A stretch of DNA of 64,000 bases from Paludibacteraceae bacterium (GTDB lineage: Bacteria; Bacteroidota; Bacteroidia; Bacteroidales; Paludibacteraceae), in contig JAFYZR010000013.1 in NCBI GenBank assembly GCA_017557345.1, forward strand, positions 1-64,000, written 5' to 3'. Positions 1 to 64,000 of this stretch are shown here, piece by piece. The notes beneath the pieces are model-generated. The model saw nothing but the letters and a program-made list of their open reading frames with translations, was not told the DNA's origin and searched no databases. Within the stretch, counting starts at the first letter, position 1; every line of letters starts with the position of its first letter. Made by a program: the position numbers and the translations under genes.

Positions 1-1327
1 AAATTTCCTGATAAGCCAAGTTATACTCTTTCGGCAGCCCGTTTGAAGGCGAAGGATGCGGATTAGAACACGATGGAAGCAGGATAACCGCGCAGAAGGA
101 AGCAAGAAGTGCGACTTTGAGCTTTTTGGTCGGATACCATGCCGCTATATAACCGAGTGCGAGGACAATGCATGCTACCAAAAGAATATCCAGCGGTTGC
201 ACCTGTACGGGGTAGGCGGAGATGACATAGTCATAACCCGAACCCATCTTAAGCCATCCGAAATGTTGCTGCCCAAGGCAGATGAGCACACCGATAATAA
301 GTCCGACGAGCGTTCCCAACGATGAGATAAGCCATCCTTCCAAACGGAAAGTCCGGCGAATCGTTTGTTCGTCTGCGCCGAGGTCCGATAGGATGCGTAT
401 ATCTTCGCTCTTGTCGATGATGAGCATGGAGAGCGAGCCGATGATATTGAAGCTGGCAATAAGCAAAATGAAGACCAAAAGGAAGATAGTCAGCAGTTTT
501 TCGATACCCAATATGCGGAAGAAATCCTCCTGCTGCTCGTAGCGGTCCAGTACTTTATAACCGGGACCTAAAATCTTGGAGATTTGAGACTTGGTGGCCT
601 GAAGATTTGCAGATTTGTCCTTCGGTGTGATACGCAAAGCAGTGGCGGTATGTTCGTCGTATTCGAAAAGCCGTTGCGCGAGAGGAAGCGAGACAAGAAT
701 CATTTGGTTGTCATATTCAACCTGATTGATGGCAAAAGTACCCGCAATAAACGCATGCTCATGTTGCATGGAGAGATCAGGCCGTAATATGTTGATTTGA
801 CCCGTTCTCTTCGGCGCGTAGAGATGCAACGCACCCGTGAAATGGGCGTTCATTCCTATTTGTGCCGCGAGTCCTCGACCCAATACCGTTCGTTCGAAAG
901 CCCCGTCCCAAACCGAGAAATAGCCGTCAGTAATGATTGAATCGATGTTTGCCGTGCGGGTGAAAAGCGAGTCTACTCCCAATACACGCGCAGGCAACTG
1001 ATGGTCTTTGTAGCGTATAAGTGCGGTCTGCTCCAGTTGCATGGAGATGGCTTCGATATCTTCGCGCGCGTACATAGAAGTGACAGGCGTTGTATCGGTA
1101 CGCAAAGTCTGCCCTTCGGCAGGAATGACTATCAGAATAGGGTCGAACTCAGAGAACATATGCTCGATGAGTGCCCCAAAACCGTTCATCACACTGAGCA
1201 CACAGACCATAGCCGCCGTGACGACCGCTACGGCGGCTGCACTAATACCGGAAACGATATTAATAGCATTGTGCCCTTTCTTTGAGAAAAGGTACCGCCA
1301 AGCTATATGGGGTTCGAAACGAGCCAT
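1..1327 (-). CDS. FtsX/LolE-type ABC transporter permease, partial (C-terminus off the left edge)
   Basis: Inner-membrane permease subunit of a LolCDE/MacB-like ABC system, probably acting on lipoproteins or other envelope substrates. The frame starts at ATG 1327 and is still open at base 1, so 442 codons are visible. The layout is typical of the family: a first membrane helix near residues 20-45, an extracytoplasmic domain of about 220 residues, then three helices near 275-300, 334-354 and 374-396. The loop DKSEDIRILSDLGA after helix 2 is characteristic. It follows rbfA by 20 bp and is probably cotranscribed with rpmH-rbfA. Oddly, the usual family end (YPTKKLKVA) runs in frame into a hydrophobic stretch ending LLPSC at about bases 68-82, like a lipoprotein signal, with no stop and no start codon between them. 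The family call is firm; the nature of the tail is not. Confidence 0.85.
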   Translation of the reverse strand, partial: MARFEPHIAWRYLFSKKGHNAINIVSGISAAAVAVVTAAMVCVLSVMNGFGALIEHMFSEFDPILIVIPAEGQTLRTDTTPVTSMYAREDIEAISMQLEQTALIRYKDHQLPARVLGVDSLFTRTANIDSIITDGYFSVWDGAFERTVLGRGLAAQIGMNAHFTGALHLYAPKRTGQINILRPDLSMQHEHAFIAGTFAINQVEYDNQMILVSLPLAQRLFEYDEHTATALRITPKDKSANLQATKSQISKILGPGYKVLDRYEQQEDFFRILGIEKLLTIFLLVFILLIASFNIIGSLSMLIIDKSEDIRILSDLGADEQTIRRTFRLEGWLISSLGTLVGLIIGVLICLGQQHFGWLKMGSGYDYVISAYPVQVQPLDILLVACIVLALGYIAAWYPTKKLKVALLASFCAVILLPSCSNPHPSPSNGLPKEYNLAYQEI

Positions 1328-1347
1328 AGGCTATGCGTGTTTAGCCT

Positions 1348-1683
1348 TTAGCTTTTGAGAAGTTCGTCTATCCGCTCCATCCGATCGATCGTATCATCCA
1401 GATGGAAGACTATTTCCGGAATGATGCGCAGTTGATGTCTCTCCAAAGAGCCTAACTCACCGCGAAAACGATGTTTGTTCTCTTCTATCAGTTGCATAGT
1501 CGTTTCCACTTTGTCTTGCGGAAAGATTGAGAGATAGATGTGCGCAAGCGAGAAATCAGGAGTTACGCGCACTTCACTAATGGCAATAAGAGTGCCATGC
1601 AGTGTGCGCGCGTAACGCAATAGGATGTCGCTCATATCCTTTTGTATGAGCCGAGCAATCTTGTGTTGTCTAGTTGACTCCAT
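1348..1683 (-). CDS. rbfA: 30S ribosome-binding factor RbfA
   Basis: Small KH-type factor that binds the 30S subunit and supports late 16S rRNA maturation. The 111 residues match the usual length. The recognisable parts are the N-terminal RQHKIARLIQKDMSDIL helix, the ISEVRVTPDFSLAHIYLS strand region with the conserved V-x-x-TPD motif, and the C-terminal PEIVFHLDDTIDRMERIDELL. Its ATG shares one base with the TAA of rpmH (TAATG), which implies translational coupling to the ribosomal protein gene. The permease follows on the same strand. Cytoplasmic. Confidence 0.95.
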   Translation of the reverse strand: MESTRQHKIARLIQKDMSDILLRYARTLHGTLIAISEVRVTPDFSLAHIYLSIFPQDKVETTMQLIEENKHRFRGELGSLERHQLRIIPEIVFHLDDTIDRMERIDELLKS

Positions 1684-1841
1684 TAAAATTTGTGGCGTCC
1701 TTCGTCAGCTACAGTCAGTTTTTTGCGACCTTTAGCGCGACGTGCAGCCAATACACGGCGACCGTTAGCGGTGGCCATTCTCTCCAAGAAGCCGTGCGCA
1801 TTGCGACGCTTGCGTTGGGAAGGTTGGAATGTACGTTTCAT
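1683..1841 (-). CDS. rpmH: 50S ribosomal protein L34
   Basis: Component of the large ribosomal subunit. I read 52 codons from ATG 1841 to TAA 1683. The product begins [18 protein letters not shown], contains [19 protein letters not shown], and ends DEGRHKF, which is unmistakable L34. It is very basic, as expected. A clear promoter lies about 60-90 bp upstream, and the stop codon overlaps the rbfA start, so rpmH leads an rpmH-rbfA-permease transcript. Confidence 0.97.
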
Positions 1842-1897
1842 TGTCTTATTTTATTTGTGTCCTCTCACGAGGACGGGTTTATACGTCAAAAAAGCGT

Positions 1898-1930
1898 GCA
1901 AAGGTACTGCTTTTTTTTGATATACGCAAA
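1898..1930 (-). promoter_or_regulatory. Bacteroidota sigA promoter for rpmH-rbfA
   Basis: On the minus strand, a TTTG -33 box (1930-1927) and a TACCTTTG -7 box (1906-1899, followed by C) are separated by 20 bp. Transcription would start near 1895, about 54 nt upstream of rpmH. The rest of the 1842-1975 gap is A/T-rich and shows nothing else. Confidence 0.85.
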
Positions 1931-1975
1931 TTTTTTTGCAAAATTTATTGATTTTTGATGGAAAAGAGGAGTGTT

Positions 1976-2566
1976 TTAGTCGAAAACCTCCATCAAAACA
2001 TCGAGCGATTTAGGTGTTTGCCATGTTTCAACATGTTCCTCGAAATATTCGCAGAGAGCGTGCAAAGCCTCTTGCCGTTCTTTCCTGGTATAAGGAGTAA
2101 GGCGGTGGTATAGGTTCGAGGATTCCGGGATTTCAAAACCGAGTTTGGCGGCAAAACCGATGAGGAAATGCAAGTGGAAATTTTGCGGTTCAGGAAGGGT
2201 ACTGAGTTCGTTGATGGAGTCGGTCAAGAAATCGAACATCGGTTCATCGGTCATGGGATGACGCAGCACATGAAAAAGGACTTCGCTGATAAACAGCGCA
2301 ATCGTTTGTTTGTAGATGTTTGCCGTTAGATCGCTATTAGATGTCAGGCGAGTCGCTTCTTTGACGGTAGGCGGTTTAGCGGGCGAGTGGTCGGCTGTGA
2401 TTTGAATGAGCGAAAGCGGTGTATACATACCAATTGCATGTTTGCGGCCAAGGCCATACACCATATAATTAATACGTCCGCCTGCGCGCGTGTAAGCGTG
2501 TAGGATATATGCTTTGTCAGAATGAGGTTGAAGAGACAGCACTATGGCATCAGTCGTGCTTAACAT
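1976..2566 (-). CDS. recO: DNA repair protein RecO
   Basis: RecO loads RecA onto SSB-coated single-stranded DNA in the RecFOR pathway. The 196 residues show the N-terminal OB-fold signature (TDAIVLSLQPHSDKAYILHAYTR, then GRINYMVYGLGRK) and the helical C-terminal part (FLIGFAAKLGFEI). The product is shorter than the common 230-260 residues, and the four-cysteine zinc motif of many RecO proteins is absent. It overlaps the upstream metallophosphoesterase gene by 17 bp, so the two are cotranscribed. Confidence 0.9.
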   Translation of the reverse strand: MLSTTDAIVLSLQPHSDKAYILHAYTRAGGRINYMVYGLGRKHAIGMYTPLSLIQITADHSPAKPPTVKEATRLTSNSDLTANIYKQTIALFISEVLFHVLRHPMTDEPMFDFLTDSINELSTLPEPQNFHLHFLIGFAAKLGFEIPESSNLYHRLTPYTRKERQEALHALCEYFEEHVETWQTPKSLDVLMEVFD

Positions 2567-3470
2567 AGAGACTGTCGATTACGGATCCATCGCTTAATCG
2601 ATGAACTGTGAATTGGAGATTGGCGTTATCAGGTTGCAGGTTGATTACTCCGTAAACGGGTATGCTGTCTGTTACTTCAGCGGAGAAACCGAGATGTTGC
2701 GGTTTGGGTTTGCCGGCGGTATTGAGCACTATAAACGGTGTGTGCCGCATATAACTATGGTCATGTCCCGAAAGCACTAAGTCTGCTTCGCCTAAAGCGT
2801 GACGGAAAGTGGCATAGAGAAGCGGATTGAATTGTCCCTTAGCGGGCGCAAGAACCGGATGATGCATCATAACAACGATATAACGATCTCCGGCCGAAGC
2901 CATGACTTCACGCAACCATGTGAGCGTGCGGACGAGATTCACTAAACGTGTCATCGGGTTCGTGTCAATCACAATGAAACGCATTTGTGGGAAATCCACA
3001 TAATAACTGGCGCCCGGAACAACAGGACCGTTATTTGGATGGGCAAACAGCTCTTTCCAAACAGGCGAGAGTGTTTTTATGGGGCCTTTGGTATACTCAT
3101 GCTGTCCGGGGCAGGCTAAAACAGGTAATCCCATCAGTTGGCTTGCCGTCCACTCGCGCAACAAAAGCTGTGCGTAATAAACCTGCCCTCTTTCCAACCA
3201 ATCGCCTGTCTGCGCAACAAAATCTATTTGCGGAACGCGTGCAGCCAGTGTGTCATAGTCTGCTCGTGTGAGACGAGTGTGGATGTCCCCTAATACCAGG
3301 ATGGTAAGTTCGGAGTCACAAGCAGGACTCGGAAATGAATATTGAATGGTATCTCCTGTCCATTTGGGCTCTGACGGCATACCGAACCACGCTTGCCAAC
3401 GAACGGCGCATAGAACTACGCCGCTCGCTAACAAGAGTATTAAAATGCTATATTTAATCCACTTTCGCAT
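2550..3470 (-). CDS. membrane-anchored calcineurin-like metallophosphoesterase
   Basis: Predicted metal-dependent phosphoesterase facing the periplasm, anchored by an N-terminal helix (residues 6-24). The metal-site motifs appear in the expected order: GDIH near residue 62, GDWLE near 93, GQHEY near 123, MMHHP near 203 and SGHDH near 235. In the third motif the usual Asn of GNH(E/D) is Gln. The substrate is unknown; relatives include purple-acid-phosphatase-like and nucleotidase-like enzymes. The ATG shares one base with the TAA of the DUF3127 gene, and the 3' end overlaps recO, giving a compact DUF3127-phosphoesterase-recO operon. Confidence 0.85.
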   Translation of the reverse strand: MRKWIKYSILILLLASGVVLCAVRWQAWFGMPSEPKWTGDTIQYSFPSPACDSELTILVLGDIHTRLTRADYDTLAARVPQIDFVAQTGDWLERGQVYYAQLLLREWTASQLMGLPVLACPGQHEYTKGPIKTLSPVWKELFAHPNNGPVVPGASYYVDFPQMRFIVIDTNPMTRLVNLVRTLTWLREVMASAGDRYIVVMMHHPVLAPAKGQFNPLLYATFRHALGEADLVLSGHDHSYMRHTPFIVLNTAGKPKPQHLGFSAEVTDSIPVYGVINLQPDNANLQFTVHRLSDGSVIDSLYVKHD

Positions 3471-3883
3471 TAGAATGGCAGATCGCTGGAGCCTTCTCCA
3501 ACGGAAGCATCAAACGGGTCGATGTCTTGTGGAGCCGGTTCTACTGGAGCTGGTTGCGCAGGAGCAGCCTGTGCCGGAGCTGCCGGAGGTACGGTTCCAA
3601 CGGCTTGCGTGGTATCACCTTGTTGGATGCGCCATGCACGGATAGAGGTATACCAGCGACCGTTGAATTCACGGCTCTCGATATCAAAACTAACCGTTAC
3701 CAATTGGTCCATCTCACAGGGGTTCTGCTTGATGCGATCTTCGCCAAACACCTCAAAATGCACTTTGCGAGGATATTGGTCCAGTGTCTCTAATACATAT
3801 GGCTGCACTCTCCATGGGTTGCCATTACGGCCTACACCTTCTTGGGCAGGCAATACTTGTATGATTTTTCCTACTACTTCCAT
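3470..3883 (-). CDS. DUF3127 protein, SSB-like
   Basis: A 137-residue cytoplasmic protein of the DUF3127 family, which occurs in Bacteroidota and their phages and has no settled function. Residues 1-88 form an OB-like beta-rich domain (MEVVGKIIQVLPAQEG, YPRKVHFEVFGED, LVTVSFDIESREFNGRWYTS). A Pro/Ala-rich linker of about 30 residues follows. The protein ends in an acidic tail finishing SSDLPF. The folded domain, disordered linker and acidic tip ending in PF is the plan of single-stranded DNA-binding protein SSB. It lies 2 bp after pgk and overlaps the next gene by 1 bp. A DNA-binding role is inference. Confidence 0.85.
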   Translation of the reverse strand: MEVVGKIIQVLPAQEGVGRNGNPWRVQPYVLETLDQYPRKVHFEVFGEDRIKQNPCEMDQLVTVSFDIESREFNGRWYTSIRAWRIQQGDTTQAVGTVPPAAPAQAAPAQPAPVEPAPQDIDPFDASVGEGSSDLPF

Positions 3884-3885
3884 AA

Positions 3886-5136
3886 TTATTCTCCTTTAAT
3901 TGCTGCAACACCCGGGAGCACTTTGCCTTCGATAGCCTCAAGAAGAGCACCTCCACCGGTTGAGATATACGATACTTTGTCTGCCAGACCGAACTTGTTT
4001 ACGCAAGCCACTGAGTCACCACCGCCGATGAGCGAGAAAGCGCCTTCAGCCGTTGCCTCTGCGATGGCTTCACCGATAGCACGGCTACCGCCGCAGAAGT
4101 TATCGAACTCGAATACACCTGCAGGACCGTTCCAAAGGATAGTCTTTGCGCCTTTGATAGCAGCAGCAAAACGTTTCTGTGCTTCAGGACCTGCGTCCAT
4201 GCCTTGCCAACCCTCAGGAATAGCCTCTGATGGGAAAATCTTCTGGTTAGCATCGTTGCTGAAGTCGTCTGCGCAGATTGCATCAGGAGCCAGAACGAGT
4301 TCTACACCGTTTTTCTTTGCCAATTCTTCTACGCCAAGAGCTACATCGAGTTTGTCGAGCTCAACAATCGAACCGCCGATCTCGCCGCCGTGAGCTTTTG
4401 CAAACGTATAAGTCATACCGCCGCAAAGAATCAGTTTGTCTACTTTACCGAGCAGATTCTCGATGATTCCGATCTTCGAGCTTACTTTCGAACCACCCAT
4501 GATAGCTACAAACGGACGTTTGATGTCACCAAGAACGGCATCTACAGCAGCTACTTCTTTCTCCATCAGGAAACCGAGCATCTTGTTGTCTGCGTCGAAA
4601 TAGTCAGCGATAACAGCCGTCGAAGCATGTTTGCGGTGAGCTGTTCCAAATGCGTCCATTACATAGCAATCAGCGTAACTGGCCAATACTTTTGCGAACT
4701 CTTTCTGACGAGCCTTCATCTCTTTCTTGGCTGCCTCATAAGCCGGATCTTCTTTCTCAATGCCAACCGGTTTGCCTTCCTCTTCAGGATAGAAACGGAG
4801 ATTCTCGAGCAGCAATACCTCACCCGGTTTCAAAGCAGCAGCTTGTGCTTGAGCTTTTGCACAATCCTCTGCAAATTGAACAGGACGACCGAGTGCAGCG
4901 GCAACGGCATCAACGATTTGGCCGAGGCTGTATTTTGCTGCTACTTTGCCTTTCGGTTTGCCCATATGGCTCATGATGATTAACGCGCCTCCTTCATTCA
5001 GGATGTGTTTCAGCGTAGGCAGAGCACCGCGGATACGGGTGTCGTCTGTAATCTTACCGTTCTCATCCAGTGGTACATTAAAGTCCACACGAACAATCGC
5101 CTTTTTGCCGGCGAATTTAAAGTCTTTGATAAGCAT
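3886..5136 (-). CDS. pgk: phosphoglycerate kinase
   Basis: Catalyses the transfer between 1,3-bisphosphoglycerate and ADP in glycolysis; cytoplasmic. The 416-residue length is typical of Bacteroidota. Visible signatures are the N-terminal [28 protein letters not shown], the [13 protein letters not shown] phosphoglycerate-binding motif, [12 protein letters not shown], and the C-terminal nucleotide motif [15 protein letters not shown] followed by [11 protein letters not shown]. The 5' untranslated region carries an 11-bp tandem repeat, and the DUF3127 gene follows by 2 bp. Confidence 0.98.
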
Positions 5137-5140
5137 AATC

Positions 5141-5182
5141 TTTAGTTATTATTTAGTTATTATTTAGTTATTATTTAGTTAT
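5141..5182. repeat. 11-bp tandem repeat, 3.8 copies, upstream of pgk
   Basis: Perfect head-to-tail copies of tttagttatta start at 5141, 5152, 5163 and 5174 (the last is cut after 9 bases). The array begins 4 bp upstream of the pgk start codon. A poor -7-like match, TACCGTTG on the minus strand (5190-5183), abuts it without a good -33 box, so the pgk promoter is uncertain. Confidence 0.9.
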
Positions 5183-5204
5183 CAACGGTATTTTATGCTA
5201 CTTT

Positions 5205-6539
5205 TTACTCCCAATCAATGGAGTTGAGATGGCCGCGATACACATCGCTATAGGTCGTCTGTGCATCTTGTCCGCCGAAAAGGTAAATATAGTTATCACG
5301 CACAATAGCGTTTTGTTTCTGACGCGCTTGATAAACGTCTGGCAACTGATTTTTCGTTGAGTCCGCTGGTTCCCAAGTCAATCCTTCGTTGTTGGAAATC
5401 AAAATCTCGCGGCCGAAATAACTCATCTTCTCATCCACTCCTCCGAAAAGCATCAATTGGTCATTATAGCTAATCAGGGAGATGCCTGTCAGATGTGTGA
5501 ACTGTGGCCGATCGATGGAGAATTCCTGCAAACGATAGCCGCCGTTTTCCGTTGTATGACGCGAATATTCGATATTCCAACGTGTGTTAAGGCTCTTGCC
5601 GTTCTCTGCAAAACCGCCAACAATCATAGCTCTTTCTCGCAGACTGGCACTTTGGAAAGTAACGGTACCGAAATCGCTGATAGGGAACTCGCCTTGCGGC
5701 TGAATACCCGTCAGTTGCAAACTATCCGATTGCCAGATTGCCAGTTCATATGCATCCGCGTTATCCACGAGCGCCCACACGAGTTCGTTCCAATAAAGTA
5801 ACATCGTGTGTACGGTATATTTGGCATCGTGCGATTCCCATGAGAGCGCATCGGTACTGGTGTAAATCTTATCCGCTTGGCCGTAATAGAGTGTTGTGCC
5901 ATCGCTGATGATTTGCCGTACATTGGTGCCTGCGGGAAGACCTGTCGGCGTTCCCAAATCAGTCCACGAACTGCCATCCGGCGAACTATAGACATGCAGA
6001 GCAAAGCCGTTGGATACCAGCATGACGAAATCATTACCCAGTTCCACAACGCGTTGTTCGCTATCATCAGCAGGGTAAATGCCGCTGTTCAGTTGCGTCC
6101 ATTCGTATAAATCAGGATCAACCTGATGCACGGTTGCGCGGATTTCGTAGGTCTTTGTTACCGTCTTATCCGATGAACGAATGGTGAGGTATATCGGGCC
6201 TTGTGCAAAATTAAGCGTGTCGTATCCTGTTAGAACACAGGTAGTGTCCGGCATCGTGAGATAAGCAGCACCCGGAGTGGCGGCAAAGGTGAATTTAGGC
6301 ACTACACTATCCAGACGCGTGCCGAAAAGCATCGAGTCTTTATTCCAAACCAAACCCGTATCCAAGCGCTCCTCTATCGTAAAGACCGCTTGAGCCAACC
6401 CGGGGAAGGAGTCATTCTTGGCGAATGAGAATGCCGTCAGTTCTGCTACCGACGAGGTGGACACTTTTGTGCCTGAACTCTCGCATCCGCTCAAGAAAAG
6501 CAGTCCGAAAATGCCTAATATATACAAAATGCGCTTCAT
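5205..6539 (-). CDS. DUF6242-type surface lipoprotein with kelch-like repeats
   Basis: A 444-residue lipoprotein. I choose ATG 6539 because it gives a clean lipoprotein signal (MKRILYILGIFGLLFLSGCES, lipobox LSGC). The longer frame to 6614 would start upstream of the promoter. After an N-terminal beta domain (about residues 30-145) come repeated propeller-like blades: SSPDGSSWTDLG, STDALSWES, LISNNEGLTWEP, and a final YIYLFGGQ. This matches the architecture I know as DUF6242 in Bacteroidales. Function is unknown; surface or periplasmic recognition is plausible. The promoter overlaps that of the divergent folate gene. Confidence 0.75.
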   Translation of the reverse strand: MKRILYILGIFGLLFLSGCESSGTKVSTSSVAELTAFSFAKNDSFPGLAQAVFTIEERLDTGLVWNKDSMLFGTRLDSVVPKFTFAATPGAAYLTMPDTTCVLTGYDTLNFAQGPIYLTIRSSDKTVTKTYEIRATVHQVDPDLYEWTQLNSGIYPADDSEQRVVELGNDFVMLVSNGFALHVYSSPDGSSWTDLGTPTGLPAGTNVRQIISDGTTLYYGQADKIYTSTDALSWESHDAKYTVHTMLLYWNELVWALVDNADAYELAIWQSDSLQLTGIQPQGEFPISDFGTVTFQSASLRERAMIVGGFAENGKSLNTRWNIEYSRHTTENGGYRLQEFSIDRPQFTHLTGISLISYNDQLMLFGGVDEKMSYFGREILISNNEGLTWEPADSTKNQLPDVYQARQKQNAIVRDNYIYLFGGQDAQTTYSDVYRGHLNSIDWE

Positions 6540-6562
6540 TTTCCGAAATTTCGATACTTTTA

Positions 6563-6594
6563 TTTGCGTATATCGTTTTTTTTTTGTACTTTTG
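6563..6594 (+). promoter_or_regulatory. sigA promoter for the folate cyclo-ligase gene
   Basis: TTTG at 6563-6566 and TACTTTTG at 6587-6594 with a 20-bp spacer. The -7 box is followed by ACTC and then its own reverse complement (GCAAAAGTA), which acts as the -7 box of the divergent gene. Confidence 0.85.
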
Positions 6595-6600
6595 CACTCG

Positions 6601-6608
6601 CAAAAGTA
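6601..6608 (-). promoter_or_regulatory. overlapping divergent -7 box for the DUF6242 gene
   Basis: TACTTTTG read on the minus strand. It forms a 9-bp inverted repeat with the plus-strand -7 box (6587-6595 and 6600-6608, 4-bp loop). A good -33 box is not visible at the 20-bp distance; the bases there read ATTT. Transcription would run left from about 6597 towards ATG 6539. Confidence 0.6.
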
Positions 6609-6645
6609 AATCACAAATCATCAACTATAAATCATTAATAACTTT

Positions 6646-7248
6646 ATGTTATTCGAGGCTCAAATACATGATTTCAAAATGATGCTCCCGTGGGTGCGTA
6701 TTCGCAAGGAGCAATCCGCCTTACGCGCTATCGTTGAGCAGCGTCGCCGTATGTTAACGCCCGAGGAAGTGGCGGCTGATTCAGAGCGCATTATTGCGCA
6801 GATAGAGCAAATGTCCACTTTCCGCGATGCAAAAACGGTGCTTATGTATTATCCGATTCATAATGAGGTGGATTTACGTCCATTGCTCAATAAGTATGCG
6901 GATCAAAAAACATTTCTTTTCCCAGTCACCCATCGTCACTCGATGGAAGTGCGGCCGTATGATGGCGAAGATATGATGCGTAAAGGTCGCTTAGGCGTTC
7001 CGGAACCGCAGACAAAAACCTATAAAGGGCATATTGATGTCATCTTTGTTCCGGGCGTTGTCTTTGACCAGCATTGCCATCGAATTGGTCGTGGAGGCGG
7101 GTATTATGACAAGTTCCTTGCTAAACAGCTCCTGTCCGCGAAATTAGGCGTTTGTTATGATTTTCAATTAAAGAAGCATAACATTCCTCATCGCTTGAAG
7201 GACCAGAAGATGGATCGCGTCATCACTCCTCATTCAACCATTGGATAG
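6646..7248 (+). CDS. 5-formyltetrahydrofolate cyclo-ligase
   Basis: ATP-dependent conversion of 5-formyl-THF to 5,10-methenyl-THF in one-carbon metabolism; cytoplasmic. The family signatures are RIRKEQSALRAIVEQRR at the N-terminus, VLMYYPIHNEVDL in the middle, and the nucleotide/substrate motif HRIGRGGGYYDKFL near the C-terminus, followed by LGVCYDFQ. ATG 6646 gives 200 residues. ATG 6679 gives 189, closer to the family's usual length, and is equally credible. The 3' end overlaps the convergent gene at 7223 by 26 bp. Confidence 0.92.
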   Translation: MLFEAQIHDFKMMLPWVRIRKEQSALRAIVEQRRRMLTPEEVAADSERIIAQIEQMSTFRDAKTVLMYYPIHNEVDLRPLLNKYADQKTFLFPVTHRHSMEVRPYDGEDMMRKGRLGVPEPQTKTYKGHIDVIFVPGVVFDQHCHRIGRGGGYYDKFLAKQLLSAKLGVCYDFQLKKHNIPHRLKDQKMDRVITPHSTIG

Positions 7249-7990
7249 TCGGTTGGCTGTCGCGTATGCGTTGTAACTCTCGGTCGCTCTCGGCTGAGAG
7301 TTTTCTTTCGCCCTTGCGGTAATAATAGATAACGCCGTAAAGCTGGCATTTCATCAGTTTCGCATAGGGCAGTTGGTCTTTATAGAAATCCTCAACGAGG
7401 TTCCATATTTGCAAAATCAATTCATCTGCTTGCGCGCGAAGCGGTTCCAGATCGCCATGAACACGTTCCGTATTCTGAACATGGAAAACATGCTGGCGCT
7501 GATGCTCGCAGAAGATATCATAATGTACTTTTACTTTGTTTATCGCGGGATTATAAATCGGGAAACCGCCGTTTGCCATACGTTTCTGCTCTCCCTCGAT
7601 GATTTTCTTTCCCCATTCGAGCAAATACTCTTCCGTCGATAAATCCGGTACCACATGTTGATGCGGATCAAGACCGTACAGCAGTTTCTGCTCGCGTTTT
7701 ATCTCGCCGCGGATGACTGCAAGATTCAGCACCTGGATGAAATGCGAGATATACATACGCGCGTTCTGCACGATATGCCGGTATTGTTTGTTCGCATTTA
7801 CGGTCGAGGTGTAGTTGTCTTTTGATTGCATCACTACGTTCTCAAACTGAACAAGGAATCGTTGTGCTTCGCTCAGCATCTTGTAAGGAATCACTTGCTC
7901 GGTGTAATCCGCGCCTTGCGCGCGTTGAATCGCATTCTGGAGCGCGTGGAGTCGCGCTAAGTCTGTGTTGGGAAGTCGACGGTATGGCAT
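7223..7990 (-). CDS. conserved hypothetical protein, helical, cytoplasmic
   Basis: I do not recognise this 255-residue protein by name. It has no signal peptide, membrane helix or metal motif. It is mainly helical and rich in Arg, Gln, Tyr and Glu (for example YKMLSEAQRFLVQFENVV and YISHFIQVLNLAVIRGEIKR) and ends with a Tyr-rich stretch (LYGVIYYYRKGERKL). Codon use looks like that of its neighbours. It lies between the convergent folate gene and polyprenyl synthase, 36 bp upstream of which it ends its own reading direction. No function is proposed. Confidence 0.8.
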   Translation of the reverse strand: MPYRRLPNTDLARLHALQNAIQRAQGADYTEQVIPYKMLSEAQRFLVQFENVVMQSKDNYTSTVNANKQYRHIVQNARMYISHFIQVLNLAVIRGEIKREQKLLYGLDPHQHVVPDLSTEEYLLEWGKKIIEGEQKRMANGGFPIYNPAINKVKVHYDIFCEHQRQHVFHVQNTERVHGDLEPLRAQADELILQIWNLVEDFYKDQLPYAKLMKCQLYGVIYYYRKGERKLSAESDRELQRIRDSQPTIQWLNEE

Positions 7991-8026
7991 CTTATCTACG
8001 ATTTAACGGTTTATCAATTGAATAGT

Positions 8027-8995
8027 TTAACGCTGACGGCTCGTCAATTGTTCGGCGAGTTGGCGCAGTTTCTCAGTTCCGGGATTATTGGGCAGTTTGT
8101 CCAGTTGGGCTAAAGCGATGGCGGTATGTTCTTCCATCGCCACTTCTCCGGCATCACGGACACCCAGACGGTCATAAATCTTCTTCACCGCGGCAATCTT
8201 CTTTTGGTCGCAGTCGGTTGCCATCAGCCATTGCAGCAGTTCTGCTTTTGATTCAGCATCGGCGCGCTCGATGGCCGTGATAAGAAGGAAGGTCTTCTTG
8301 TTGCAGCATATATCGCCGCCTATGGCTTTGCCAAAAGTCTTCGGGTCGCCATAGACATCCAGGATATCATCTTGAATCTGGAAAGCCAGACCGATATGCA
8401 AGCCGTATTGATAGAGTGCTTCTTGCTGTTTCGCGTCGGCACCTGCTATATATCCGCCGATACGCATCGCATATGCGATAAGAACGGATGTCTTGAGCTC
8501 AATCATCTTCATGTAATCATCAATCGACACCTGATTCAAATGCTCGTAATCTACGTCATATTGCTGGCCTTCGCATACGCCTGTTGCCATCTCATTGAAC
8601 CATTTCAGCACTTGCGGCAACTTGTCGGCAGGAACGCCACTCAGCAATTTATAGGCTTCTATCAGCATCTGGTCGCCCGAAAGAATAGCAGTATTGTTGT
8701 TCCATTTGATATGAACAGCCGGTTTGCCGCGACGCAACTCCGCTTTATCCATCACATCGTCATGAACCAGTGTGAAGTTATGGAATACCTCCAACGCCAA
8801 CGCTGCGGGCAGAACATGATCCATCGCATCGCCGCTAATCAATCCGCCGTTTACAATCGCTTCGGCGGCGATGAGGGCTAAAGTCGGACGAAGGCGTTTG
8901 CCGCCCGAGGCCAACATATATTCTATCGGCTCATACAAGCCACGCGGTTCTTTGTTCCAGTCTAATGCTGCAATAGCTTTGTTAATGTCTATCAT
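8027..8995 (-). CDS. polyprenyl diphosphate synthase (trans type)
   Basis: Chain-elongating isoprenyl diphosphate synthase that condenses IPP units and supplies quinone or carrier-lipid side chains; cytoplasmic. Both aspartate-rich motifs are present: FTLVHDDVMD (about residue 78) with RRGKPAVH after it, and FQIQDDILD (about residue 211). GGKRLRP near residue 30 is the first conserved motif. The 322-residue length is typical. Product length cannot be fixed by eye. The start ATG 8995 directly follows the 8-bp tandem array that ends ddl, which suggests that ddl is transcribed into it. Confidence 0.92.
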   Translation of the reverse strand: MIDINKAIAALDWNKEPRGLYEPIEYMLASGGKRLRPTLALIAAEAIVNGGLISGDAMDHVLPAALALEVFHNFTLVHDDVMDKAELRRGKPAVHIKWNNNTAILSGDQMLIEAYKLLSGVPADKLPQVLKWFNEMATGVCEGQQYDVDYEHLNQVSIDDYMKMIELKTSVLIAYAMRIGGYIAGADAKQQEALYQYGLHIGLAFQIQDDILDVYGDPKTFGKAIGGDICCNKKTFLLITAIERADAESKAELLQWLMATDCDQKKIAAVKKIYDRLGVRDAGEVAMEEHTAIALAQLDKLPNNPGTEKLRQLAEQLTSRQR

Positions 8996-9050
8996 AAAAT
9001 TCCCTAATTCGTTAATCCCTAATTCGCTAATTCGTTAACTCGCTAATTCG
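8996..9050. repeat. 8-bp degenerate tandem repeat between ddl and polyprenyl synthase
   Basis: Plus-strand units ctaattcg, ttaatcc, ctaattcg, ctaattcg, ttaactcg, ctaattcg cover about 9004-9050, with a degraded unit before them. The last unit contains the final Asn codon and TAG stop of ddl on the minus strand, and the array fills the whole gap to the next start codon. A related array lies at 62508-62539. Confidence 0.85.
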
Positions 9051-10113
9051 AGAACTTGTTCTCGATGATATCTGTGAGTACATCTTTTATATCCAAACCT
9101 GCCGCGCGAATTTGCTGCGGAATGAAACTGGTCGGCGTCATTCCCGGAGTCGTATTCACTTCCAAAAGGTTGATTTGTACACCCTGTAACCCGTCACCCG
9201 TTGCCGGTAACCCCTTGATTATCCAATCCACGCGGATAATGCCGTTCGCGCCGATGATGTCATACAGACGCAGCGTCTCGGCTTGAATCTTATCGCGCAC
9301 CTCATCCGGAATACGGGCCGGCGTGATCTCGTCTACCTCGCCTTTATACTTGGCGTTATAGTCGAAGAACTCATTATGCGTCACCACCTCCGTAATAGGG
9401 AAGGCAACGGCTTTGTCTTTCGTCTTATAGACGCCGCAGGTTACTTCCGTGCCTTGCATGAACGACTCGCAGATCACCTCGTCGCCTTCTTGGAACGCAC
9501 GTTCAATTGCCGGATACACTTCTTCTACGGTCTTTACTTTCGTGCAACCGAATGATGAACCGCCGATATTCGACTTGATAAAACAAGGCAGTCCTAACGT
9601 CTCGGCAATCTTTGGCGCATTCGGCAGTTTCTGACCGGCGCGAAGCATCATGCTGTTCGCGATATGAAAACCGAAGTAAGAGAGATAATGGTTGCATGCG
9701 TATTTATTGAATGTCAACGCAGCTGCCAGGACGCCGCAACAGGAGTAGGGCAGACCGATCATATCTAGATAGCCTTGCAGAATGCCGTTCTCGCCGGGCG
9801 TACCGTGAATCGTTATATACGCGAATTCGAACGTGTGCTTCACGCCCCCGCGCGTAAAAGAAAAATCATTCTTGTCTATAGGGCAAGCCTGCTTCAGCAT
9901 CTCATCATTGATCTGCATGTTACCGGAGTGCTCGGAAGCACCACCACCCATTACATCATTAGGAATGGCTTTCCACTCTTTCCCTTTCAGCACAACAATC
10001 GTGACATCATAACCTGCCCCGCTAATCCATCCGTACAAACCCGCAGCAGACCGCAGCGATACCTCATGTTCGCTACTGTCTCCTCCCGCTATTATTGCTA
10101 TCTTTCGCTTCAT
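9043..10113 (-). CDS. ddl: D-alanine--D-alanine ligase
   Basis: ATP-grasp enzyme that makes the D-Ala-D-Ala dipeptide for peptidoglycan. I choose ATG 10113, which gives MKRKIAIIAGGDSSEHEVSLRS; the longer frame to 10194 would run through the promoter. 356 residues. Motifs: GGxSSEHEVS at the N-terminus, HGTPGENG, FIKSNIGGSSFGCTKV (ATP-binding), GTEVTCGVY, and LLEVNTTPGMTPTSFIPQQ at the C-terminus, all typical of Ddl. The stop codon sits in an 8-bp repeat array. Transcribed from its own promoter. Confidence 0.97.
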   Translation of the reverse strand: MKRKIAIIAGGDSSEHEVSLRSAAGLYGWISGAGYDVTIVVLKGKEWKAIPNDVMGGGASEHSGNMQINDEMLKQACPIDKNDFSFTRGGVKHTFEFAYITIHGTPGENGILQGYLDMIGLPYSCCGVLAAALTFNKYACNHYLSYFGFHIANSMMLRAGQKLPNAPKIAETLGLPCFIKSNIGGSSFGCTKVKTVEEVYPAIERAFQEGDEVICESFMQGTEVTCGVYKTKDKAVAFPITEVVTHNEFFDYNAKYKGEVDEITPARIPDEVRDKIQAETLRLYDIIGANGIIRVDWIIKGLPATGDGLQGVQINLLEVNTTPGMTPTSFIPQQIRAAGLDIKDVLTDIIENKFSN

Positions 10114-10151
10114 TTTTATTGTATTTACGACACAATTTGCCAATTTGGGTG

Positions 10152-10183
10152 CAAATTTACAACAAAAATCGCACATATGCAAA
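10152..10183 (-). promoter_or_regulatory. sigA promoter for ddl
   Basis: TTTG (10183-10180), 20-bp spacer, TAAATTTG (10159-10152). The -7 box is followed by CACC and then CAAATT, so AATTTG and CAAATT form a 6-bp inverted repeat across the start of the transcript. Confidence 0.85.
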
Positions 10184-10207
10184 TTTTTAAGCATTTTTTT
10201 TGCAAAT

Positions 10208-10224
10208 ACGGAGTTTTACTCCGT
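10208..10224. repeat. short hairpin next to the ddl promoter
   Basis: ACGGAG and CTCCGT separated by 5 bases. It lies just upstream of the ddl -33 box and touches the larger inverted repeat at 10225. Confidence 0.6.
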
Positions 10225-10290
10225 GATTATTAAATGGTCTTGAGCCTTTCGGATAGTTTATATACGTTGTGCGAAGACCGTTTAATAATC
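10225..10290. repeat. 17-bp inverted repeat, 32-bp loop
   Basis: The left arm 10225-10241 (gattattaaatggtctt) and right arm 10274-10290 (aagaccgtttaataatc) pair at 16 of 17 positions, and the exception is a possible G-U pair. No coding frame is supported across it. It could be a terminator-like structure of the ComEA-like gene or a protein-binding site; there is no U-tract. Confidence 0.75.
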
Positions 10291-10352
10291 GTTAGTGACT
10301 ACAAATTTGATTGTATTTTTCTCATTTCTTCCCTTTTTATACTAACTTCCCT

Positions 10353-10377
10353 GTATTATATACTACGTATATAATAC
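10353..10377. repeat. perfect 11-bp inverted repeat, 3-bp loop
   Basis: GTATTATATAC and GTATATAATAC around TAC. A very A/T-rich operator-like or cruciform-like site in the gene-free interval between ddl and the ComEA-like gene. Confidence 0.75.
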
Positions 10378-10400
10378 TAACGAAATTACATGCAAAAATT

Positions 10401-10455
10401 AGTGCGTGATTAGTGCGTGATAAGTGCGCTATTAGTGCGCGATAAGTGCGTTATT
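10401..10455. repeat. 11-bp tandem repeat, 5 copies
   Basis: Five contiguous 11-mers of the form agtgcgNNatW: agtgcgtgatt, agtgcgtgata, agtgcgctatt, agtgcgcgata and agtgcgttatt, with no gaps. The array begins 23 bp after the stop codon of the minus-strand helix-hairpin-helix gene. The rest of the 10114-10478 interval holds the ddl promoter and the inverted repeats listed separately. Confidence 0.9.
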
Positions 10456-10478
10456 CTCGGTGTCAAAAGACTCCCGTT

Positions 10479-11225
10479 CTAATCAAATCGCAAATAAGGC
10501 GCAAGACGTTCGAGATCTTCGGCTGTCAATTCCGGCAATTCGCGCAATTCATCCATCGAAAAAATGCGAAGATGTTGTCTGCGAAGCGTGTATATCGCTT
10601 TCGCTTGGTTATAGCGCAAATACGGGTGGCGCTGCAAACGGTCTATAGAACAGGCATTTACATTGATGGTCTCAACATCTTTCGGGTCCGCAACAAAATG
10701 CGCCAGTAGCGTATCCAAATGACATTTGCTGAGAGCCTCATCCGTCAGTTGATTCGGACTGTAATATCCGCCTAATTGTTCGCGATAGCGCACTATCTGA
10801 ACTGCCGTGTACTTGCCGATCCCGCGAAGATACATCAATTCCGTCGTATCACAATGATTGAGATCAAGAATCGTATCTTTTTTGATCCTTTTCTCAAATT
10901 TCCAACCTACAGAATCGCGCCATAATGAATCCGCAAGTCGCATAGAATCAAGCAGTTGCTGTCGTTCCTGCTTCCATTCTTCATTTCTCTTTCTCAAGGC
11001 AAAACGCGCAGAATCATACCGCCGCTCGCGTTCTTCTTTCCATTGTTCATAGCGCATAGAATCCGCCAAACGAATGGAATCTCTGCGTTCAGCCCATGAT
11101 TTCTTATGAGGAGTTTCTGGATTTTCCGGTTGACGAGAAGGCCAAAGAGCAACAGCCAACCATGCCGCAAGTGCTATGCTAAATAAGATAATCGCACCTA
11201 TTCGTTGTTCTTTGGCAAGTATCAT
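10479..11225 (-). CDS. ComEA-like helix-hairpin-helix protein, membrane-anchored
   Basis: A 248-residue protein with one N-terminal membrane helix (residues 9-27), a charged coiled-coil-like stretch (about 45-115) built on repeated DSxRLADSLR/ERRD segments, and C-terminal helix-hairpin-helix DNA-binding repeats. Characteristic stretches are ILDLNHCDTTELMYLRGIGKYTAVQIVRYRE and TINVNACSIDRLQRHPYL. The fold resembles ComEA, which binds incoming DNA in the periplasm during competence. Its ATG overlaps the xseA stop by 4 bp (ATGA). A ComEC-like gene lies 11.5 kb away at 22732. A role in DNA uptake is plausible but not shown. Confidence 0.85.
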   Translation of the reverse strand: MILAKEQRIGAIILFSIALAAWLAVALWPSRQPENPETPHKKSWAERRDSIRLADSMRYEQWKEERERRYDSARFALRKRNEEWKQERQQLLDSMRLADSLWRDSVGWKFEKRIKKDTILDLNHCDTTELMYLRGIGKYTAVQIVRYREQLGGYYSPNQLTDEALSKCHLDTLLAHFVADPKDVETINVNACSIDRLQRHPYLRYNQAKAIYTLRRQHLRIFSMDELRELPELTAEDLERLAPYLRFD

Positions 11226-12340
11226 AGCACGCTACTTTCTATATGGCCGTCGGATAAATGAGTGCTTATTATATCGCCCGATTGCAATTCCGTGATACTA
11301 TGTATCACTTTGCCGTTTTTTGTCAGCAGGCTATAACCCATTTTGTAAATTCGTTCAGGATTACATGCCGCTAATCGTTGCTCCAGCAATTCCACCCGAT
11401 GCTTGCGAATAAGAATCTGCCGTTCTGCTGTGCGTTGCAGACGAGCAATTAGATCAGCAATACGATTTGCCTGTGCGTCCATCCGATGAATCAGCCATTC
11501 CGCAACAGCTGTTGGTGTTTTAAGTGCTTCATGAGCTACTAAATCCAGAACCGACACATCTCTGGTATGTCCAATGCCGCTAAGTATTGGCAATTCAAAC
11601 TGCGCGCAAACGGCACAAAGCAGATATCCATCGAAGCAACTTAAGTCCGTTGTAGCACCTCCGCCACGGATAATCGCCACACAATCAAAAGAACTCTCGT
11701 CTCTCGACTCTTGACTTTTCTCTATCTCTTCCAATGCCGCGATAATGGATTTCTCTGCTCCTTCACCTTGCATTGTTGCGCCGAAAAGTTGCGTCTCAAA
11801 ATGATAAGGGCTGCTTTCTAACTGATGCTTAAAATCCTCATATCCCGCAGCGTTAGGCGAAGAAATAACGGCAATTCGGCGAATGAGAGTAGGGAGTTTC
11901 AGCAGTTGCTGCGCATCGAGCAAACCGTCTTTCTCTAACTGCGCAATCGTCTTTTGCCGTTGTTGCGCTATATCGCCAAGTGTATAACTCGGATCTATGC
12001 CGACAATCGATAGACTCAAGCCATATGCCGCATGCCACTGAATTTCCACTTCCACCAATACCGACATGCCTGCTCGTAGCGTTTGTCCTGTCTCTGCTTC
12101 AAAATAAGCAGTCAGCAATTCTTTATTGCCCGCCCAGCATGTAGCACGCATCTTGGCAGCTACGTTCGTATTGGTTGGTCCGGGTGTCGAGCCGCTCGAC
12201 TCGACTAATTCCAGATACATATGCCCGCCGCGTTCGCTGAGACTGCTAATCTCGGCTTTTACCCAATAGCTCGGCGCTAAATTGTCATTCAGCGCTTCGC
12301 CTATGATTGCGCATAATTCTGATAAACTTAGTGCCTCCAT
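11222..12340 (-). CDS. xseA: exodeoxyribonuclease VII large subunit
   Basis: Catalytic subunit of ExoVII, which degrades single-stranded DNA to oligonucleotides. I prefer ATG 12340 (MEALSLSELCAIIGEAL), the family's normal start, over the ATGs at 12358 and 12349. 372 residues. The N-terminal OB fold is followed by the nuclease core with PTLIRRIAVISSPNAAGYEDF, AIIRGGGATTDLSCFDGY and LSGIGHTRDVSVLDLVAHEALKTPTAVAEWL, all diagnostic. The start overlaps the end of the barrel gene by 13 bp. The small subunit xseB, often adjacent, is not seen; the helix-hairpin-helix gene takes its place. Confidence 0.95.
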   Translation of the reverse strand: MEALSLSELCAIIGEALNDNLAPSYWVKAEISSLSERGGHMYLELVESSGSTPGPTNTNVAAKMRATCWAGNKELLTAYFEAETGQTLRAGMSVLVEVEIQWHAAYGLSLSIVGIDPSYTLGDIAQQRQKTIAQLEKDGLLDAQQLLKLPTLIRRIAVISSPNAAGYEDFKHQLESSPYHFETQLFGATMQGEGAEKSIIAALEEIEKSQESRDESSFDCVAIIRGGGATTDLSCFDGYLLCAVCAQFELPILSGIGHTRDVSVLDLVAHEALKTPTAVAEWLIHRMDAQANRIADLIARLQRTAERQILIRKHRVELLEQRLAACNPERIYKMGYSLLTKNGKVIHSITELQSGDIISTHLSDGHIESSVL

Positions 12341-13380
12341 GGATCGCATAAGATACATTTCTCGTCAGGTTGGAAACCAAAGAGGAACGTGACACGTAAT
12401 CCGACAGACAGATTGCGCATCCAGAAAGCTTTCGCGTCAGCGGTAGTAAAGACATAATCCATTTGATAGGTCGGGAAATCATAAATGGTCTCCATCGGCA
12501 TTTCATAGAATGGATTGTTGGCTTTCGGACATATATTGAGCAATCCAAAGTCTAGGAATCCCGCAACGCGAATACGTCCGTCTAACCGGTCGCTTGGCCT
12601 TATGCGGTAGTCTTTCGCTTGTTGGCGCGTGTTATACTCATAGCCGATTTCGCCATGAAGCATCAGGTCAAACTTCAGTTTCAAATCGCCCTTCCGCTCT
12701 ATCGGCACATCCTTACGGAAACCGTGATTGTCCATCTCTTCCCAAATACCCACGTATTTCTCATACATACCGGTCGTAGTACCGATTAGCGTTTGGCGAG
12801 TATTTCCCCACACACCGTAGCTAAACCGGAAACCGGCAAGGAAATAACCGATACCATGCTCCGCAAAGATATAATGCCCGAAATAAAGCGGTAATTGCAC
12901 ATAAATCTGTTGTGCTTCATCTTGCCGGTCATAGAAATAATGCTTGAGCGTGAAGGAATCGCCATAGTTATCCACCATGTTATAATGATAGATAGTAGTA
13001 TCGGCAATAGGCGTAAAGACACGCTGATAAGCCGCTCCTAAACCCGTCTGGAAGATAAATCCGCTATACTGATATTCATACAAGAAATGCAAACCGGCCG
13101 GTCCTCCGCCTGGCGTATTGGATGTCTGCGGCATAGGACTGATAAAACTCGACCAGCTGCCTTCGGCAGAAACACCAATCAAATGGTGAGAGCCCGAATA
13201 AAGCGATGCATGTAAACCATGCAAAATATCCGTCTGATTCTCCACGTCTTTGGTAGAGAATCCGCTTTGTCCCTCAAGGCTATATTCGGTCTTATCGCCC
13301 GTCGAATAGCGTTTTTGCCCCCACATGATTGCGGGTAACAGGCAAAGGGTTAGAAGGATGATATGTCGCAGGTTGGACAT
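12328..13380 (-). CDS. outer-membrane beta-barrel protein paired with the giant adhesin
   Basis: A 350-residue secreted protein: signal peptide MSNLRHIILLTLCLLPAIMWG, then alternating amphipathic strands with many Tyr/Phe/Gly residues (LHFLYEYQYSGFIFQTGLG, YVQLPLYFGHYIFAEHG, VGLRVTFLFGF). This indicates an outer-membrane barrel. The start lies inside the last 31 bp of the 2718-residue adhesin gene, so the two are translationally linked. In Flavobacterium, giant type IX substrates are encoded next to PorP/SprF-like barrels. I do not see PorP/SprF signature sequence here, so that parallel is by context only. Confidence 0.75.
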   Translation of the reverse strand: MSNLRHIILLTLCLLPAIMWGQKRYSTGDKTEYSLEGQSGFSTKDVENQTDILHGLHASLYSGSHHLIGVSAEGSWSSFISPMPQTSNTPGGGPAGLHFLYEYQYSGFIFQTGLGAAYQRVFTPIADTTIYHYNMVDNYGDSFTLKHYFYDRQDEAQQIYVQLPLYFGHYIFAEHGIGYFLAGFRFSYGVWGNTRQTLIGTTTGMYEKYVGIWEEMDNHGFRKDVPIERKGDLKLKFDLMLHGEIGYEYNTRQQAKDYRIRPSDRLDGRIRVAGFLDFGLLNICPKANNPFYEMPMETIYDFPTYQMDYVFTTADAKAFWMRNLSVGLRVTFLFGFQPDEKCILCDPWRH

Positions 13381-16300
13381 TGTTGTTTTACAATCACTTT
13401 AATTGCTCTATATGGTTCTTCCGGCGTGTCATTCGACCATAATTGGAAGATATACATTCCTTCGATTGCCGGTAATTCCACTTGTGTCACATCGGCTTGG
13501 AAATAACCTTCTTGTATCAAGTTGCCATCCGTTGCGCTAACGCGATAAGCACCTGTCGCTTCTTTCTCCGGACTATGCGACAGGATATTTACAAACGGAT
13601 GTCCTGTCGGTACGCAAGTAGGCGAAACGGACAAATAACCCATCGTAGGCGCGTACGGATCTACCTTTGGCGCACCGATAGTGATAGGACATGTCTGGAA
13701 ATCTTGCTCTTCATTCGGACGTTTCAATCGTACGTAGTACGAAGCGCCCAGTTCTAATCCTGTCGGGATATGCAGATAAGGTTTCGTCTGACCGACAAGC
13801 ATCGAGTCGCCTTTATACCACTGATAATCCGTCCAGGTGTAACCTCCGTTATACTTCTCACTCAGTAGTGCTATAACATCCATATAATGCTGCTCAATCA
13901 ACCAGGCAGGATAACTCATAATGAATGTAGAATCATTCACGCAATCTTCCATTGGTCGTTGACAGAAACCGTTATCCAAAACCAGCGTGAAATGGTAAAC
14001 ATCCGGTCGTGGATACTTCGTCCTATCATCATCTCTCAACGGGATAGGAACGGTGATGACCATCGGATCAGTATATTCCGTAATCGGCACATCAATCATA
14101 TCTTCAAATCCCATCTCATGTCCCAGACTGTCGTAATAGAGTGAGAACGACAACGGATCATGACTGGTGTAGGTATAATGGAGTTCAAATGCCTGATCTT
14201 GACTACACATCGTATCCGCCCAAATAGTTGGAACGGTAGGTGGAATCACGGCTAGATGGGTATAGATGAAATGATGACAACCATCTACATTGAGTGTGGT
14301 ATCTTTATAATCCCCGGCAATCGTGTAAATATGATCCAGCACATGCAGCGTATCGCCGATACAGATAGTATCGTAGTTCACTTCCATCGTGGTATCTAGC
14401 GCTAATACATACAGATGATAAACGGAGTCGCAGCCTAATTGAGTGTGCAGAGAATCCCAGAATAGATACTCATCCGGTTGAGGTTCAAGACCCGCAATGT
14501 GCAACCCATGCCAATCAATCGAATCATCCGCACAAAGCTTGATATGCTCTTCATTGAAGAAATGTGCATTAACCATCAGTTGCAATTCATAAATCGAGTC
14601 GCATCCATCAACGGTTTGGAAACTATCCCGTATGATGTTGAGTCCCGGAATCATATCTGTCAGATGATGTTTGCGCCAATCATACGGCTCGTTGCTACAA
14701 ATCGTATCGTAGTCGGTATGCCTGTATGCCGGATAAACATGTGCCTGGAGGTTGAAGACTGAGTCACAACCCATTACGGTTAATAGCGAATCGATAAAGA
14801 GCGTGTCATATGGCACAACAAATGTATCTACATCGTATTCAATCGCCCATGCCGACCATGCATGATCATATGCTTCCGAATAGAAGGTATCACCGGAACA
14901 TAATGCATCCGTTTGCGCATCAAAACGATAAGTCTTGCAAACGGTCAAGTGATATTGGAACGCAATACTGTCACACCCATCGGCACCGTAGTATTTAACC
15001 TCGATATACGGGCGTTTCTCTGGATCCGGGATAGCCGATCCGGGATGCCAAACGGTATCTTCAATAACCGCCATCTCACCATCCTTACTCCATATTGTAT
15101 CACGATGGTAGTAAACGTGATTATCACATACATAGTCAAAAATCGGTACAGTTAGATAAGGCTTGACATAGAACTCCAACTTATAGATAGAGTCACAACC
15201 ATTGTGTACCGTTTGGTATGGCGCATAATAGATACCGGACGCGTTGATGACTTGTCCGTGCCATAGTCGCTCTACGCCAAAGCATACTTTATCTTCTGAT
15301 TCGAAGAAATAGGTAGGATGAATCGTCAGATGTACTGTTACAACACTATCGCAACCGTGAATCGTTTTTAATGTATAGGTGAAGAGCGTATCGATATCCG
15401 GTTTTGTAACAAACTCTACCGATGGAGTCGGAGCGAAAGGCACATAATGCGTGAATTCATTTCCTTGCGTATCTTTGAAAACATACGTATGTTTATCTTC
15501 GTTATCGCAGACATGTACTCGAACCGTATCATCAAAAGTCGGATATACATGCAGTTGCAGCAAGTATGTACTATCGCAATCCTCAACCGTTACATAGCGC
15601 ACTGTATCGCAATAAATGGTATCTTGCGTTGCCCGAGAACCGGCTTTTAGAACGATATCATCGGCACTGCGTGCTTCGTATTTTTCTCCACAGTACCACT
15701 TGCCTTGCCATTTAATCCGCTCGTTATCGCATATCGAATAGATACTGTCAAATCGATAGATTGGAGCTACGTGCAGATGGAAAGTATAGTTAGAATCGCA
15801 CTCATGGACAGTCTTGTTTGGCTCTATTGAGTCAATGTCGCGGGCTCTGGATATATCAATGAATCCATGTGAAATGCCGAATTCATCTATCCATTCCATT
15901 TTCGTATTTACAGTGTCTTGACAAACTTTAGGCAAATCTTGATGATAATGATAAACGGAATCTACGTAGAACATAAGTCCAACGATGGAATCGCATCCGT
16001 TGGATGCGGTAAGCGTATCCGTTCGTTTAATGCTATCGCTAAGATGCTCTGCGGGTAAGTATATATCGGCATTGTCATAATGATATGTGCCTCCGGGACT
16101 TTGACATACACGACGAATATCGGTAACTCGATAAATCGGCTTGACGGTAAGGGTCATGTGATATATCGAGTCGCAATTATAAATTGCCGTTCCGCGACGG
16201 ATAGTACGTTCGTATTTGCCAGCAGGAGCAACCAATACACTGTCATACTGGGAAGCATCATAGGTGCCTCCATATGCGCCAAATTCACCGCCAACAAGCA

Positions 16301-19300
16301 GCATTCCTTGCCAAGACATGGTATCACTCTCGCAAAGCGTCAGCGGCTCCGAGAAAGAGTACGTAGGTGCTACATGTAAATGGAAAGTATAGTTAGAGTC
16401 GCACTTATGGATAGTCTTGTTGAACTCTGTCGAGTCAATGTCGCGGGCTCTGGAAATATCAATGAATCCATGTGAAATGCCGAATTCGTCTATCCATTCC
16501 AGTTTAGTGTTCACATTATCTTGACATACTGCACCCAAGTCTTGGTGATAATGATATACGGAATCTACATGGAAATGCAGCGTGACAATCATACTGTCGC
16601 AACCTGACTGTTTATTGCGGATGGTATCATTACGGTCAATACTTTGATACAGCCACTGCGCAGGCAAGTATCCTCCGGCACCATTATTGAGATACTTATA
16701 TTCGTATTTACCATCTATGGTGTCTTGACATTGCCTTACATCCAACGTCTCGCGGTAAAGTGTATCTACCGTCAGTTCTAACTTAAAGATAGAGTCGCAA
16801 TTATAAATCTCTGTTCCTCGACGAATCGTACGTTTGTGCAAACCATGAGGTGCTATAAGTACGCTATCATATTTGGTTGCATCATAGGTGCCTCCGTATG
16901 CTGCAAACTGACTTCCGACAAGCAACATTCCCTCCCAGGAAATCGTGTCATGAGCACAAAGTGAGATAGGATCAGTTTGTTCGTAGGAAGGCGGAACAAA
17001 GAGTTTTAGTGTCCAAACGCTATCGCAACCATTGATGGTCTTATAAGTTGAATCGACGTAATAGAATGTGCCGGAAACATTGGTTGGGATAGTCGTTATA
17101 CGTTTTCCGTTTTGCTTGTCCCATAATGTATGTCCTTCATGCCGCAACCACGTAAATGGTTCCTTTTGACAAATGATAGTATCAGTGGTATCCTTATTAT
17201 AAGTCGGCCAATTGAGCAGGTTCAGGATATAAATCGAGTCAAAACCATAACTTGTTTTATATTCATCGGTATATGTGCCGGGTGTGAGAATCTCTATGTC
17301 TGTGCGTGCATAATGATTCGGGTCGGGATCATTGTCATGATGCCATTTGTACGGTGTGTTATCGCAGGTATATTCTGTTATGGTGTCACGGAATGTCGGA
17401 CCTACAGTCAAATTTAACGTATAGATACTATCGCAACCTAAAACAGAAGTATAAGGTTTTGTGAATACATTATGAATATCACCTTCCGGAATAATAACAA
17501 TTTCTGGTTTGTTGCCTGTCTCTGTCAGTTCCGGCTCAAACCATCCCGCAGACAACGTATCTTTATCTACTTTGTTGCCAATATAAATGGTGTGCTGCCA
17601 TTTATACGATTGTTCGTCTGAGATAATCGTGTCTTCGGTATAACGGTAAACACTGTCGATACGTAACTTGAGAATCCAAACACTATCACATCCGCATTTC
17701 CCGTTTTTGTCGCGAACATTACAATTTTTTGTCTTCAGCGAATCAATATACGTATAAACTTCGCCGCTCTTCAAGTTGGTCGGAATGTTATTCGCCGATA
17801 TCCATTTTTTCTGCTGAACATCCCATAATTGTCCGGAAGTGTGTTCGTTCCATACATACCCAACGCCTTGACATACATGATCTTCCGCACTAAACTCATA
17901 AGTCTTGTAAACGTATATGCGGTGTTGAACAACACTATCGCAGCCTAACTTCGTTTTATCTGTATATAGGATAGTCTCTTCGGTCTCAAATGTTTGATTG
18001 GAAGGAATGGAAATGGTAGTAGCATCTGATTCATTGTAAACCGCTTTCTCTCCGCGGAATACATGACCGTAAAAATGCAAGGTATCTTTATCACACATAT
18101 GTCGCTCTGTAATCTCTACAGGCATTACATAGGCAGTATCTACATGTAAATGCAAGGTAAACGTAGAATCGCAACCCCAGTGTCGTGTAACACTATCATC
18201 CGTGAAGGTGAAATCGCCTACTGGCAGATTGTTATAAGAATGTGCACGCCAAGTATAGGTCTCGTTTTGACACATGGTGTGATCTGTAATTTGCAAATGG
18301 CCATAAGATGGATTGACCGTCAAATGCAATTCATAAACACTATCGCATCCATGGCCTTCACATTGTTGGCAGTCAGGATTAAGCAGACTATCTACGTAAA
18401 TAAACTCACCTGCTTCTCTGAGATTGAGCGATGATGCCTGTATCCACTTGTTGTTCTTCTTGTCATATAGCTTGCGATTCTCATGATCTTTCCAAACAAA
18501 CTTAGTGTTGTTTATATCTTGGCAGAAAGTGGAATCTTCTTGCTGGAAGAAAGTGCGATGTACCCAAATCTTCAAATACCGAATAGAATCGCAACCTTCC
18601 TTAACTGTTTGCCCGGACCATGTATCTTCGTATTCCCAAGTTGTCGTGTAATCTGCGCCATTATACGTTCGTGCTGGAGTGTCATCAACATTCCACGTCA
18701 CGGATTTATTATCGCATACATGCAAAGTATCGTAGTACTTGTATGTAGGATTCATGTAAACAATCAACTCATAAACCGAGTCGCGTTCTGGCAAAGTTTT
18801 AGTATTGAGACTGTCGATGATCGTTGTTTTGTGTTTTGTTAGAACGGTATCTGTTGCAGCAGTTGTTCCCGACCATTTGTTGCCTCTAAAAGTGATAGGC
18901 CTGTCTGGTCGTAGATTCCAGTTGTATACTTCTCTTTCGTTATCGCATATCTTGAATGTATCGGACTGGAAGAATGTCTCGTGGTATTTGATATGCAACT
19001 CATAAATCGAGTCGCATCCTTCAAATGTCGGATATTTGCTGTTCAACAGACAACCGCAAATCTGGGTTTTGTACTTGACAAAAACAATAGTATCAAATGT
19101 CCCTTCCGGAATAACATGATCGTCTGGTTGAATATCATCCGGATGTTGTTCGTGATACTCATGTCCTACATACCGTTCATCGTGATATTCATAGGCTCCG
19201 TTGGACACCAGATTTGTATGATCTACAAATCGGAATGTATCGCAGACAAACAGATACAAAGTATAGGTAGAATCACAACCGTAAATAGTTTCATATTTAC

Positions 19301-21506
19301 GAGTGAAGATATTTTGTCCGTTTTTGGCTTTCCATTCCCAGTTTTGGGTGGTATTTCCCGGAGTCTTGTCACCGATAAACATCGTTTGGCTGGCTTTGGT
19401 GTGATCACGCTTACTCGGTTCATCAACCAACTCCCTACCTCCTTGATGCGGCAGACTGTCATAGAAACATTTGAGCGTATCACCCATACAAATGACGCGA
19501 TAAATCGTATCGTGGTAAATACGCGTCACACGCACCGTTGTCCGCATAGTATCTAAGTCTGGCGCTAATTCGGTACATATCAAGTGAGGACGATGTAAAA
19601 CGGCATGAACTTCATATTCTTTGAAAGGAGAACGGTTGCTCGGTTCTAAAGCCGATTCGTCCGGCAAAATAAACTGATACTCTTTCTTATATAACTTATC
19701 TGTGCTTGTTTGTGCTGCAGGCGTATTATCTGTCCATGACTTAATCTTGTTAGTATTGCTTGGCTCAGAACCATCTGTCACATCGTAAATAGCCCAATCA
19801 ACTTGTGTTACTTGCTTTGATTTAGGTGTCTGCACTTTCCATTGAACAATCGTGCTATCGCATACTTGCGCGGTATCTAAGCGCTCATAGCCTGCTTTCC
19901 ACTCGTTTAACTGACGTTGATACCAACCATTCGGCAAACGTGGTAAATCGTACGATTTCTGTGACATTACAGCTTCTGTGTTTTCAACAAACAAAGAATC
20001 ATAGTTGGTCACTTGAGAAAAACCGAGTGTATAGAACCAACCTTGAGCGTGTGTCAAACCGTAAACCATTCCCACAAAACCTTCGCCTTCTGTTTCTATG
20101 GAATGATAATGAGATGTCGGATTGGTAATCTCTATATGCGCATAACTCATCGTCGGCTCGCCTTTAAAAGCCTTGAAACCGGAAACGGTTGCGCCGTCTA
20201 TTTTGATTTTACCCGTATCTGCTGTTTTGGTAACTACATAAACATAGAAATATTGTGGAGGTTTTTTACCGGAAAGCAACTGAGGATCCAAATCATGAGT
20301 GTAGAAATTCATCGCTTTTACTTTGTGTTGCCAAGCCGGTAACATGGCATTTGCCGGATCACCAACATTAACTCGAATCCTGTCTGCTCCTGTTCCTACT
20401 ATCTTTTGGTTAATGGCTGCACTCGTTGTGTAATCATAGAAAATAACGGGCTTAGATGTGTGGATAACAGCCTCTGTAAAAATATCTTTGTCTAAAACAG
20501 AAGGATCGATGGATTCGCCGGCGTTTAGCGTTACTGTCTCATTGATATTTGTATCCGCATCCTTGTCGTATGTTTGGATGGAAACAGTTGTTCCATCATA
20601 GCCGGCGGTGATTCGATAATTGTTTTCTACTGTGTTGGCTAAATAACTTAAATAGAAATCGCTTCCCCATTGCGTTATTGGCAAACTTTGTTCCATCGCA
20701 AAGTCCATGGTGTACGATTCGTCAACAGGAAAACTTGTTTGTTGGTTGCCGTTAAATACCGCAATAGGTTTGTTGGCGCATAAGCGGCTACCACTCAAAT
20801 CGACATTAAAATCATCACCGACATGTTGCTTGGAAGCCACTAAATAGGCATCTCCTTTGTTGAGAGTAACGGTAAATGCTCCTGATTTGTTGCCAAAAGT
20901 AGTGAAACTCGGGGTGATAACTATTTCTGTATTATCTTCGGTTGCTACGATTGAAAACTCTGTGGAATAAGCATCATTTGGGCTAGTTTGTATAAAATAT
21001 TCCTTGCCTAACAAATCCGTCGGAATAACAAGCGATGCGTCACGAGAAGAACCACCCGCTTCTCCATTTCGGCTATAACTGTAACATGAGAAATACTTAG
21101 ATCTATCTGTAGCATACACATGAACTCCCTTATACCCGGTTGTTTCACTTTGCCACAAATATATCTTATTGTACAAGGATTTGTTTAGGTCGTAAATTAC
21201 GGTTTGGTTTGCGCCGACGGATAGTGTTTGAACAACGGTACCATCTATTTCCACATTAACGGATACGTCTTCACGTGCGGATACGGCAATCTTTAATTCA
21301 AACAGAACTCCTTCGTTAACAGGATTGGATGGATCGAACATATTATTGTTCATAAAAGTCATCCAGTAGTCGTTGCCTTCCGTTGTGCCGAATGAAGTAG
21401 CAGTACCTATCCAATTAGGATCAGAACTCGTCAGATTGACCGCTCCTGTCCATTGTGACAAGAGTAGTAAAACTACCATCAATCCTATGTTGCGAATCTG
21501 TTTCAA
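13350..21506 (-). CDS. giant secreted repeat adhesin (2718 aa)
   Basis: Predicted exported surface protein. TTG 21506 is the best start: it gives a basic n-region and hydrophobic core (KQIRNIGLMVVLLLLSQWTGA), and no in-frame ATG precedes it. Residues about 40-510 resemble the IgGFc-binding N-terminal domain. The central part, about residues 560-2450, has about 25 repeats of 55-110 residues. Each has a Cys-initiated strand (CxNxxYxW), variable loops, and a closing GCDSIYxLxLxVxPTY motif. The last 100 residues are Ig-like with a pattern close to type IX sorting domains (GAYRVSATDGN, then AIEGMYIFQLWSN). Many paired cysteines suggest a disulfide-rich rod. An adhesin role is inferred. It overlaps the barrel gene, and its 5' end carries an element shared with trigger factor. 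Confidence 0.8.
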   Translation of the reverse strand: MKQIRNIGLMVVLLLLSQWTGAVNLTSSDPNWIGTATSFGTTEGNDYWMTFMNNNMFDPSNPVNEGVLFELKIAVSAREDVSVNVEIDGTVVQTLSVGANQTVIYDLNKSLYNKIYLWQSETTGYKGVHVYATDRSKYFSCYSYSRNGEAGGSSRDASLVIPTDLLGKEYFIQTSPNDAYSTEFSIVATEDNTEIVITPSFTTFGNKSGAFTVTLNKGDAYLVASKQHVGDDFNVDLSGSRLCANKPIAVFNGNQQTSFPVDESYTMDFAMEQSLPITQWGSDFYLSYLANTVENNYRITAGYDGTTVSIQTYDKDADTNINETVTLNAGESIDPSVLDKDIFTEAVIHTSKPVIFYDYTTSAAINQKIVGTGADRIRVNVGDPANAMLPAWQHKVKAMNFYTHDLDPQLLSGKKPPQYFYVYVVTKTADTGKIKIDGATVSGFKAFKGEPTMSYAHIEITNPTSHYHSIETEGEGFVGMVYGLTHAQGWFYTLGFSQVTNYDSLFVENTEAVMSQKSYDLPRLPNGWYQRQLNEWKAGYERLDTAQVCDSTIVQWKVQTPKSKQVTQVDWAIYDVTDGSEPSNTNKIKSWTDNTPAAQTSTDKLYKKEYQFILPDESALEPSNRSPFKEYEVHAVLHRPHLICTELAPDLDTMRTTVRVTRIYHDTIYRVICMGDTLKCFYDSLPHQGGRELVDEPSKRDHTKASQTMFIGDKTPGNTTQNWEWKAKNGQNIFTRKYETIYGCDSTYTLYLFVCDTFRFVDHTNLVSNGAYEYHDERYVGHEYHEQHPDDIQPDDHVIPEGTFDTIVFVKYKTQICGCLLNSKYPTFEGCDSIYELHIKYHETFFQSDTFKICDNEREVYNWNLRPDRPITFRGNKWSGTTAATDTVLTKHKTTIIDSLNTKTLPERDSVYELIVYMNPTYKYYDTLHVCDNKSVTWNVDDTPARTYNGADYTTTWEYEDTWSGQTVKEGCDSIRYLKIWVHRTFFQQEDSTFCQDINNTKFVWKDHENRKLYDKKNNKWIQASSLNLREAGEFIYVDSLLNPDCQQCEGHGCDSVYELHLTVNPSYGHLQITDHTMCQNETYTWRAHSYNNLPVGDFTFTDDSVTRHWGCDSTFTLHLHVDTAYVMPVEITERHMCDKDTLHFYGHVFRGEKAVYNESDATTISIPSNQTFETEETILYTDKTKLGCDSVVQHRIYVYKTYEFSAEDHVCQGVGYVWNEHTSGQLWDVQQKKWISANNIPTNLKSGEVYTYIDSLKTKNCNVRDKNGKCGCDSVWILKLRIDSVYRYTEDTIISDEQSYKWQHTIYIGNKVDKDTLSAGWFEPELTETGNKPEIVIIPEGDIHNVFTKPYTSVLGCDSIYTLNLTVGPTFRDTITEYTCDNTPYKWHHDNDPDPNHYARTDIEILTPGTYTDEYKTSYGFDSIYILNLLNWPTYNKDTTDTIICQKEPFTWLRHEGHTLWDKQNGKRITTIPTNVSGTFYYVDSTYKTINGCDSVWTLKLFVPPSYEQTDPISLCAHDTISWEGMLLVGSQFAAYGGTYDATKYDSVLIAPHGLHKRTIRRGTEIYNCDSIFKLELTVDTLYRETLDVRQCQDTIDGKYEYKYLNNGAGGYLPAQWLYQSIDRNDTIRNKQSGCDSMIVTLHFHVDSVYHYHQDLGAVCQDNVNTKLEWIDEFGISHGFIDISRARDIDSTEFNKTIHKCDSNYTFHLHVAPTYSFSEPLTLCESDTMSWQGMLLVGGEFGAYGGTYDASQYDSVLVAPAGKYERTIRRGTAIYNCDSIYHMTLTVKPIYRVTDIRRVCQSPGGTYHYDNADIYLPAEHLSDSIKRTDTLTASNGCDSIVGLMFYVDSVYHYHQDLPKVCQDTVNTKMEWIDEFGISHGFIDISRARDIDSIEPNKTVHECDSNYTFHLHVAPIYRFDSIYSICDNERIKWQGKWYCGEKYEARSADDIVLKAGSRATQDTIYCDTVRYVTVEDCDSTYLLQLHVYPTFDDTVRVHVCDNEDKHTYVFKDTQGNEFTHYVPFAPTPSVEFVTKPDIDTLFTYTLKTIHGCDSVVTVHLTIHPTYFFESEDKVCFGVERLWHGQVINASGIYYAPYQTVHNGCDSIYKLEFYVKPYLTVPIFDYVCDNHVYYHRDTIWSKDGEMAVIEDTVWHPGSAIPDPEKRPYIEVKYYGADGCDSIAFQYHLTVCKTYRFDAQTDALCSGDTFYSEAYDHAWSAWAIEYDVDTFVVPYDTLFIDSLLTVMGCDSVFNLQAHVYPAYRHTDYDTICSNEPYDWRKHHLTDMIPGLNIIRDSFQTVDGCDSIYELQLMVNAHFFNEEHIKLCADDSIDWHGLHIAGLEPQPDEYLFWDSLHTQLGCDSVYHLYVLALDTTMEVNYDTICIGDTLHVLDHIYTIAGDYKDTTLNVDGCHHFIYTHLAVIPPTVPTIWADTMCSQDQAFELHYTYTSHDPLSFSLYYDSLGHEMGFEDMIDVPITEYTDPMVITVPIPLRDDDRTKYPRPDVYHFTLVLDNGFCQRPMEDCVNDSTFIMSYPAWLIEQHYMDVIALLSEKYNGGYTWTDYQWYKGDSMLVGQTKPYLHIPTGLELGASYYVRLKRPNEEQDFQTCPITIGAPKVDPYAPTMGYLSVSPTCVPTGHPFVNILSHSPEKEATGAYRVSATDGNLIQEGYFQADVTQVELPAIEGMYIFQLWSNDTPEEPYRAIKVIVKQQCPTCDISSF
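15778..16568. repeat. 201-codon internal duplication in the giant adhesin gene
   Basis: DNA at 15778-15965 matches 16381-16568 with a constant offset of 603 bp and no indels. Long identical stretches remain, for example around the codons for EWIDEFGISHGFIDISRARD. The duplicated unit spans about three GCDS repeats, and the rest of the 603-bp period is clearly related at protein level. This is a recent duplication compared with the other, highly diverged repeats. Confidence 0.85.
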
Positions 21507-21512
21507 AAAACC

Positions 21513-21613
21513 AAAATGTTCAATTTTACCACCTCTCGGTGTTTCATCGGTATTATGTCGAGGTTTTGACCTATGAAAAACCCCTAAAAATCAGCCAAAA
21601 ATGTTCTATTTTT
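21513..21613 (-). promoter_or_regulatory. two-copy 5' element, copy A (upstream of the giant adhesin)
   Basis: This copy shares with 35022-35111 a 17-bp block (21513-21529, aaaatgttcaattttac) and a 36-bp block (21547-21582). Between the blocks are 17 variable bases, the same number in both copies. A third similar block (aaaaatgttc) follows at 21597. It starts 7 bp upstream of the TTG start codon. No normal -33/-7 promoter is visible here, so the element may hold a different promoter or an RNA signal. The 21507-21605 gap contains nothing else. Confidence 0.7.
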
Positions 21614-22670
21614 CCTCAATCCCTTGTGCCGAATAAATCTTCTCGCCGCGGATTATCAGCAATCGTCCCTCACGCAAAATCTTCTGAATACTGATTTCTG
21701 ATTCCGGCATACTTCCAATCCCCGTATAGAGCGGATCCGGATTTTCTTGGAAAAACAAGCGCACAGCATAACAACGAAGTTGTTTCGGACAGGTTAAGGT
21801 CACGCTTTTAGCATTTATATTGCGAATAACCAATGCCGGCAAGCCTTCCATATCATAGTCTGAATTCGTCAGATATTCAATCGTAGCAGTCTCTGGCTCA
21901 CATGTTGCATTAAATGCCTTCCGAACAAATCCATCAATCTCAATTCCCTTAATATTCTCCGTTGCCGTAAAAGTAATGGAATGATCAGCATTGCAATTGA
22001 AAAAAGCAGGACGTATATTACCGGTTGTAATTGCTTGGTCTATCGTTCCTTTGTCGCAATATACTAATATGTTATTGTCGATAAATGCATATTCTTTTTG
22101 CGAAATAAAGGTATCAGGAACATTTACCGTTGTTGGCTCAGCATAAATATAATTATCAATTAAGTCTTCTTCCGTTGGTAACGGTTTAGGATCTTGTGGA
22201 ATCTCGTCTTCTGGATTAATAGGGTCACCATTAATAACTATTTTTCTAATAACACGTTGTTTGCCTATCTCTGAACCAATAGTAAAAGAAACTTCGTCAG
22301 CATCGCCTGTCCATTTGTCTACTACTGGATCATTATATGCTGTGGAAACACCTCCAGAAACCAAATTTCCGGTAGAGCAGGTAAAAGTCGTTGCATATGT
22401 TTGATCTGCTTTTGTAAATACAATTTGAATGTTTTTTAAACCCTCTCCGTATATAGAAATCGTATTTTGTGGGTATAAACGCATTTCTGGACCATGAGAA
22501 GCATATCGATAAAAATAAGGATTATGACCTCCTCCATTGTCATAAAGCATCACATAAATGTCATCAATCTCTTGAATAACATCGTCATCACAAGTAAACG
22601 TAAATACCGTTTCTGCGAACGCGCCAAAAACAAAGCACAACGCTAATAAAATAGTGTAGAATCTTCTCAT
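21606..22670 (-). CDS. secreted protein with short C-terminal sorting-like tag
   Basis: A 354-residue exported protein of unknown function. Signal peptide MRRFYTILLALCFVFGAFA, then beta-rich sequence without a recognised catalytic motif (TFTCDDDVIQEIDDIYVML, YAEPTTVNVPDTFISQKEY, SVTLTCPKQLRCYAVRLFF). It contains an acidic Pro-rich linker near residue 150-170. The last residues (IQKILREGRLLIIRGEKIYS, then AQGIEEK) belong to a motif shared with three other secreted proteins in the window and resemble the first half of a type IX sorting domain. It has its own promoter, and the giant adhesin gene follows downstream. Confidence 0.75.
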   Translation of the reverse strand: MRRFYTILLALCFVFGAFAETVFTFTCDDDVIQEIDDIYVMLYDNGGGHNPYFYRYASHGPEMRLYPQNTISIYGEGLKNIQIVFTKADQTYATTFTCSTGNLVSGGVSTAYNDPVVDKWTGDADEVSFTIGSEIGKQRVIRKIVINGDPINPEDEIPQDPKPLPTEEDLIDNYIYAEPTTVNVPDTFISQKEYAFIDNNILVYCDKGTIDQAITTGNIRPAFFNCNADHSITFTATENIKGIEIDGFVRKAFNATCEPETATIEYLTNSDYDMEGLPALVIRNINAKSVTLTCPKQLRCYAVRLFFQENPDPLYTGIGSMPESEISIQKILREGRLLIIRGEKIYSAQGIEEK

Positions 22671-22697
22671 GCTACTTTAAAAAACATAAAATTCGTG

Positions 22698-22729
22698 CAA
22701 ATGTACAACTTTTTTTGCATATATGCAAA
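22698..22729 (-). promoter_or_regulatory. sigA promoter for the tagged secreted protein
   Basis: TTTG (22729-22726), 20-bp spacer, TACATTTG (22705-22698). Transcription would begin near 22694, about 24 nt before ATG 22670. Confidence 0.85.
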
Positions 22730-22731
22730 TA

Positions 22732-23793
22732 TTAGTTTGTTTTTTGCACGTTTTTCCACGTTTTTGCCCAAAAGAAGCAGAAAATAATGAGAATTGCGTA
22801 ATAAATAGCGACCATCCAACCATTCACATGTGCAGAAACAGTACTGCCCAGAAGACTTTCTATCCATTCAACCGAATGATTCATTAGCCATGCTAATGCC
22901 CAGGTCGCTTTGCTGAAAAATATGCCTATGCCGCAACCGCCCAACGCAATACTTACCAACCCGCAAGGAACCAGCAAAGTAGCAAGAGGTAATACAATCA
23001 AATTCGTTAGCAGAAAATAAGTGCTCACTTGTCCGAAATAATACATCGTAATCGGCAAAGTCCCTAATTGCGCCGCAATTGAAATAATAATAGTTCCGAC
23101 AATAAAATCGAAAAACCGTCCCCTAAAAGTATAGTTCCACTCTTTTCGGTGTAAATAAAGTTCCATTTGTTTGGCAAATAGAACAATAGCAAAAGTTGCC
23201 GCAAAACTCAACTGAAAACTAACACTCCATAAATCTTGCGGTTTAACCAGTAATATCAGCACAGCTGCTGCGGCTATCGTATTTAGGCTGATAGCTTGAC
23301 GGTAGAACATACAGCCAACTTCAAAAACCGTCACCATCACTACTGCGCGAACAACCGAAGGTGTCATGCCTGTTAACCAGGCATAGCCCCACATCGCAGC
23401 AATAAGTATCAGACTTAAAAGTCCACGGCCTAACCAATTCTCGTACAGCGGTTTAAAGCGTCCGCCAAGCGTCAATAACCATAGTAAAACGCCATAAATG
23501 ATACCTGTGTGCAAACCGCTTACCGCCAAAACATGTGCCGCACCGGATGCTTGAAAATGCCTACGAAGTTCCTTTCCTAATTCTTCTTTGTAACCTAAAG
23601 TCAAAGCGCCTACTGTTGCCAATTCATCGCCACTCAAACCGCCATCTGCCAATCGTTGGTACAATCGTTCTTGCATCGCGTTGGGCGCTTTCTTTGGACT
23701 GTAACGAGGTGGCGCTTCTACAAAAAACAATATTGCCGCCACCAAAGGCAGCAGCAATACAATCATCGGATAGGCTCTTATTCTCTGTAGCAT
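22732..23793 (-). CDS. comEC: minimal ComEC/Rec2-type DNA-uptake channel protein
   Basis: Polytopic inner-membrane protein carrying the competence domain that forms the DNA channel in natural transformation. Diagnostic motif HVLAVSGLHTGI near residue 90, preceded by GALTLGYKEELGKELRRHF and followed by 8-9 membrane helices with LTGMTPSVVRAVVMV and FQLSFAATFAIV. At 353 residues it is about half the family's usual length. The N-terminal OB-fold domain (DUF4131) and any C-terminal lactamase-like domain are absent; a single N-terminal helix leads straight into the competence domain. The start ATG 23793 lies in an 11-bp tandem array next to rpe. Confidence 0.88.
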   Translation of the reverse strand: MLQRIRAYPMIVLLLPLVAAILFFVEAPPRYSPKKAPNAMQERLYQRLADGGLSGDELATVGALTLGYKEELGKELRRHFQASGAAHVLAVSGLHTGIIYGVLLWLLTLGGRFKPLYENWLGRGLLSLILIAAMWGYAWLTGMTPSVVRAVVMVTVFEVGCMFYRQAISLNTIAAAAVLILLVKPQDLWSVSFQLSFAATFAIVLFAKQMELYLHRKEWNYTFRGRFFDFIVGTIIISIAAQLGTLPITMYYFGQVSTYFLLTNLIVLPLATLLVPCGLVSIALGGCGIGIFFSKATWALAWLMNHSVEWIESLLGSTVSAHVNGWMVAIYYAILIIFCFFWAKTWKNVQKTN

Positions 23794-23824
23794 TACCTTA
23801 TCGTTACCTTATCATTACCTGGTC
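23792..23824. repeat. 11-bp tandem repeat, 3 copies, at the comEC start
   Basis: Plus-strand units attaccttatc, gttaccttatc and attacctggtc. On the minus strand each unit reads AAGGTAATG or AAGGTAACG, so the array repeats the comEC start codon and its upstream bases. It fills the space between the rpe stop and the comEC start. Confidence 0.8.
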
Positions 23825-24467
23825 ATCTTTTCATTTTTCGAATGGCCTCTTCAGGATCTTTTGCGCCAAATACCGCACTTCCAGCTACCAAAACATCAGC
23901 GCCTGCGGCGAAAAGTCCTGCGGCATTTTCCGTATTCACACCGCCATCTATCTCTATTAGCGTTTTTAAGCCGCGTTTATCGATTTCTTCGCGGATAAAA
24001 CGGATCTTATCCATTGTCTCTGGAATGAATTTTTGACCTCCAAAACCGGCAAAAACGGACATCAGCAAAACCATATCTACTTTGTCCAGATAAGGCACAA
24101 GGCGTTTTACGTCAATATCGGGATTAATCGTCAGACAAGTTCGAACGCCTTTCGCTTTAATCAGATCCAAGATAGGCAACGGATCATCAACTGCCTCCAA
24201 ATGAAAACCAACAGACCATGCTCCGGCATCGCAGAAACGCTCAACATATTTCTCCGGATGAACAATCATCAAATGCACATCCAGCGGCTTTGTGCAATAC
24301 TTGCGCATAGGTTCCATCACAGGAAAACCAAACGAGATATTCGGCACAAAAACGCCGTCCATCACATCGATATGCAGCCAGTCTGCATCGCTGCGGTTTA
24401 TCATCTGTAAGTCTTGTTCCAAATGGCCGAAATCAGCCGATAGAACAGAAGGAGCAATCAGTTTCAT
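23823..24467 (-). CDS. rpe: ribulose-phosphate 3-epimerase
   Basis: Interconverts ribulose-5-phosphate and xylulose-5-phosphate in the pentose phosphate pathway. The 214-residue TIM barrel shows the family motifs: IAPSVLSADFGHLEQDL, WLHIDVMDGVFVPNISFG, DVHLMIVHPEKYV, FHLEAVDD, VLLMSVFAGFGGQKFIPE (metal and phosphate site) and LIEIDGGVNTENAA near the C-terminus. Its ATG overlaps the stop of the response regulator gene by 4 bp (ATGA). Confidence 0.97.
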   Translation of the reverse strand: MKLIAPSVLSADFGHLEQDLQMINRSDADWLHIDVMDGVFVPNISFGFPVMEPMRKYCTKPLDVHLMIVHPEKYVERFCDAGAWSVGFHLEAVDDPLPILDLIKAKGVRTCLTINPDIDVKRLVPYLDKVDMVLLMSVFAGFGGQKFIPETMDKIRFIREEIDKRGLKTLIEIDGGVNTENAAGLFAAGADVLVAGSAVFGAKDPEEAIRKMKR

Positions 24468-25138
24468 ATATTTTTTACTAATTTATATCCTTTAAATCGA
24501 ATAGCCAAAATAGAGTAGTCTGCTGTTTTCACAAATCCTCTTAAATGATTGATAAATACACCCAAAGACCGAGCGGTAAATGCATTGTCTTCTTTCCATA
24601 ATGCGCTCAGAATCTTGTGTTTATCTACTACTTCGCCTTCTTGCCGGCAAAGCATTAATAATAGGTCGCTCAAACGGGCAGACATATGTTGTCCGTCGAA
24701 GGTCTGATGCAGAGCATCAAAGGTATGCCCGTTTAAGTCAAATATTTTCTGCTTGTTCTCTTCAAATGCCCGAATTCTTCGCAAGATAGCTTCAATTCGG
24801 CAAATCAAAATCTCCATCGAAAATGGCTTTGTCTGGAAATCGTCAGCCCCCAATTGGAAAGCACGCATTTGGTCTTCGCGGTCATTACGCGTTGTTAGAA
24901 TCAGCAACGGAATCTGTGGCAAACGATGACGAATATCTTTGAGCAACTCATAGCCGTTCATTCCGATACCTTGCAACTCCATCAATACAACATCCCAATG
25001 GCCGGAAGAAAGAAAATCTAATCCTTCTTTGCCATCACTCACACGCTCCGCTTTATAGCCGCGACTTTGCAAATAGTCGCAGAGAACAGTCGAAAGGCTG
25101 ATGTCGCTATCTATGATAAGAATCTTTGCCGCCATCAT
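24464..25138 (-). CDS. atypical OmpR-family response regulator with Glu at the phospho-site
   Basis: A 224-residue DNA-binding protein with a receiver domain (1-120) and a winged-helix domain (about 130-224; RSLGVFINHLRGFVK and FKGYKLV). The receiver keeps the switch Thr (LILTTRND) and Lys (FQTKPF). The phospho-acceptor Asp is replaced by Glu (VVLMELQ, residue 54, codon GAG), and the acidic pocket reads DSD instead of DD. This predicts phosphorylation-independent, possibly constitutively active behaviour. No histidine kinase is nearby; rpe follows with a 4-bp overlap. The target genes are unknown. Confidence 0.88.
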   Translation of the reverse strand: MMAAKILIIDSDISLSTVLCDYLQSRGYKAERVSDGKEGLDFLSSGHWDVVLMELQGIGMNGYELLKDIRHRLPQIPLLILTTRNDREDQMRAFQLGADDFQTKPFSMEILICRIEAILRRIRAFEENKQKIFDLNGHTFDALHQTFDGQHMSARLSDLLLMLCRQEGEVVDKHKILSALWKEDNAFTARSLGVFINHLRGFVKTADYSILAIRFKGYKLVKNI

Positions 25139-25152
25139 TCATAAATCCGCTG

Positions 25153-25184
25153 CAAAGGTAATACTTTTTTTTGATATATGCAAG
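25153..25184 (-). promoter_or_regulatory. sigA promoter for the response regulator-rpe operon
   Basis: CTTG in the -33 position (25184-25181), 20-bp spacer, TACCTTTG (25160-25153). The predicted start is about 10 nt from ATG 25138. Confidence 0.8.
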
Positions 25185-25199
25185 TTTTTTTATACTTAC

Positions 25200-26030
25200 T
25201 TATCGTACCACTTGCGTAAACACAGGAGATTCTCCGTCAAGGACGGTTACATAAACTTGCATCTCGCGGGATGGAAGATCTGGAGCGCCTTCGCGGGGAA
25301 GATCAACGGCATTGAATAAATACTCCGTGCCATCGGGAATGGCGCGTGAAGCAACTAACGTTGCTTTGGCGTGCAACATTGGATATCCATCCACGGCGGC
25401 ATCAAAAATAGCCGATTCTTCTTCACTTACTGCATGCTGTTCCGGAAAATCAGGCAGAATGGTATATTCGCCATCAAGGAAACCATGTGCTTTAAGGAAT
25501 TGATCTACTTCTTTCGGCATTGCCGCTAATCTCGCTGCACGCACGCCATATCCGAGAAGAATCGTAGCATTAGGTTGCTTGGCTTCCAAATCGCGAGTGC
25601 TGGAATCCAATCCTCCGCTGCCAAAAGTGCAGAAAGGAACAATGGTCTTCCCGCTTAAATCAACCTCGTTAAGCCATGCGGCTACGGGAGGTGCATAGGT
25701 TCCGAACCATACCGGATAACCAAGGAAAATAACATCATAAGCATCTATGTTGGCAGCAATCGGTTGTATTTCCGGCAAGATTCCTTGCTCGCGTTCTTGC
25801 ATGCAGCGTTCAATCGTAGCGCGGAAATCACCATCGTACGGATTAACGGGCACGATAGCTTCGATATCGGCATTAAGCCTTGAAGCAATGGTTTGAGCTA
25901 CTTGCTCTGTGTTGGATGTTTGAGAGTAATAGAGAACCAGTACTTTCGCATCTTTCTTGTGACCGCATGACATCGCGGTCAACATCATCGCTACGGTCGC
26001 AAGGACCATGAGAAGTTTTGTGTGTTTCAT
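25200..26030 (-). CDS. flavodoxin-domain lipoprotein
   Basis: A 276-residue lipoprotein. ATG 26030 gives MKHTKLLMVLATVAMMLTAM followed by the lipobox Cys (SCGHKK); the longer frame to 26090 crosses the promoter. The flavodoxin fold begins with VLVLYYSQTSNTEQVAQTI, the FMN phosphate-binding loop, and continues with YDVIFLGYPVWFGTYAPPVAAWL and TIVPFCTFGSGGL. The last 70-80 residues form an additional beta-rich part. Probably a periplasmic, membrane-tethered FMN-dependent redox protein; the partner is unknown. It is divergent from the asparaginase gene, with adjacent promoters. Confidence 0.85.
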   Translation of the reverse strand: MKHTKLLMVLATVAMMLTAMSCGHKKDAKVLVLYYSQTSNTEQVAQTIASRLNADIEAIVPVNPYDGDFRATIERCMQEREQGILPEIQPIAANIDAYDVIFLGYPVWFGTYAPPVAAWLNEVDLSGKTIVPFCTFGSGGLDSSTRDLEAKQPNATILLGYGVRAARLAAMPKEVDQFLKAHGFLDGEYTILPDFPEQHAVSEEESAIFDAAVDGYPMLHAKATLVASRAIPDGTEYLFNAVDLPREGAPDLPSREMQVYVTVLDGESPVFTQVVR

Positions 26031-26059
26031 ATCAATTAGCAAAAATAAGAAATATGCTG

Positions 26060-26091
26060 CAAAGGTACAACTTTTTTTTGAAATGTGCAAA
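26060..26091 (-). promoter_or_regulatory. sigA promoter for the flavodoxin lipoprotein
   Basis: TTTG (26091-26088), 20-bp spacer, TACCTTTG (26067-26060). The -33 box is 5 bp from the -33 box of the divergent asparaginase promoter, a back-to-back arrangement. Confidence 0.85.
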
Positions 26092-26096
26092 TTTTA

Positions 26097-26128
26097 TTTG
26101 CATATGTCATTTTTTTTTCGTACTTTTG
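26097..26128 (+). promoter_or_regulatory. sigA promoter for the asparaginase operon
   Basis: TTTG (26097-26100), 20-bp spacer, TACTTTTG (26121-26128). The -7 box is followed by CAGCC and GCAAAAGT, so TACTTTTGC and GCAAAAGTgTA form an imperfect inverted repeat over the transcription start. Confidence 0.85.
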
Positions 26129-26168
26129 CAGCCGCAAAAGTGTACAATCCAAGAAAATTATTTTTGCG

Positions 26169-27224
26169 ATGAGTAAAGTTCTTTTGATATCGACGGGCGG
26201 AACGATTACGATGGTTCGTCAAAATAAGGTGCAAGGCGAAAAAGGTAACACCAACGGTGAAGGGCCTTTAGTGCCTGCGGATATGGAGACCTTCAAAGCC
26301 TTTATGCCGGAATTGTTCGCTGGTTCGATAATGGTGGAAATTGAGTCGTTCCATCCTCTCATTGACTCGTCGGATATCGGTCCGAGTAGTTGGCGTCAAA
26401 TAGCACAAATAATTTATGATCGTTACGATGAATACGATGGATTCGTTGTGCTGCATGGTACGGATACGATGAGTTATTCGGCATCTGCCTTGTCATTTAT
26501 GCTGGAGAACTTGAGTAAACCTGTTGTGTTTACGGGCTCGCAGTTGCCGGTAGGCGTTCTTCGTAGCGATGCTAAAGAGAACTTATTGACCGCGATAGAG
26601 ATTGCTGCCGCAAAGGACGAAGAAGGAAATGCTATCGTCCCGGAAGTGACAATATATTTTGAAGACCAGCTCTTCCGTGCTAATAGAACAACGAAGCGGA
26701 ATGCTGAGCATTTCTCTGCATTTAATAGTTATAACTATCCTCCGCTTGCGAAAGCAGGTGTTCATATCACCTATCTGCCGCATCTGGTTCATTATAGCGA
26801 TCCGAGTGCGCCGTTAATCCTGCATACTAATTTCGATACGCATGTGGCGGTATTGAAATTGTTCCCTGGGATCCAACCAGCCGTTGTGCGCGCGCTATTG
26901 CATATACGCGGATTAAAAGGAGTAGTATTGGAAACATTCGGCGCGGGTAATGCTCCAACAGACCAATGGCTGTACCGTGAACTCAAAGCAGCTGTAGAGC
27001 GGGGTATTATTATTGTGAATAAAACACAATGTAATACAGGGTCGGTGGAAATGGGACTTTATGCCGTCTCTCTCAATCTAATGAAAGCGGGCGTCCTTTC
27101 AGGATATGATATTACAACGGAAGCGTTGCTGACAAAAATGATGCTCCTGCTTGGTGAACAGCCGGAGAACGCAAAGGAAATGATTACTAAGGATATATGC
27201 GGAGAAATGACGGTTAACGAATAG
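26169..27224 (+). CDS. type I L-asparaginase
   Basis: Hydrolyses L-asparagine to aspartate and ammonia. ATG 26169 gives MSKVLLISTGGTITMVRQ, with the first catalytic Thr in the STGGTI motif at the normal distance from the N-terminus. The second motif, VVLHGTDTMSYSASALSFM, is intact. GSQLPVGVLRSDAKENLL and VVLETFGAGNAP are also family-typical. No signal peptide remains with this start, so it is cytoplasmic. 351 residues. First gene of a plus-strand operon with pepD and a secreted EEP-family protein. Confidence 0.95.
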   Translation: MSKVLLISTGGTITMVRQNKVQGEKGNTNGEGPLVPADMETFKAFMPELFAGSIMVEIESFHPLIDSSDIGPSSWRQIAQIIYDRYDEYDGFVVLHGTDTMSYSASALSFMLENLSKPVVFTGSQLPVGVLRSDAKENLLTAIEIAAAKDEEGNAIVPEVTIYFEDQLFRANRTTKRNAEHFSAFNSYNYPPLAKAGVHITYLPHLVHYSDPSAPLILHTNFDTHVAVLKLFPGIQPAVVRALLHIRGLKGVVLETFGAGNAPTDQWLYRELKAAVERGIIIVNKTQCNTGSVEMGLYAVSLNLMKAGVLSGYDITTEALLTKMMLLLGEQPENAKEMITKDICGEMTVNE

Positions 27225-27251
27225 CAAATAAATTAGAAAATAGATAAAATC

Positions 27252-28697
27252 ATGAAAAATTTAGAGCCAAAAGGTTTGTGGGAGAGTTTCTACAGCCTTA
27301 CACAAATTCCGCGTCCGAGCGGTAAACGCAAAGAGATCGCAGATTTCTTGGTTAATTATGGTAAAAGTCTTGGTTTGGAGACATTGCAAGACGAAATCGG
27401 AAATGTGCTGATTCGTAAACCGGCATCGCCGGGCATGGAGAAGAAACCGGGCATTATTCTTCAAGGACACATGGATATGGTGCCTCAGAAGAACAGCGAC
27501 AAAGTCTTTGACTTTGAGAAAGATCCGATTGAGGCATATGTAGAAGATAATGGCGAATGGGTGACGGCAAATGGGACAACACTTGGCGCAGATAATGGTA
27601 TCGGTGTCGCAACCGCAATGGCTATTTTGGCTGATAAGAATGCAGTTCATCCGCCATTGGAGGCATTCTTTACGATTGATGAAGAGACCGGTATGTATGG
27701 AGCCAACGATCTGAAAAGCGGATGGCTCAAAGGTAAATATCTGCTGAATCTTGACTCGGAAACAGAAGGCGAATTGTATGTCGGCTGTGCAGGAGGAATA
27801 GACGCTGAGGCTACGTTCGATTATCAACCTGTTGAAACGGAAGAAGGAGATATCGCTTTACGTGTGGAGGTTAAAGGTTGCAAAGGTGGTCACTCGGGCT
27901 GTGATATCCAGTTGCAGCGCGCAAATGCTATCAAATTGTTGTTCCGTTTCCTGAAAGATGCAGTGGCTAATTTTGAAGCCCGTTTGGCATATGTAGAGGG
28001 TGGTTCTTTGCGAAATTCTATTCCGCGTGAAGCATCGGCAATCATTACTATTCCGGCTGAGAGTTATCAAGATCTACAAGATCTTGTGGATCGTTACGAA
28101 GATCTATGGCTTCGTGAATATGATGGAGTAGAACCGGATTTGACTTTCAAAGGAGAAGAGGTGGAATGTCCGAAAACTGAGATGCCGGAAGATGTACAAG
28201 ACTTCCTTATTCATGCTATCACACTCTGCCCGCATGGTGTATATCGCATGATTCCGGAGATGCCGGATATCGTAGAAACGAGTAATAACCTTGCCATTAT
28301 TGAGACAAAAGATAACTCCGTTAAGGTAGTTTGCCTCGCTCGTTCGAGCGTGGAAAGCCGTAAGGAGGAATTGGCTTCGGTTATACAGTCGGCATTCTCG
28401 TTGGCAGGCGCAAAAGTTGAATTCTCGGGAGCTTATCCGGGCTGGAAACCTAACTTCAAGAGTAATCTGTTGGCTACAATGAAACGTGTTTACGAGCAGG
28501 AATTTGGAAATAGTCCGCGTATCGTGACTATCCATGCTGGACTCGAATGCGGTATCATCGGTAGTAAATATGATGGCATGGAGATGATTTCTTTCGGTCC
28601 GACAATCGAGCATCCGCACTCGCCTGATGAGCGTGTGAATATCGCTACCGTGCAGAAATTCTATCGTTATGTCTTAGCCGCACTAAAAGCATTCTAA
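27252..28697 (+). CDS. pepD: aminoacyl-histidine dipeptidase (M20 family)
   Basis: Zinc-dependent dipeptidase that cleaves Xaa-His and related dipeptides; cytoplasmic. The 481-residue length matches PepD. Metal and catalytic motifs in order: ILQGHMDMVPQ (His ligand and Asp), TTLGADNGIGVATAMAIL (bridging Asp), FFTIDEETGMYGA (catalytic and ligand Glu), LLNLDSETEGELYVG, and near the C-terminus ISFGPTIEHPHSPDERVNI with the last His ligand. A lid domain lies between. It follows the asparaginase gene by 27 bp and precedes the next gene by 2 bp. Confidence 0.96.
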   Translation: MKNLEPKGLWESFYSLTQIPRPSGKRKEIADFLVNYGKSLGLETLQDEIGNVLIRKPASPGMEKKPGIILQGHMDMVPQKNSDKVFDFEKDPIEAYVEDNGEWVTANGTTLGADNGIGVATAMAILADKNAVHPPLEAFFTIDEETGMYGANDLKSGWLKGKYLLNLDSETEGELYVGCAGGIDAEATFDYQPVETEEGDIALRVEVKGCKGGHSGCDIQLQRANAIKLLFRFLKDAVANFEARLAYVEGGSLRNSIPREASAIITIPAESYQDLQDLVDRYEDLWLREYDGVEPDLTFKGEEVECPKTEMPEDVQDFLIHAITLCPHGVYRMIPEMPDIVETSNNLAIIETKDNSVKVVCLARSSVESRKEELASVIQSAFSLAGAKVEFSGAYPGWKPNFKSNLLATMKRVYEQEFGNSPRIVTIHAGLECGIIGSKYDGMEMISFGPTIEHPHSPDERVNIATVQKFYRYVLAALKAF

Positions 28698-28699
28698 TA

Positions 28700-30547
28700 A
28701 TGAGAAGATTTTGGATAATAGTACTTATATTAGGCATCGTTAGCGCTACTTATGCGCAAGCGCTGACTGTGGCTCAGGCTTTGGCAATAGGCAATGAGTT
28801 AGAGCATGAAGGCGTGACATCGGAAAGTTACACCATCGAAGGTTATGTTAATGTGATAACAGATAATCAATATAGTTCTTCTTACAATAATATGACTTTC
28901 TGGATCGCCGATACGCGTGGAACGAAAAGCAGTAGTGCTAATGGCGCGCTACAGGTATATAGAGGTAGGCCAAATCAGGAACTTGTAGAAGGTGATAAAG
29001 TAAGAGTTGTCGCTAAATTGAAAAAGTATTATTCCACAATAGAAACGACTCCATACAACGTTCCGGTCACATGGCTTGAGTCTGCACCGGAAAAACCGGT
29101 GTTGGATACCATTAAAGGTTCTCTCCGCGTGTGCGCTCAAAACTTGGAAAACTACTACTTCAATTTCAATTCTGGACGAGGAAATTATACCCAAGAGGAG
29201 TTTGACGCAAAGACTCAAAAGATTGTCAATGCTATGATAAAGATTGACGCGGATATTTTTGCATTTTGTGAATTAGAGGCTCAACCTATTATTTTGGAGC
29301 AATTGGCAGATTCAATGAACAAGCGCGTGCCGGATAATCGTTATGTGTCTGTGTCTGACGGAATTGCTGTGGAATGGAGTGAAGAGGCAGATTATAATCT
29401 CAAGTCAGGGTTTATTTATCGCAAAGATAAGGTAAAAACGATTGGCTCAAGCTTTCCTGGTACACCAGGTAATGGCTATTATAGCCATACTATGCGTATC
29501 CAGACATTCGAAGAATTGGCATCGGGCGAACGTTTGACGGTATCTATGAACCATTTTAAATCAAAAATTGGTGGTGGAGACGATCAGCGCATAACAAATG
29601 CCAATAATCTTGTAGAGCAGTTGCCGTTGAAAGCTTTAGATGATGATATATTGATCTTGGGAGACTTAAACTGCGAGTATGGTGAAGAACCGATTACAAT
29701 CATTCAAAATGCAGGATACGAAGAGCAAATCTTACGTTATGATAGTTCGGCCTTCTCGCACTGTTATGGCGGAGGAGAATTGATAGATCATGTGTTTGCA
29801 AACGAATCTATGCGCGAACAAATCGTATGTGCCTATGTAAAGCATGTAAGCGCATATGCGTGTAATCCCAAAGTATCAGAGGAAGAGTCTTACGCCGATC
29901 ATGATCCATATGTGGTAGAAATCAATCTTGCAAAGAGCGAAGTGCCTGATGAATGCCAGGATTTAGATAAAACCTATTTGACTGCCAATTTGAGTGGCAT
30001 GACGACGGAAGGTGATGCTGCATGGATATGGGATACATATAATGGTGATAGTTATGCTAAAGTCTGCAAACCGGGAGGCTATACCGGCTATTTGATGACT
30101 CCGGAATTCGATTTGACGCGAATGAAGTCTGCTTCTTTGAGCTTCAAACATGCACACAAATTCGCGGGAACTCCTTCGCAGGAACTGACATTGTGGGTGA
30201 CATCTAATTATCAGGGAAGTTTCGCAGATTCAGAATGGCAACAGTTAACAATCAGTCCTTATACAAGCAACTCCAGTTGGACTTTTGCTGACGTTTCTAT
30301 AAATGTTCCAACTTCCACTTTTGGTCCACGAACAGTGTTTGCTTTCAAATACATGAGCACTGCATCTAATTATGCCACTTGGGAAATCAAGAATCTGAAT
30401 ATCAAGGCTCAATGCGCAGACACTCCAACTGATATCGATTCGGTTCAGCCAGAACAATGTGCAATAAAAACCATCGAGAATGGACAGTTGATTATCACTC
30501 TTCCCGATGGCTCAAGGTATAACGTAATAGGAATACGGATTCGCTAA
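28700..30547 (+). CDS. secreted endonuclease/exonuclease/phosphatase-family protein with C-terminal tag
   Basis: A 615-residue exported protein. Signal peptide MRRFWIIVLILGIVSATYA; an N-terminal DUF6359-like OB domain (about 20-125; SYTIEGYVNVITDNQYS); an EEP catalytic domain (about 140-410) with FAFCELEAQP (metal Glu), SMNHFKSKIGGGDDQR, ILGDLNCEYGE (Asp/Asn), GELIDHVFAN and YADHDPYVVEI (catalytic His); and a jelly-roll choice-of-anchor-J-like domain (about 425-580). It ends with KTIENGQLIITLPDGSRYNV and IGIRIR, a variant of the tag shared with other secreted proteins here. Possibly an extracellular nuclease or phosphodiesterase. It converges directly on the S41 protease gene with 1 bp between stops. 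Confidence 0.85.
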   Translation: MRRFWIIVLILGIVSATYAQALTVAQALAIGNELEHEGVTSESYTIEGYVNVITDNQYSSSYNNMTFWIADTRGTKSSSANGALQVYRGRPNQELVEGDKVRVVAKLKKYYSTIETTPYNVPVTWLESAPEKPVLDTIKGSLRVCAQNLENYYFNFNSGRGNYTQEEFDAKTQKIVNAMIKIDADIFAFCELEAQPIILEQLADSMNKRVPDNRYVSVSDGIAVEWSEEADYNLKSGFIYRKDKVKTIGSSFPGTPGNGYYSHTMRIQTFEELASGERLTVSMNHFKSKIGGGDDQRITNANNLVEQLPLKALDDDILILGDLNCEYGEEPITIIQNAGYEEQILRYDSSAFSHCYGGGELIDHVFANESMREQIVCAYVKHVSAYACNPKVSEEESYADHDPYVVEINLAKSEVPDECQDLDKTYLTANLSGMTTEGDAAWIWDTYNGDSYAKVCKPGGYTGYLMTPEFDLTRMKSASLSFKHAHKFAGTPSQELTLWVTSNYQGSFADSEWQQLTISPYTSNSSWTFADVSINVPTSTFGPRTVFAFKYMSTASNYATWEIKNLNIKAQCADTPTDIDSVQPEQCAIKTIENGQLIITLPDGSRYNVIGIRIR

Positions 30548-30548
30548 A

Positions 30549-32159
30549 TTATTTCGTCAACTCTTCAACGGCGCGTTTGGTAATTTCATCATCGCGCTCA
30601 AAGAGTGGGAAGAAACCATCATCGCCGAGAATGTTCCGTACGATATAAGCATTCAAAAGTCGCGTCATTAACGGGCGCGATTTTTGAATCTCTGCCTGAT
30701 TGGGTTCTACGCCTTTATCTTTTGCAAAGGCTACAAATTGCGGGATAATATCTTGCTTAAGCAGATATTTTTCCAAACTCTGCCAATCTTTAAATTTGCT
30801 TAGTTCTTTACGGTTTTGATCCGTATATCGGTAAGCGAACTGATAGGTATATGCCAAATTAACGCATTGATTGTACCACGGTGTATTAAGCGTCGTATCA
30901 CGTCCTACGAACACATCTGGCATGATTCCTCCGCCGCCATGGACAATTCGTCCGCCTTTGGTGCGATATGTTGTCGTGTCTGCAAAATGCACACTATCAG
31001 CAGAATAGAACTCTCCATGCTCAAAACGCTCCATCAGTTCTTTCTGATAATCGCTTTGCTCGCCCAACGTGTAAGGTTTCTGAATACAACGTCCGCTCGG
31101 CGTGTAATATCGAGCTACAGTCAACCGCACAGCACTACCATCGTCAAAAGGCAGTTGTTGTTGTACTAATCCCTTGCCAAACGAACGGCGACCGATGATC
31201 TGTGCGCGGTCGTTATCTTGCATAGCACCTGCGAAAATCTCGCTTGCTGAGGCCGAGAAATCGTCAATCAGTACTACCAACGGCGTTTCTTTGAAACGGC
31301 CTCCGCCGTTCGCTCTTGCTTCGTATCGCGGATAAGCGCGACCCTGCGAATAAACAATCATATCGCCACGGGAAAGGAACTCGTTTGCCATCTTGATGGC
31401 TTGCTCCATATAACCGCCGGAGTTCTCGCGGAGATCAATAATAAACTCCGTTGCGCCCTTCGCATTCAGGTCTGCAAGCGCAGAAATAAACTCTTTATAA
31501 GTACTTTCTCCGAACTTGTTGACACGGATAAAACCGATTTTCTTCTTCCCGCTTTCAATAATAAATTTGGCATCAACAGAGGTAACCGGAATATCGCCGC
31601 GAACAATGTTAAACGATAGAATATCAGGCGCTCCAGCTCGCAAAACGCCCAGTTTAACCTGGGTGCCTTTCGGTCCGCGCAAGGTCTTCATTACCTTCTC
31701 GTTGTTCATCTTCATGCCTACAAAATTGGAGTCATCCACCATCACGATCTTATCTCCCGCAAGAACACCGACGCCTTCGCTCGGACCGCCGGCAATAACG
31801 GCTACGATTCGCACAGTGTCTTGCTGAATCGTGAATTGCACGCCGATACCTGAGAAAGAGCCGGCTAACTCCGAATTGACCATCTCAAGGTCTTCTTTCG
31901 GGATATAAGCAGAGTGAGGGTCGAGTCGCTGAACGAGTTCAGTAAGTACCTCGTCGGTAATACTGTCCACATTAATAGAATCCACATAGGCTGCTTCCAT
32001 CAGTTGCAACATACGGTCCACTTTCGACTGCTCAAGATGCCACTGGCCATTCTGATAAACGATACGTTGTGCGTTCGCTTTTTGAGTAAGCGCCATGCCG
32101 ATTACCAAGCCCAGCGCTACTGCTATCACGGTAAATGTAGGAAGAAGATACTTTTTCAT
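30549..32159 (-). CDS. S41-family C-terminal processing protease
   Basis: CtpA/Prc-type periplasmic serine protease. 536 residues. An N-terminal signal or anchor helix (KKYLLPTFTVIAVALGLVIG) is followed by a PDZ domain (FSGIGVQFTIQQDTVRIVAV, GVLAGDKIVMVDD) and the protease core with FIIDLRENSGGY and the catalytic Ser/Lys pair in DFSASASEIFAGAMQDNDRA and GRRSFGKGLVQQQ. It likely trims cell-envelope proteins. Its ATG overlaps the stop of the dCMP deaminase gene (ATGA). Confidence 0.93.
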   Translation of the reverse strand: MKKYLLPTFTVIAVALGLVIGMALTQKANAQRIVYQNGQWHLEQSKVDRMLQLMEAAYVDSINVDSITDEVLTELVQRLDPHSAYIPKEDLEMVNSELAGSFSGIGVQFTIQQDTVRIVAVIAGGPSEGVGVLAGDKIVMVDDSNFVGMKMNNEKVMKTLRGPKGTQVKLGVLRAGAPDILSFNIVRGDIPVTSVDAKFIIESGKKKIGFIRVNKFGESTYKEFISALADLNAKGATEFIIDLRENSGGYMEQAIKMANEFLSRGDMIVYSQGRAYPRYEARANGGGRFKETPLVVLIDDFSASASEIFAGAMQDNDRAQIIGRRSFGKGLVQQQLPFDDGSAVRLTVARYYTPSGRCIQKPYTLGEQSDYQKELMERFEHGEFYSADSVHFADTTTYRTKGGRIVHGGGGIMPDVFVGRDTTLNTPWYNQCVNLAYTYQFAYRYTDQNRKELSKFKDWQSLEKYLLKQDIIPQFVAFAKDKGVEPNQAEIQKSRPLMTRLLNAYIVRNILGDDGFFPLFERDDEITKRAVEELTK

Positions 32160-32581
32160 AAAGCTTTATCATCAAGAAACTCCACTTCGATGCCTGCGCG
32201 TTTGAGTAGCTCTACGCCATCCATCAAACGATATTCTTCGCCATAAACGACACGCTTGATGCCTGATTGAATAATCAGTTTGGAGCATTCCAGGCATGGC
32301 GAAGCGGTTACATATAGTGTTGCGCCATCGGAACTGTTGTTCGAACGAGCCACTTTTGTCAGCGCGTTTGCTTCGGCATGCAAAACGTAAGGTTTGGAAA
32401 CGTTGTTCTCGTCTTCGCATACATTTTCAAAGCCCGAAGGCGTGCCGTTATAGCCGTCAGAGATAATCATCTGGTCTTTGACCAGCAAAGCACCTACTTT
32501 GCGGCGCACGCAGTAACTGTTTTCCGACCATGTGCGCGCCATACGCATGTATAAATAATCGCGTTTTTGTTGTTTTGTCAT
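32156..32581 (-). CDS. deoxycytidylate (dCMP) deaminase family protein
   Basis: Zinc-dependent conversion of dCMP to dUMP, feeding dTTP synthesis; also called ComEB in Gram-positives. 141 residues. Zinc site: HAEANAL (His plus the catalytic Glu) and SPCLECSK (two Cys). SDGYNGTPSGFENVCED and the N-terminal YLYMRMARTWSENSYCVRRKVGALLV are family-typical. It lies 6 bp downstream of mpl and overlaps the protease gene by 4 bp. Confidence 0.95.
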   Translation of the reverse strand: MTKQQKRDYLYMRMARTWSENSYCVRRKVGALLVKDQMIISDGYNGTPSGFENVCEDENNVSKPYVLHAEANALTKVARSNNSSDGATLYVTASPCLECSKLIIQSGIKRVVYGEEYRLMDGVELLKRAGIEVEFLDDKAL

Positions 32582-32587
32582 ATTTCT

Positions 32588-33910
32588 TTAAACTTTCAGT
32601 AATTCTTTTGCGAATTGCTTCACATCCACGCCGTCAAAAGTGCCGCTAGACATCATCAGCAAGGCGGTATTGTCGTAGTTGAGGCTACGCAGTTTGGCTT
32701 GTAGCGCTTCGCTGTCCGTAAATACCTCCACATTTTTCGTGCCAAACGCGTCACGAACTTCATCTGACGTAATAGGCGTAAGACGCTTATGTTCAATCAC
32801 TTTCGGGTTGAAATAAACGCAAGCGATATCTGCCTCGGCCATACAGCCTTTATATTGCGGCAGAAAATCGGCCATCAGACTGGAAAAAGTATGCAATTCC
32901 ATGCATGCCACCAGTTTTTTCTTCGGATAACGCTCGCGAACAGCATTAACGGTCGCTTTGAGTTTACTTGGCGAGTGCGCAAAGTCTTTATATGCCACGC
33001 TATCCGTTGTCTCGCATATCTTTTCAAGACGGTTACTGGCGCCTGTAAATGTACTTATCTCGCGGTAGAAATCATCTGGCGCAACACCAATGCAATGGCA
33101 TGCCAGCATAGCTGCTTGCAGGTTTTGCATGTTATGTTTGCCGAATACCTGCATCTCAACATCGCCTGCATAAGCATCATACGGAATACATGTAATATCC
33201 TTGCGTGCGCCTTCCGCTATCTTGCGCAAGTTCTCATCGCCCTTATACCAGATAAACGAACCGTTCGGCTCAAAACTATCCACAAATTTTCTAAACGTAT
33301 CTACGTACTCCGGAAAAGTAGGGAATACATTGATATGATCCCATGCAATTCCCGTTAAAATAGCCACATGCGGATGATACCAGAGGAATTTTGACCGCAA
33401 ATCGAGTGGGGAAGTAAGATACTCGTCGCCTTCAAAAACCGCATATTTGGCGGTATCGGACAAACGAACCATCCGCTCAAAGCCTTCTATCTGTGCGCCA
33501 ACCATATAATCGGCTTCGATGCCAAGGCGGTTGAGCACATAGAGAATCATCGAAGTGGTTGTTGTCTTGCCGTGACTTCCGCCTACCACGATACGGATCT
33601 TGTCTTTTGTCTGCTCGTACAGATACTCGGGAAACGAATAGATTTTCAGTCCCAGCTCGCGTGCGCGAACCAATTCGGGATTATCTTCCCGCGCATGCAT
33701 GCCAAGGATGATAGCGTCGATATCCGAAGTTATGCGCTCCGGATGCCAGCCCATTTCATCTGGTAGCAGACCGGCATCGCGCAGATGGGACAAGGCGGGA
33801 TCGAAAATCTCGTCGTCAGAACCCGTTACCTGGTATCCTGCTTTCGAAGCTACTGCAAGTGCCAAATTATGCATCGCAGCGCCACCTATGGCTATAAAAT
33901 GGATTCTCAT
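32588..33910 (-). CDS. mpl: UDP-N-acetylmuramate:tripeptide ligase (Mpl-type Mur ligase)
   Basis: ATP-dependent Mur ligase family. Mpl reattaches recycled L-Ala-gamma-D-Glu-meso-DAP to UDP-MurNAc. The N-terminal FIAIGGAAMHNLALAV dinucleotide-fold motif is close to MurC but has the GGAAMHNLA form seen in Mpl. The ATP loop GGSHGKTTTTSMIL (about residue 110), the HNMQNLQAAMLAC motif and the DFAHSPSKLKATV C-terminal ligase motif follow. 440 residues. The start overlaps the trigger factor stop by 4 bp (ATGA). Confidence 0.9.
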   Translation of the reverse strand: MRIHFIAIGGAAMHNLALAVASKAGYQVTGSDDEIFDPALSHLRDAGLLPDEMGWHPERITSDIDAIILGMHAREDNPELVRARELGLKIYSFPEYLYEQTKDKIRIVVGGSHGKTTTTSMILYVLNRLGIEADYMVGAQIEGFERMVRLSDTAKYAVFEGDEYLTSPLDLRSKFLWYHPHVAILTGIAWDHINVFPTFPEYVDTFRKFVDSFEPNGSFIWYKGDENLRKIAEGARKDITCIPYDAYAGDVEMQVFGKHNMQNLQAAMLACHCIGVAPDDFYREISTFTGASNRLEKICETTDSVAYKDFAHSPSKLKATVNAVRERYPKKKLVACMELHTFSSLMADFLPQYKGCMAEADIACVYFNPKVIEHKRLTPITSDEVRDAFGTKNVEVFTDSEALQAKLRSLNYDNTALLMMSSGTFDGVDVKQFAKELLKV

Positions 33911-34989
33911 TTAAATAATTTTCCGAAATCTTCGTGAGAAATCTTCTTCGGCTCTACTTTCACAACGCCCTTCAGAGCTTCGTAAATCTTGTTTTCTACC
34001 ACGCGCTCTACGATGCCGCGAAGTTGATTTTCTTGTTTCAGCATCTCTTGAGCATAGCTGGTCAGATATTGGTCATCGATATGCATCAGGCCGTATTGCG
34101 TGAATTGCAGGCGAGCTACTTCTTTGGCATATGCCTCAACATCTTCTTTCTGAACGTCGATGTTAAATTCCTTCATCAATTGGTCTTTTGCAAGATGCCA
34201 TTTCAGTTCCTCGATCATCTTCGGGAAATCTTTCTCCAGCTCTTCTGCAGTCATTTTCTCGTTTGTAGCGAGAACCCAACGTTTGAGGAAATCCTCTGGG
34301 AATGCCACTTTCTCCATCTTCTTCAGAATGGCGGCTTTGGCATCTACACCAAATTTATACTCGCAATCTTTCTGCAGGCTCTCTGCGATGTCGGCTTTCA
34401 CGCGTGCGCGAAATTCTGCCTCATCTTTCGGAGCGTCTGCACCATATACTTTTGCGAAAAGCTCTGCATCAACCGGAACGGGTTTTACTTCAGCTTTGGT
34501 GCCTTTCTCTTTATCTTCCGGAATATACTCGCCAAAACGGTTTGCATATGCCTCAACTTGCTTTTGAACCATCTCGTCCGTTACGTCAATCTCATATTGA
34601 TTGAGTTTGTTCTTCGCATTTAATTTTGCGTCAAATTCCGGAGCTACAGCGATATCGAAAGCAAAAGTAAAGGTTTCCTCGTTGTCAAGGTCAATCTTCG
34701 GGGAATCCTCGCTTGGCAGCGGTTCGCCAAGGATTTGAAGCTTGTTCTCCTCGATATGTTTCTGCAGATTTTCGCCTACAAGTTTGTTCAGCACATCTGC
34801 CAAAATACCTTTACCGTACATTTTCTTTACCAAGCCTGCTGGCACCATACCAGGACGGAAACCCGGCATTTGTGCTTTCTGGCGCACTTGTTTGAGTTGC
34901 TTTGCAACTTCTTCCTGATAATCTGCCGGTTCTATAGTTAGCGTTACGACAGCTTTCAGATCTTGAATTTCTGATTGATTAATTTGCAT
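33907..34989 (-). CDS. tig: trigger factor lacking the PPIase domain
   Basis: Ribosome-bound chaperone that receives nascent chains. The N-terminal ribosome-binding domain (1-110) includes PGFRPGMVPAGLVKKMYG, the signature loop in its Bacteroidota form. The C-terminal chaperone domain is helical (ELFAKVYGADAPKDEAEFRARVKADI, then KDQLMKEFNIDVQ). At 360 residues it is about 90 shorter than usual. The stretch between YANRFGEYIPEDKEKG and VDAELFAKVYG, where the FKBP-type PPIase domain normally sits, is only about 10 residues. Its 5' region carries copy B of the element found before the giant adhesin. Confidence 0.93.
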   Translation of the reverse strand: MQINQSEIQDLKAVVTLTIEPADYQEEVAKQLKQVRQKAQMPGFRPGMVPAGLVKKMYGKGILADVLNKLVGENLQKHIEENKLQILGEPLPSEDSPKIDLDNEETFTFAFDIAVAPEFDAKLNAKNKLNQYEIDVTDEMVQKQVEAYANRFGEYIPEDKEKGTKAEVKPVPVDAELFAKVYGADAPKDEAEFRARVKADIAESLQKDCEYKFGVDAKAAILKKMEKVAFPEDFLKRWVLATNEKMTAEELEKDFPKMIEELKWHLAKDQLMKEFNIDVQKEDVEAYAKEVARLQFTQYGLMHIDDQYLTSYAQEMLKQENQLRGIVERVVENKIYEALKGVVKVEPKKISHEDFGKLFK

Positions 34990-35021
34990 AATTTATATTG
35001 TTTTTAATGATGATTCTTTGT

Positions 35022-35111
35022 AAAATGTTCAATTTTACGGGTTATCGAGGTCTTGTCGGTATTATGTCGAGGTTTTGACCTATGAAAAACCAATAAAAAT
35101 GTTCAATATTT
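35022..35111 (-). promoter_or_regulatory. two-copy 5' element, copy B (upstream of trigger factor)
   Basis: An identical 17-bp block at 35022-35038, 17 variable bases, an identical 36-bp block at 35056-35091, then aaaaatgttc at 35095. It starts 33 bp upstream of the tig ATG. No normal -33/-7 pair is visible, as in copy A. Confidence 0.7.
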
Positions 35112-35120
35112 CTTAAATTT

Positions 35121-35158
35121 GGGGTCCCCGATGTAACCTGGTAAGGTTGCAGTGGGGA
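35121..35158. other. nested hairpin downstream of typA
   Basis: TCCCC (35125-35129) pairs with GGGGA (35154-35158), and AACCT (35135-35139) pairs with AGGTT (35144-35148) inside it around a GGTA loop, leaving a symmetric 5x5 internal loop. GGGG at 35121-35124 could compete by pairing with the CCCC. It may be an mRNA 3' end of typA; there is no U-tract. The remaining gap to 35225 is G/C-richer than other spacers but shows no gene. Confidence 0.5.
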
Positions 35159-35225
35159 AAGCGTAGAGCAAGGCGTAGTGCTTTACAAGTGCAGAGCACG
35201 CAGTCGCACGAGCCTTAGCTTAAGC

Positions 35226-37025
35226 TTATACGCGACCGGCTCTCTTACGCTCGAGTTCATCCAGAATTATCTTGCGAATGCGCATAGCATGAGGTGTTAC
35301 TTCTACATATTCATCCTCTTTGATATATTCCAGCGCTTCTTCAAGACTCATACGGATTGGCGGTGGCAAAACGGCCTTGTCATCTGCGCTTTTCGAACGC
35401 ATATTGGTCAGTTTTTTGCTCTTCGTCACATTAATGACGATATCGCCTTCTTTCGCATTTTCACCAACCACTTGTCCGGCATAAACTTCTTCCTGTGGAT
35501 CAATAAAGAATCGTCCGCGGTCTTGCAGTTTATCCAGCGCATAGGCATAAGCCGTTCCGGCTTCCATTGCGATAAGCGAGCCGTTGGTACGTTTCACGAT
35601 TTCGCCTTTCCACGGCTGATATTCCAGGAAACGGTGAGCCATGATAGCTTCGCCCGCACTCACGTTCATCACGTATGTACGCATACCCATAATACCGCGG
35701 CTCGGAATCGTGAATTCCAGATGCACACGGTCATTCACCATCTCCATCTTCGTCATTTCGCCTTTGTGCGTGCTCACGAATTCAATAATCTTTCCTGAAC
35801 ATTCTTCAGGCGTGTTAACTGTCAGACTTTCAACGGGTTCGCATTTCTGACCGTTAATCTCTTTGATGATAACTTGCGGCTGGCCGACTTGCAGTTCATA
35901 GCCTTCACGACGCATGGTCTCGATAAGTACCGACAAATGCAGCACACCACGGCCATAAACGCGCCAACTGCTTTCTTCGGTGCCTTTTTCTACGCGCAAT
36001 GCCAGGTTTTTCTCCAATTCTTTGTTCAAACGATCCTGGATATGACGGCTGGTCACATATTTTCCGTCTTGGCCGAAGAAAGGACTGTCATTAATGCAGA
36101 AAGTCATACTCATCGTCGGCTCATCGATGGCAATTGGTTTGAGTGCTTCTGGATTTTCCGCATCGCAGATGGTATCGCCAATCTCAAAACCGTCTATACC
36201 GATCATCGCGCAAATATCGCCGTTCTTGACAACATCCGTTTTTACGTGTCCCATACCCGAGAAAGTATGCAGCTCTTTGATCTTTGTTTTGATCATTGTG
36301 CCGTCTTTCTTTGCCAGCGTGACCATTTGTCCGTCTTTGAATTCTCCGCGATGAACGCGTCCGATGGCGATACGGCCGACATAAGAGTTATAGTCGAGCG
36401 AAGTAATCAGCATTTGCGGAGTACCTGGATTTTCTTCCGGAGCAGGAATATACTCCAGAATGGCATCCATCAAATCGGTCAAATCCGTTGTCGGTTTGCG
36501 CCAATCGGTACTCATCCAGCCTTGTTTGGCCGAACCGTACAAGGTCTGGAAATCCAACTGATCATCCGTGGCATTCAGATTGCACATCAGGTCAAATACT
36601 TCTTCTTGCACCTCATCCGGACGGCAATTCAGTTTATCCACTTTATTGATTACCACAATAGGCTTTAAGCCGATCTCAAGCGCTTTCTGTAGCACAAATC
36701 GTGTCTGTGGCATCGCGCCTTCAAAGGCATCAACCAGCAGCAATACGCCATCTGCCATATTCAGAACGCGCTCTACTTCGCCGCCGAAATCAGCGTGCCC
36801 CGGAGTATCGATGATGTTGATTTTTGTGCCTTTGTAATCAATAGCTACGTTCTTTGCAAGAATCGTAATACCGCGTTCACGCTCCAGATCGTTATTGTCC
36901 AGAATCAACTCGCCCTTATTCTCGTTCTCGCGGAATAAGTGAGCCGTGTAAAGCATCTTGTCCACAAGCGTTGTTTTGCCGTGGTCAACATGCGCAATAA
37001 TTGCTATATTTCGTATATTTTGCAT
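35226..37025 (-). CDS. typA: ribosome-associated GTPase TypA/BipA
   Basis: Translational GTPase related to EF-G that assists ribosome assembly and stress adaptation. 599 residues, the normal length. G motifs: [15 protein letters not shown] (P-loop), [15 protein letters not shown] (switch), [18 protein letters not shown] and [15 protein letters not shown]. Later motifs [39 protein letters not shown] and the C-terminal [17 protein letters not shown] are specific for TypA. Transcribed from its own promoter. Confidence 0.98.
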
Positions 37026-37069
37026 ATCTTTTGGTTATATGGCCACATTAAGCCAAATTAAAAATCGTG

Positions 37070-37101
37070 CAAAATTAGTAAAAAAAATTCATATACGCAA
37101 G
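37070..37101 (-). promoter_or_regulatory. sigA promoter for typA
   Basis: CTTG (37101-37098), 20-bp spacer, TAATTTTG (37077-37070). About 40 nt of leader before ATG 37025. Between this promoter and the divergent one at 37243 I see no gene. Confidence 0.75.
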
Positions 37102-37242
37102 TGCGCGCGCATATTTTTTCATTTTGCTATATTTACTTTGCTAACTCAATTTGACAAAATGTCAGAAAAATCACGATAATTGTGATAATTTGTAAACTTG
37201 ACTCGGCATTTATAAGAAAAATATCGCTTTTCTGTCAAAATA

Positions 37243-37274
37243 TTTGGTCGCATCAAAAAAAGGCAGTACTTTTG
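37243..37274 (+). promoter_or_regulatory. sigA promoter for the small sorting-domain-like protein
   Basis: TTTG (37243-37246), 20-bp spacer, TACTTTTG (37267-37274). It places the transcript start at about 37278, at the foot of the hairpin described next. Confidence 0.85.
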
Positions 37275-37275
37275 C

Positions 37276-37353
37276 ACCGTTTTTCGATGGCGTCTGCTCT
37301 CAAGGTAAGCTCTAAAGCCGGATGCCCACGCATTGACGCGAACGAAAAACGGT
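37276..37353 (+). ncRNA. structured 5' leader (long-range hairpin)
   Basis: ACCGTTTTTCG (37276-37286) pairs perfectly with CGAAAAACGGT (37343-37353). Inside, after a 3x3 loop, GCGTC (37290-37294) pairs with GACGC (37335-37339), and TGC (37295-37297) with GCA (37330-37332). The structure begins at the predicted transcript start and ends 18 bases before the Shine-Dalgarno site. I know of no matching riboswitch class; it could be a stability element, a regulatory leader or an independent small RNA. Confidence 0.6.
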
Positions 37354-37370
37354 ATTGGTCTTTAAAAATG

Positions 37371-37377
37371 AAAGGAG
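37371..37377 (+). promoter_or_regulatory. strong Shine-Dalgarno site
   Basis: AAAGGAG lies 6 bases before ATG 37384. Most genes in this window lack a recognisable Shine-Dalgarno sequence, as is usual for Bacteroidota, so this one stands out and fixes the start of the 97-residue gene. Confidence 0.75.
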
Positions 37378-37383
37378 ATAACT

Positions 37384-37677
37384 ATGAGAAAGTATTTGAT
37401 GAAAGTTAGTTATCTAATGACAATCTGCTTTGTTATGGCAGGGTTTACTTTCGCGGACGCAACAAAAAGCAATGATAATTTTACTGTTCGCTTCCGCGAA
37501 AACACGCTGGTGGTTACGGCTGCCAGAATGGAGGAGGCGAGAATTTACTCTCTCCAAGGCAAATTAATCGCTAAAGAAAGAGGAAATTTCGCAGAGTTCG
37601 AACTCGAAAAAGGAACGTATCGCTTGTATGCTAAAGTAAACGGCGAAACGGTTTCAAGAAGAATCGAACTTAGGTAA
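37384..37677 (+). CDS. small secreted protein resembling a free-standing type IX sorting domain (97 aa)
   Basis: A basic signal peptide (MRKYLMKVSYLMTICFVMAG, cleavage near FADA) is followed by only about 70 residues: NTLVVTAARMEEARIYSLQG, KLIAKERGNFAEFELEKGTY, RLYAKVNGETVSRRIELR. This is the strand pattern of a type A type IX C-terminal domain (V-x-IY-x-x-x-G, then LEKGTYxLxVxxG, then a basic end) without a cargo domain. It is a monocistronic gene with its own promoter, structured leader, strong ribosome site and terminator, so it is probably highly expressed. Function unknown. The fold assignment is by pattern, not by search. Confidence 0.75.
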   Translation: MRKYLMKVSYLMTICFVMAGFTFADATKSNDNFTVRFRENTLVVTAARMEEARIYSLQGKLIAKERGNFAEFELEKGTYRLYAKVNGETVSRRIELR

Positions 37678-37701
37678 AATTAGGTACAAAAAGATTGGAG
37701 A

Positions 37702-37726
37702 GGGTACGCTTTGCGTGCCCTTTTTT
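37702..37726 (+). terminator. intrinsic terminator of the 97-aa gene
   Basis: GGGTACGC and GCGTGCCC (one T-G wobble) around TTT, followed by six T residues (37721-37726). Confidence 0.9.
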
Positions 37727-37756
37727 GTGCAAAAAACATGAAAAACAATTGTTTTT

Positions 37757-37788
37757 TTTGCATATTCAAAAAAAAAGTAGTACCTTTG
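37757..37788 (+). promoter_or_regulatory. sigA promoter for panD-tgt-lptG
   Basis: TTTG (37757-37760), 20-bp spacer, TACCTTTG (37781-37788). The leader to ATG 37808 is only about 16 nt. Confidence 0.85.
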
Positions 37789-37807
37789 CACGCTAATTTG
37801 GATAAGT

Positions 37808-38149
37808 ATGCTTTTGAATATACTGAAATCTAAGATTCATCGAGTGAAAGTGACAGAGGCTAATCTTGAGTATATCGGCTCTATCACAATTGACGAAGCG
37901 CTTATGGAAGCGGCAAATATTTTTGCCGGTGAAAGAGTGCAGGTTGTCGATAATAATAATGGCGCTCGAATTGAAACATATGTCATTCCCGGAAAACGTG
38001 ATTCCGGATGTATTTGCATCAATGGAGCTGCTGCGCATTTGGTGAATGTAGGTGATACGGTCATCATCATGGCGTATGCTCTTATGACGCCGGAAGAAGC
38101 CAAAAACTTCAAACCCGCTATTGTTTTTCCTAACAATAATCGGCTCTAA
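37808..38149 (+). CDS. panD: aspartate 1-decarboxylase
   Basis: Makes beta-alanine from aspartate for pantothenate and CoA. 113 residues. The self-processing site is present in [13 protein letters not shown] (cleavage between Gly and Ser creates the pyruvoyl group). N-terminal [20 protein letters not shown] and C-terminal [20 protein letters not shown] are typical. First gene of an operon with tgt, which begins 15 bp later. Confidence 0.97.
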
Positions 38150-38164
38150 GCGTATTGAAAGTTG

Positions 38165-39298
38165 ATGAATTTCTTTGAACTCCATAGTCCTGCAACGTCC
38201 GTTGGACCAAGAGCTGGTGTGATTCACACCGGTCATGGCGATATCCTCACGCCTATTTTTATGCCGGTCGGCACAGTAGGTACAGTGAAAGGCGTGCAAC
38301 GACGTGAGTTGGAAGAAGATATCAAAGCCCAAATCATTTTAGGCAACACTTACCATCTGTTCCTTCGTCCGGGGACTGAGATTTTGCACCAGGCGGGCGG
38401 TTTGCATAAATTCGAAGGATGGAATAGGCCGATACTTACGGATTCCGGCGGTTTTCAGGTGTTTTCGTTAACCGATATCCGCAAAATGACGGAGGAAGGT
38501 GTACGTTTTTCCAGTCATATTGATGGCCGCAAACTGCTCTTTACGCCCGAATCGGTAATGGATATCGAGCGTGAGATTGGTGCAGATATCATGATGGCGT
38601 TTGATGAATGTTGTCCCGGTACGGCGGATAAGAAATACGCCAAAGATTCGATGGAACGGACGCATCGTTGGCTCGACCGTTGTATCGCGCGATTTGATGG
38701 CACCGAAGATCTATATGGCTATAAGCAGCATCTTTTCCCGATAGTGCAAGGCTGCACTTACCCCGATTTGCGCCAAGAAGCCAGCAAACGTTTGCGCGAT
38801 TTGGATCGTGATGGATATGCAATAGGCGGATTGGCAGTTGGCGAACCAACGGAAGTGATGTATGATATGATTGAGGTTTGCAACGATATCTTGCCGGATA
38901 AAAAACCGCGTTATCTCATGGGAGTTGGAACGCCGTGGAATATATTGGAAGCGATAGAGCGGGGTATAGATATGTTTGATTGCGTCATGCCGACCCGAAA
39001 TGGACGAAACGGAATGATTTTCACATGGAATGGCGTGATGAATATGCGCAATAAGAAATGGGAAGATGATTTCACGGAATTGGATCCTGCCGGTACATCG
39101 TATGTAGATCATGCATATACGCGCGCGTACGTCCGTCATCTCATACACGCGCAAGAAATGTTAGGATTGTCTGTACTTTCGATTCATAACCTTGCTTTCT
39201 ATCTCGAACTGGTAAGTAAAGCGCGTGAGCATATTCTTGCCGGAGACTTCTCTGCTTGGAAAGCAAGCGTCATGCCCAATATCATGCAACGTCTGTGA
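38165..39298 (+). CDS. tgt: queuine tRNA-ribosyltransferase (tRNA-guanine transglycosylase)
   Basis: Exchanges G34 for the queuosine precursor in tRNAs with GUN anticodons. ATG 38165 is preferred to the TTG just before it; 377 residues. Catalytic and base-binding motifs: LTDSGGFQVFSL (Asp), GADIMMAFDECCPGTADKKY, QGCTYPDLRQEAS, GYAIGGLAVGEP and MFDCVMPTRNGRNGMIF (nucleophile Asp). The C-terminal zinc site is degenerate: where most bacterial enzymes have CxCxxC, this one reads GTSYVDHAYTRAYVRHL. I recall the same replacement in other Bacteroidota. The stop overlaps the lptG start (GTGA). Confidence 0.96.
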   Translation: MNFFELHSPATSVGPRAGVIHTGHGDILTPIFMPVGTVGTVKGVQRRELEEDIKAQIILGNTYHLFLRPGTEILHQAGGLHKFEGWNRPILTDSGGFQVFSLTDIRKMTEEGVRFSSHIDGRKLLFTPESVMDIEREIGADIMMAFDECCPGTADKKYAKDSMERTHRWLDRCIARFDGTEDLYGYKQHLFPIVQGCTYPDLRQEASKRLRDLDRDGYAIGGLAVGEPTEVMYDMIEVCNDILPDKKPRYLMGVGTPWNILEAIERGIDMFDCVMPTRNGRNGMIFTWNGVMNMRNKKWEDDFTELDPAGTSYVDHAYTRAYVRHLIHAQEMLGLSVLSIHNLAFYLELVSKAREHILAGDFSAWKASVMPNIMQRL

Positions 39299-40368
39299 AG
39301 CGTCTCGATTGGTATATAATTCGTAAGTTCTTGGGGACGTTCTTCTTCTCCATTGTACTTATTCTGTCTATCGCCATCGTCTTTGATCTAACGGAGAAGA
39401 TGGACGATTTCTTCGAAAATCAAGTACCGCTTCGCGAAATAATCTTTGATTATTACCTGCCTTTCATTCCGTATTATATGAATATGTTCAGCTCGCTGTT
39501 CATTTTCATTTCCGTTATCTATTTCACGTCTAAGTTAGCAGGCAATTCCGAGATTATAGCTATGCAGGCCGCAGGACTGAGTTACCATCGTCTGATGGTG
39601 CCTTATGGCATTTCGGCGGCTTTGTTGTTTGTTTTGGCAGTATTTCTAGGCGGATGGATCATTCCACGTAGTTCCGAGAGAATGCTCCGTTTTACGGATA
39701 CATACATCGAACATTTTACTACTGAGAATGCCCGTAACATACAGATGGAAGTAGAACCGGGAACGATTCTTTATATCGAGTCTTTCCAACGCAGAAGTAG
39801 CATCGGATACCGTTGTTCCATCGAGAAATTCGAAGGAAAGACACTGGTGGAACGTACTACGGCGGATCGTATCTATTATGACTCGCTCGAATACTGGCAT
39901 TTGGATTCATATACCCATCGTACGTTCACCGGCATGCATGAATCACTCGAGCGAGGCAAAGAGAAACATATCGTTTTACCGATTGTCCCTGATGAGTTAT
40001 TTATTACTGCGCAACAGGCACAACAAATGACCACTCCTCAATTGCGCCATTATATCAAGCGTCAGTTAGAGCGTGGAAGTGGAAACGTGAAACCATTTGA
40101 AGTGGAATATCATAAACGCTGGGCTTCGCCGCTTGGTGCATTTATCATGACGTTACTTGGCGTAACGATGTCAAGCCGCCGAGTTCGCGGAGGAATGGGA
40201 AAGAACTTAGGAATAGGTGTGGTACTCACAGCGCTATATATTCTTTTCTCAACTGTCAGTACCACATTCTCAGTAAACAACGTTATGTCACCTTTTATGG
40301 CTGCTTGGCTTCCAAACCTGGTATTCCTTGCTATTTCTATTCCGCTGTACCTTCGCGCTTGTAAATAA
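39295..40368 (+). CDS. LptF/LptG-family permease
   Basis: Inner-membrane permease of the lipopolysaccharide transport (LptBFG) system. I choose GTG 39295, which overlaps the tgt stop (GTGA) and gives KRLDWYIIRKFLGTFFFSIV, the family's normal start; the longer TTG frame at 39256 lies inside tgt. 357 residues. Three N-terminal helices, a periplasmic beta-jellyroll domain (about 115-265; VEPGTILYIESFQRRS), and three C-terminal helices with SPLGAFIMTLLGVTMSSRR and GKNLGIGVVLTALYILFSTV. It ends 3 bp from the convergent surface-protein gene. Confidence 0.93.
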   Translation: MKRLDWYIIRKFLGTFFFSIVLILSIAIVFDLTEKMDDFFENQVPLREIIFDYYLPFIPYYMNMFSSLFIFISVIYFTSKLAGNSEIIAMQAAGLSYHRLMVPYGISAALLFVLAVFLGGWIIPRSSERMLRFTDTYIEHFTTENARNIQMEVEPGTILYIESFQRRSSIGYRCSIEKFEGKTLVERTTADRIYYDSLEYWHLDSYTHRTFTGMHESLERGKEKHIVLPIVPDELFITAQQAQQMTTPQLRHYIKRQLERGSGNVKPFEVEYHKRWASPLGAFIMTLLGVTMSSRRVRGGMGKNLGIGVVLTALYILFSTVSTTFSVNNVMSPFMAAWLPNLVFLAISIPLYLRACK

Positions 40369-40370
40369 AA

Positions 40371-43300
40371 CTATTCTACACGCGCTCCTCGAGCATCGTA
40401 CATTCTGCCATCTTTAACGATGTAGAGAATACCATCAATCATTACTTTGCGAGCTCCGCTTACTTCTAATCCTTCATCGCTAATGGTTTCAACACCGGTC
40501 GGCGTGTTCTTAATCGGCGAAATCTCAAGGAAGAAGCGTTCTTTGTAATCTCCTGCTTCAAGATTAATAGTATAATTCAGCGCGCTGAGACTCGTACGAA
40601 TACCTGTTTCATTGTCTACCAGCGTTACTCCGATACCATCTGTTCCGTCCGGCATAGCAAAGGTATAATCTCCCGTAGTGGAAATGGTTACACCTACCGG
40701 CACAATCGTCATCTGCTCACTCATTGGCATCGTATTGCCGGCAACGGTCATGATACCATTAATAAGAGTATAGATATTCGCCTTTCTGGAATTGAATTCC
40801 TTCGTGAGATCTTCATTGAAAGCAAAACCTGCACTCACTTCTTCATCGTCACTCATGTTAATGAAGGTTTGGTCAATCATCTTATCGTCTTGCTGTATTT
40901 CCAAACGGAATTCAACCTCCTTTGGTGCTTCGCTGTACGTACGGCGTGCTACAATAGGAGATACAGGCGAACCGCTTGCCGTCCAAGTTACATTACCGTT
41001 GTATTGTACCATATAGGCATGCATCGCATGATAAGTAAAGCCGGAACCGGAAGTGGCGGTTAATGTATTATCATCCATATTCCATGTGTAAAGGAATTTA
41101 GGACCAACTTTACCGGTACCGGAAGATGTCCACTCCGTATTGGCAAATGCTATACTATTCGTGTTAACATAAGTCGGTACACTCATTACATTCCAGTGGC
41201 TATCATAAACTCTACGGTCGTATGATGTTCTTGGATCTCCGGTATCCGAACCGGGTATGCCTTTTTGTTCATACCAGTTTATTGTACATGTATGTGCAGG
41301 AATACTATGCGTGACAGTTGCACTCGTTATATTTGGCATTGTGCCATACGAGGGGAAGAATAGTTCTGCTCGCTCGCTATTATTGGCCCATACAGAAGAA
41401 GATTCGCCTAATTCATCCAAATCCAATGTCAGCAAGTATCCTTGATTAGGTTCAAGGAATACACCTCTGCGATCCCAAATGAATGTCCAGAATCCGGGAT
41501 CTCCTTCCCAGAAACCATTTGCTGCGCGAGCTGCACCATCATAGTATTGAATAATCCAATGTGTGCCGTATTTGCCAAAGCCAAATACTTCTTCCAAGTT
41601 TACTCGGAATGGGAAGGAAATGAAGTATAATCCACGTTCGTGCCTTGATGACGGAGAAGCCAAAGGATTATGCGTTTCTCTGTCTTTGTTATTCAGTGTC
41701 CATTTGTTGAAACGCACAACACCGTACGCTGTTTGTATATTTGTAATTGCACCATCATCTGTGAAAGTTATCTGAGATATATCGCCTTGATGGTCACGAA
41801 TGAACATGACATCAGCGTTAATTGGTGTCGGATCTTCAATGTTTCCACTTGGAACCATTGCTGCAACAAGGCGATTGGTCTTGAAATCGTACAGCAGACG
41901 AATGTCATACCAATCGGAACCACTACCTGTGATTAATGTTTCAGTTTTACTTTCAGTTCCTTTGAAATATTGCAGGATTGTTGTCCCGACTCCCCAAGTA
42001 GAGGTTAACTTGATTAGAGCATTTGGTTTTGCCTTTACATTTGCTTCGTAAATCCAGTTTTGGTTATCAAGGAATTTTACTTCAGTCAGAATGGTGGCAG
42101 AATTGTCTATATCTGCAATCTTGCTGTCGGAACTTCTTAATACCAAGAAATCATTAGCATGGCCTTGCGCTCCATCGATGTATGCACGACTGATAGTATT
42201 GGTATGCTGATCCCACATGAAACGCACATTTGCGTCGCGCAATATGTCTCCATTTGCCTCGATAAAGGTTGCAATATTTGCCCACGTACCGGATGCAGTC
42301 TCGCGCGTCAAAGTATCTGAAATACACGGACTATAATCATTGGCAATAGTGAACTTTACGTTCTTGCGGTGAGCATCAGCAGCTTCCACCCAGTGGCAAT
42401 AGTAATGACTATAACCACCATGGTTGATGGAATACTCCGAATAAGTCATTCGATGGTCAGGATCGCTACGGTAGTTATCCCATTTGCTATTCGCGCAATC
42501 GGTACGAATATAGTAGTTTCCGGTGTATGGATCAACACTTTCCACGGATATATTACCGCTTCCATCCATAGTCAAGTTAATGTTGTAAACACTATCTTGT
42601 GGCAGTGAAGTGATGCTGGAAGTTATCGTACTCTTATCCTCCCAAGAGATGGCTCCTGTTGAACCATTTACAGTCGCTTGTTGAATCTTTAATACACGAT
42701 TCGCGTTTTTCGGACGGATAAAGAAGGAAACAGTGTCTTTTCCATTATTCACTTTCGGAACGATAGCCGAAGGATGCCAAGCGGTGTGAACACCATCCTT
42801 ATAGATCAATCGATAGTCTCCACTTGCAATCGGGTAGTCCACGGACATGCGTAAACGATAGGTGGTCGTTGCATCTTTATGACCTGCATAATTCAAATTG
42901 AAAGTATAGTCTCCGGCAGCATTTGTAGTGATTCTTGCTTTTTTGAACGGAGACATAGAATTGTTCATATCCCAAGCTTCGTGGTTAGAATAGGTCATCT
43001 CACCGGTATTACCATAATAGATACCATCATCTCCAGTGCCACCACGCCTCAATTGGTAACGATAAGTGGTGTTCGCTTCGAGAGATACAATCGCTTTCAT
43101 TGGCATCAATTCATCCTCTGAAGTAAACTCAATGGATTTAACAGTTGGAGATTCGTCGTAATCGTAATAAATCTCTAACGTATATCCCGTTCCTGGTGTG
43201 TATTTGGTCCAGTAGCCGGCATTAAAGTAATTTGCTTTACCACCATTCGAACTATTCAAAGGAATGGCTGCTTGGCTGGCTAACGGCACAAACATCGGGG

Positions 43301-46300
43301 TTGCTGCCTTGAATCCGTTTTCGCTTGACTTGTCGGTGTGAATAGCATCCGGATAGTTAGCGGGATATACGACATTCACATCTGGACTTTTATGCCAGAA
43401 GTTCTCTGAACCATTTTGCGACTCACTTGTGAAGGATACGTACAAACTCGGAGTAATACTTGCAGCACCGTAATCGTAGTACCATATATCGGTTTCGCCG
43501 ATTCGTGTCATGTGTTTGTTGCGGTTGGTTACACCGTAGTTACCTGAACCCTTTGGATTATTCCAATAACTACCAGTATAGAAGTTCACATACACATCGC
43601 TCCAGCCCAAGGTGTTTTTGAAATAAATGATCTGGTTTTGTGTATAGATGGCGGTTAGTGTGCCGTCGTAGATGGCTTTCATTCGTTGAACAGCTACAAT
43701 AGTGGGGTCTTCGGCTTGAAGAGCGGTTAGACGCGCTGCAGTTGTATCTCTAATTGTAACACCGTCTCCTGCTGTCCAACCTGAGAATGTGTAACCAAAG
43801 ATTTCATGAGCCACAACTTCAGTCCATTCTAATGGACGGCCGGTTACCGTTGTTGAGGCCTGAATAGTAACATCGCCACATTTATATTGTACCGTTACGT
43901 TATGGTCTCCTGCTACTTGGAAACCGGACGTAACAGAATCCAGAACAGTTCCATTACCGCAACCGGTACCTGTATGCAGAATAGCAGCCACCAAATACGT
44001 ACCGCTTGTTTCCGGAGCGGTGAAGGTAACAGCATTTCCTCCGGCACTTGTGAAAGTCGGTTGTGAATCCATAATGTTACCATTACTGTGCAGTAATCTC
44101 CAGCAGATCTCTGCTGCGCCTCCCGGTACGGGACTAATGGTCGGTGTTGCTGTTACCGTTCCACTCGGAGCAATGACGGCCGGAGTAATTGTTAGCGCAG
44201 ATATTTCTGCTTGTTTGTAGTAAGCATATAATGTAACGCCACTTGTTCTTATCCATTTGCCATCTGCGTCTGTGTATCCGGATACGTTAGCAATCCAATT
44301 GCCGGATTCGTCAATAACTCGAACTCCTCCTCCGCCTGTAGCGGTATAAAATCCGTAGAAACCATAAGCGCCACTACCTGTAGGCATCGTACCTGAAATG
44401 GCAGGAAGGGCGGTGTTGTATGTAACCGTTTGATTGCCGCATGTTCCGGTATTTCCGTATCCGGTAGCACTTGTCTGCTTGTCTAACGTGACGGTATAGG
44501 ACGCGTATTGATAGCAAGCGAAGAACGAATATTCAGTAATAGTGGTACGGGTATTGGCGGCACTGGTGTAAGTATTTCCTGTTCCTAAAGCGGAACCTGT
44601 TCCCTCTACATTATCATACCAGCCTTTCCAAGTATAACCTGCTGTAGTTGTTGCACTTTTTGTGAAAGTAATAGCTTGGGTCTTAAGAACATAATCTCCG
44701 CTTGTGATGGAAGGAGAAACGGTTACAGCACCACCTCCTCCTAAAGAACCGACACCAAATGTGATTTGAGAGGCTTCAGGGAAGGTAACGGAAAGATCTG
44801 TTTGATGTTTAGCATTAACGACATGATCACTGTTGAAATTAAATGTATAACTGCCGGTGACAGGCGCGTATAGATAACTATCGTCACCGTCATCATACAT
44901 TCTCCAATCCGTGCAATTATTAATCGTCATCGGGTTTGTCGGATTTGAGCCCGTTTTGAAGCCATAGTAGTCGGAATTATAAACGACTTTGAATTTATAT
45001 TGCGTCTTCGCTTGGAGCGTAAGGGTTTTGGATGAAACAGTTCCGGAAGTGCCGGTCCAGTCCCAATTACCGATTGCTGCGTCTCCGGTTGAAGATTCGT
45101 TAGCGGTAAATACACGTAATTGGTTGATAGTTGGGAATGTTACAGTAACAGAAGGATATGTTCCCGATATATCAATCGTAAAGCGGTATGTTCCAGTCAG
45201 ACCGCTAATGTTGATAGGACAGTTATTGCTGTTATCACTCCATAGAGTAGTAGTCTCGCGCGTGCCTTTTTCGATTCCATACTCGCTTCCATACCATGCA
45301 TTGGTTTGTGCATTGTATAGTTTAAACGATGAGTTTTCACTCAAATCAACATCAACATAACCCGACGTGGCGCTTGTAAAAACAAATGGTAAATCCGTTC
45401 CCCAGTCATTAAATCCGCCCTTGAGGTACCATCTCGAAGAGAAGGTACATGTTAGGGTAGAACTAGTAGCGTTTGTTCCACAACCGGTTATAGTTGTTGG
45501 GTTGGCCGTTGTGGAGGATAATGTAATGTTATTATTGTTTTTTGACCAAATTGTCCCAGTTAGATAATATCCGTTTCCAGGAACAGCAGTTATTGAACGA
45601 GTGGTTGTTTTACCGGCAGTTGTGCTGGTAGCAGCAGCGCCGCCGATAGTAAAGGTCCCGGAACCAGTTGGGTTTGCCGCCAAAGTGACTGTTGTCATGT
45701 TTTCTGCCCATTGCGCGTAGAGAATAGTATTTGCATTGATAGTAAAAGTCGCGCCTGCCGCATATGAGGTGCCAGAACCATTTGCTTTTGTGTTCCATCC
45801 GGTAAATCTATAATAAGATCTTGTGAATGTATTACTTTTTGTCGTCACTGTAGAGCCATTGGCATAAGGGCTATTTGAGTCGGTCATTGTTCCTGTTCCT
45901 CCATTGGCATTATACTCTACCGTGTACGACTGACTCCACTGAGCATAAAGAGTCGTAGCACTTGTCTTTTTCCAAGTTCCATTTGAGTTAAGATAGGTAG
46001 AGATGTTAGAACTATACGCCGCTAGCGTACCGTCATCGTTTATTACTTTGTAACCTCCCGATTCCGCCGTCCAATATCCGGTAAGGTTCCAATCAGTACG
46101 TGTCGCATGGGTGATTGTTGAAAGCGTTGATGAACCCACATCCACAGTGGCTGAACCATTTGATGTTCCACTTGTTCCCTTATTTAAAGTAATTGGAATC
46201 TTTGGACAAGTGATGGTGATTGCTCCTGTTGACCAATTATAAGTAATAGTGACACTCCCTGCAATATATGGAGTAAATTTAATATTGTGATCATTGGAAC

Positions 46301-46931
46301 CGTCATCTACGCATGTACAATTGGTATATGAGATGTTTGAACTACTGTTGCTCCAATATCTAGCATCATTCCAATTACTATTCGTATTACATCTTGTGAT
46401 CTTAAGTTTGTGAGCCTCTGCAGAAACAGTAGAAATAGTCTTGGAAAATATGCTTGCTCCATCGTATGTCATTTCACACGCACTTGTGCTCCAACTACCG
46501 ATAGCAGGATCTCCCCAATTATCGCCGGCGATATTCATCGCAAATACACCAAATACTTTTTTTGTGGAGTTGTTGTAACAAATATACCACGTTTCTCCGC
46601 TACTTCCACCGGTAATATTGTCGGAACCACCAAGGGAGGTGAGATAACCAGCACTATTGTTAATAGCCGAAGAACCATAATTCCAAGATGTGGTACTGGT
46701 GGCTACTTTAAACTCTTGATATCCGCTTGTTTTATAATAATAGATATTTGAGTTTGCGGAACTTTGTGTCATCTCAGTAGCTCCCCATGAGTTCATAGTT
46801 CCGCGGACGTACATCGCACCCCACATTTGTCCCACATTGAGGGAGATGAGAGCGAAAATAAGGAAAAAACTACGAAATGACCAGTACTTAATACCGATCA
46901 ACAACCGTTTTTGTGTGTATATAGTTTTCAT
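40371..46931 (-). CDS. giant secreted protein with InlB-like repeats and C-terminal tag (2186 aa)
   Basis: Exported surface protein of unknown function. ATG 46931 gives a long signal peptide (KRLLIGIKYWSFRSFFLIFA, then LISLNVGQMWGA); the TTG frame at 46985 overlaps the preceding gene. Repeated modules: SusE/F- or starch-module-like beta domains (MYVRGTMNSWGATEM, WYLKGGFNDWGTDLPF) and at least three InlB/Flg_new-type repeats (TVEYNANGGTGTM with FTGWNTKANGSG and ILYAQWAEN; TGYWTAESGG; GYTFSGWTAGDGV). A large central beta region follows. The last 30 residues, KVMIDGILYIVKDGRMYDAR plus GARVE, are the tag shared with three other proteins. It follows the 124-aa gene by 7 bp in an operon with one promoter. 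Confidence 0.8.
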   Translation of the reverse strand: MKTIYTQKRLLIGIKYWSFRSFFLIFALISLNVGQMWGAMYVRGTMNSWGATEMTQSSANSNIYYYKTSGYQEFKVATSTTSWNYGSSAINNSAGYLTSLGGSDNITGGSSGETWYICYNNSTKKVFGVFAMNIAGDNWGDPAIGSWSTSACEMTYDGASIFSKTISTVSAEAHKLKITRCNTNSNWNDARYWSNSSSNISYTNCTCVDDGSNDHNIKFTPYIAGSVTITYNWSTGAITITCPKIPITLNKGTSGTSNGSATVDVGSSTLSTITHATRTDWNLTGYWTAESGGYKVINDDGTLAAYSSNISTYLNSNGTWKKTSATTLYAQWSQSYTVEYNANGGTGTMTDSNSPYANGSTVTTKSNTFTRSYYRFTGWNTKANGSGTSYAAGATFTINANTILYAQWAENMTTVTLAANPTGSGTFTIGGAAATSTTAGKTTTRSITAVPGNGYYLTGTIWSKNNNNITLSSTTANPTTITGCGTNATSSTLTCTFSSRWYLKGGFNDWGTDLPFVFTSATSGYVDVDLSENSSFKLYNAQTNAWYGSEYGIEKGTRETTTLWSDNSNNCPINISGLTGTYRFTIDISGTYPSVTVTFPTINQLRVFTANESSTGDAAIGNWDWTGTSGTVSSKTLTLQAKTQYKFKVVYNSDYYGFKTGSNPTNPMTINNCTDWRMYDDGDDSYLYAPVTGSYTFNFNSDHVVNAKHQTDLSVTFPEASQITFGVGSLGGGGAVTVSPSITSGDYVLKTQAITFTKSATTTAGYTWKGWYDNVEGTGSALGTGNTYTSAANTRTTITEYSFFACYQYASYTVTLDKQTSATGYGNTGTCGNQTVTYNTALPAISGTMPTGSGAYGFYGFYTATGGGGVRVIDESGNWIANVSGYTDADGKWIRTSGVTLYAYYKQAEISALTITPAVIAPSGTVTATPTISPVPGGAAEICWRLLHSNGNIMDSQPTFTSAGGNAVTFTAPETSGTYLVAAILHTGTGCGNGTVLDSVTSGFQVAGDHNVTVQYKCGDVTIQASTTVTGRPLEWTEVVAHEIFGYTFSGWTAGDGVTIRDTTAARLTALQAEDPTIVAVQRMKAIYDGTLTAIYTQNQIIYFKNTLGWSDVYVNFYTGSYWNNPKGSGNYGVTNRNKHMTRIGETDIWYYDYGAASITPSLYVSFTSESQNGSENFWHKSPDVNVVYPANYPDAIHTDKSSENGFKAATPMFVPLASQAAIPLNSSNGGKANYFNAGYWTKYTPGTGYTLEIYYDYDESPTVKSIEFTSEDELMPMKAIVSLEANTTYRYQLRRGGTGDDGIYYGNTGEMTYSNHEAWDMNNSMSPFKKARITTNAAGDYTFNLNYAGHKDATTTYRLRMSVDYPIASGDYRLIYKDGVHTAWHPSAIVPKVNNGKDTVSFFIRPKNANRVLKIQQATVNGSTGAISWEDKSTITSSITSLPQDSVYNINLTMDGSGNISVESVDPYTGNYYIRTDCANSKWDNYRSDPDHRMTYSEYSINHGGYSHYYCHWVEAADAHRKNVKFTIANDYSPCISDTLTRETASGTWANIATFIEANGDILRDANVRFMWDQHTNTISRAYIDGAQGHANDFLVLRSSDSKIADIDNSATILTEVKFLDNQNWIYEANVKAKPNALIKLTSTWGVGTTILQYFKGTESKTETLITGSGSDWYDIRLLYDFKTNRLVAAMVPSGNIEDPTPINADVMFIRDHQGDISQITFTDDGAITNIQTAYGVVRFNKWTLNNKDRETHNPLASPSSRHERGLYFISFPFRVNLEEVFGFGKYGTHWIIQYYDGAARAANGFWEGDPGFWTFIWDRRGVFLEPNQGYLLTLDLDELGESSSVWANNSERAELFFPSYGTMPNITSATVTHSIPAHTCTINWYEQKGIPGSDTGDPRTSYDRRVYDSHWNVMSVPTYVNTNSIAFANTEWTSSGTGKVGPKFLYTWNMDDNTLTATSGSGFTYHAMHAYMVQYNGNVTWTASGSPVSPIVARRTYSEAPKEVEFRLEIQQDDKMIDQTFINMSDDEEVSAGFAFNEDLTKEFNSRKANIYTLINGIMTVAGNTMPMSEQMTIVPVGVTISTTGDYTFAMPDGTDGIGVTLVDNETGIRTSLSALNYTINLEAGDYKERFFLEISPIKNTPTGVETISDEGLEVSGARKVMIDGILYIVKDGRMYDARGARVE

Positions 46932-46938
46932 AGCTGAA

Positions 46939-47313
46939 TTATTTTTCTGTTTGTTGTTTAACGGAATTTCTTTTTCTCCATGCAATTACACCGGCAAAAG
47001 CAAGAGCAAAAATGGCCAGGATCCACGGTTCGCCAACAGGCGAAGGGCCTTGACCAGACTCCGGACCACCGCCGAATCCTTTTCTTTGGCCTCCGTTTTG
47101 ATTACCGGGCGTGTACGTATTGCCCACTTCGGAAGGCGGTGTGTTGTCAAATGGCTTATAGACCGTTCCCTCGTAATGAGAGATCGGTTGCACTATTTGC
47201 TGGCTGCGCATCGGGATGGGATGATACGAACTTCCCATCTGGAATGTCTGGGCATAACAGACACCCCATGCAACAGAGCAAAAGATAAGCAAGATTAAAC
47301 CTCGTGTTTTCAT
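46939..47313 (-). CDS. small exported protein with motif-helix-basic C-terminal tail (124 aa)
   Basis: Signal peptide MKTRGLILLIFCSVAWGVCYA, then a Gln/Pro/Gly-rich low-complexity region of about 70 residues (NQNGGQRKGFGGGPESGQGP). The C-terminus has SPVGEPWILAIFALAFAGVI and then AWRKRNSVKQQTEK. The order (short motif VGEPW, one hydrophobic helix, basic cluster) matches tripartite sorting signals read by exosortase- or sortase-like enzymes. No such enzyme is in the window. First gene of the operon with the 2186-residue protein, so it may be an anchoring partner. Confidence 0.75.
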   Translation of the reverse strand: MKTRGLILLIFCSVAWGVCYAQTFQMGSSYHPIPMRSQQIVQPISHYEGTVYKPFDNTPPSEVGNTYTPGNQNGGQRKGFGGGPESGQGPSPVGEPWILAIFALAFAGVIAWRKRNSVKQQTEK

Positions 47314-47379
47314 ATCAATTTAAAGTAAAGTGTCTCATATGTGCGTGCATCATACACTCGCGCGCAACTTTTGAGCCTA

Positions 47380-47411
47380 CAAAAATACTGCTTTTTTATC
47401 GAATATGCAAA
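47380..47411 (-). promoter_or_regulatory. sigA promoter for the 124-aa / 2186-aa operon
   Basis: TTTG (47411-47408), 20-bp spacer, TATTTTTG (47387-47380). Leader of about 63 nt to ATG 47313. Confidence 0.8.
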
Positions 47412-47484
47412 TTTTTTATTTAAAAAAGTGAAAAATATAACATTTTTCACCCTTGTTTGGAAATATACAACATTTTATTGCAAA

Positions 47485-47516
47485 AAGAGAGAGATTTCGC
47501 GCGAAATCTCTCTCTT
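47485..47516 (-). terminator. intrinsic terminator of glgP (32-bp perfect palindrome)
   Basis: Two 16-base arms, aagagagagatttcgc and gcgaaatctctctctt, with no spacer. On the minus strand the hairpin is followed by TTT, extending the T-run after the stem. It ends the glgP transcript before the next promoter. Confidence 0.88.
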
Positions 47517-47520
47517 ATCG

Positions 47521-47547
47521 ATTAGTGAATTAATGAATTAGTGATTA
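47521..47547. repeat. 8-bp tandem repeat at the glgP stop codon
   Basis: Units attagtga, attaatga, attagtga, then ttag. The last partial unit contains the TAA stop of glgP on the minus strand. Different in sequence from the 8-bp arrays at 8996 and 62508 but the same in period and position. Confidence 0.75.
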
Positions 47548-50106
47548 GAGCCAGCGAACGTAGCAGAAATCCATTCTGTGTGGAAGAAGTTCGTTCTGCG
47601 GATACATACGCAAGCCGAATTTCATACCTCCGGCATAATCGAGCTGGTAGGTGTTCTCGAAGAACAAGTGGCTGCCTTCAACCTGCTTGAGCAACAGCGG
47701 CTCTACTTCGTAGAGTTTGTCGTTGTTGTGTGTCGAAGTACGGATAGCAACGAGCTCAACGCCAATACCTGTGTCGTTCAGACCTTTTGTGTCCAGTTCC
47801 ACAGCTACGCGGAACTTATCACCTACGTTCAGATTGCTCATATCTTCCGGCATTTCTACTCTTGCAACCTCGATTTCGTCCCAGTGAGCGACCATGTTCT
47901 CTTTCCATGCCGCGATCTCTTTGGCTACTTTGAAGTTATCGGCCATGAGCATGCTATGACGTTTCGCCAGTTTGTTGTAGAACTTGTCGAAATAGTCGTC
48001 CAGCATACGCTTCATTGTGAAGCGCGGCGTAATCTTGGTTACAGAGTTCTTGATGTATTGAATCCACTCGGGGCTATAACCCTTGCTGTTCTTTGCATAA
48101 TAGAGCGGAATGATCTCCGACTCCAACATCTGATAGATGGTAGCCGCGTCGAGCTGGTCTTGGTGTGCTTGGTTCTCGTATGTGCGTTTCTCGGTCAGAG
48201 CCCAGCCTGCGCCCTCTACGTAACCTTCATACCACCAACCATCCTTGACGGAGAAGTTCAGTACGCCGTTCATCTGCGCTTTCTCACCGGATGTACCGGA
48301 TGCTTCGAGCGGACGAGTAGGCGTATTCAGCCAGATATCCACACCGGAGATGAGGCGTTTAGCCAAACGCATGTCATAGTTCTCGAGGAAGATGATCTTA
48401 CCCAGGAATTGCGGCATACGGCTTATCTCGATGATTCGTTTGATGAGACCTTGCCCGCCGCCATCTGCAGGGTGCGCCTTTCCTGTAAACAGGAACTGAA
48501 CGGGATAATTCGGATTATTTACCAATTTATCCAGACGCTCCAGATCCGTGAACAGCAGGTGTGCGCGTTTATAGGTGGCGAAACGACGGCCGAAACCGAT
48601 AATCAGGTTTTCCGGCTTCATCTCACTTAGCGCGCGGATAATACGAGCAGGATCGCCCTGGCCTTTAATCCAATCCTCGCGGAAACGCTCCTTGATATAA
48701 TCCACCATTTTCTGCTTCAGGCCGATACGCGTAGCCCAAATCTCTGCATCGGGGATATCAGCATACGGTTTCCACATTTCGAGGTTCGATTGGTCGCTCA
48801 TCCACTCATTCGGCAGATACTTGTTGTATACCTTCTTCCAGTCACTGGCAGCCCAAGTTGGCATGTGAACGCCGTTGGTAACGTAGTCTACATGTAATTC
48901 TTCGGGGAAATAACCGGGCCAAACGGGGCTGAACATCTTCTTGCTCACTTCTCCGTGAAGCCACGAAACACCGTTTGCCTCCTGGCAGGTATTCAATGCG
49001 AACACACTCATCGAGAACTTCTCATTGCTATCGTCCGGATTGGTACGTCCCAGACCGATGAGATCTTTCCATTCGATGCCGAGTTTGGTAGCATAATCGC
49101 TCATATATTTCTGGAATAAACCTTCCTCGAAATAGTCGTGTCCTGCAGGAACCGGCGTATGGCAGGTGTACAGACCCGATGCACGAACCACTTCTTTTGC
49201 CTCGTCAAAGGTCAAGCCTTCTTCTTGCACGAGATCTACCAAACGCTGCAATCCCATGAGCGCTGCGTGACCCTCGTTGCAGTGGTAAACATCTTTCTTG
49301 ATACCCAGTTTCTTGAGTGCCAGCATACCACCGATACCCAGCATGATCTCTTGTTTGATACGGTTCTCCCAGTCACCTCCGTAGAGTTGGTGCGTGATCT
49401 GGCGATCCCATTCGCTATTCAGCTCATTATCTGTATCTAACAGATAAAGGTCCATACGGCCAACGGCTACGCGCCATAGATAAGCATGAACGGTACGACC
49501 CGGATAAGGCACGTCAATCACCATGTTCGAGCCATCTTTCTCCTTCACCTGATAAATAGGCAGGTTGCTGAAGTTTTGTGCCTCGTAGTTGGCTATCTGC
49601 TGGCCTTCCGGACTAAGTGTCTGTGTAAAATATCCGTAGCGATAGAGGAAACCGATGGCGGTCATATCAATATTGCAGTCGGATGCCTCTTTAATATAGT
49701 CACCGGCAAGAATTCCCAGACCGCCCGAATAGATCTTCAGTACGTGTGTCAGACCGTATTCCATCGAGAAATAGGCGATAGTCGGTTTTTTCTTGTCTTT
49801 CGGCTCATCCATATAAGCGCGGAACTCTGTATAAACGTTGTTCAGGCGCTTCATGAACTTCTCATCCTTCGAGAGTTGGACCATACGGTCGTAACTCAAA
49901 ATATTGAGCAGTACAACGGGGTTTGAGTTAGCGCGATGCCATGCTTCCGTATCGATATAACGGAAGAGGTCTTTTGCGTCGCCATTCCAGCTCCACCATA
50001 CGTTATATGCTAATTCTTGCAATTTGCTTAGCTCAGCCGGCAGGTTCGCATGAATATTACATTCTTTCCAGTTAGGCTGATTTACTTCACTTACTTTAAC
50101 TTTCAT
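47545..50106 (-). CDS. glgP: alpha-glucan (glycogen/maltodextrin) phosphorylase
   Basis: PLP-dependent GT35 enzyme releasing glucose-1-phosphate from glycogen or maltodextrins; cytoplasmic. ATG 50106 ([15 protein letters not shown]) is preferred over the TTG at 50130, which lies in the leader repeat. 853 residues, the short DUF3417-containing form ([14 protein letters not shown] near residue 30). Motifs: [50 protein letters not shown], and the PLP site [17 protein letters not shown] with the Schiff-base Lys. It probably works with the GH57 and GT4 genes at the right edge. The 5' leader has four 47-bp repeats. Confidence 0.96.
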
Positions 50107-50128
50107 ATTGTGTTTGTTATTTAATTTC

Positions 50129-50315
50129 AAAAAAGCGTAATGCTTCTTTTTTTCTCAGAATTACATTCTTCGATTAAAAAAGCGTAATGCTTCTTTTTTT
50201 CTCAGAATTACATTCTTCGATTAAAAAAGCGTAATGCTTCTTTTTTCTCAGAATTACATTCTTCGATTAAAAAAGCGTAATGCTTCTTTTTTTCTCAGAA
50301 TTACATTCTTCGATT
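50129..50315. repeat. 47-bp tandem repeat, 4 copies, in the glgP leader
   Basis: Copies at 50129-50175, 50176-50222, 50223-50268 (one T shorter) and 50269-50315, otherwise identical. A partial fifth copy (10 bases) runs into the glgP -7 box. On the minus strand each copy contains AGAAT-GTA-ATTCT and then AAGC-ATTAC-GCTT followed by T residues, so each unit looks like a weak hairpin plus a terminator-like hairpin. Confidence 0.95.
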
Positions 50316-50326
50316 AAAAAAGCGTG

Positions 50327-50358
50327 CAAAATTACTACATTTTTTTCAAATGTGCAAG
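50327..50358 (-). promoter_or_regulatory. sigA promoter for glgP
   Basis: CTTG (50358-50355), 20-bp spacer, TAATTTTG (50334-50327). The resulting leader of about 215 nt carries all four 47-bp repeats. Confidence 0.8.
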
Positions 50359-50421
50359 AATTTCAGAAAAAATTGCCGATGATTATTCAATTTGTACACT
50401 AAATTTGGCATTTCACAAGCA

Positions 50422-50441
50422 AAGCGCCCCGAAGGACGCTT
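50422..50441 (-). terminator. UUCG-loop hairpin after the 1300-aa gene
   Basis: On the minus strand AAGCGTCC, loop TTCG, GGGCGCTT with one T-G pair, then TGCTTG. A stable stem with a short T-run, 23 bp after the stop codon. Confidence 0.75.
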
Positions 50442-50464
50442 CACTTATTATTTTCTCGATTAGT

Positions 50465-53400
50465 TTATTTTACTTCGCATCCGAAGATGTTATACATCTT
50501 CTCGTCGCGGATGATAAAGAGTTGACCTTCACGCAGAACTTTCTGAATGCCGGATTCTGCATCCTGAACTCCCTCAATTCCCTCATTGCCTCTTGGCTCG
50601 CGGTTGACGAATACGGCGTTGTTCACTATCGGATTGCCGTATTCATCTTGATCATAAACAGCCAAGATAGATATTTGGTCACCGTTAATCACATCCAGTG
50701 TCGAGAACCGTCCGGCCTTGCCTTCCGGAGTCAATAGGCCATGGATGACAATGGCATCGGTTTCATCCGAGAGCACGAAATATCCGTATTTCCATGCTGC
50801 TGCACTTTCATTTTCAGGCAGATCGTTAACCATACCCTTCAACATAACGGTATCGTTGAAATTCCGGATTGCTAGGAAATCAACAATACGCATCCATCCG
50901 AGGTATTGCGGTTCCGGCGAAGCATTTAGTATGTTGTACGAGCCGTTCACTATTTCCGGCTTGTCTTCATTACGTTTCAGATAGCCGCATATGGAAAGAC
51001 TTTCTCCGATACGCAAGCGGCGTTGCTCCCATTCATAGCCTCCCTTGAGTTCCACACAGCGCACTTTCAATCGGTCCTCGTATGACTGCATATTACCCGG
51101 GTTATCCGTAATGAAGAACGTTGCGTAATCCTCATCCGGATAGCCTTCCTCCCATTTGCTTACAAAGGCACTTGTAATCTTTACGATATAGCTGGTTTTT
51201 TGGCCTTCAGCCAAATCGCTTACGGCTACTATCGCTTCATATGGCGTCATATTTCGGAATAGAGTGTACCACAATTCCTTTGTCTTGAGATCAAAGTAGA
51301 AGATAATATCATAGTTGCCTTCGTCGGTTATCTCCAGCGTCTGATTGGTGTAAGCAGGATACTCAAACTGCGCATAATCGCGGTTGCCGACTACTTTATA
51401 TTCATACGTACCTGCCACTGCATAAACACCCTCTTTGGTCAGGCTGCATACACTGTCTTCGTTCATCAGCATGTCGTTGGATGAATCGTATGGATCCCAA
51501 TCCGATGAAAACCATGGAAAAGCTCCTACAATCGTGTAAACCCAGATATCCGGCTTGACGTCTTCACCAAATCCATATGGCGCGGTGACGCAAATACTGG
51601 TACCATCGAAGGTAATCGTGATGTTCTGCATCGTCATGGAATTGAACTTGATGTTTCCTTTCTCGTCAAAGCCGCCATTGACTACGTTTTCGCTTGAGCA
51701 TGATTGGTTCACGCTACCGAAAGCCCATTCATGTCCTTCGCCCCATTCGCCGTCCGTAATCTTGAAGAAATAGGTTCCCGCAGGAACGTCATAGAACGTA
51801 ATCGAGCCGTTAATCATAGGTGAACCTGCCGGATCCCAGTATTTGCCGTGGCACCATGGATTGCCTTCCTCGCCGTTACCGGCTACGTAGTATGTCTTCG
51901 TTGGAGTCGGAGCAACGCCTCCTATGGTCAGGTGAAGCGTAACAATCGAGTCACATGTGTTGTTCTTCTGTTTTAGAACCCGCTCGTAGTCGCCGCTTAC
52001 AGTATAGGTCTGGCCTTCCCAAACATATTCGCTCTCTGCTTCAGCGCTAAACTCGAAGAACTTCGTTTCACAAGTCGGTTCAGGAATCTCGCCGATCGTC
52101 AAAGATAGCGTTACGGTACTGTCACAGTCCCAATTCACTGTATGGAGTACCTTTGTATAGGTTCCGCTTTCTGTATAGCTGGAGCCTTCCCAAACGTATG
52201 GATTATCGGTTGTCTCAACGCTGATAACATGGTTATATGTCGGATGAATCGTCAGATGCATTATTGCTACACTATCGCAACCTCCTTCTATCTGGAAGGT
52301 TTGCGAGTACTCGCCGCTTTCTGTGTATTTCTGTCCGTTCCAGGTGAATTCACCGCAAGCCGTTTGGGTAAATGCATAGGTTTTGTCCTGGCAAGGCGGA
52401 GTAGGCATACCAATTTCCATTTCGCCTCTTGTTAATTCGCCATTTACGGCATAACCTTTAGGGTCGCATGTGCTGCAGTAAGCCAGTCCTTCCGGACTCA
52501 TCGGTTCGCAACCAATCAGTACAGGTTCTGTTTCTGACAAGAATGAGTACATTACTAAGCGTTGTTTGTCGCTCGTCGGAGTTCCGATAACTTTGGATGT
52601 CAGATGAACACGTTTCAACGTAATGACGGAAGATCCTTGTGCTTTCACACCACCGGCACCTTCTACCTGAACTGTACAATCTTCTATATTCAAGTTGCAA
52701 TTCGGCCAAGTAGTCAAAGCTGTATAGCACATTCCTGCGCCGGCCTCTCCTACTTGATGATCTAACGGACCGTCGTTGCGTACTTTCAGCAACGGCTCTG
52801 TGCCTGCTGCACCCACAATCGTTGTGTTCACGTCGGTACGAAGTGCGATACAATAAGGCGTATGCAAATCTACTGTGCCGCGTATCTCAATGCGCAATCC
52901 CTTTAAGGTGGCATTGAAAACGCCCCAGGTTACATTCGGCGTTGTAATGGTCACGTTGTTCAAAATCAGCGTTTTCGAGGCTGGTGTGAAACTGATGGAT
53001 CCACCGGTTCCCACGGTCACACCTTCAATTCCGCTCAAATCCGTACGGTTCAAATCGGTAATGAACTCGCCCGCGATACGAACGCCATAGCGATAATTCG
53101 GATAAACGACCATGTTTCCCGTAACATGTGAGAAGTCCTTGTCCCAACTTAGGAACGTATATCCATCGGCATTGTGTGACGGTTCGTCCGGTGCCGTAGC
53201 CGCTGCATTCGGTTCTACCGTCTCCGTCTTAAGAACCGTGGCATCATACGTATCAATGAACACAACGGTATAAGTCGTTCTTTCCTCATACTGCGCTGTG
53301 AAAGTTGTCGGACCCGTGATATAATCCAAGGTCATCGGATCCGGAGTTGTCCACCCTGTGAAAGTATGGCCAGCCCATGCCGGAGCTGCAGGAGGAGTAA

Positions 53401-54367
53401 CGGCACAACCGTATTCTACCGGAACCTCTAATAACGTTTCGCCTTGAGGACCTTTGAACAGAACCGTATATTCATGAACCGTCATTGCCAAACGAACAGG
53501 ATTCTCAACGCGGAAATTATTTGTGTTGGCATTCTTCACTTTGTTGGTGTTGTCATCATAAGAACTTAGACTGCGGGCTAATTGGAAACAGTAATAACTG
53601 CTCGTATTGGAAGCAGTCGAACTCATATAACGAGATGACATCGAACCTATAGTAGGATTTGAGGATCTCTTAGGACCGCTCCACGAAACGATATTGGAAC
53701 TATTCGGAGATGCATATCCTGCATCGGGAAGGAAGATGGCACCTGCATTCTCCATAATCTCCCAATCGACTAAGGTGTAGTTGTTCTGAGCTCTATCTTC
53801 TGCAACTGGAGTAAAGTGTCCGCCGGCAGGAGTGGTCCAACCGTCCGGCAAAAGAATAAATCCTATAAGACCATTCACGGCTCCAAAGCCCATCAGCTGA
53901 CTGGCATTCGTACGGTTGTTAAAGAGGTACATCCATTCGTCTTTTGTCAGCGTACGCCATAAACCGGCCTGGTTGCCGCCGTTCGAAATGGCGCAATATT
54001 GTCCCCAGTCATAGTTCGTGCCCGCGATATCGGTCTTGTTACCATAAGCATAATCCGAATTGGTGTAACTGTACATCTCCGGATTCTTGTTGTTATAACC
54101 GCTTGTGCCCCAAGCGAATAAGTCAATCCAGTTGTTGTAATTCGCTTCAATACGGCCTTCATTCGGCTCGCCGATAACGCTGTCTTGGCGAACGGCAAAC
54201 TGCCATACTTTGTTACGCACATGATACTGGAGGTTACCTTGCGCAAAACGCACCTGTGTGCCATTGGCATCTACGGTGAAACGACCGCCTTTACTGCCGA
54301 CAGGGGCACTAAAGACCATGACTGCCGCAAATAAGCCGGCTGCCAGGAGGAGAAATCTGTTTTTCAT
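50465..54367 (-). CDS. mosaic secreted surface protein with C-terminal tag (1300 aa)
   Basis: Signal peptide MKNRFLLLAAGLFAAVMVFS. Residues about 25-290 form a domain with FAQGNLQYHVRNKVWQFA and GWTTPAGGHFTP-like sequence and the Trp/Asn-rich SNGGNQAGLWRTLTKDEWMY, which I know from many Bacteroidales surface proteins but cannot name. Then two InlB-like repeats (about 300-440; AGHTFTGWTTPDPMTLDY, DGYTFLSWDKDF), a beta-solenoid-like part (LILNNVTITTPNVTWGV), three GCDS-type repeats like those of the 2718-residue adhesin (GGCDSVAIMHLTIHPTY), starch-module-like domains and an OB-like part. The end, IQKVLREGQLFIIRDEKMYN plus IFGCEVK, is the shared tag. Monocistronic. Role unknown; adhesion or glycan binding is possible. 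Confidence 0.8.
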   Translation of the reverse strand: MKNRFLLLAAGLFAAVMVFSAPVGSKGGRFTVDANGTQVRFAQGNLQYHVRNKVWQFAVRQDSVIGEPNEGRIEANYNNWIDLFAWGTSGYNNKNPEMYSYTNSDYAYGNKTDIAGTNYDWGQYCAISNGGNQAGLWRTLTKDEWMYLFNNRTNASQLMGFGAVNGLIGFILLPDGWTTPAGGHFTPVAEDRAQNNYTLVDWEIMENAGAIFLPDAGYASPNSSNIVSWSGPKRSSNPTIGSMSSRYMSSTASNTSSYYCFQLARSLSSYDDNTNKVKNANTNNFRVENPVRLAMTVHEYTVLFKGPQGETLLEVPVEYGCAVTPPAAPAWAGHTFTGWTTPDPMTLDYITGPTTFTAQYEERTTYTVVFIDTYDATVLKTETVEPNAAATAPDEPSHNADGYTFLSWDKDFSHVTGNMVVYPNYRYGVRIAGEFITDLNRTDLSGIEGVTVGTGGSISFTPASKTLILNNVTITTPNVTWGVFNATLKGLRIEIRGTVDLHTPYCIALRTDVNTTIVGAAGTEPLLKVRNDGPLDHQVGEAGAGMCYTALTTWPNCNLNIEDCTVQVEGAGGVKAQGSSVITLKRVHLTSKVIGTPTSDKQRLVMYSFLSETEPVLIGCEPMSPEGLAYCSTCDPKGYAVNGELTRGEMEIGMPTPPCQDKTYAFTQTACGEFTWNGQKYTESGEYSQTFQIEGGCDSVAIMHLTIHPTYNHVISVETTDNPYVWEGSSYTESGTYTKVLHTVNWDCDSTVTLSLTIGEIPEPTCETKFFEFSAEAESEYVWEGQTYTVSGDYERVLKQKNNTCDSIVTLHLTIGGVAPTPTKTYYVAGNGEEGNPWCHGKYWDPAGSPMINGSITFYDVPAGTYFFKITDGEWGEGHEWAFGSVNQSCSSENVVNGGFDEKGNIKFNSMTMQNITITFDGTSICVTAPYGFGEDVKPDIWVYTIVGAFPWFSSDWDPYDSSNDMLMNEDSVCSLTKEGVYAVAGTYEYKVVGNRDYAQFEYPAYTNQTLEITDEGNYDIIFYFDLKTKELWYTLFRNMTPYEAIVAVSDLAEGQKTSYIVKITSAFVSKWEEGYPDEDYATFFITDNPGNMQSYEDRLKVRCVELKGGYEWEQRRLRIGESLSICGYLKRNEDKPEIVNGSYNILNASPEPQYLGWMRIVDFLAIRNFNDTVMLKGMVNDLPENESAAAWKYGYFVLSDETDAIVIHGLLTPEGKAGRFSTLDVINGDQISILAVYDQDEYGNPIVNNAVFVNREPRGNEGIEGVQDAESGIQKVLREGQLFIIRDEKMYNIFGCEVK

Positions 54368-54399
54368 AAGCTATATTATTTGGATTTGTTTGTTACAAC

Positions 54400-54443
54400 A
54401 CCTTTGCGTTGCAAAGGTAATAAAAAAAATTGATATATGCAAA
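54400..54443 (-). promoter_or_regulatory. sigA promoter for the 1300-aa protein, with inverted repeat
   Basis: TTTG (54443-54440), 20-bp spacer, TACCTTTG (54419-54412). ACCTTTGC, AAC and GCAAAGGT form a perfect 8-bp inverted repeat (54418-54400) over the transcription start. Confidence 0.85.
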
Positions 54444-54478
54444 TATTTTTGTGTTTTTTTTACTTTTTAGTAAAAATA

Positions 54479-54510
54479 GTTGCATAATCCAAAAAAAAGT
54501 ATTACTTTTG
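54479..54510 (+). promoter_or_regulatory. sigA promoter for the RNase R-like gene
   Basis: GTTG in the -33 position (54479-54482), 20-bp spacer, TACTTTTG (54503-54510). ATG 54520 is only 10 bases past the -7 box, leaving a leader of about 6 nt. Confidence 0.8.
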
Positions 54511-54519
54511 CACCTTGAA

Positions 54520-55833
54520 ATGAAGATGATTGACGAAAAGGAAATATTGCGCCGGCGCGACATGCGAGATGTGCTTACGTTTACTATCGATCCCGCTGAT
54601 GCCAAGGATTTCGATGATGCCATCAGTTTTGCGTATAATGACGATGGCACATACCAAATCGGTATCCACATTGCCGATGTCTCGTATTACGTCAAACCCA
54701 ATACGCCAATTGATGATGAAGCCTATAAACGTGGAACATCCGTTTATCTCGTAGACCGCGTTATTCCTATGCTTCCCGAAGAATTGTGCAACGATCTTTG
54801 TTCGCTGCGGCCTAATGAGGACAAGCTTTGTATGTCGGTCGTTTTTACGATGGATAGCAACGCACAAGTGCTCAAATATAAAATATGCAGAACCGTTATT
54901 CGTTCCGATGCACGGCTCAATTATCGCCAGGCGCAAGACATTATTGATCGGTATCAAGACGGTGTCATTACCTTATCATTACCTATGCAAGTCGAGGTTT
55001 TATGCATATTAAATAGCTTGGCGAAGAAACTTCGCGCAGAACGAATCGCTAACGGTGCCTTGACGATTGAGCAGGACGAGATACATTTCCGACTGGATGA
55101 GAACAAACATCCGGTCGAGATTTATTTTGAGCAACCCGATGATGCGCATCATCTGATTGAAGAATTCATGCTGCTGGCCAATAAAACAGTTGCAAAATCC
55201 GTAGGTTCCGGACGGCCTTTCGTTTATCGTGTTCACGATCTGCCGGATTCCGAAAAACTAGACGAGATAAAGAAATTCAAAAAGCGCTTCGCGCTTACAA
55301 AAGGCCGCAGAGCGAACGGACAAGCATTGCAACGGGTGGTGGATATGTTAACCATCAGAGCCCAGGCAAAAGCAGTCTATTCCACGTATAATATTGGCCA
55401 CTACGGCTTGGCTTTCAGCCATTATACCCACTTTACATCGCCTATTCGCCGTTACCCGGATTTGATGGTTCATCGCCTCGTCGAGAAATATATTTTGACT
55501 GGCAAACCCATCTCGCTTACCCGCGAAGAATTGGAAGATAAATGCGAACATTGCTCTGCCTGCGAACAGGAAGCGGCACAAGCCGAACGAGATTCCGTTA
55601 AGTTCTTCCAGGCTATGTGGCTCAAAGATCATGTAGGCGAAATTTTGCCCGGACATATTACTTCCATTACCGATTTTGGTTTCTTCGTGCAACTTGACCA
55701 AAGCCGGTGCGAAGGACTCGTGCATATGATGACCATCGAGCATCCCGAAGATTTTGTTCTCGGCGATCCCGTTACCGTGCAAGTCGTCCGAGTGGATGTT
55801 AATAAAGCACAAATTGACCTAGAGCTTGCATAA
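54520..55833 (+). CDS. shortened RNase R/RNase II-family exoribonuclease
   Basis: 3'-5' exoribonuclease with the RNB catalytic domain and one C-terminal S1 domain only. The RNB domain starts at once (RRRDMRDVLTFTIDPADAKDFDDAI, written here as one motif in two parts: RRRDMRDVLTF and TIDPADAKDFDDAI), and all four metal-binding Asp are present. GIHIADVSYYV, YSTYNIGHYGLAF and THFTSPIRRYPDLMVHRLVE are typical. S1 domain: GEILPGHITSITDFGFFVQL. At 437 residues it lacks the N-terminal cold-shock domains (family about 700), and the segment before GQALQRVVDM is also short. The promoter lies directly upstream, so no N-terminal part is missing by frameshift within this transcript. Confidence 0.88.
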   Translation: MKMIDEKEILRRRDMRDVLTFTIDPADAKDFDDAISFAYNDDGTYQIGIHIADVSYYVKPNTPIDDEAYKRGTSVYLVDRVIPMLPEELCNDLCSLRPNEDKLCMSVVFTMDSNAQVLKYKICRTVIRSDARLNYRQAQDIIDRYQDGVITLSLPMQVEVLCILNSLAKKLRAERIANGALTIEQDEIHFRLDENKHPVEIYFEQPDDAHHLIEEFMLLANKTVAKSVGSGRPFVYRVHDLPDSEKLDEIKKFKKRFALTKGRRANGQALQRVVDMLTIRAQAKAVYSTYNIGHYGLAFSHYTHFTSPIRRYPDLMVHRLVEKYILTGKPISLTREELEDKCEHCSACEQEAAQAERDSVKFFQAMWLKDHVGEILPGHITSITDFGFFVQLDQSRCEGLVHMMTIEHPEDFVLGDPVTVQVVRVDVNKAQIDLELA

Positions 55834-55856
55834 TTCAAAAAAAAGTAGTAATTTTG
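55825..55856 (+). promoter_or_regulatory. internal sigA promoter for the outer-membrane protein gene
   Basis: CTTG (55825-55828) lies in the last codons of the RNase gene; 20-bp spacer; TAATTTTG (55849-55856). The start codon TTG 55865 is 9 bases past the -7 box. Confidence 0.8.
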
Positions 55857-55864
55857 CAGCGGAT

Positions 55865-56611
55865 TTGAAAAAACGGCTTTACATATTCCTCCTTTGTTTG
55901 GCTTGCGCAATCTGCGCGCACGCGGAAACATTATTATTGCGTACAGGCGCACGCGTGAAAGGCTCTATCGTCTTCCAAAATGAAGAAGTAGTCATCATTA
56001 GGGATAAAGATGGCGCGCGTTTCCAATATCCAAAAGCGGATATTGAACAAGTGCTTGCCGATGAGGCACCTAAAACGGAGGAGCAGAAAAGCGATCAGAT
56101 AGAGCAAGCGGAAGAAATAACAACGCCGAAGAAAGCTTCCATTCTATTGGAATTGGCCGGAGGAGTAGCCGTTCTTCCGAACGATGCAGCGGGAGGCGCT
56201 GTGAGCGCAGATCTGCTCGTCGGATCGCATCATATAGGCGACCGACACTTGTTTATCGGAGGTGGATTGGGATACCACGGACTTTTCTTAGGCGGCGAGA
56301 AATATAATTTCCTGCCAATTCAAATAGCTCTCCGAATGCCGTTCATCGAAGCCAAACATGCGCCGGTCTTTGGCGCTGCTATAGGTTATGGTATCGCGCT
56401 TTCCAAAAATTACCTCGGAGGTATTTATTCCGGTATCGATTTCGGCTATCGCTGCCAAATCAATCCAAAGACCGCCATCTCGATCGTAGGCTATGCGCAA
56501 TTACAGCAAGCAAAGATAGAAGCAACGGAAATCATCGAGGGAACAGAATTTATCAATCGAACCGGACGTGTTTTCTTTACTCCGGGTCTTAAACTAGCGC
56601 TCTATTTCTAA
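55865..56611 (+). CDS. outer-membrane beta-barrel protein with N-terminal Sm-like domain (248 aa)
   Basis: I choose TTG 55865, which gives the signal peptide (M)KKRLYIFLLCLACAICAHA directly after the promoter; the in-frame TTG at 55826 lies upstream of the transcription start. Residues 20-60 form a small beta domain (TGARVKGSIVFQNEEVVIIR, then FQYPKADIEQV). A charged linker (about 62-90) leads to a C-terminal barrel of 8 or so strands rich in Gly and aromatic residues (HLFIGGGLGYHGLFLGG, GIYSGIDFGYRCQIN) ending with Phe (LKLALYF), the usual outer-membrane insertion signal. Unknown function. Followed by an RHH gene 19 bp later. Confidence 0.78.
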   Translation: MKKRLYIFLLCLACAICAHAETLLLRTGARVKGSIVFQNEEVVIIRDKDGARFQYPKADIEQVLADEAPKTEEQKSDQIEQAEEITTPKKASILLELAGGVAVLPNDAAGGAVSADLLVGSHHIGDRHLFIGGGLGYHGLFLGGEKYNFLPIQIALRMPFIEAKHAPVFGAAIGYGIALSKNYLGGIYSGIDFGYRCQINPKTAISIVGYAQLQQAKIEATEIIEGTEFINRTGRVFFTPGLKLALYF

Positions 56612-56630
56612 AAGAAAGGTAAACTAATCG

Positions 56631-56807
56631 TTGAAAGCTCCGCGGAAAAATAGAATTGCTATCATGCTCAACGAAAAAGAGCAAAAAGCGCTTGACCGTT
56701 ATTGCGCCAAATATGGCATCGAGAATCGCAGCCGTTTGATCCGCGAATCACTCATGCGTGCCATTCTTAAACAATTGGATAACGATCAACCCACATTGTT
56801 TGATTAA
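56631..56807 (+). CDS. ribbon-helix-helix protein (58 aa)
   Basis: Small gene read from TTG 56631 to TAA 56807. The product is KAPRKNRIAIMLNEKEQKAL (strand plus first helix), then DRYCAKYGIENRSRLIRESL and MRAILKQLDNDQPTLFD. The pattern RIAIMLNEKEQKAL...NRSRLIRESLM is that of MetJ/Arc-type DNA-binding proteins. ATG 56664 would remove the DNA-contacting strand, so TTG is preferred. It may autoregulate the operon or act on other genes. No toxin partner is adjacent. A strong terminator follows 4 bp later. Confidence 0.75.
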   Translation: MKAPRKNRIAIMLNEKEQKALDRYCAKYGIENRSRLIRESLMRAILKQLDNDQPTLFD

Positions 56808-56811
56808 ATCG

Positions 56812-56847
56812 AAAAAAAAATGCCTCCCTTTTCGGAGGCATTTTTTT
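56812..56847. terminator. bidirectional intrinsic terminator
   Basis: A-run, TGCCTCC, CTTTTC loop, GGAGGCA, T-run of seven. It serves the plus-strand RHH operon and the converging rpoD transcript. Confidence 0.95.
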
Positions 56848-56858
56848 CTAACTCGTTA

Positions 56859-57719
56859 TCACCCAAGGTAAGTCTGCAAAATATGGCTGCGTTGACCGGA
56901 GTTCAGTTTGCGGATGGCTTTCTCTTTAATCTGACGAACGCGCTCGCGGGTAAGATGAAGCTCATCTCCTATCTCCTCCAGCGTCTTTTCCGGCGTTCCG
57001 ATTCCGAAGAACTTACGCAAAATGTCCGCTTCACGCGGCGTTAGCGTTGCTAAAGCACGGCTAATCTCTGTAGAGAGTGATTCGTTGATCAGACCACGAT
57101 CCGCATTGGGCGAGTCTTCATTGATCATTACATCGATTAGACTGTTGTCTTCTCCCTCTACAAATGGTGCATCGACACTCACGTGGCGACCCGACATTTT
57201 CAGTGTGTCTGCAATCTTATCTACCGGAATATCCAGCATCTCGGCTAACTCTTCTGCACTCGGCTTACGCTCGTTTTCTTGTTCGAAACGTTGGAATGCT
57301 TTGTTAATCTTGTTCATCGAGCCAACCTGATTGAGAGGCAAACGCACGATACGGCTTTGCTCTGCCAAGGCCTGAAGGATAGATTGGCGAATCCACCATA
57401 CGGCATACGAGATAAACTTAAAACCACGGGTCTCATCGAATTTTTCTGCCGCCTTAATTAGACCTAAGTTTCCTTCGTTAATCAAATCAGGCAAACTCAA
57501 ACCTTGATTTTGATACTGCTTGGCAACAGATACTACAAAACGTAGATTGCTTTTGGTTAGTTTCTCGAGCGCCGCACGGTCTCCATTGCGGATACGACCG
57601 GCCAACTCTACTTCTTCTTCCACCGAAATCAACTCCTCTCGACCGATCTCTTGAAGATACTTGTCAAGACTTGCCGACTCACGATTGGTGATTGATTTTG
57701 TAATTTTTAATTGACGCAT
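56859..57719 (-). CDS. rpoD: primary sigma factor (RpoD/SigA type)
   Basis: Main RNA polymerase sigma factor, 286 residues, the compact Bacteroidota form without the long N-terminal region 1.1. Region 1.2 ([20 protein letters not shown]), region 2 ([40 protein letters not shown]), region 3 ([19 protein letters not shown]) and region 4 ([20 protein letters not shown], the -33 recognition helix) are all present. It should recognise the TTTG/TAnnTTTG promoters seen across the window. Cotranscribed with the upstream tRNA-Arg from the promoter at 57926. Confidence 0.97.
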
Positions 57720-57770
57720 TTCTATTAAATAGAATTTCGTTGTATTTATTTTTTTCGCCTTGTGGCGAAG

Positions 57771-57844
57771 TGATCCGGTCGGGATTCGAACCCGAGACCC
57801 ACAGCTTAGAAGGCTGTTGCTCTATCCAGCTGAGCTACCAGACC
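57771..57844 (-). tRNA. tRNA-Arg(UCU)
   Basis: 74-nt cloverleaf on the minus strand. Acceptor arms GGTCTGG and CCGGATC (with G-U pairs), D arm TAGCTCAGCTGGATAGAGCA, anticodon arm ACAGC-CTTCTAA-GCTGT with anticodon TCT, T arm CGGGTTCGAATCCCG, discriminator A. CCA is not encoded. A 6-bp hairpin (TTCGCC-ACAA-GGCGAA) follows between the tRNA and rpoD. Confidence 0.96.
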
Positions 57845-57894
57845 CCGGAGCGTATGCTCACAACAAATCGTGCCTACTTAGGCAAAATAGGGTG

Positions 57895-57926
57895 CAAAAG
57901 TACTGCTTTTTTTTGATATACGCAAA
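57895..57926 (-). promoter_or_regulatory. sigA promoter for tRNA-Arg and rpoD
   Basis: TTTG (57926-57923), 20-bp spacer, TACTTTTG (57902-57895). The 5' end of the tRNA is about 47 nt downstream, and rpoD follows on the same strand without an obvious terminator between. Confidence 0.85.
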
Positions 57927-57952
57927 TTTTTGCGAGTTTTTTCTGCAATTTT

Positions 57953-58267
57953 TTACAAAAGTGCATCAAAAAGTTGCGCCAAATCTTGCTTGCGGCTGGC
58001 GCCTACATGACGATTGACTAATTCTCCGTTACGGAAAAAGAGCATCGTCGGAATATTCATAATGCCATACTCCTCGCAGGTGTCAGGATTGTCATCTACA
58101 TCCAATTTTCCAACTACTACGCGACCTTCATAGTCATTGGATAACTCCTCTAAAATAGGAAGCATCATCTTACATGGTCCGCACCAGCCGGCCCAGAAAT
58201 CTACTACCACAGGTTTGCCTGACGCAATCACATCCTTGATGTTAGCGTCTGTAATTTCTACTGTCAT
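57953..58267 (-). CDS. trxA: thioredoxin
   Basis: Cytoplasmic disulfide reductase of 104 residues. The active site WAGWCGPCKMMLPIL is canonical, and the cis-Pro motif IMNIPTMLFFRNGE follows. The start overlaps the stop of the ClpC-type gene by 4 bp (ATGA), linking a disulfide reductase to an unfoldase gene. Confidence 0.97.
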   Translation of the reverse strand: MTVEITDANIKDVIASGKPVVVDFWAGWCGPCKMMLPILEELSNDYEGRVVVGKLDVDDNPDTCEEYGIMNIPTMLFFRNGELVNRHVGASRKQDLAQLFDALL

Positions 58268-60543
58268 AATACGTGTTGTTTTATATTTTTTATGGTTATT
58301 CTCTTTTGTTTCGGTTTGCGCAGCAAAATATCTGTCAGAGGATCTTCCAGATAGGTCTGAACAGCCCGCTTCACGGGACGAGCACCGTTCTTACGGTCAT
58401 AACTCTTTTCTATCAATTCACCAATCACTTCCGGTGTTACGCTTAGATGGTGACCTTGCGTCTTCAATCGTTGACGAAGGTTGCCCACCTCTACTTTTAC
58501 GATTTGCCCGATCGTCTCTCTGCTCAGCGGAGCGAAGGTAACGATATTATCGATACGATTCACGAACTCCGGCGGGAACTGCTTTTGTAGGGCCTTTGTC
58601 AAGGTCTTATCTACTTCTTTCTGACTCATCTCTTCTGCGCTGAATCCTATACCTGTACCGAATTCTTGCAATTGTCGAGTGCCTACATTGCTGGTCAAAA
58701 CAATGATGGTGTTTCGGAAATCAACCGAGTGACCCTGACGGTCGGTCAATCGGCCTTCGTCCAGCACTTGCAGCAATACATTAAAGATATCCGGATGGGC
58801 TTTTTCGATTTCATCGAAAAGAATGATGGAGTAGGGTTTTCTCCTCACGGCCTCGGTCAGTTTACCGCCGTCTTCATGTGCTACGTATCCCGGAGGTGCA
58901 CCTACTAACAGACTTACCGTGTGCTTCTCCATATATTCTGACATATCGAAGCGAATCATCGCATCCTTGCTGCCGAACATCTCTTCTGCCAGACATTGGG
59001 CAAGATAAGTCTTGCCAACGCCTGTTTGCCCGAGGAAGAAGAATGTTCCAATTGGTCGTCTCGGATCCCGTAAACCCAAGCGGCTACGCTGTATCGCTCT
59101 AACTACGGTATCTACTGCTTTGTCTTGACCGATGATTTTGCGCTTAAGTGCCTCGCCCATCGTACGTAACCGCTCGTTCTCTCCTCGCGCTACGCGCTGA
59201 ACAGGAACACCGCTCATCATACTTACTACTTCTGCTACCTCCTCTATCGTAACTGCGTTCGAGCGCTTTTTCTCCTCTCCGGCCTGACGGCGAGCATGCC
59301 GACGGGCACCCACCTCGTCCATCACATCTACTGCCTTATCCGGAAAAGCGCGATCGGTAATGTATCGCTCACTCAAATCAACACACGCCCGCAAAACATC
59401 TTCCGGATACATTACTTCGTGATACTGTCCGTAATAATCGCTTAGATGGATGAGAATCTTATAGGTTTCATCTTTTGTCGTCGGACGAACTTGCACTTTT
59501 TGGAAACGGCGTTCCAATGCGCCATCTTTCTCGATCGACTTGGCATACTCGGCAGTAGTGGTTGCCCCGATACATTGTACTTCTCCGCGAGCTAAAGCAG
59601 GTTTTAATATGTTTGCGGCATCCAATGAGCCTGATGCGTTGCCTGCACCGATAATAGTATGTATCTCGTCGATAAAAAGAATCACCTCATCATGATTGCG
59701 CAATTCGTTCAGCACTTGTTTCATGCGTTCCTCAAATTGACCGCGGTAGGTAGTTCCTGCCACCATGGAAGCCATTTCCAACGCAATAATCCGCTTGCCG
59801 TTCAGCACACCCGCTTCATTGCGTACAATGCGAAGTGCCAAACCTTCTACGATGGCCGATTTTCCTACGCCCGGTTCGCCAATCAGAATGGGGTTGTTCT
59901 TTTTGCGCCTACTCAATATCTGTACCACGCGCTCTATCTCCACTTCACGTCCAATCATGGGATCAAGTCGCTGTTCTTCCGCTGCTTTAGTCAGGTCACG
60001 GCCATATTTGTCCAATGCAGTCGTTTTGCCTTTTTTGCTCTTCGGCTCCTCATTTTGCGGTTGCCAGCTGCTCTCGTTGGGAACTTCGTTCTGTTCCTCT
60101 GCGCGTGGGGGATCAATGATATTATGTGGCTTGTCGTATAGTTCCACCAGTTGCTGATAACTTAATCCCCAACTATTCTCTAGATATGCTGCTGCAGAGT
60201 TAATCTCCTCCCGCATGATAGCAAGCAAGAGATGTACAGTGCCCACGGCTTCTGCGTTATACTCACGACTGATACCTTCGGCTATGCGCAAGATTCGCTC
60301 TGTCTGCATACTGCGTTCTACTTGCGATGCTATATCGGATTCCCCACGAACGTTATCCTCCAATTGCTCTTTCGCCTCTTCCGGCCGAAACTGAGCGCGT
60401 AGCAACAAATCGTATGCAGAGCACTCTATCAACCGCATAAGGGCTAATAATAAGTGTTCCGGCTCTACGTATTCGCTCTTCAAACGCTCTGCTTCTTCTT
60501 GCGCGTAGATGATGATTCGATTCAAATTCTGTGTTACTATCAT
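58264..60543 (-). CDS. clpC: ClpC/ClpA-type AAA+ unfoldase without M domain
   Basis: ATP-dependent unfoldase that feeds ClpP. 759 residues: an N-terminal double Clp repeat (1-140; [24 protein letters not shown]), D1 with [19 protein letters not shown] and [15 protein letters not shown]2 with [19 protein letters not shown] and [20 protein letters not shown], and a C-terminal [10 protein letters not shown] with the IGF-type ClpP-binding loop. Sequence is closest to ClpC, but the coiled-coil M domain between D1 and D2 is absent: [20 protein letters not shown] passes straight to [20 protein letters not shown]. Length and layout are therefore ClpA-like. Adaptor use probably differs from classical ClpC. 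Confidence 0.93.
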
Positions 60544-60561
60544 ATCTCTTTCCTCTTTCTG

Positions 60562-62508
60562 CTAGTTATAAAAATGCCATGCAACTCCTGCTCTAAATAT
60601 ATCTCTATTCGTCGGATAACCGGGCATGGCTAAATAACCCATATTCTCTTTAAAGAACCAATAGCTAAGATGTTGGTAATGTGCGAAGAAACGCAGGCGA
60701 ATCGAACGCACGTAAAAGTTCGCATATACATTCATCCAAGGGTAATTACCCACATTCGTTTCCTGCTGGGTTGCGAACATGCCTGTAGCAGGACATAATA
60801 TCGGCGCATGGTATTTGGTGAAATAGCGTAAATCTACACCAATCTGCGCATCCAACGCTTTGAACCAAGTACCGTGATAGTATAAACGATGCTGCAAAAT
60901 GAGCAATGGAACAGGCATTACACTATCATTTGTGCTATGTTGTACCACTACTCGGTTTTCAAGATTAACCCACGGCGTTGTTAGGTCTAAACCTACATCG
61001 CCTGTGATAATCTGCACATTTCCTGCATACTGCCTGGGTTTCCAGTCAACGGCAGATACATAGATGGGATTGGTCTGATTTTCAAAACTGAAATCAATCC
61101 TCGGTTTAATCCATTTATATAAATAACTCACCGTCGCTCCGCCTAAGAACCGATAGGTAAAGCCGAAGTTATTTTCCCAATTGATGTGATTCGAACGATA
61201 GTGCTGGAGATACCAATTCGGCGTTTCGCTTTTGGCATATGCTCGAGCCGTGATAAGCAGCGGATATTTGCCGGCATTGAACTTTGTTTCCAGTCGTCCG
61301 TTCACATTAAACTCTCCAATTTTATAGCCTAATAAGCATACTTGCCCCTCTACATGGTAATGCACATGAGGCCCGCTGTGTTTATGAAGCGCTCCGCCTA
61401 CAAATGTATTGTTCGTCCAGCGGTAGTCATAAATACTATCGTAAGGCACACTGTCATTCATGAATCGCTGGCACTCATTCATGGCAAATGCCGTTATACC
61501 GAATTTCAGTTTGGTGTTGTATGCTTCGCAGAAGGTTACGGCTAGCGTGTTACGTATCGTCAGCACGTCGGTTGTATCGTTTGTGGCAATGGAGTCATAA
61601 TGAATCTCGTCATAAAAACCTTGATCCGCGTTATGCTCTACATACCGCCTGTTCGAGTTGTTTGTCTCGAAGATATGACTAAAAGTCATAAGCGGGATAT
61701 ATTCCACTTTGATGGTGTCGCGCTTCACACGTCGTCCATCTTCTATCACGTCTATTGAGTCATGATATTCACGCTCTTTGCTGATGGCGTATTGGTTATG
61801 AAGATACCCGCTTAAATAGCGATAACCGGTCATGGCGTTCATTCGTACCGGCAAATCTTCGGCATGCAGGCTACTGGTCAGATTCTCCACATCTTGTAGT
61901 CCGCCGTTGTCAAATGAGCTTAATTTGCTCCATCCAAACGCAGCGTGCATGCTGTAATGGCCGCCTGTATAACTACCCCATACAGAACCCCTGAATAACT
62001 GGCCGGCCGTATTGGCGTAGTGACCGATGGAATTCAGATAATCCAGTTCCATGCCTAAGTTCAATCGCCGATTGATATTGCCGGTGAAGAGAAAATTAAT
62101 GTCGTTCTCTTCGTGGCCCGTGATAAATCCTTTCTTGTAGGCGATGGATGAGTAGGGAGTCGTAGTGTTGAAATAGCGTTGCTGTTGTGGTGTCTTTACA
62201 TACGGCGTCAGACTCCATGCAAATGGATCATCTATTGTACGTAGCCGATGATTGATAACGCGAGACTCAATGGGAGATACAAGTACATTGCCATTGAACG
62301 TGCTACTTAGCGAGTAGTTCTGCTGAACATCCACATCGTGGTAGTTAAGCGTAGCGGTGTCGGTAAAAAGAATCGTATCGGCTACTGCGCTGAAGGTAGG
62401 CATATTCCATGTCTTGATCTCCGTTTGCACAAGAGGCCGTTTGGCAGCGGCCACAACGGTCGCTGCCAACAGCACTAATACTATTCCGAGTCTCTTATTC
62501 AAACCCAC
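60562..62508 (-). CDS. putative porin (Porin_10-like outer-membrane protein)
   Basis: A 648-residue outer-membrane beta-barrel. Starts with GTG 62508 or TTG 62502; the latter gives a neater signal peptide (NKRLGIVLVLLAATVVAAA). Strands alternate through the whole length (NFLFTGNINRRLNLGMELDY, GSYTGGHYSMHAAFGWSKL, GDVGLDLTTPWVNLENRVVV), with DPFAWSLTPYVKTP and YFNTTTPYSSIAYKKG near the N-terminus, as in the Bacteroidales putative-porin family. It ends AGVAWHFYN, an aromatic outer-membrane end. Lies between clpC and the GH57 gene on the same strand. Confidence 0.85.
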   Translation of the reverse strand: MGLNKRLGIVLVLLAATVVAAAKRPLVQTEIKTWNMPTFSAVADTILFTDTATLNYHDVDVQQNYSLSSTFNGNVLVSPIESRVINHRLRTIDDPFAWSLTPYVKTPQQQRYFNTTTPYSSIAYKKGFITGHEENDINFLFTGNINRRLNLGMELDYLNSIGHYANTAGQLFRGSVWGSYTGGHYSMHAAFGWSKLSSFDNGGLQDVENLTSSLHAEDLPVRMNAMTGYRYLSGYLHNQYAISKEREYHDSIDVIEDGRRVKRDTIKVEYIPLMTFSHIFETNNSNRRYVEHNADQGFYDEIHYDSIATNDTTDVLTIRNTLAVTFCEAYNTKLKFGITAFAMNECQRFMNDSVPYDSIYDYRWTNNTFVGGALHKHSGPHVHYHVEGQVCLLGYKIGEFNVNGRLETKFNAGKYPLLITARAYAKSETPNWYLQHYRSNHINWENNFGFTYRFLGGATVSYLYKWIKPRIDFSFENQTNPIYVSAVDWKPRQYAGNVQIITGDVGLDLTTPWVNLENRVVVQHSTNDSVMPVPLLILQHRLYYHGTWFKALDAQIGVDLRYFTKYHAPILCPATGMFATQQETNVGNYPWMNVYANFYVRSIRLRFFAHYQHLSYWFFKENMGYLAMPGYPTNRDIFRAGVAWHFYN

Positions 62509-62539
62509 TAATTCCCTAACTCGCTAACTCGCTAATTCT
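62508..62539. repeat. 8-bp tandem repeat, 4 copies, at the GH57 stop
   Basis: Units ctaattcc, ctaactcg, ctaactcg, ctaattct. The last contains the Asn codon and TAG stop of the GH57 gene on the minus strand, and the array bridges to the porin start. Same unit family as 8996-9050. Confidence 0.85.
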
Positions 62540-63797
62540 TTTTCTTCAGTTTTGCTTGAAGTTGTTGTATCTCTTCTTCCTGATTGCGGATGGTCTTGAG
62601 CAATGCGTTCAATTCCTCATTCTCAATAGTGGTTGGATATTGCTCTTCTACGCTCTGCAGGAAGTCGGACAATACATTCATATAGTTGATGAACGCATCG
62701 TAAGCCGATTCATACTGTGTCTCGCCCTGATCGATATGGTTCATGTAATGCAGATAATTGGCATCCTGCAAACGCAACCAGTTTGTCTTCAGGTTCTTGT
62801 CCTGGCAGAGGTGAACACGCTCAGCAACCGCAAACAGTTTATGAATAGCCTCTTGCTGCAAATCATTACCGGTATAAATACTCAGGTCTTTTGCTTCGCC
62901 GCTCCAGGTTAATGGATACGGACTTGCGAGTACATCGTTAGCAGCCAGTTTCTTTGTTGCTTCAGCTGGAGTAATAAAGCCCATCTCACGCTCTAAAGCG
63001 AAATACGGAAGAGCTTTGAGGAAGTCAAAGATACCGCTTCCTGCATTCTGACGAACACCGAATGTCTCAGCACCTACCCAGATATTGATTAACTCGTCCT
63101 CTTCAGGCAGAGCCTTCAATTGGTCAGCATATTTCTCTGCGTCAATTGGGAAATTAGCCCATCCCGGATCGGAGAAATGGAAACTCAACTCATCGCTCAG
63201 GTTCACATTGCGCAACAGCACTTTCATCTTCGGAGCTCCTGCCGATTGATAAACATGGTTCGGGCTCTTCCAGCTGATGATATGCTTAGCGCCTTCGGTC
63301 AAAATGGTCTTATAACCCAGTTTGCTCAGATTATACGCAGTCTCGTCGGTATAGAGCAACTCGGTGTTCCAAACGGTTTGTGCCTTTACGCCGAAGATAC
63401 GCTCGAGCAGGTCACCTTGGCGTTTCAGTTGTTTCTTGAATTCTTCTCCGTCGTACTCCGATGCCAAAGAATTGCTATACGGTGTTGCCAGGAACTCAAC
63501 GGCTTTCGTGGCGGCCAGTTCCTTGAGAATATCGATCATCTCAGGGTTGAATTGCTCGAACATCTCAATCATGATTCCGCTTACGCTGAGTGCACAGTGG
63601 AATTTGCCTTTACTCAGGTTGATCATGTCCTTCAGCGTCTGGCAAAGAGGCAGGTACGAAGTTTGAACTAACCAGTTAACATGTTCCTCCGTGGCCATGT
63701 CGTCATAGTAGTAATGATCATGACCGATCTCAAAGAAACGATAGCGTTTCAGACGGTATGGTACGTGCATCTGAAAGCAAAAACATATATTTTTCAT
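62532..63797 (-). CDS. GH57-family glycosidase (alpha-amylase-like)
   Basis: Cytoplasmic glycoside hydrolase acting on alpha-glucans. 421 residues. The GH57 regions are visible: NICFCFQMHVPYRLKRYRFF (first His region), KFHCALSVSGIMIEMFEQF, VEFLATPYSNSLAS, the nucleophile Glu in AQTVWNTELLYTDETAY, and INIWVGAETFGV in place of the later motif. A C-terminal coiled-coil-like tail (RNQEEEIQQLQAKLKKK) closes the protein. It directly follows the GT4 gene, the usual Bacteroidales glycogen gene order. Confidence 0.9.
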   Translation of the reverse strand: MKNICFCFQMHVPYRLKRYRFFEIGHDHYYYDDMATEEHVNWLVQTSYLPLCQTLKDMINLSKGKFHCALSVSGIMIEMFEQFNPEMIDILKELAATKAVEFLATPYSNSLASEYDGEEFKKQLKRQGDLLERIFGVKAQTVWNTELLYTDETAYNLSKLGYKTILTEGAKHIISWKSPNHVYQSAGAPKMKVLLRNVNLSDELSFHFSDPGWANFPIDAEKYADQLKALPEEDELINIWVGAETFGVRQNAGSGIFDFLKALPYFALEREMGFITPAEATKKLAANDVLASPYPLTWSGEAKDLSIYTGNDLQQEAIHKLFAVAERVHLCQDKNLKTNWLRLQDANYLHYMNHIDQGETQYESAYDAFINYMNVLSDFLQSVEEQYPTTIENEELNALLKTIRNQEEEIQQLQAKLKKKN

Positions 63798-63835
63798 AAT
63801 ACTAAAAATTTTCTTTAAACGTTCAACTTTAAACT

Positions 63836-64000
63836 TTACAGCGTGTGATTGATGACACCATCATAAATCCTACGCACTTTCAGACCTGCGTCTGCCCATT
63901 TGATGTTGTTCACTTCGGCCATTCCGAGTTCGTGCAGGCTCTTGTACATTGCCGGATATTTGACAATTGCATAAATGGCATCTGCCATTGCGTCAATGTC
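63836..64000 (-). CDS. GT4-family glycosyltransferase, C-terminal end only
   Basis: Only the last 54 codons are in the window; the frame is open at the right edge. The visible sequence (DIDAMADAIYAIVKYPAMYK, SLHELGMAEVNNIKWADAGL, KVRRIYDGVINHTL) is the end of a GT-B glycosyltransferase: the AxAIxxLLxNPxxxxxMGxxG-type helix, then the final helix. With GH57 directly downstream it probably acts in glycogen or storage-glucan synthesis. Confidence 0.75.
   Translation of the reverse strand, partial: DIDAMADAIYAIVKYPAMYKSLHELGMAEVNNIKWADAGLKVRRIYDGVINHTL

Follow-up and report, generated by a model that had tools for sequence, protein, structure and literature searches.

The window, by which we mean the whole 64,000-nucleotide stretch of DNA that was analysed, carries on its forward strand a small gene, here called X. 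Its 97-residue product consists of a signal peptide ending in FADA (as judged by eye), about six residues (TKSNDN) and one domain of about 65 amino acids that runs to the C-terminus and resembles the C-terminal domain (CTD) of proteins sorted by the type IX secretion system (T9SS). The neighbours of X in the window are presumably typA (35226-37025, - strand), panD (37808-38149, + strand) and tgt (38162-39298, + strand). The features of the X locus are:

37243..37274, + strand, promoter, TTTG (-33 type) and TAcTTTTG (-7 type), read from the sequence
37277..37351, + strand, class A leader RNA, with P1 at its 5' terminus, P2, an inner hairpin and invariant internal loops
37371..37378, + strand, Shine-Dalgarno site AAAGGAGA, an 8-nt match
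37384-37677, + strand, X open reading frame, ATG start, 97 aa
37384..37461, + strand, signal peptide (residues 1-26), its predicted cut, judged by eye, following ADA
37462..37674, + strand, mature CTD-like domain of X, with motifs B (RIYSLQGK), D (GTY) and E (RRIELR)
about 37698..37726, + strand, intrinsic terminator, a hairpin followed by a T-run

A sequence-only reading of this locus had described a signal peptide and sorting-like domain without cargo, expressed from its own promoter through a structured leader, a rare strong Shine-Dalgarno site and a perfect terminator. The product is as described, and the gene is intact and stands alone. The promoter boxes, a TTTG at 37243-37246 and, after a spacing of 20 nt, a TAcTTTTG at 37267-37274, form what we take to be a Bacteroidetes-type promoter, distinct from the sigma-70 type. 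Both boxes lie 5' of X in 73 of 78 orthologs and the -7-type box is found in all 78; the -33 TTTG box is lacking at loci L083-L086 and L070. The Shine-Dalgarno site is indeed rare, as a match of equal length precedes only 1 of the 41 other predicted window genes of at least 100 aa, and its AAAGGA core is present in 63/78 orthologs. The terminator is a strong hairpin with a T-run (fold z = -4.4 for 37678-37732), though not a perfect one, as it contains one G-U pair; a pattern scan did not list it. Between the stop codon of X and this terminator lies a AGGTACAAA-like string (37682, + strand); AGGTACAAA occurs once in the window, and a loose pattern finds such a string 3' of the X stop codon in 19/78 orthologs. 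The string GGTATT[A/G] occurs 5' of the start codon in 43/78.

Conservation of X within one genus

X is present in a single copy in its own genome, and orthologs, one each, were found in 78 of the 178 genomes of the genus (E <= 3.7e-21). The rest of the genus comprises 46 genomes with weak matches only and 54 with none at E <= 1. All 78 orthologs are 93-106 aa long, the length of three of them (105-106 aa) depending on the start codon that we chose. A scan of 358 family genomes returned the same 78 orthologs and, beyond these, weak hits (E 2.0e-6 to 9.6e-4) in 13 genomes, eight within the genus and five among the 180 other family genomes; no clear X ortholog was found among these 180. Ten of these 13 genomes were inspected, and in each the frame hit was a longer one, of 122-419 residues, with the match close to its end. 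Among named genomes, a scan yielded 74 X loci in taxa named Paludibacteraceae, Bacteroidales or Bacteroidia, with a ruminant as the source of most genomes that give one and a pig for one. The genus with X, a member of the Paludibacteraceae, consists of uncultured gut bacteria; when the source is given, it is mostly the ruminant gut.

Three groups of frames were considered as X-like and set aside. Frames L203-L213, from ten genus genomes without X, are about 150 aa long, combine a signal peptide and an N-terminal part with a standard CTD of the YPNP type, and represent a small cargo family rather than a stand-in for X. The weak hits L218-L221, in frames of about 280 aa, look by eye like another, unrelated family. 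The third is a 112-aa CTD frame at G025:C33, a piece beside a peptidase-like ORF in another frame.

At the 78 X loci, mostly fetched with about 1.5 kb on either side and some clipped by contig ends, typA was found in 38 and tgt in 55, with at least one of them in 61, neither in 17, and their order varying. The most divergent orthologs, L081-L086, have neither gene in the fetched stretch. In a PorU tree of 80 genomes that we chose, mostly more complete ones (40 of the 78 with X and 40 of the 100 without), one clade (support 0.98) has X in 34 of its 40 members, compared with 6 among the 40 genomes outside it, a distribution in which loss is not separated from MAG incompleteness.

The median dN/dS of mature X was 0.13 (137 of 595 core pairs), and that of its faster-evolving signal region was 0.43 (329 of 595), pairs with dS outside 0.1-1.5 being excluded. 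X is under purifying selection. Across 35 core genomes, the mean identity of mature X (78%) was above that of PorU (67%) and of the PorU CTD (62%), and this suggests that the domain is constrained throughout by a partner. The sequence-only reading would have been undermined if X were a fragment of a broken longer gene. Such pieces do occur, as the G025:C33 frame downstream of its peptidase-like ORF illustrates, but the 78 orthologs with their own promoter boxes, Shine-Dalgarno sites and signal peptides, together with the low dN/dS of the mature protein, rule out a decayed cargo gene, a pseudogene or a chance ORF to the point where we give such an origin almost no credence.

Relation of X to type A sorting domains

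X scores below the curated cut-offs of both family models for sorting domains (TIGR04183, 16.6 bits against 23; PF18962, 12.9 bits against 27). Among 30 orthologs, TIGR04183 was matched by 21 at E <= 0.1 (best 2.2e-4) and NF052644, a model of a T9SS nuclease, by 17; in Pfam at E <= 1, PF18962 matched 2/30 and DUF3836 matched 7/30 (best 0.04). Since the curated cut-offs are missed, we do not file X as a member of TIGR04183, though it is CTD-like by its parts.

Comparison with domains of known structure, as proposed by the sequence-only reading, was made here by sequence. A profile of the 30 orthologs matched eight PDB chains at E <= 10, and the five best (E 0.047-0.46) were all sorting domains aligned along the domain: the CTD of RgpB (7pq4, 5hfs, 5ag8, 5ag9) and RemZ (8gl8). 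The next match, at E 0.53, was a non-CTD chain, and a PDB search with the single X protein recovered none of the RgpB or RemZ matches. When the X profile was compared by hhalign with eight CTD tails of its own genome, which had been picked by TIGR04183 independently of X, the probability was 92% in local mode (P = 5.7e-7) and 68% in global mode (P = 6.4e-6), against P = 0.34 and 0.7, respectively, for a reversed-profile control. A larger CTD set gave 94.8%, a value biased by the ten of its tails that were found through X.

The three recognition motifs of sorting domains are retained in X. In motif B (the loop between beta3 and beta4, Tyr/Phe ... Gly), Y55 is present in 76/78 orthologs (F in two) and G59 in 76/78 (A in two, L085 and L086); in motif D (GxY), G77 and Y79 are found in 78/78; and in the C-terminal strand that holds the basic residues of motif E, R92 and an R or K at position 93 are found in 78/78. 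The first strands are strongly conserved too (R36, T41 and V44 in 78/78), at positions outside the motifs named in the published descriptions that we consulted in part. According to the sections consulted of PMC11285876 and PMC11969387, the beta3-beta4 loop and the C-terminus are required for secretion in other species, motifs B, D and E are predicted to be contacted by PorV, and no single CTD side chain was indispensable in the earlier tests; an excerpt of PMC10994853 gives RemZ Lys1110 as the one conserved contact.

By these alignments and motifs, X has a domain related to, though diverged from, the type A sorting domains of the T9SS. The full type A strand pattern attributed to it earlier, which would amount to a seven-strand Ig-like sandwich, is putative: its one support is the alignment to the RgpB CTD along the whole domain, and the family models score below their cut-offs. 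An alternative is that a CTD fold has been recruited to a task in the periplasm that has no link to the T9SS. The sub-threshold scores and the X-specific invariant first strands fit this idea, as does the lack of X in 100/178 genus genomes despite PorU in 170/178, but all three T9SS recognition motifs are retained, and we consider this origin unlikely.

Three large ORFs of the window, at 28700-30547 (+ strand), 40371-46985 (- strand) and 50465-54367 (- strand), end in similar short tails, two of which have the pattern xKVxxxGxLxIxxDxxMYxxxGxxV, and these tails resemble the "short CTDs" of Prevotella intermedia, which are cut at PT/GI according to the consulted part of PMC11969387. That part of the source reports both CTD kinds only in P. 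intermedia; the genome of X, which has long CTDs as well, may be another with both. The 2709-aa ORF at 13350-21479 (- strand) contains an IgGFc_binding domain (PF17517, 2e-47).

Leader RNAs upstream of X

A leader element of 71-99 nt, class A, is common to 35 of the 78 orthologs. The window leader matches the covariance model R1 of this element with an E-value of 5.2e-21, its own sequence being among those that built the model. Over the 35 class A loci, mean identity was 85.5% in the core, compared with 66.1% over the 70 nt preceding the promoter, 51.6% at fourfold-degenerate sites and 49.7% after the stop codon. The earlier claim of a structured leader is supported.

Pairing was counted on 30 class A leaders (29 distinct), excluding the duplicates L051 and L068 and the badly aligned L002, L009 and L010. 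In the hand-drawn structure, 96.9% of cells pair. Changes on both sides of a pair numbered 37 compared with 14.8 in shuffles, the covariation score was 0.190 compared with 0.105, and slid versions of the structure come nowhere near; the two measures least swayed by relatedness were not above shuffling (pairs with both-side changes, 5 vs 4.1; further pair types, 14 vs 14.3). One P2 pair is GC in 18 sequences and AU in 11, the inner-hairpin pair at columns 32/45 is non-standard in five sequences, and the outermost P1 pair fails in ten. Six class A leaders folded singly gave z-scores of -0.6 to -1.8.

The class A model found 39 matches in 39 of the 178 genomes, all just upstream of X, 30 of these being model-building sequences; weak copies elsewhere could be missed owing to strict filters and to the 27 candidates scored per genome. 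Searches of Rfam returned only a tRNA at gathering score for the whole window, with no leader or riboswitch family, and no gathering-score match for the class A leader region (37180-37420). The two sub-threshold hits in this region were RybB on the other strand (E 0.63, 37214-37267) and ATPC (E 6.2, 37213-37292), the latter overlapping just the first 16 bases of the element. We therefore rejected a riboswitch or other known RNA as an account of the X leaders for want of Rfam support in class A or in the five loci of the second class searched (below).

A second element, class B, is a likely pseudoknot of 22 nt found in 11 other X leaders. Over its five distinct sequences, all cells pair and both partners have changed in two of the four pairs of the second stem, a result reached by 5 of 500 shuffles; the first stem is invariant, and the number of covarying pairs (2 vs 1.4 in shuffles) is not above shuffling. 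A search pattern that fixes most bases and leaves the pairing free occurred 11 times in the 178 genomes, in all 11 cases just upstream of X, and the reversed pattern, used as a control, had no occurrence in the genomes listed. Rfam searches of five of the 11 class B loci gave three sub-threshold hits, none of them on the leader. Two of these sub-threshold hits lie beyond the 3' end of X: FopS, a Bacteroidetes sRNA, just past the X stop codon at L059:1781-1832 (+ strand; 30.8 bits, gathering 56, E 0.33), and PrrB_RsmZ on the strand opposite X at L074:1370-1499 (+ strand; 29.7 bits, gathering 44, E 0.0013). The remaining 32 X leaders comprise four that keep the class A outer stems, one with the outermost stem, five with a short hairpin and 22 that are unclassified. 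On the PorU tree, genomes with different leader classes are intermingled.

The 5' end is mostly paired in 68/78 X leaders compared with 36/84 other promoter matches, counted on leaders clipped at 110 nt and with no correction for relatedness. This excess fits stabilisation of the mRNA and, like the strong expression signals at X, would suit a gene whose product is simply made in quantity: X itself could be a secreted cargo, a small Ig-like protein that retains its CTD outside the cell or on its surface, its leader yielding a stable, well translated mRNA. The conserved inner sequences of the leaders, found only at X, exceed what simple stabilisation needs. Plain protection of the mRNA accounts for the common 5' stem and not for the invariant loops of class A. 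X has two gene-exclusive leader RNAs that are absent from Rfam as searched, and they raise a question of their own, namely why two unrelated RNA structures stand at the same gene in one genus and, in our searches, nowhere else.

A possible role of X in type IX secretion

The genus is equipped for type IX secretion. PorU was found in 170 of the 178 genomes (168 above cut-off), and the eight without a hit are 59-83% complete and include three that carry X (G011, G031 and G099). CTD matches occur in 178/178, and the genome of X itself encodes PorV and, on two contigs, SprA. As a clear X is absent from 100/178 genomes, X is dispensable for the T9SS; we thus ruled out a requirement for it.

Only about six residues, and no passenger, separate the signal peptidase site (placed by eye) from the first strand of X. 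PorU is said to cleave RgpB at the start of its 663-671 linker. By the alignments to the PDB matches and the signal-peptide cut chosen by eye, mature X would start near RgpB residues 668-669. Excerpts of PMC4804311 place the RgpB linker at residues 663-671 and the ordered CTD from 672 onward, and report that the RgpB CTD alone dimerises through strand swapping; PorU cleavage is placed in linkers in general (PMC4804311 and PMC5562754, each consulted in part), and release of the cut CTD allows PorV to be re-used (PMC5562754, in the part seen). Mainly because mature X aligns from about RgpB 668-669 and the PorU linker is almost absent, X can be read as a pre-cut CTD, and the mature protein would resemble a CTD that PorU has already removed.

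We tentatively favour, at less than even confidence, a role for X as a cargo-less occupant of the CTD-binding sites on PorV and SprA that tunes the export of type A cargo. Sec would take X to the periplasm, where signal peptidase would leave a domain that starts approximately where a PorU-cut CTD begins. This domain retains the surface motifs through which CTDs contact PorV and the translocon SprA; it carries no cargo, and the linker that PorU would cut is almost absent. X might then bind PorV reversibly, perhaps swapping strands with other CTDs, and its occupancy may tune the loading or release of type A cargo, at a dose presumably set by the strong promoter, the strong ribosome site and the dedicated leader RNA. 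Export of X, its binding to PorV and any regulation that follows are what we infer from these features. Motifs B, D and E and the R/K93 counterpart of RemZ Lys1110 are consistent with occupancy; the missed cut-offs, the marginal PDB E-values, the lack of a clear X in 100/178 genus genomes, the conserved first strands and the alanine in motif B of L085 and L086 argue against it.

Nearly as likely is the minimal secreted protein introduced above, for which we would hold a distinctly cautious expectation. It has parallels in Fjoh_0547, a 112-aa CTD protein of Flavobacterium johnsoniae whose secretion persists in sprA and porV mutants, and in PorA, which keeps its CTD in one surface form (both from the part of PMC7712824 consulted). 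The conservation of X above that of PorU, however, exceeds what we would expect of a surface-exposed protein. PorA also suggests a signalling role, in which X would report the state of the envelope or of the T9SS to PorXY/SigP. The consulted part of PMC7712824 places this small CTD protein upstream of PorXY-SigP in Porphyromonas gingivalis, but the separate N-terminal domain of PorA, a possible ligand binder, has no counterpart in X, and we regard such signalling as very unlikely.

Taken further, the occupant reading would make X an encoded mimic of the PorU-released CTD, one that would sit on PorV as a placeholder or brake, set the type IX load in this way and be dosed by gene-exclusive leader RNAs that switch class within the genus yet stay with this one gene; as a whole, we judge this extended scheme rather improbable. 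The type A CTD itself is a known domain, and Fjoh_0547 is a precedent for a CTD protein with next to no cargo. As far as we have searched, what is new is a conserved, single-copy family of cargo-less CTD proteins and its missing PorU linker. No printed precedent for a "CTD-only" protein of type IX secretion was found in one library of open papers, where related topics gave PorA and Fjoh_0547. How one shuttle, PorV, is shared among the many cargos of type IX secretion and whether cut CTDs feed back on it are questions for which a naturally cargo-less, strongly selected CTD would be a clean tool, and such a domain would also be a candidate for internal competition.

Comparison with known systems

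PorU and PorZ of P. gingivalis carry N-terminal domains ahead of their CTDs. In these two proteins and in PorA (PGN_0123), as in X as we picture it, the CTD escapes removal at least some of the time (PMC11285876 and PMC7712824, in the parts consulted); unlike X, PorA has an N-terminal domain before its CTD, as the same part of PMC7712824 describes. Fjoh_0547, by its description in that excerpt, is like X a very small CTD protein with little room for cargo.

In sequence, the best PDB match is the CTD of RgpB (gingipain R2) of P. gingivalis, which can be aligned along the whole domain (profile positions 26-94 on 5hfs residues 6-72), has motifs B, D and E and, in the stretch shown, lacks a YPNP motif. 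It differs in being the tail of a protease, cut by PorU, whereas X stands as a protein by itself, its linker almost absent. The RemZ CTD bound to SprA-PorV of F. johnsoniae (8gl8), the second-best PDB match, shares with X the basic residue of the last strand, and is in contrast attached to a cargo chain of 1114 residues. In principle, X as a site occupant may be likened, by description, to the Plug of the F. johnsoniae translocon, a protein that seals the quiescent translocon (PMC10994853, in the part consulted).
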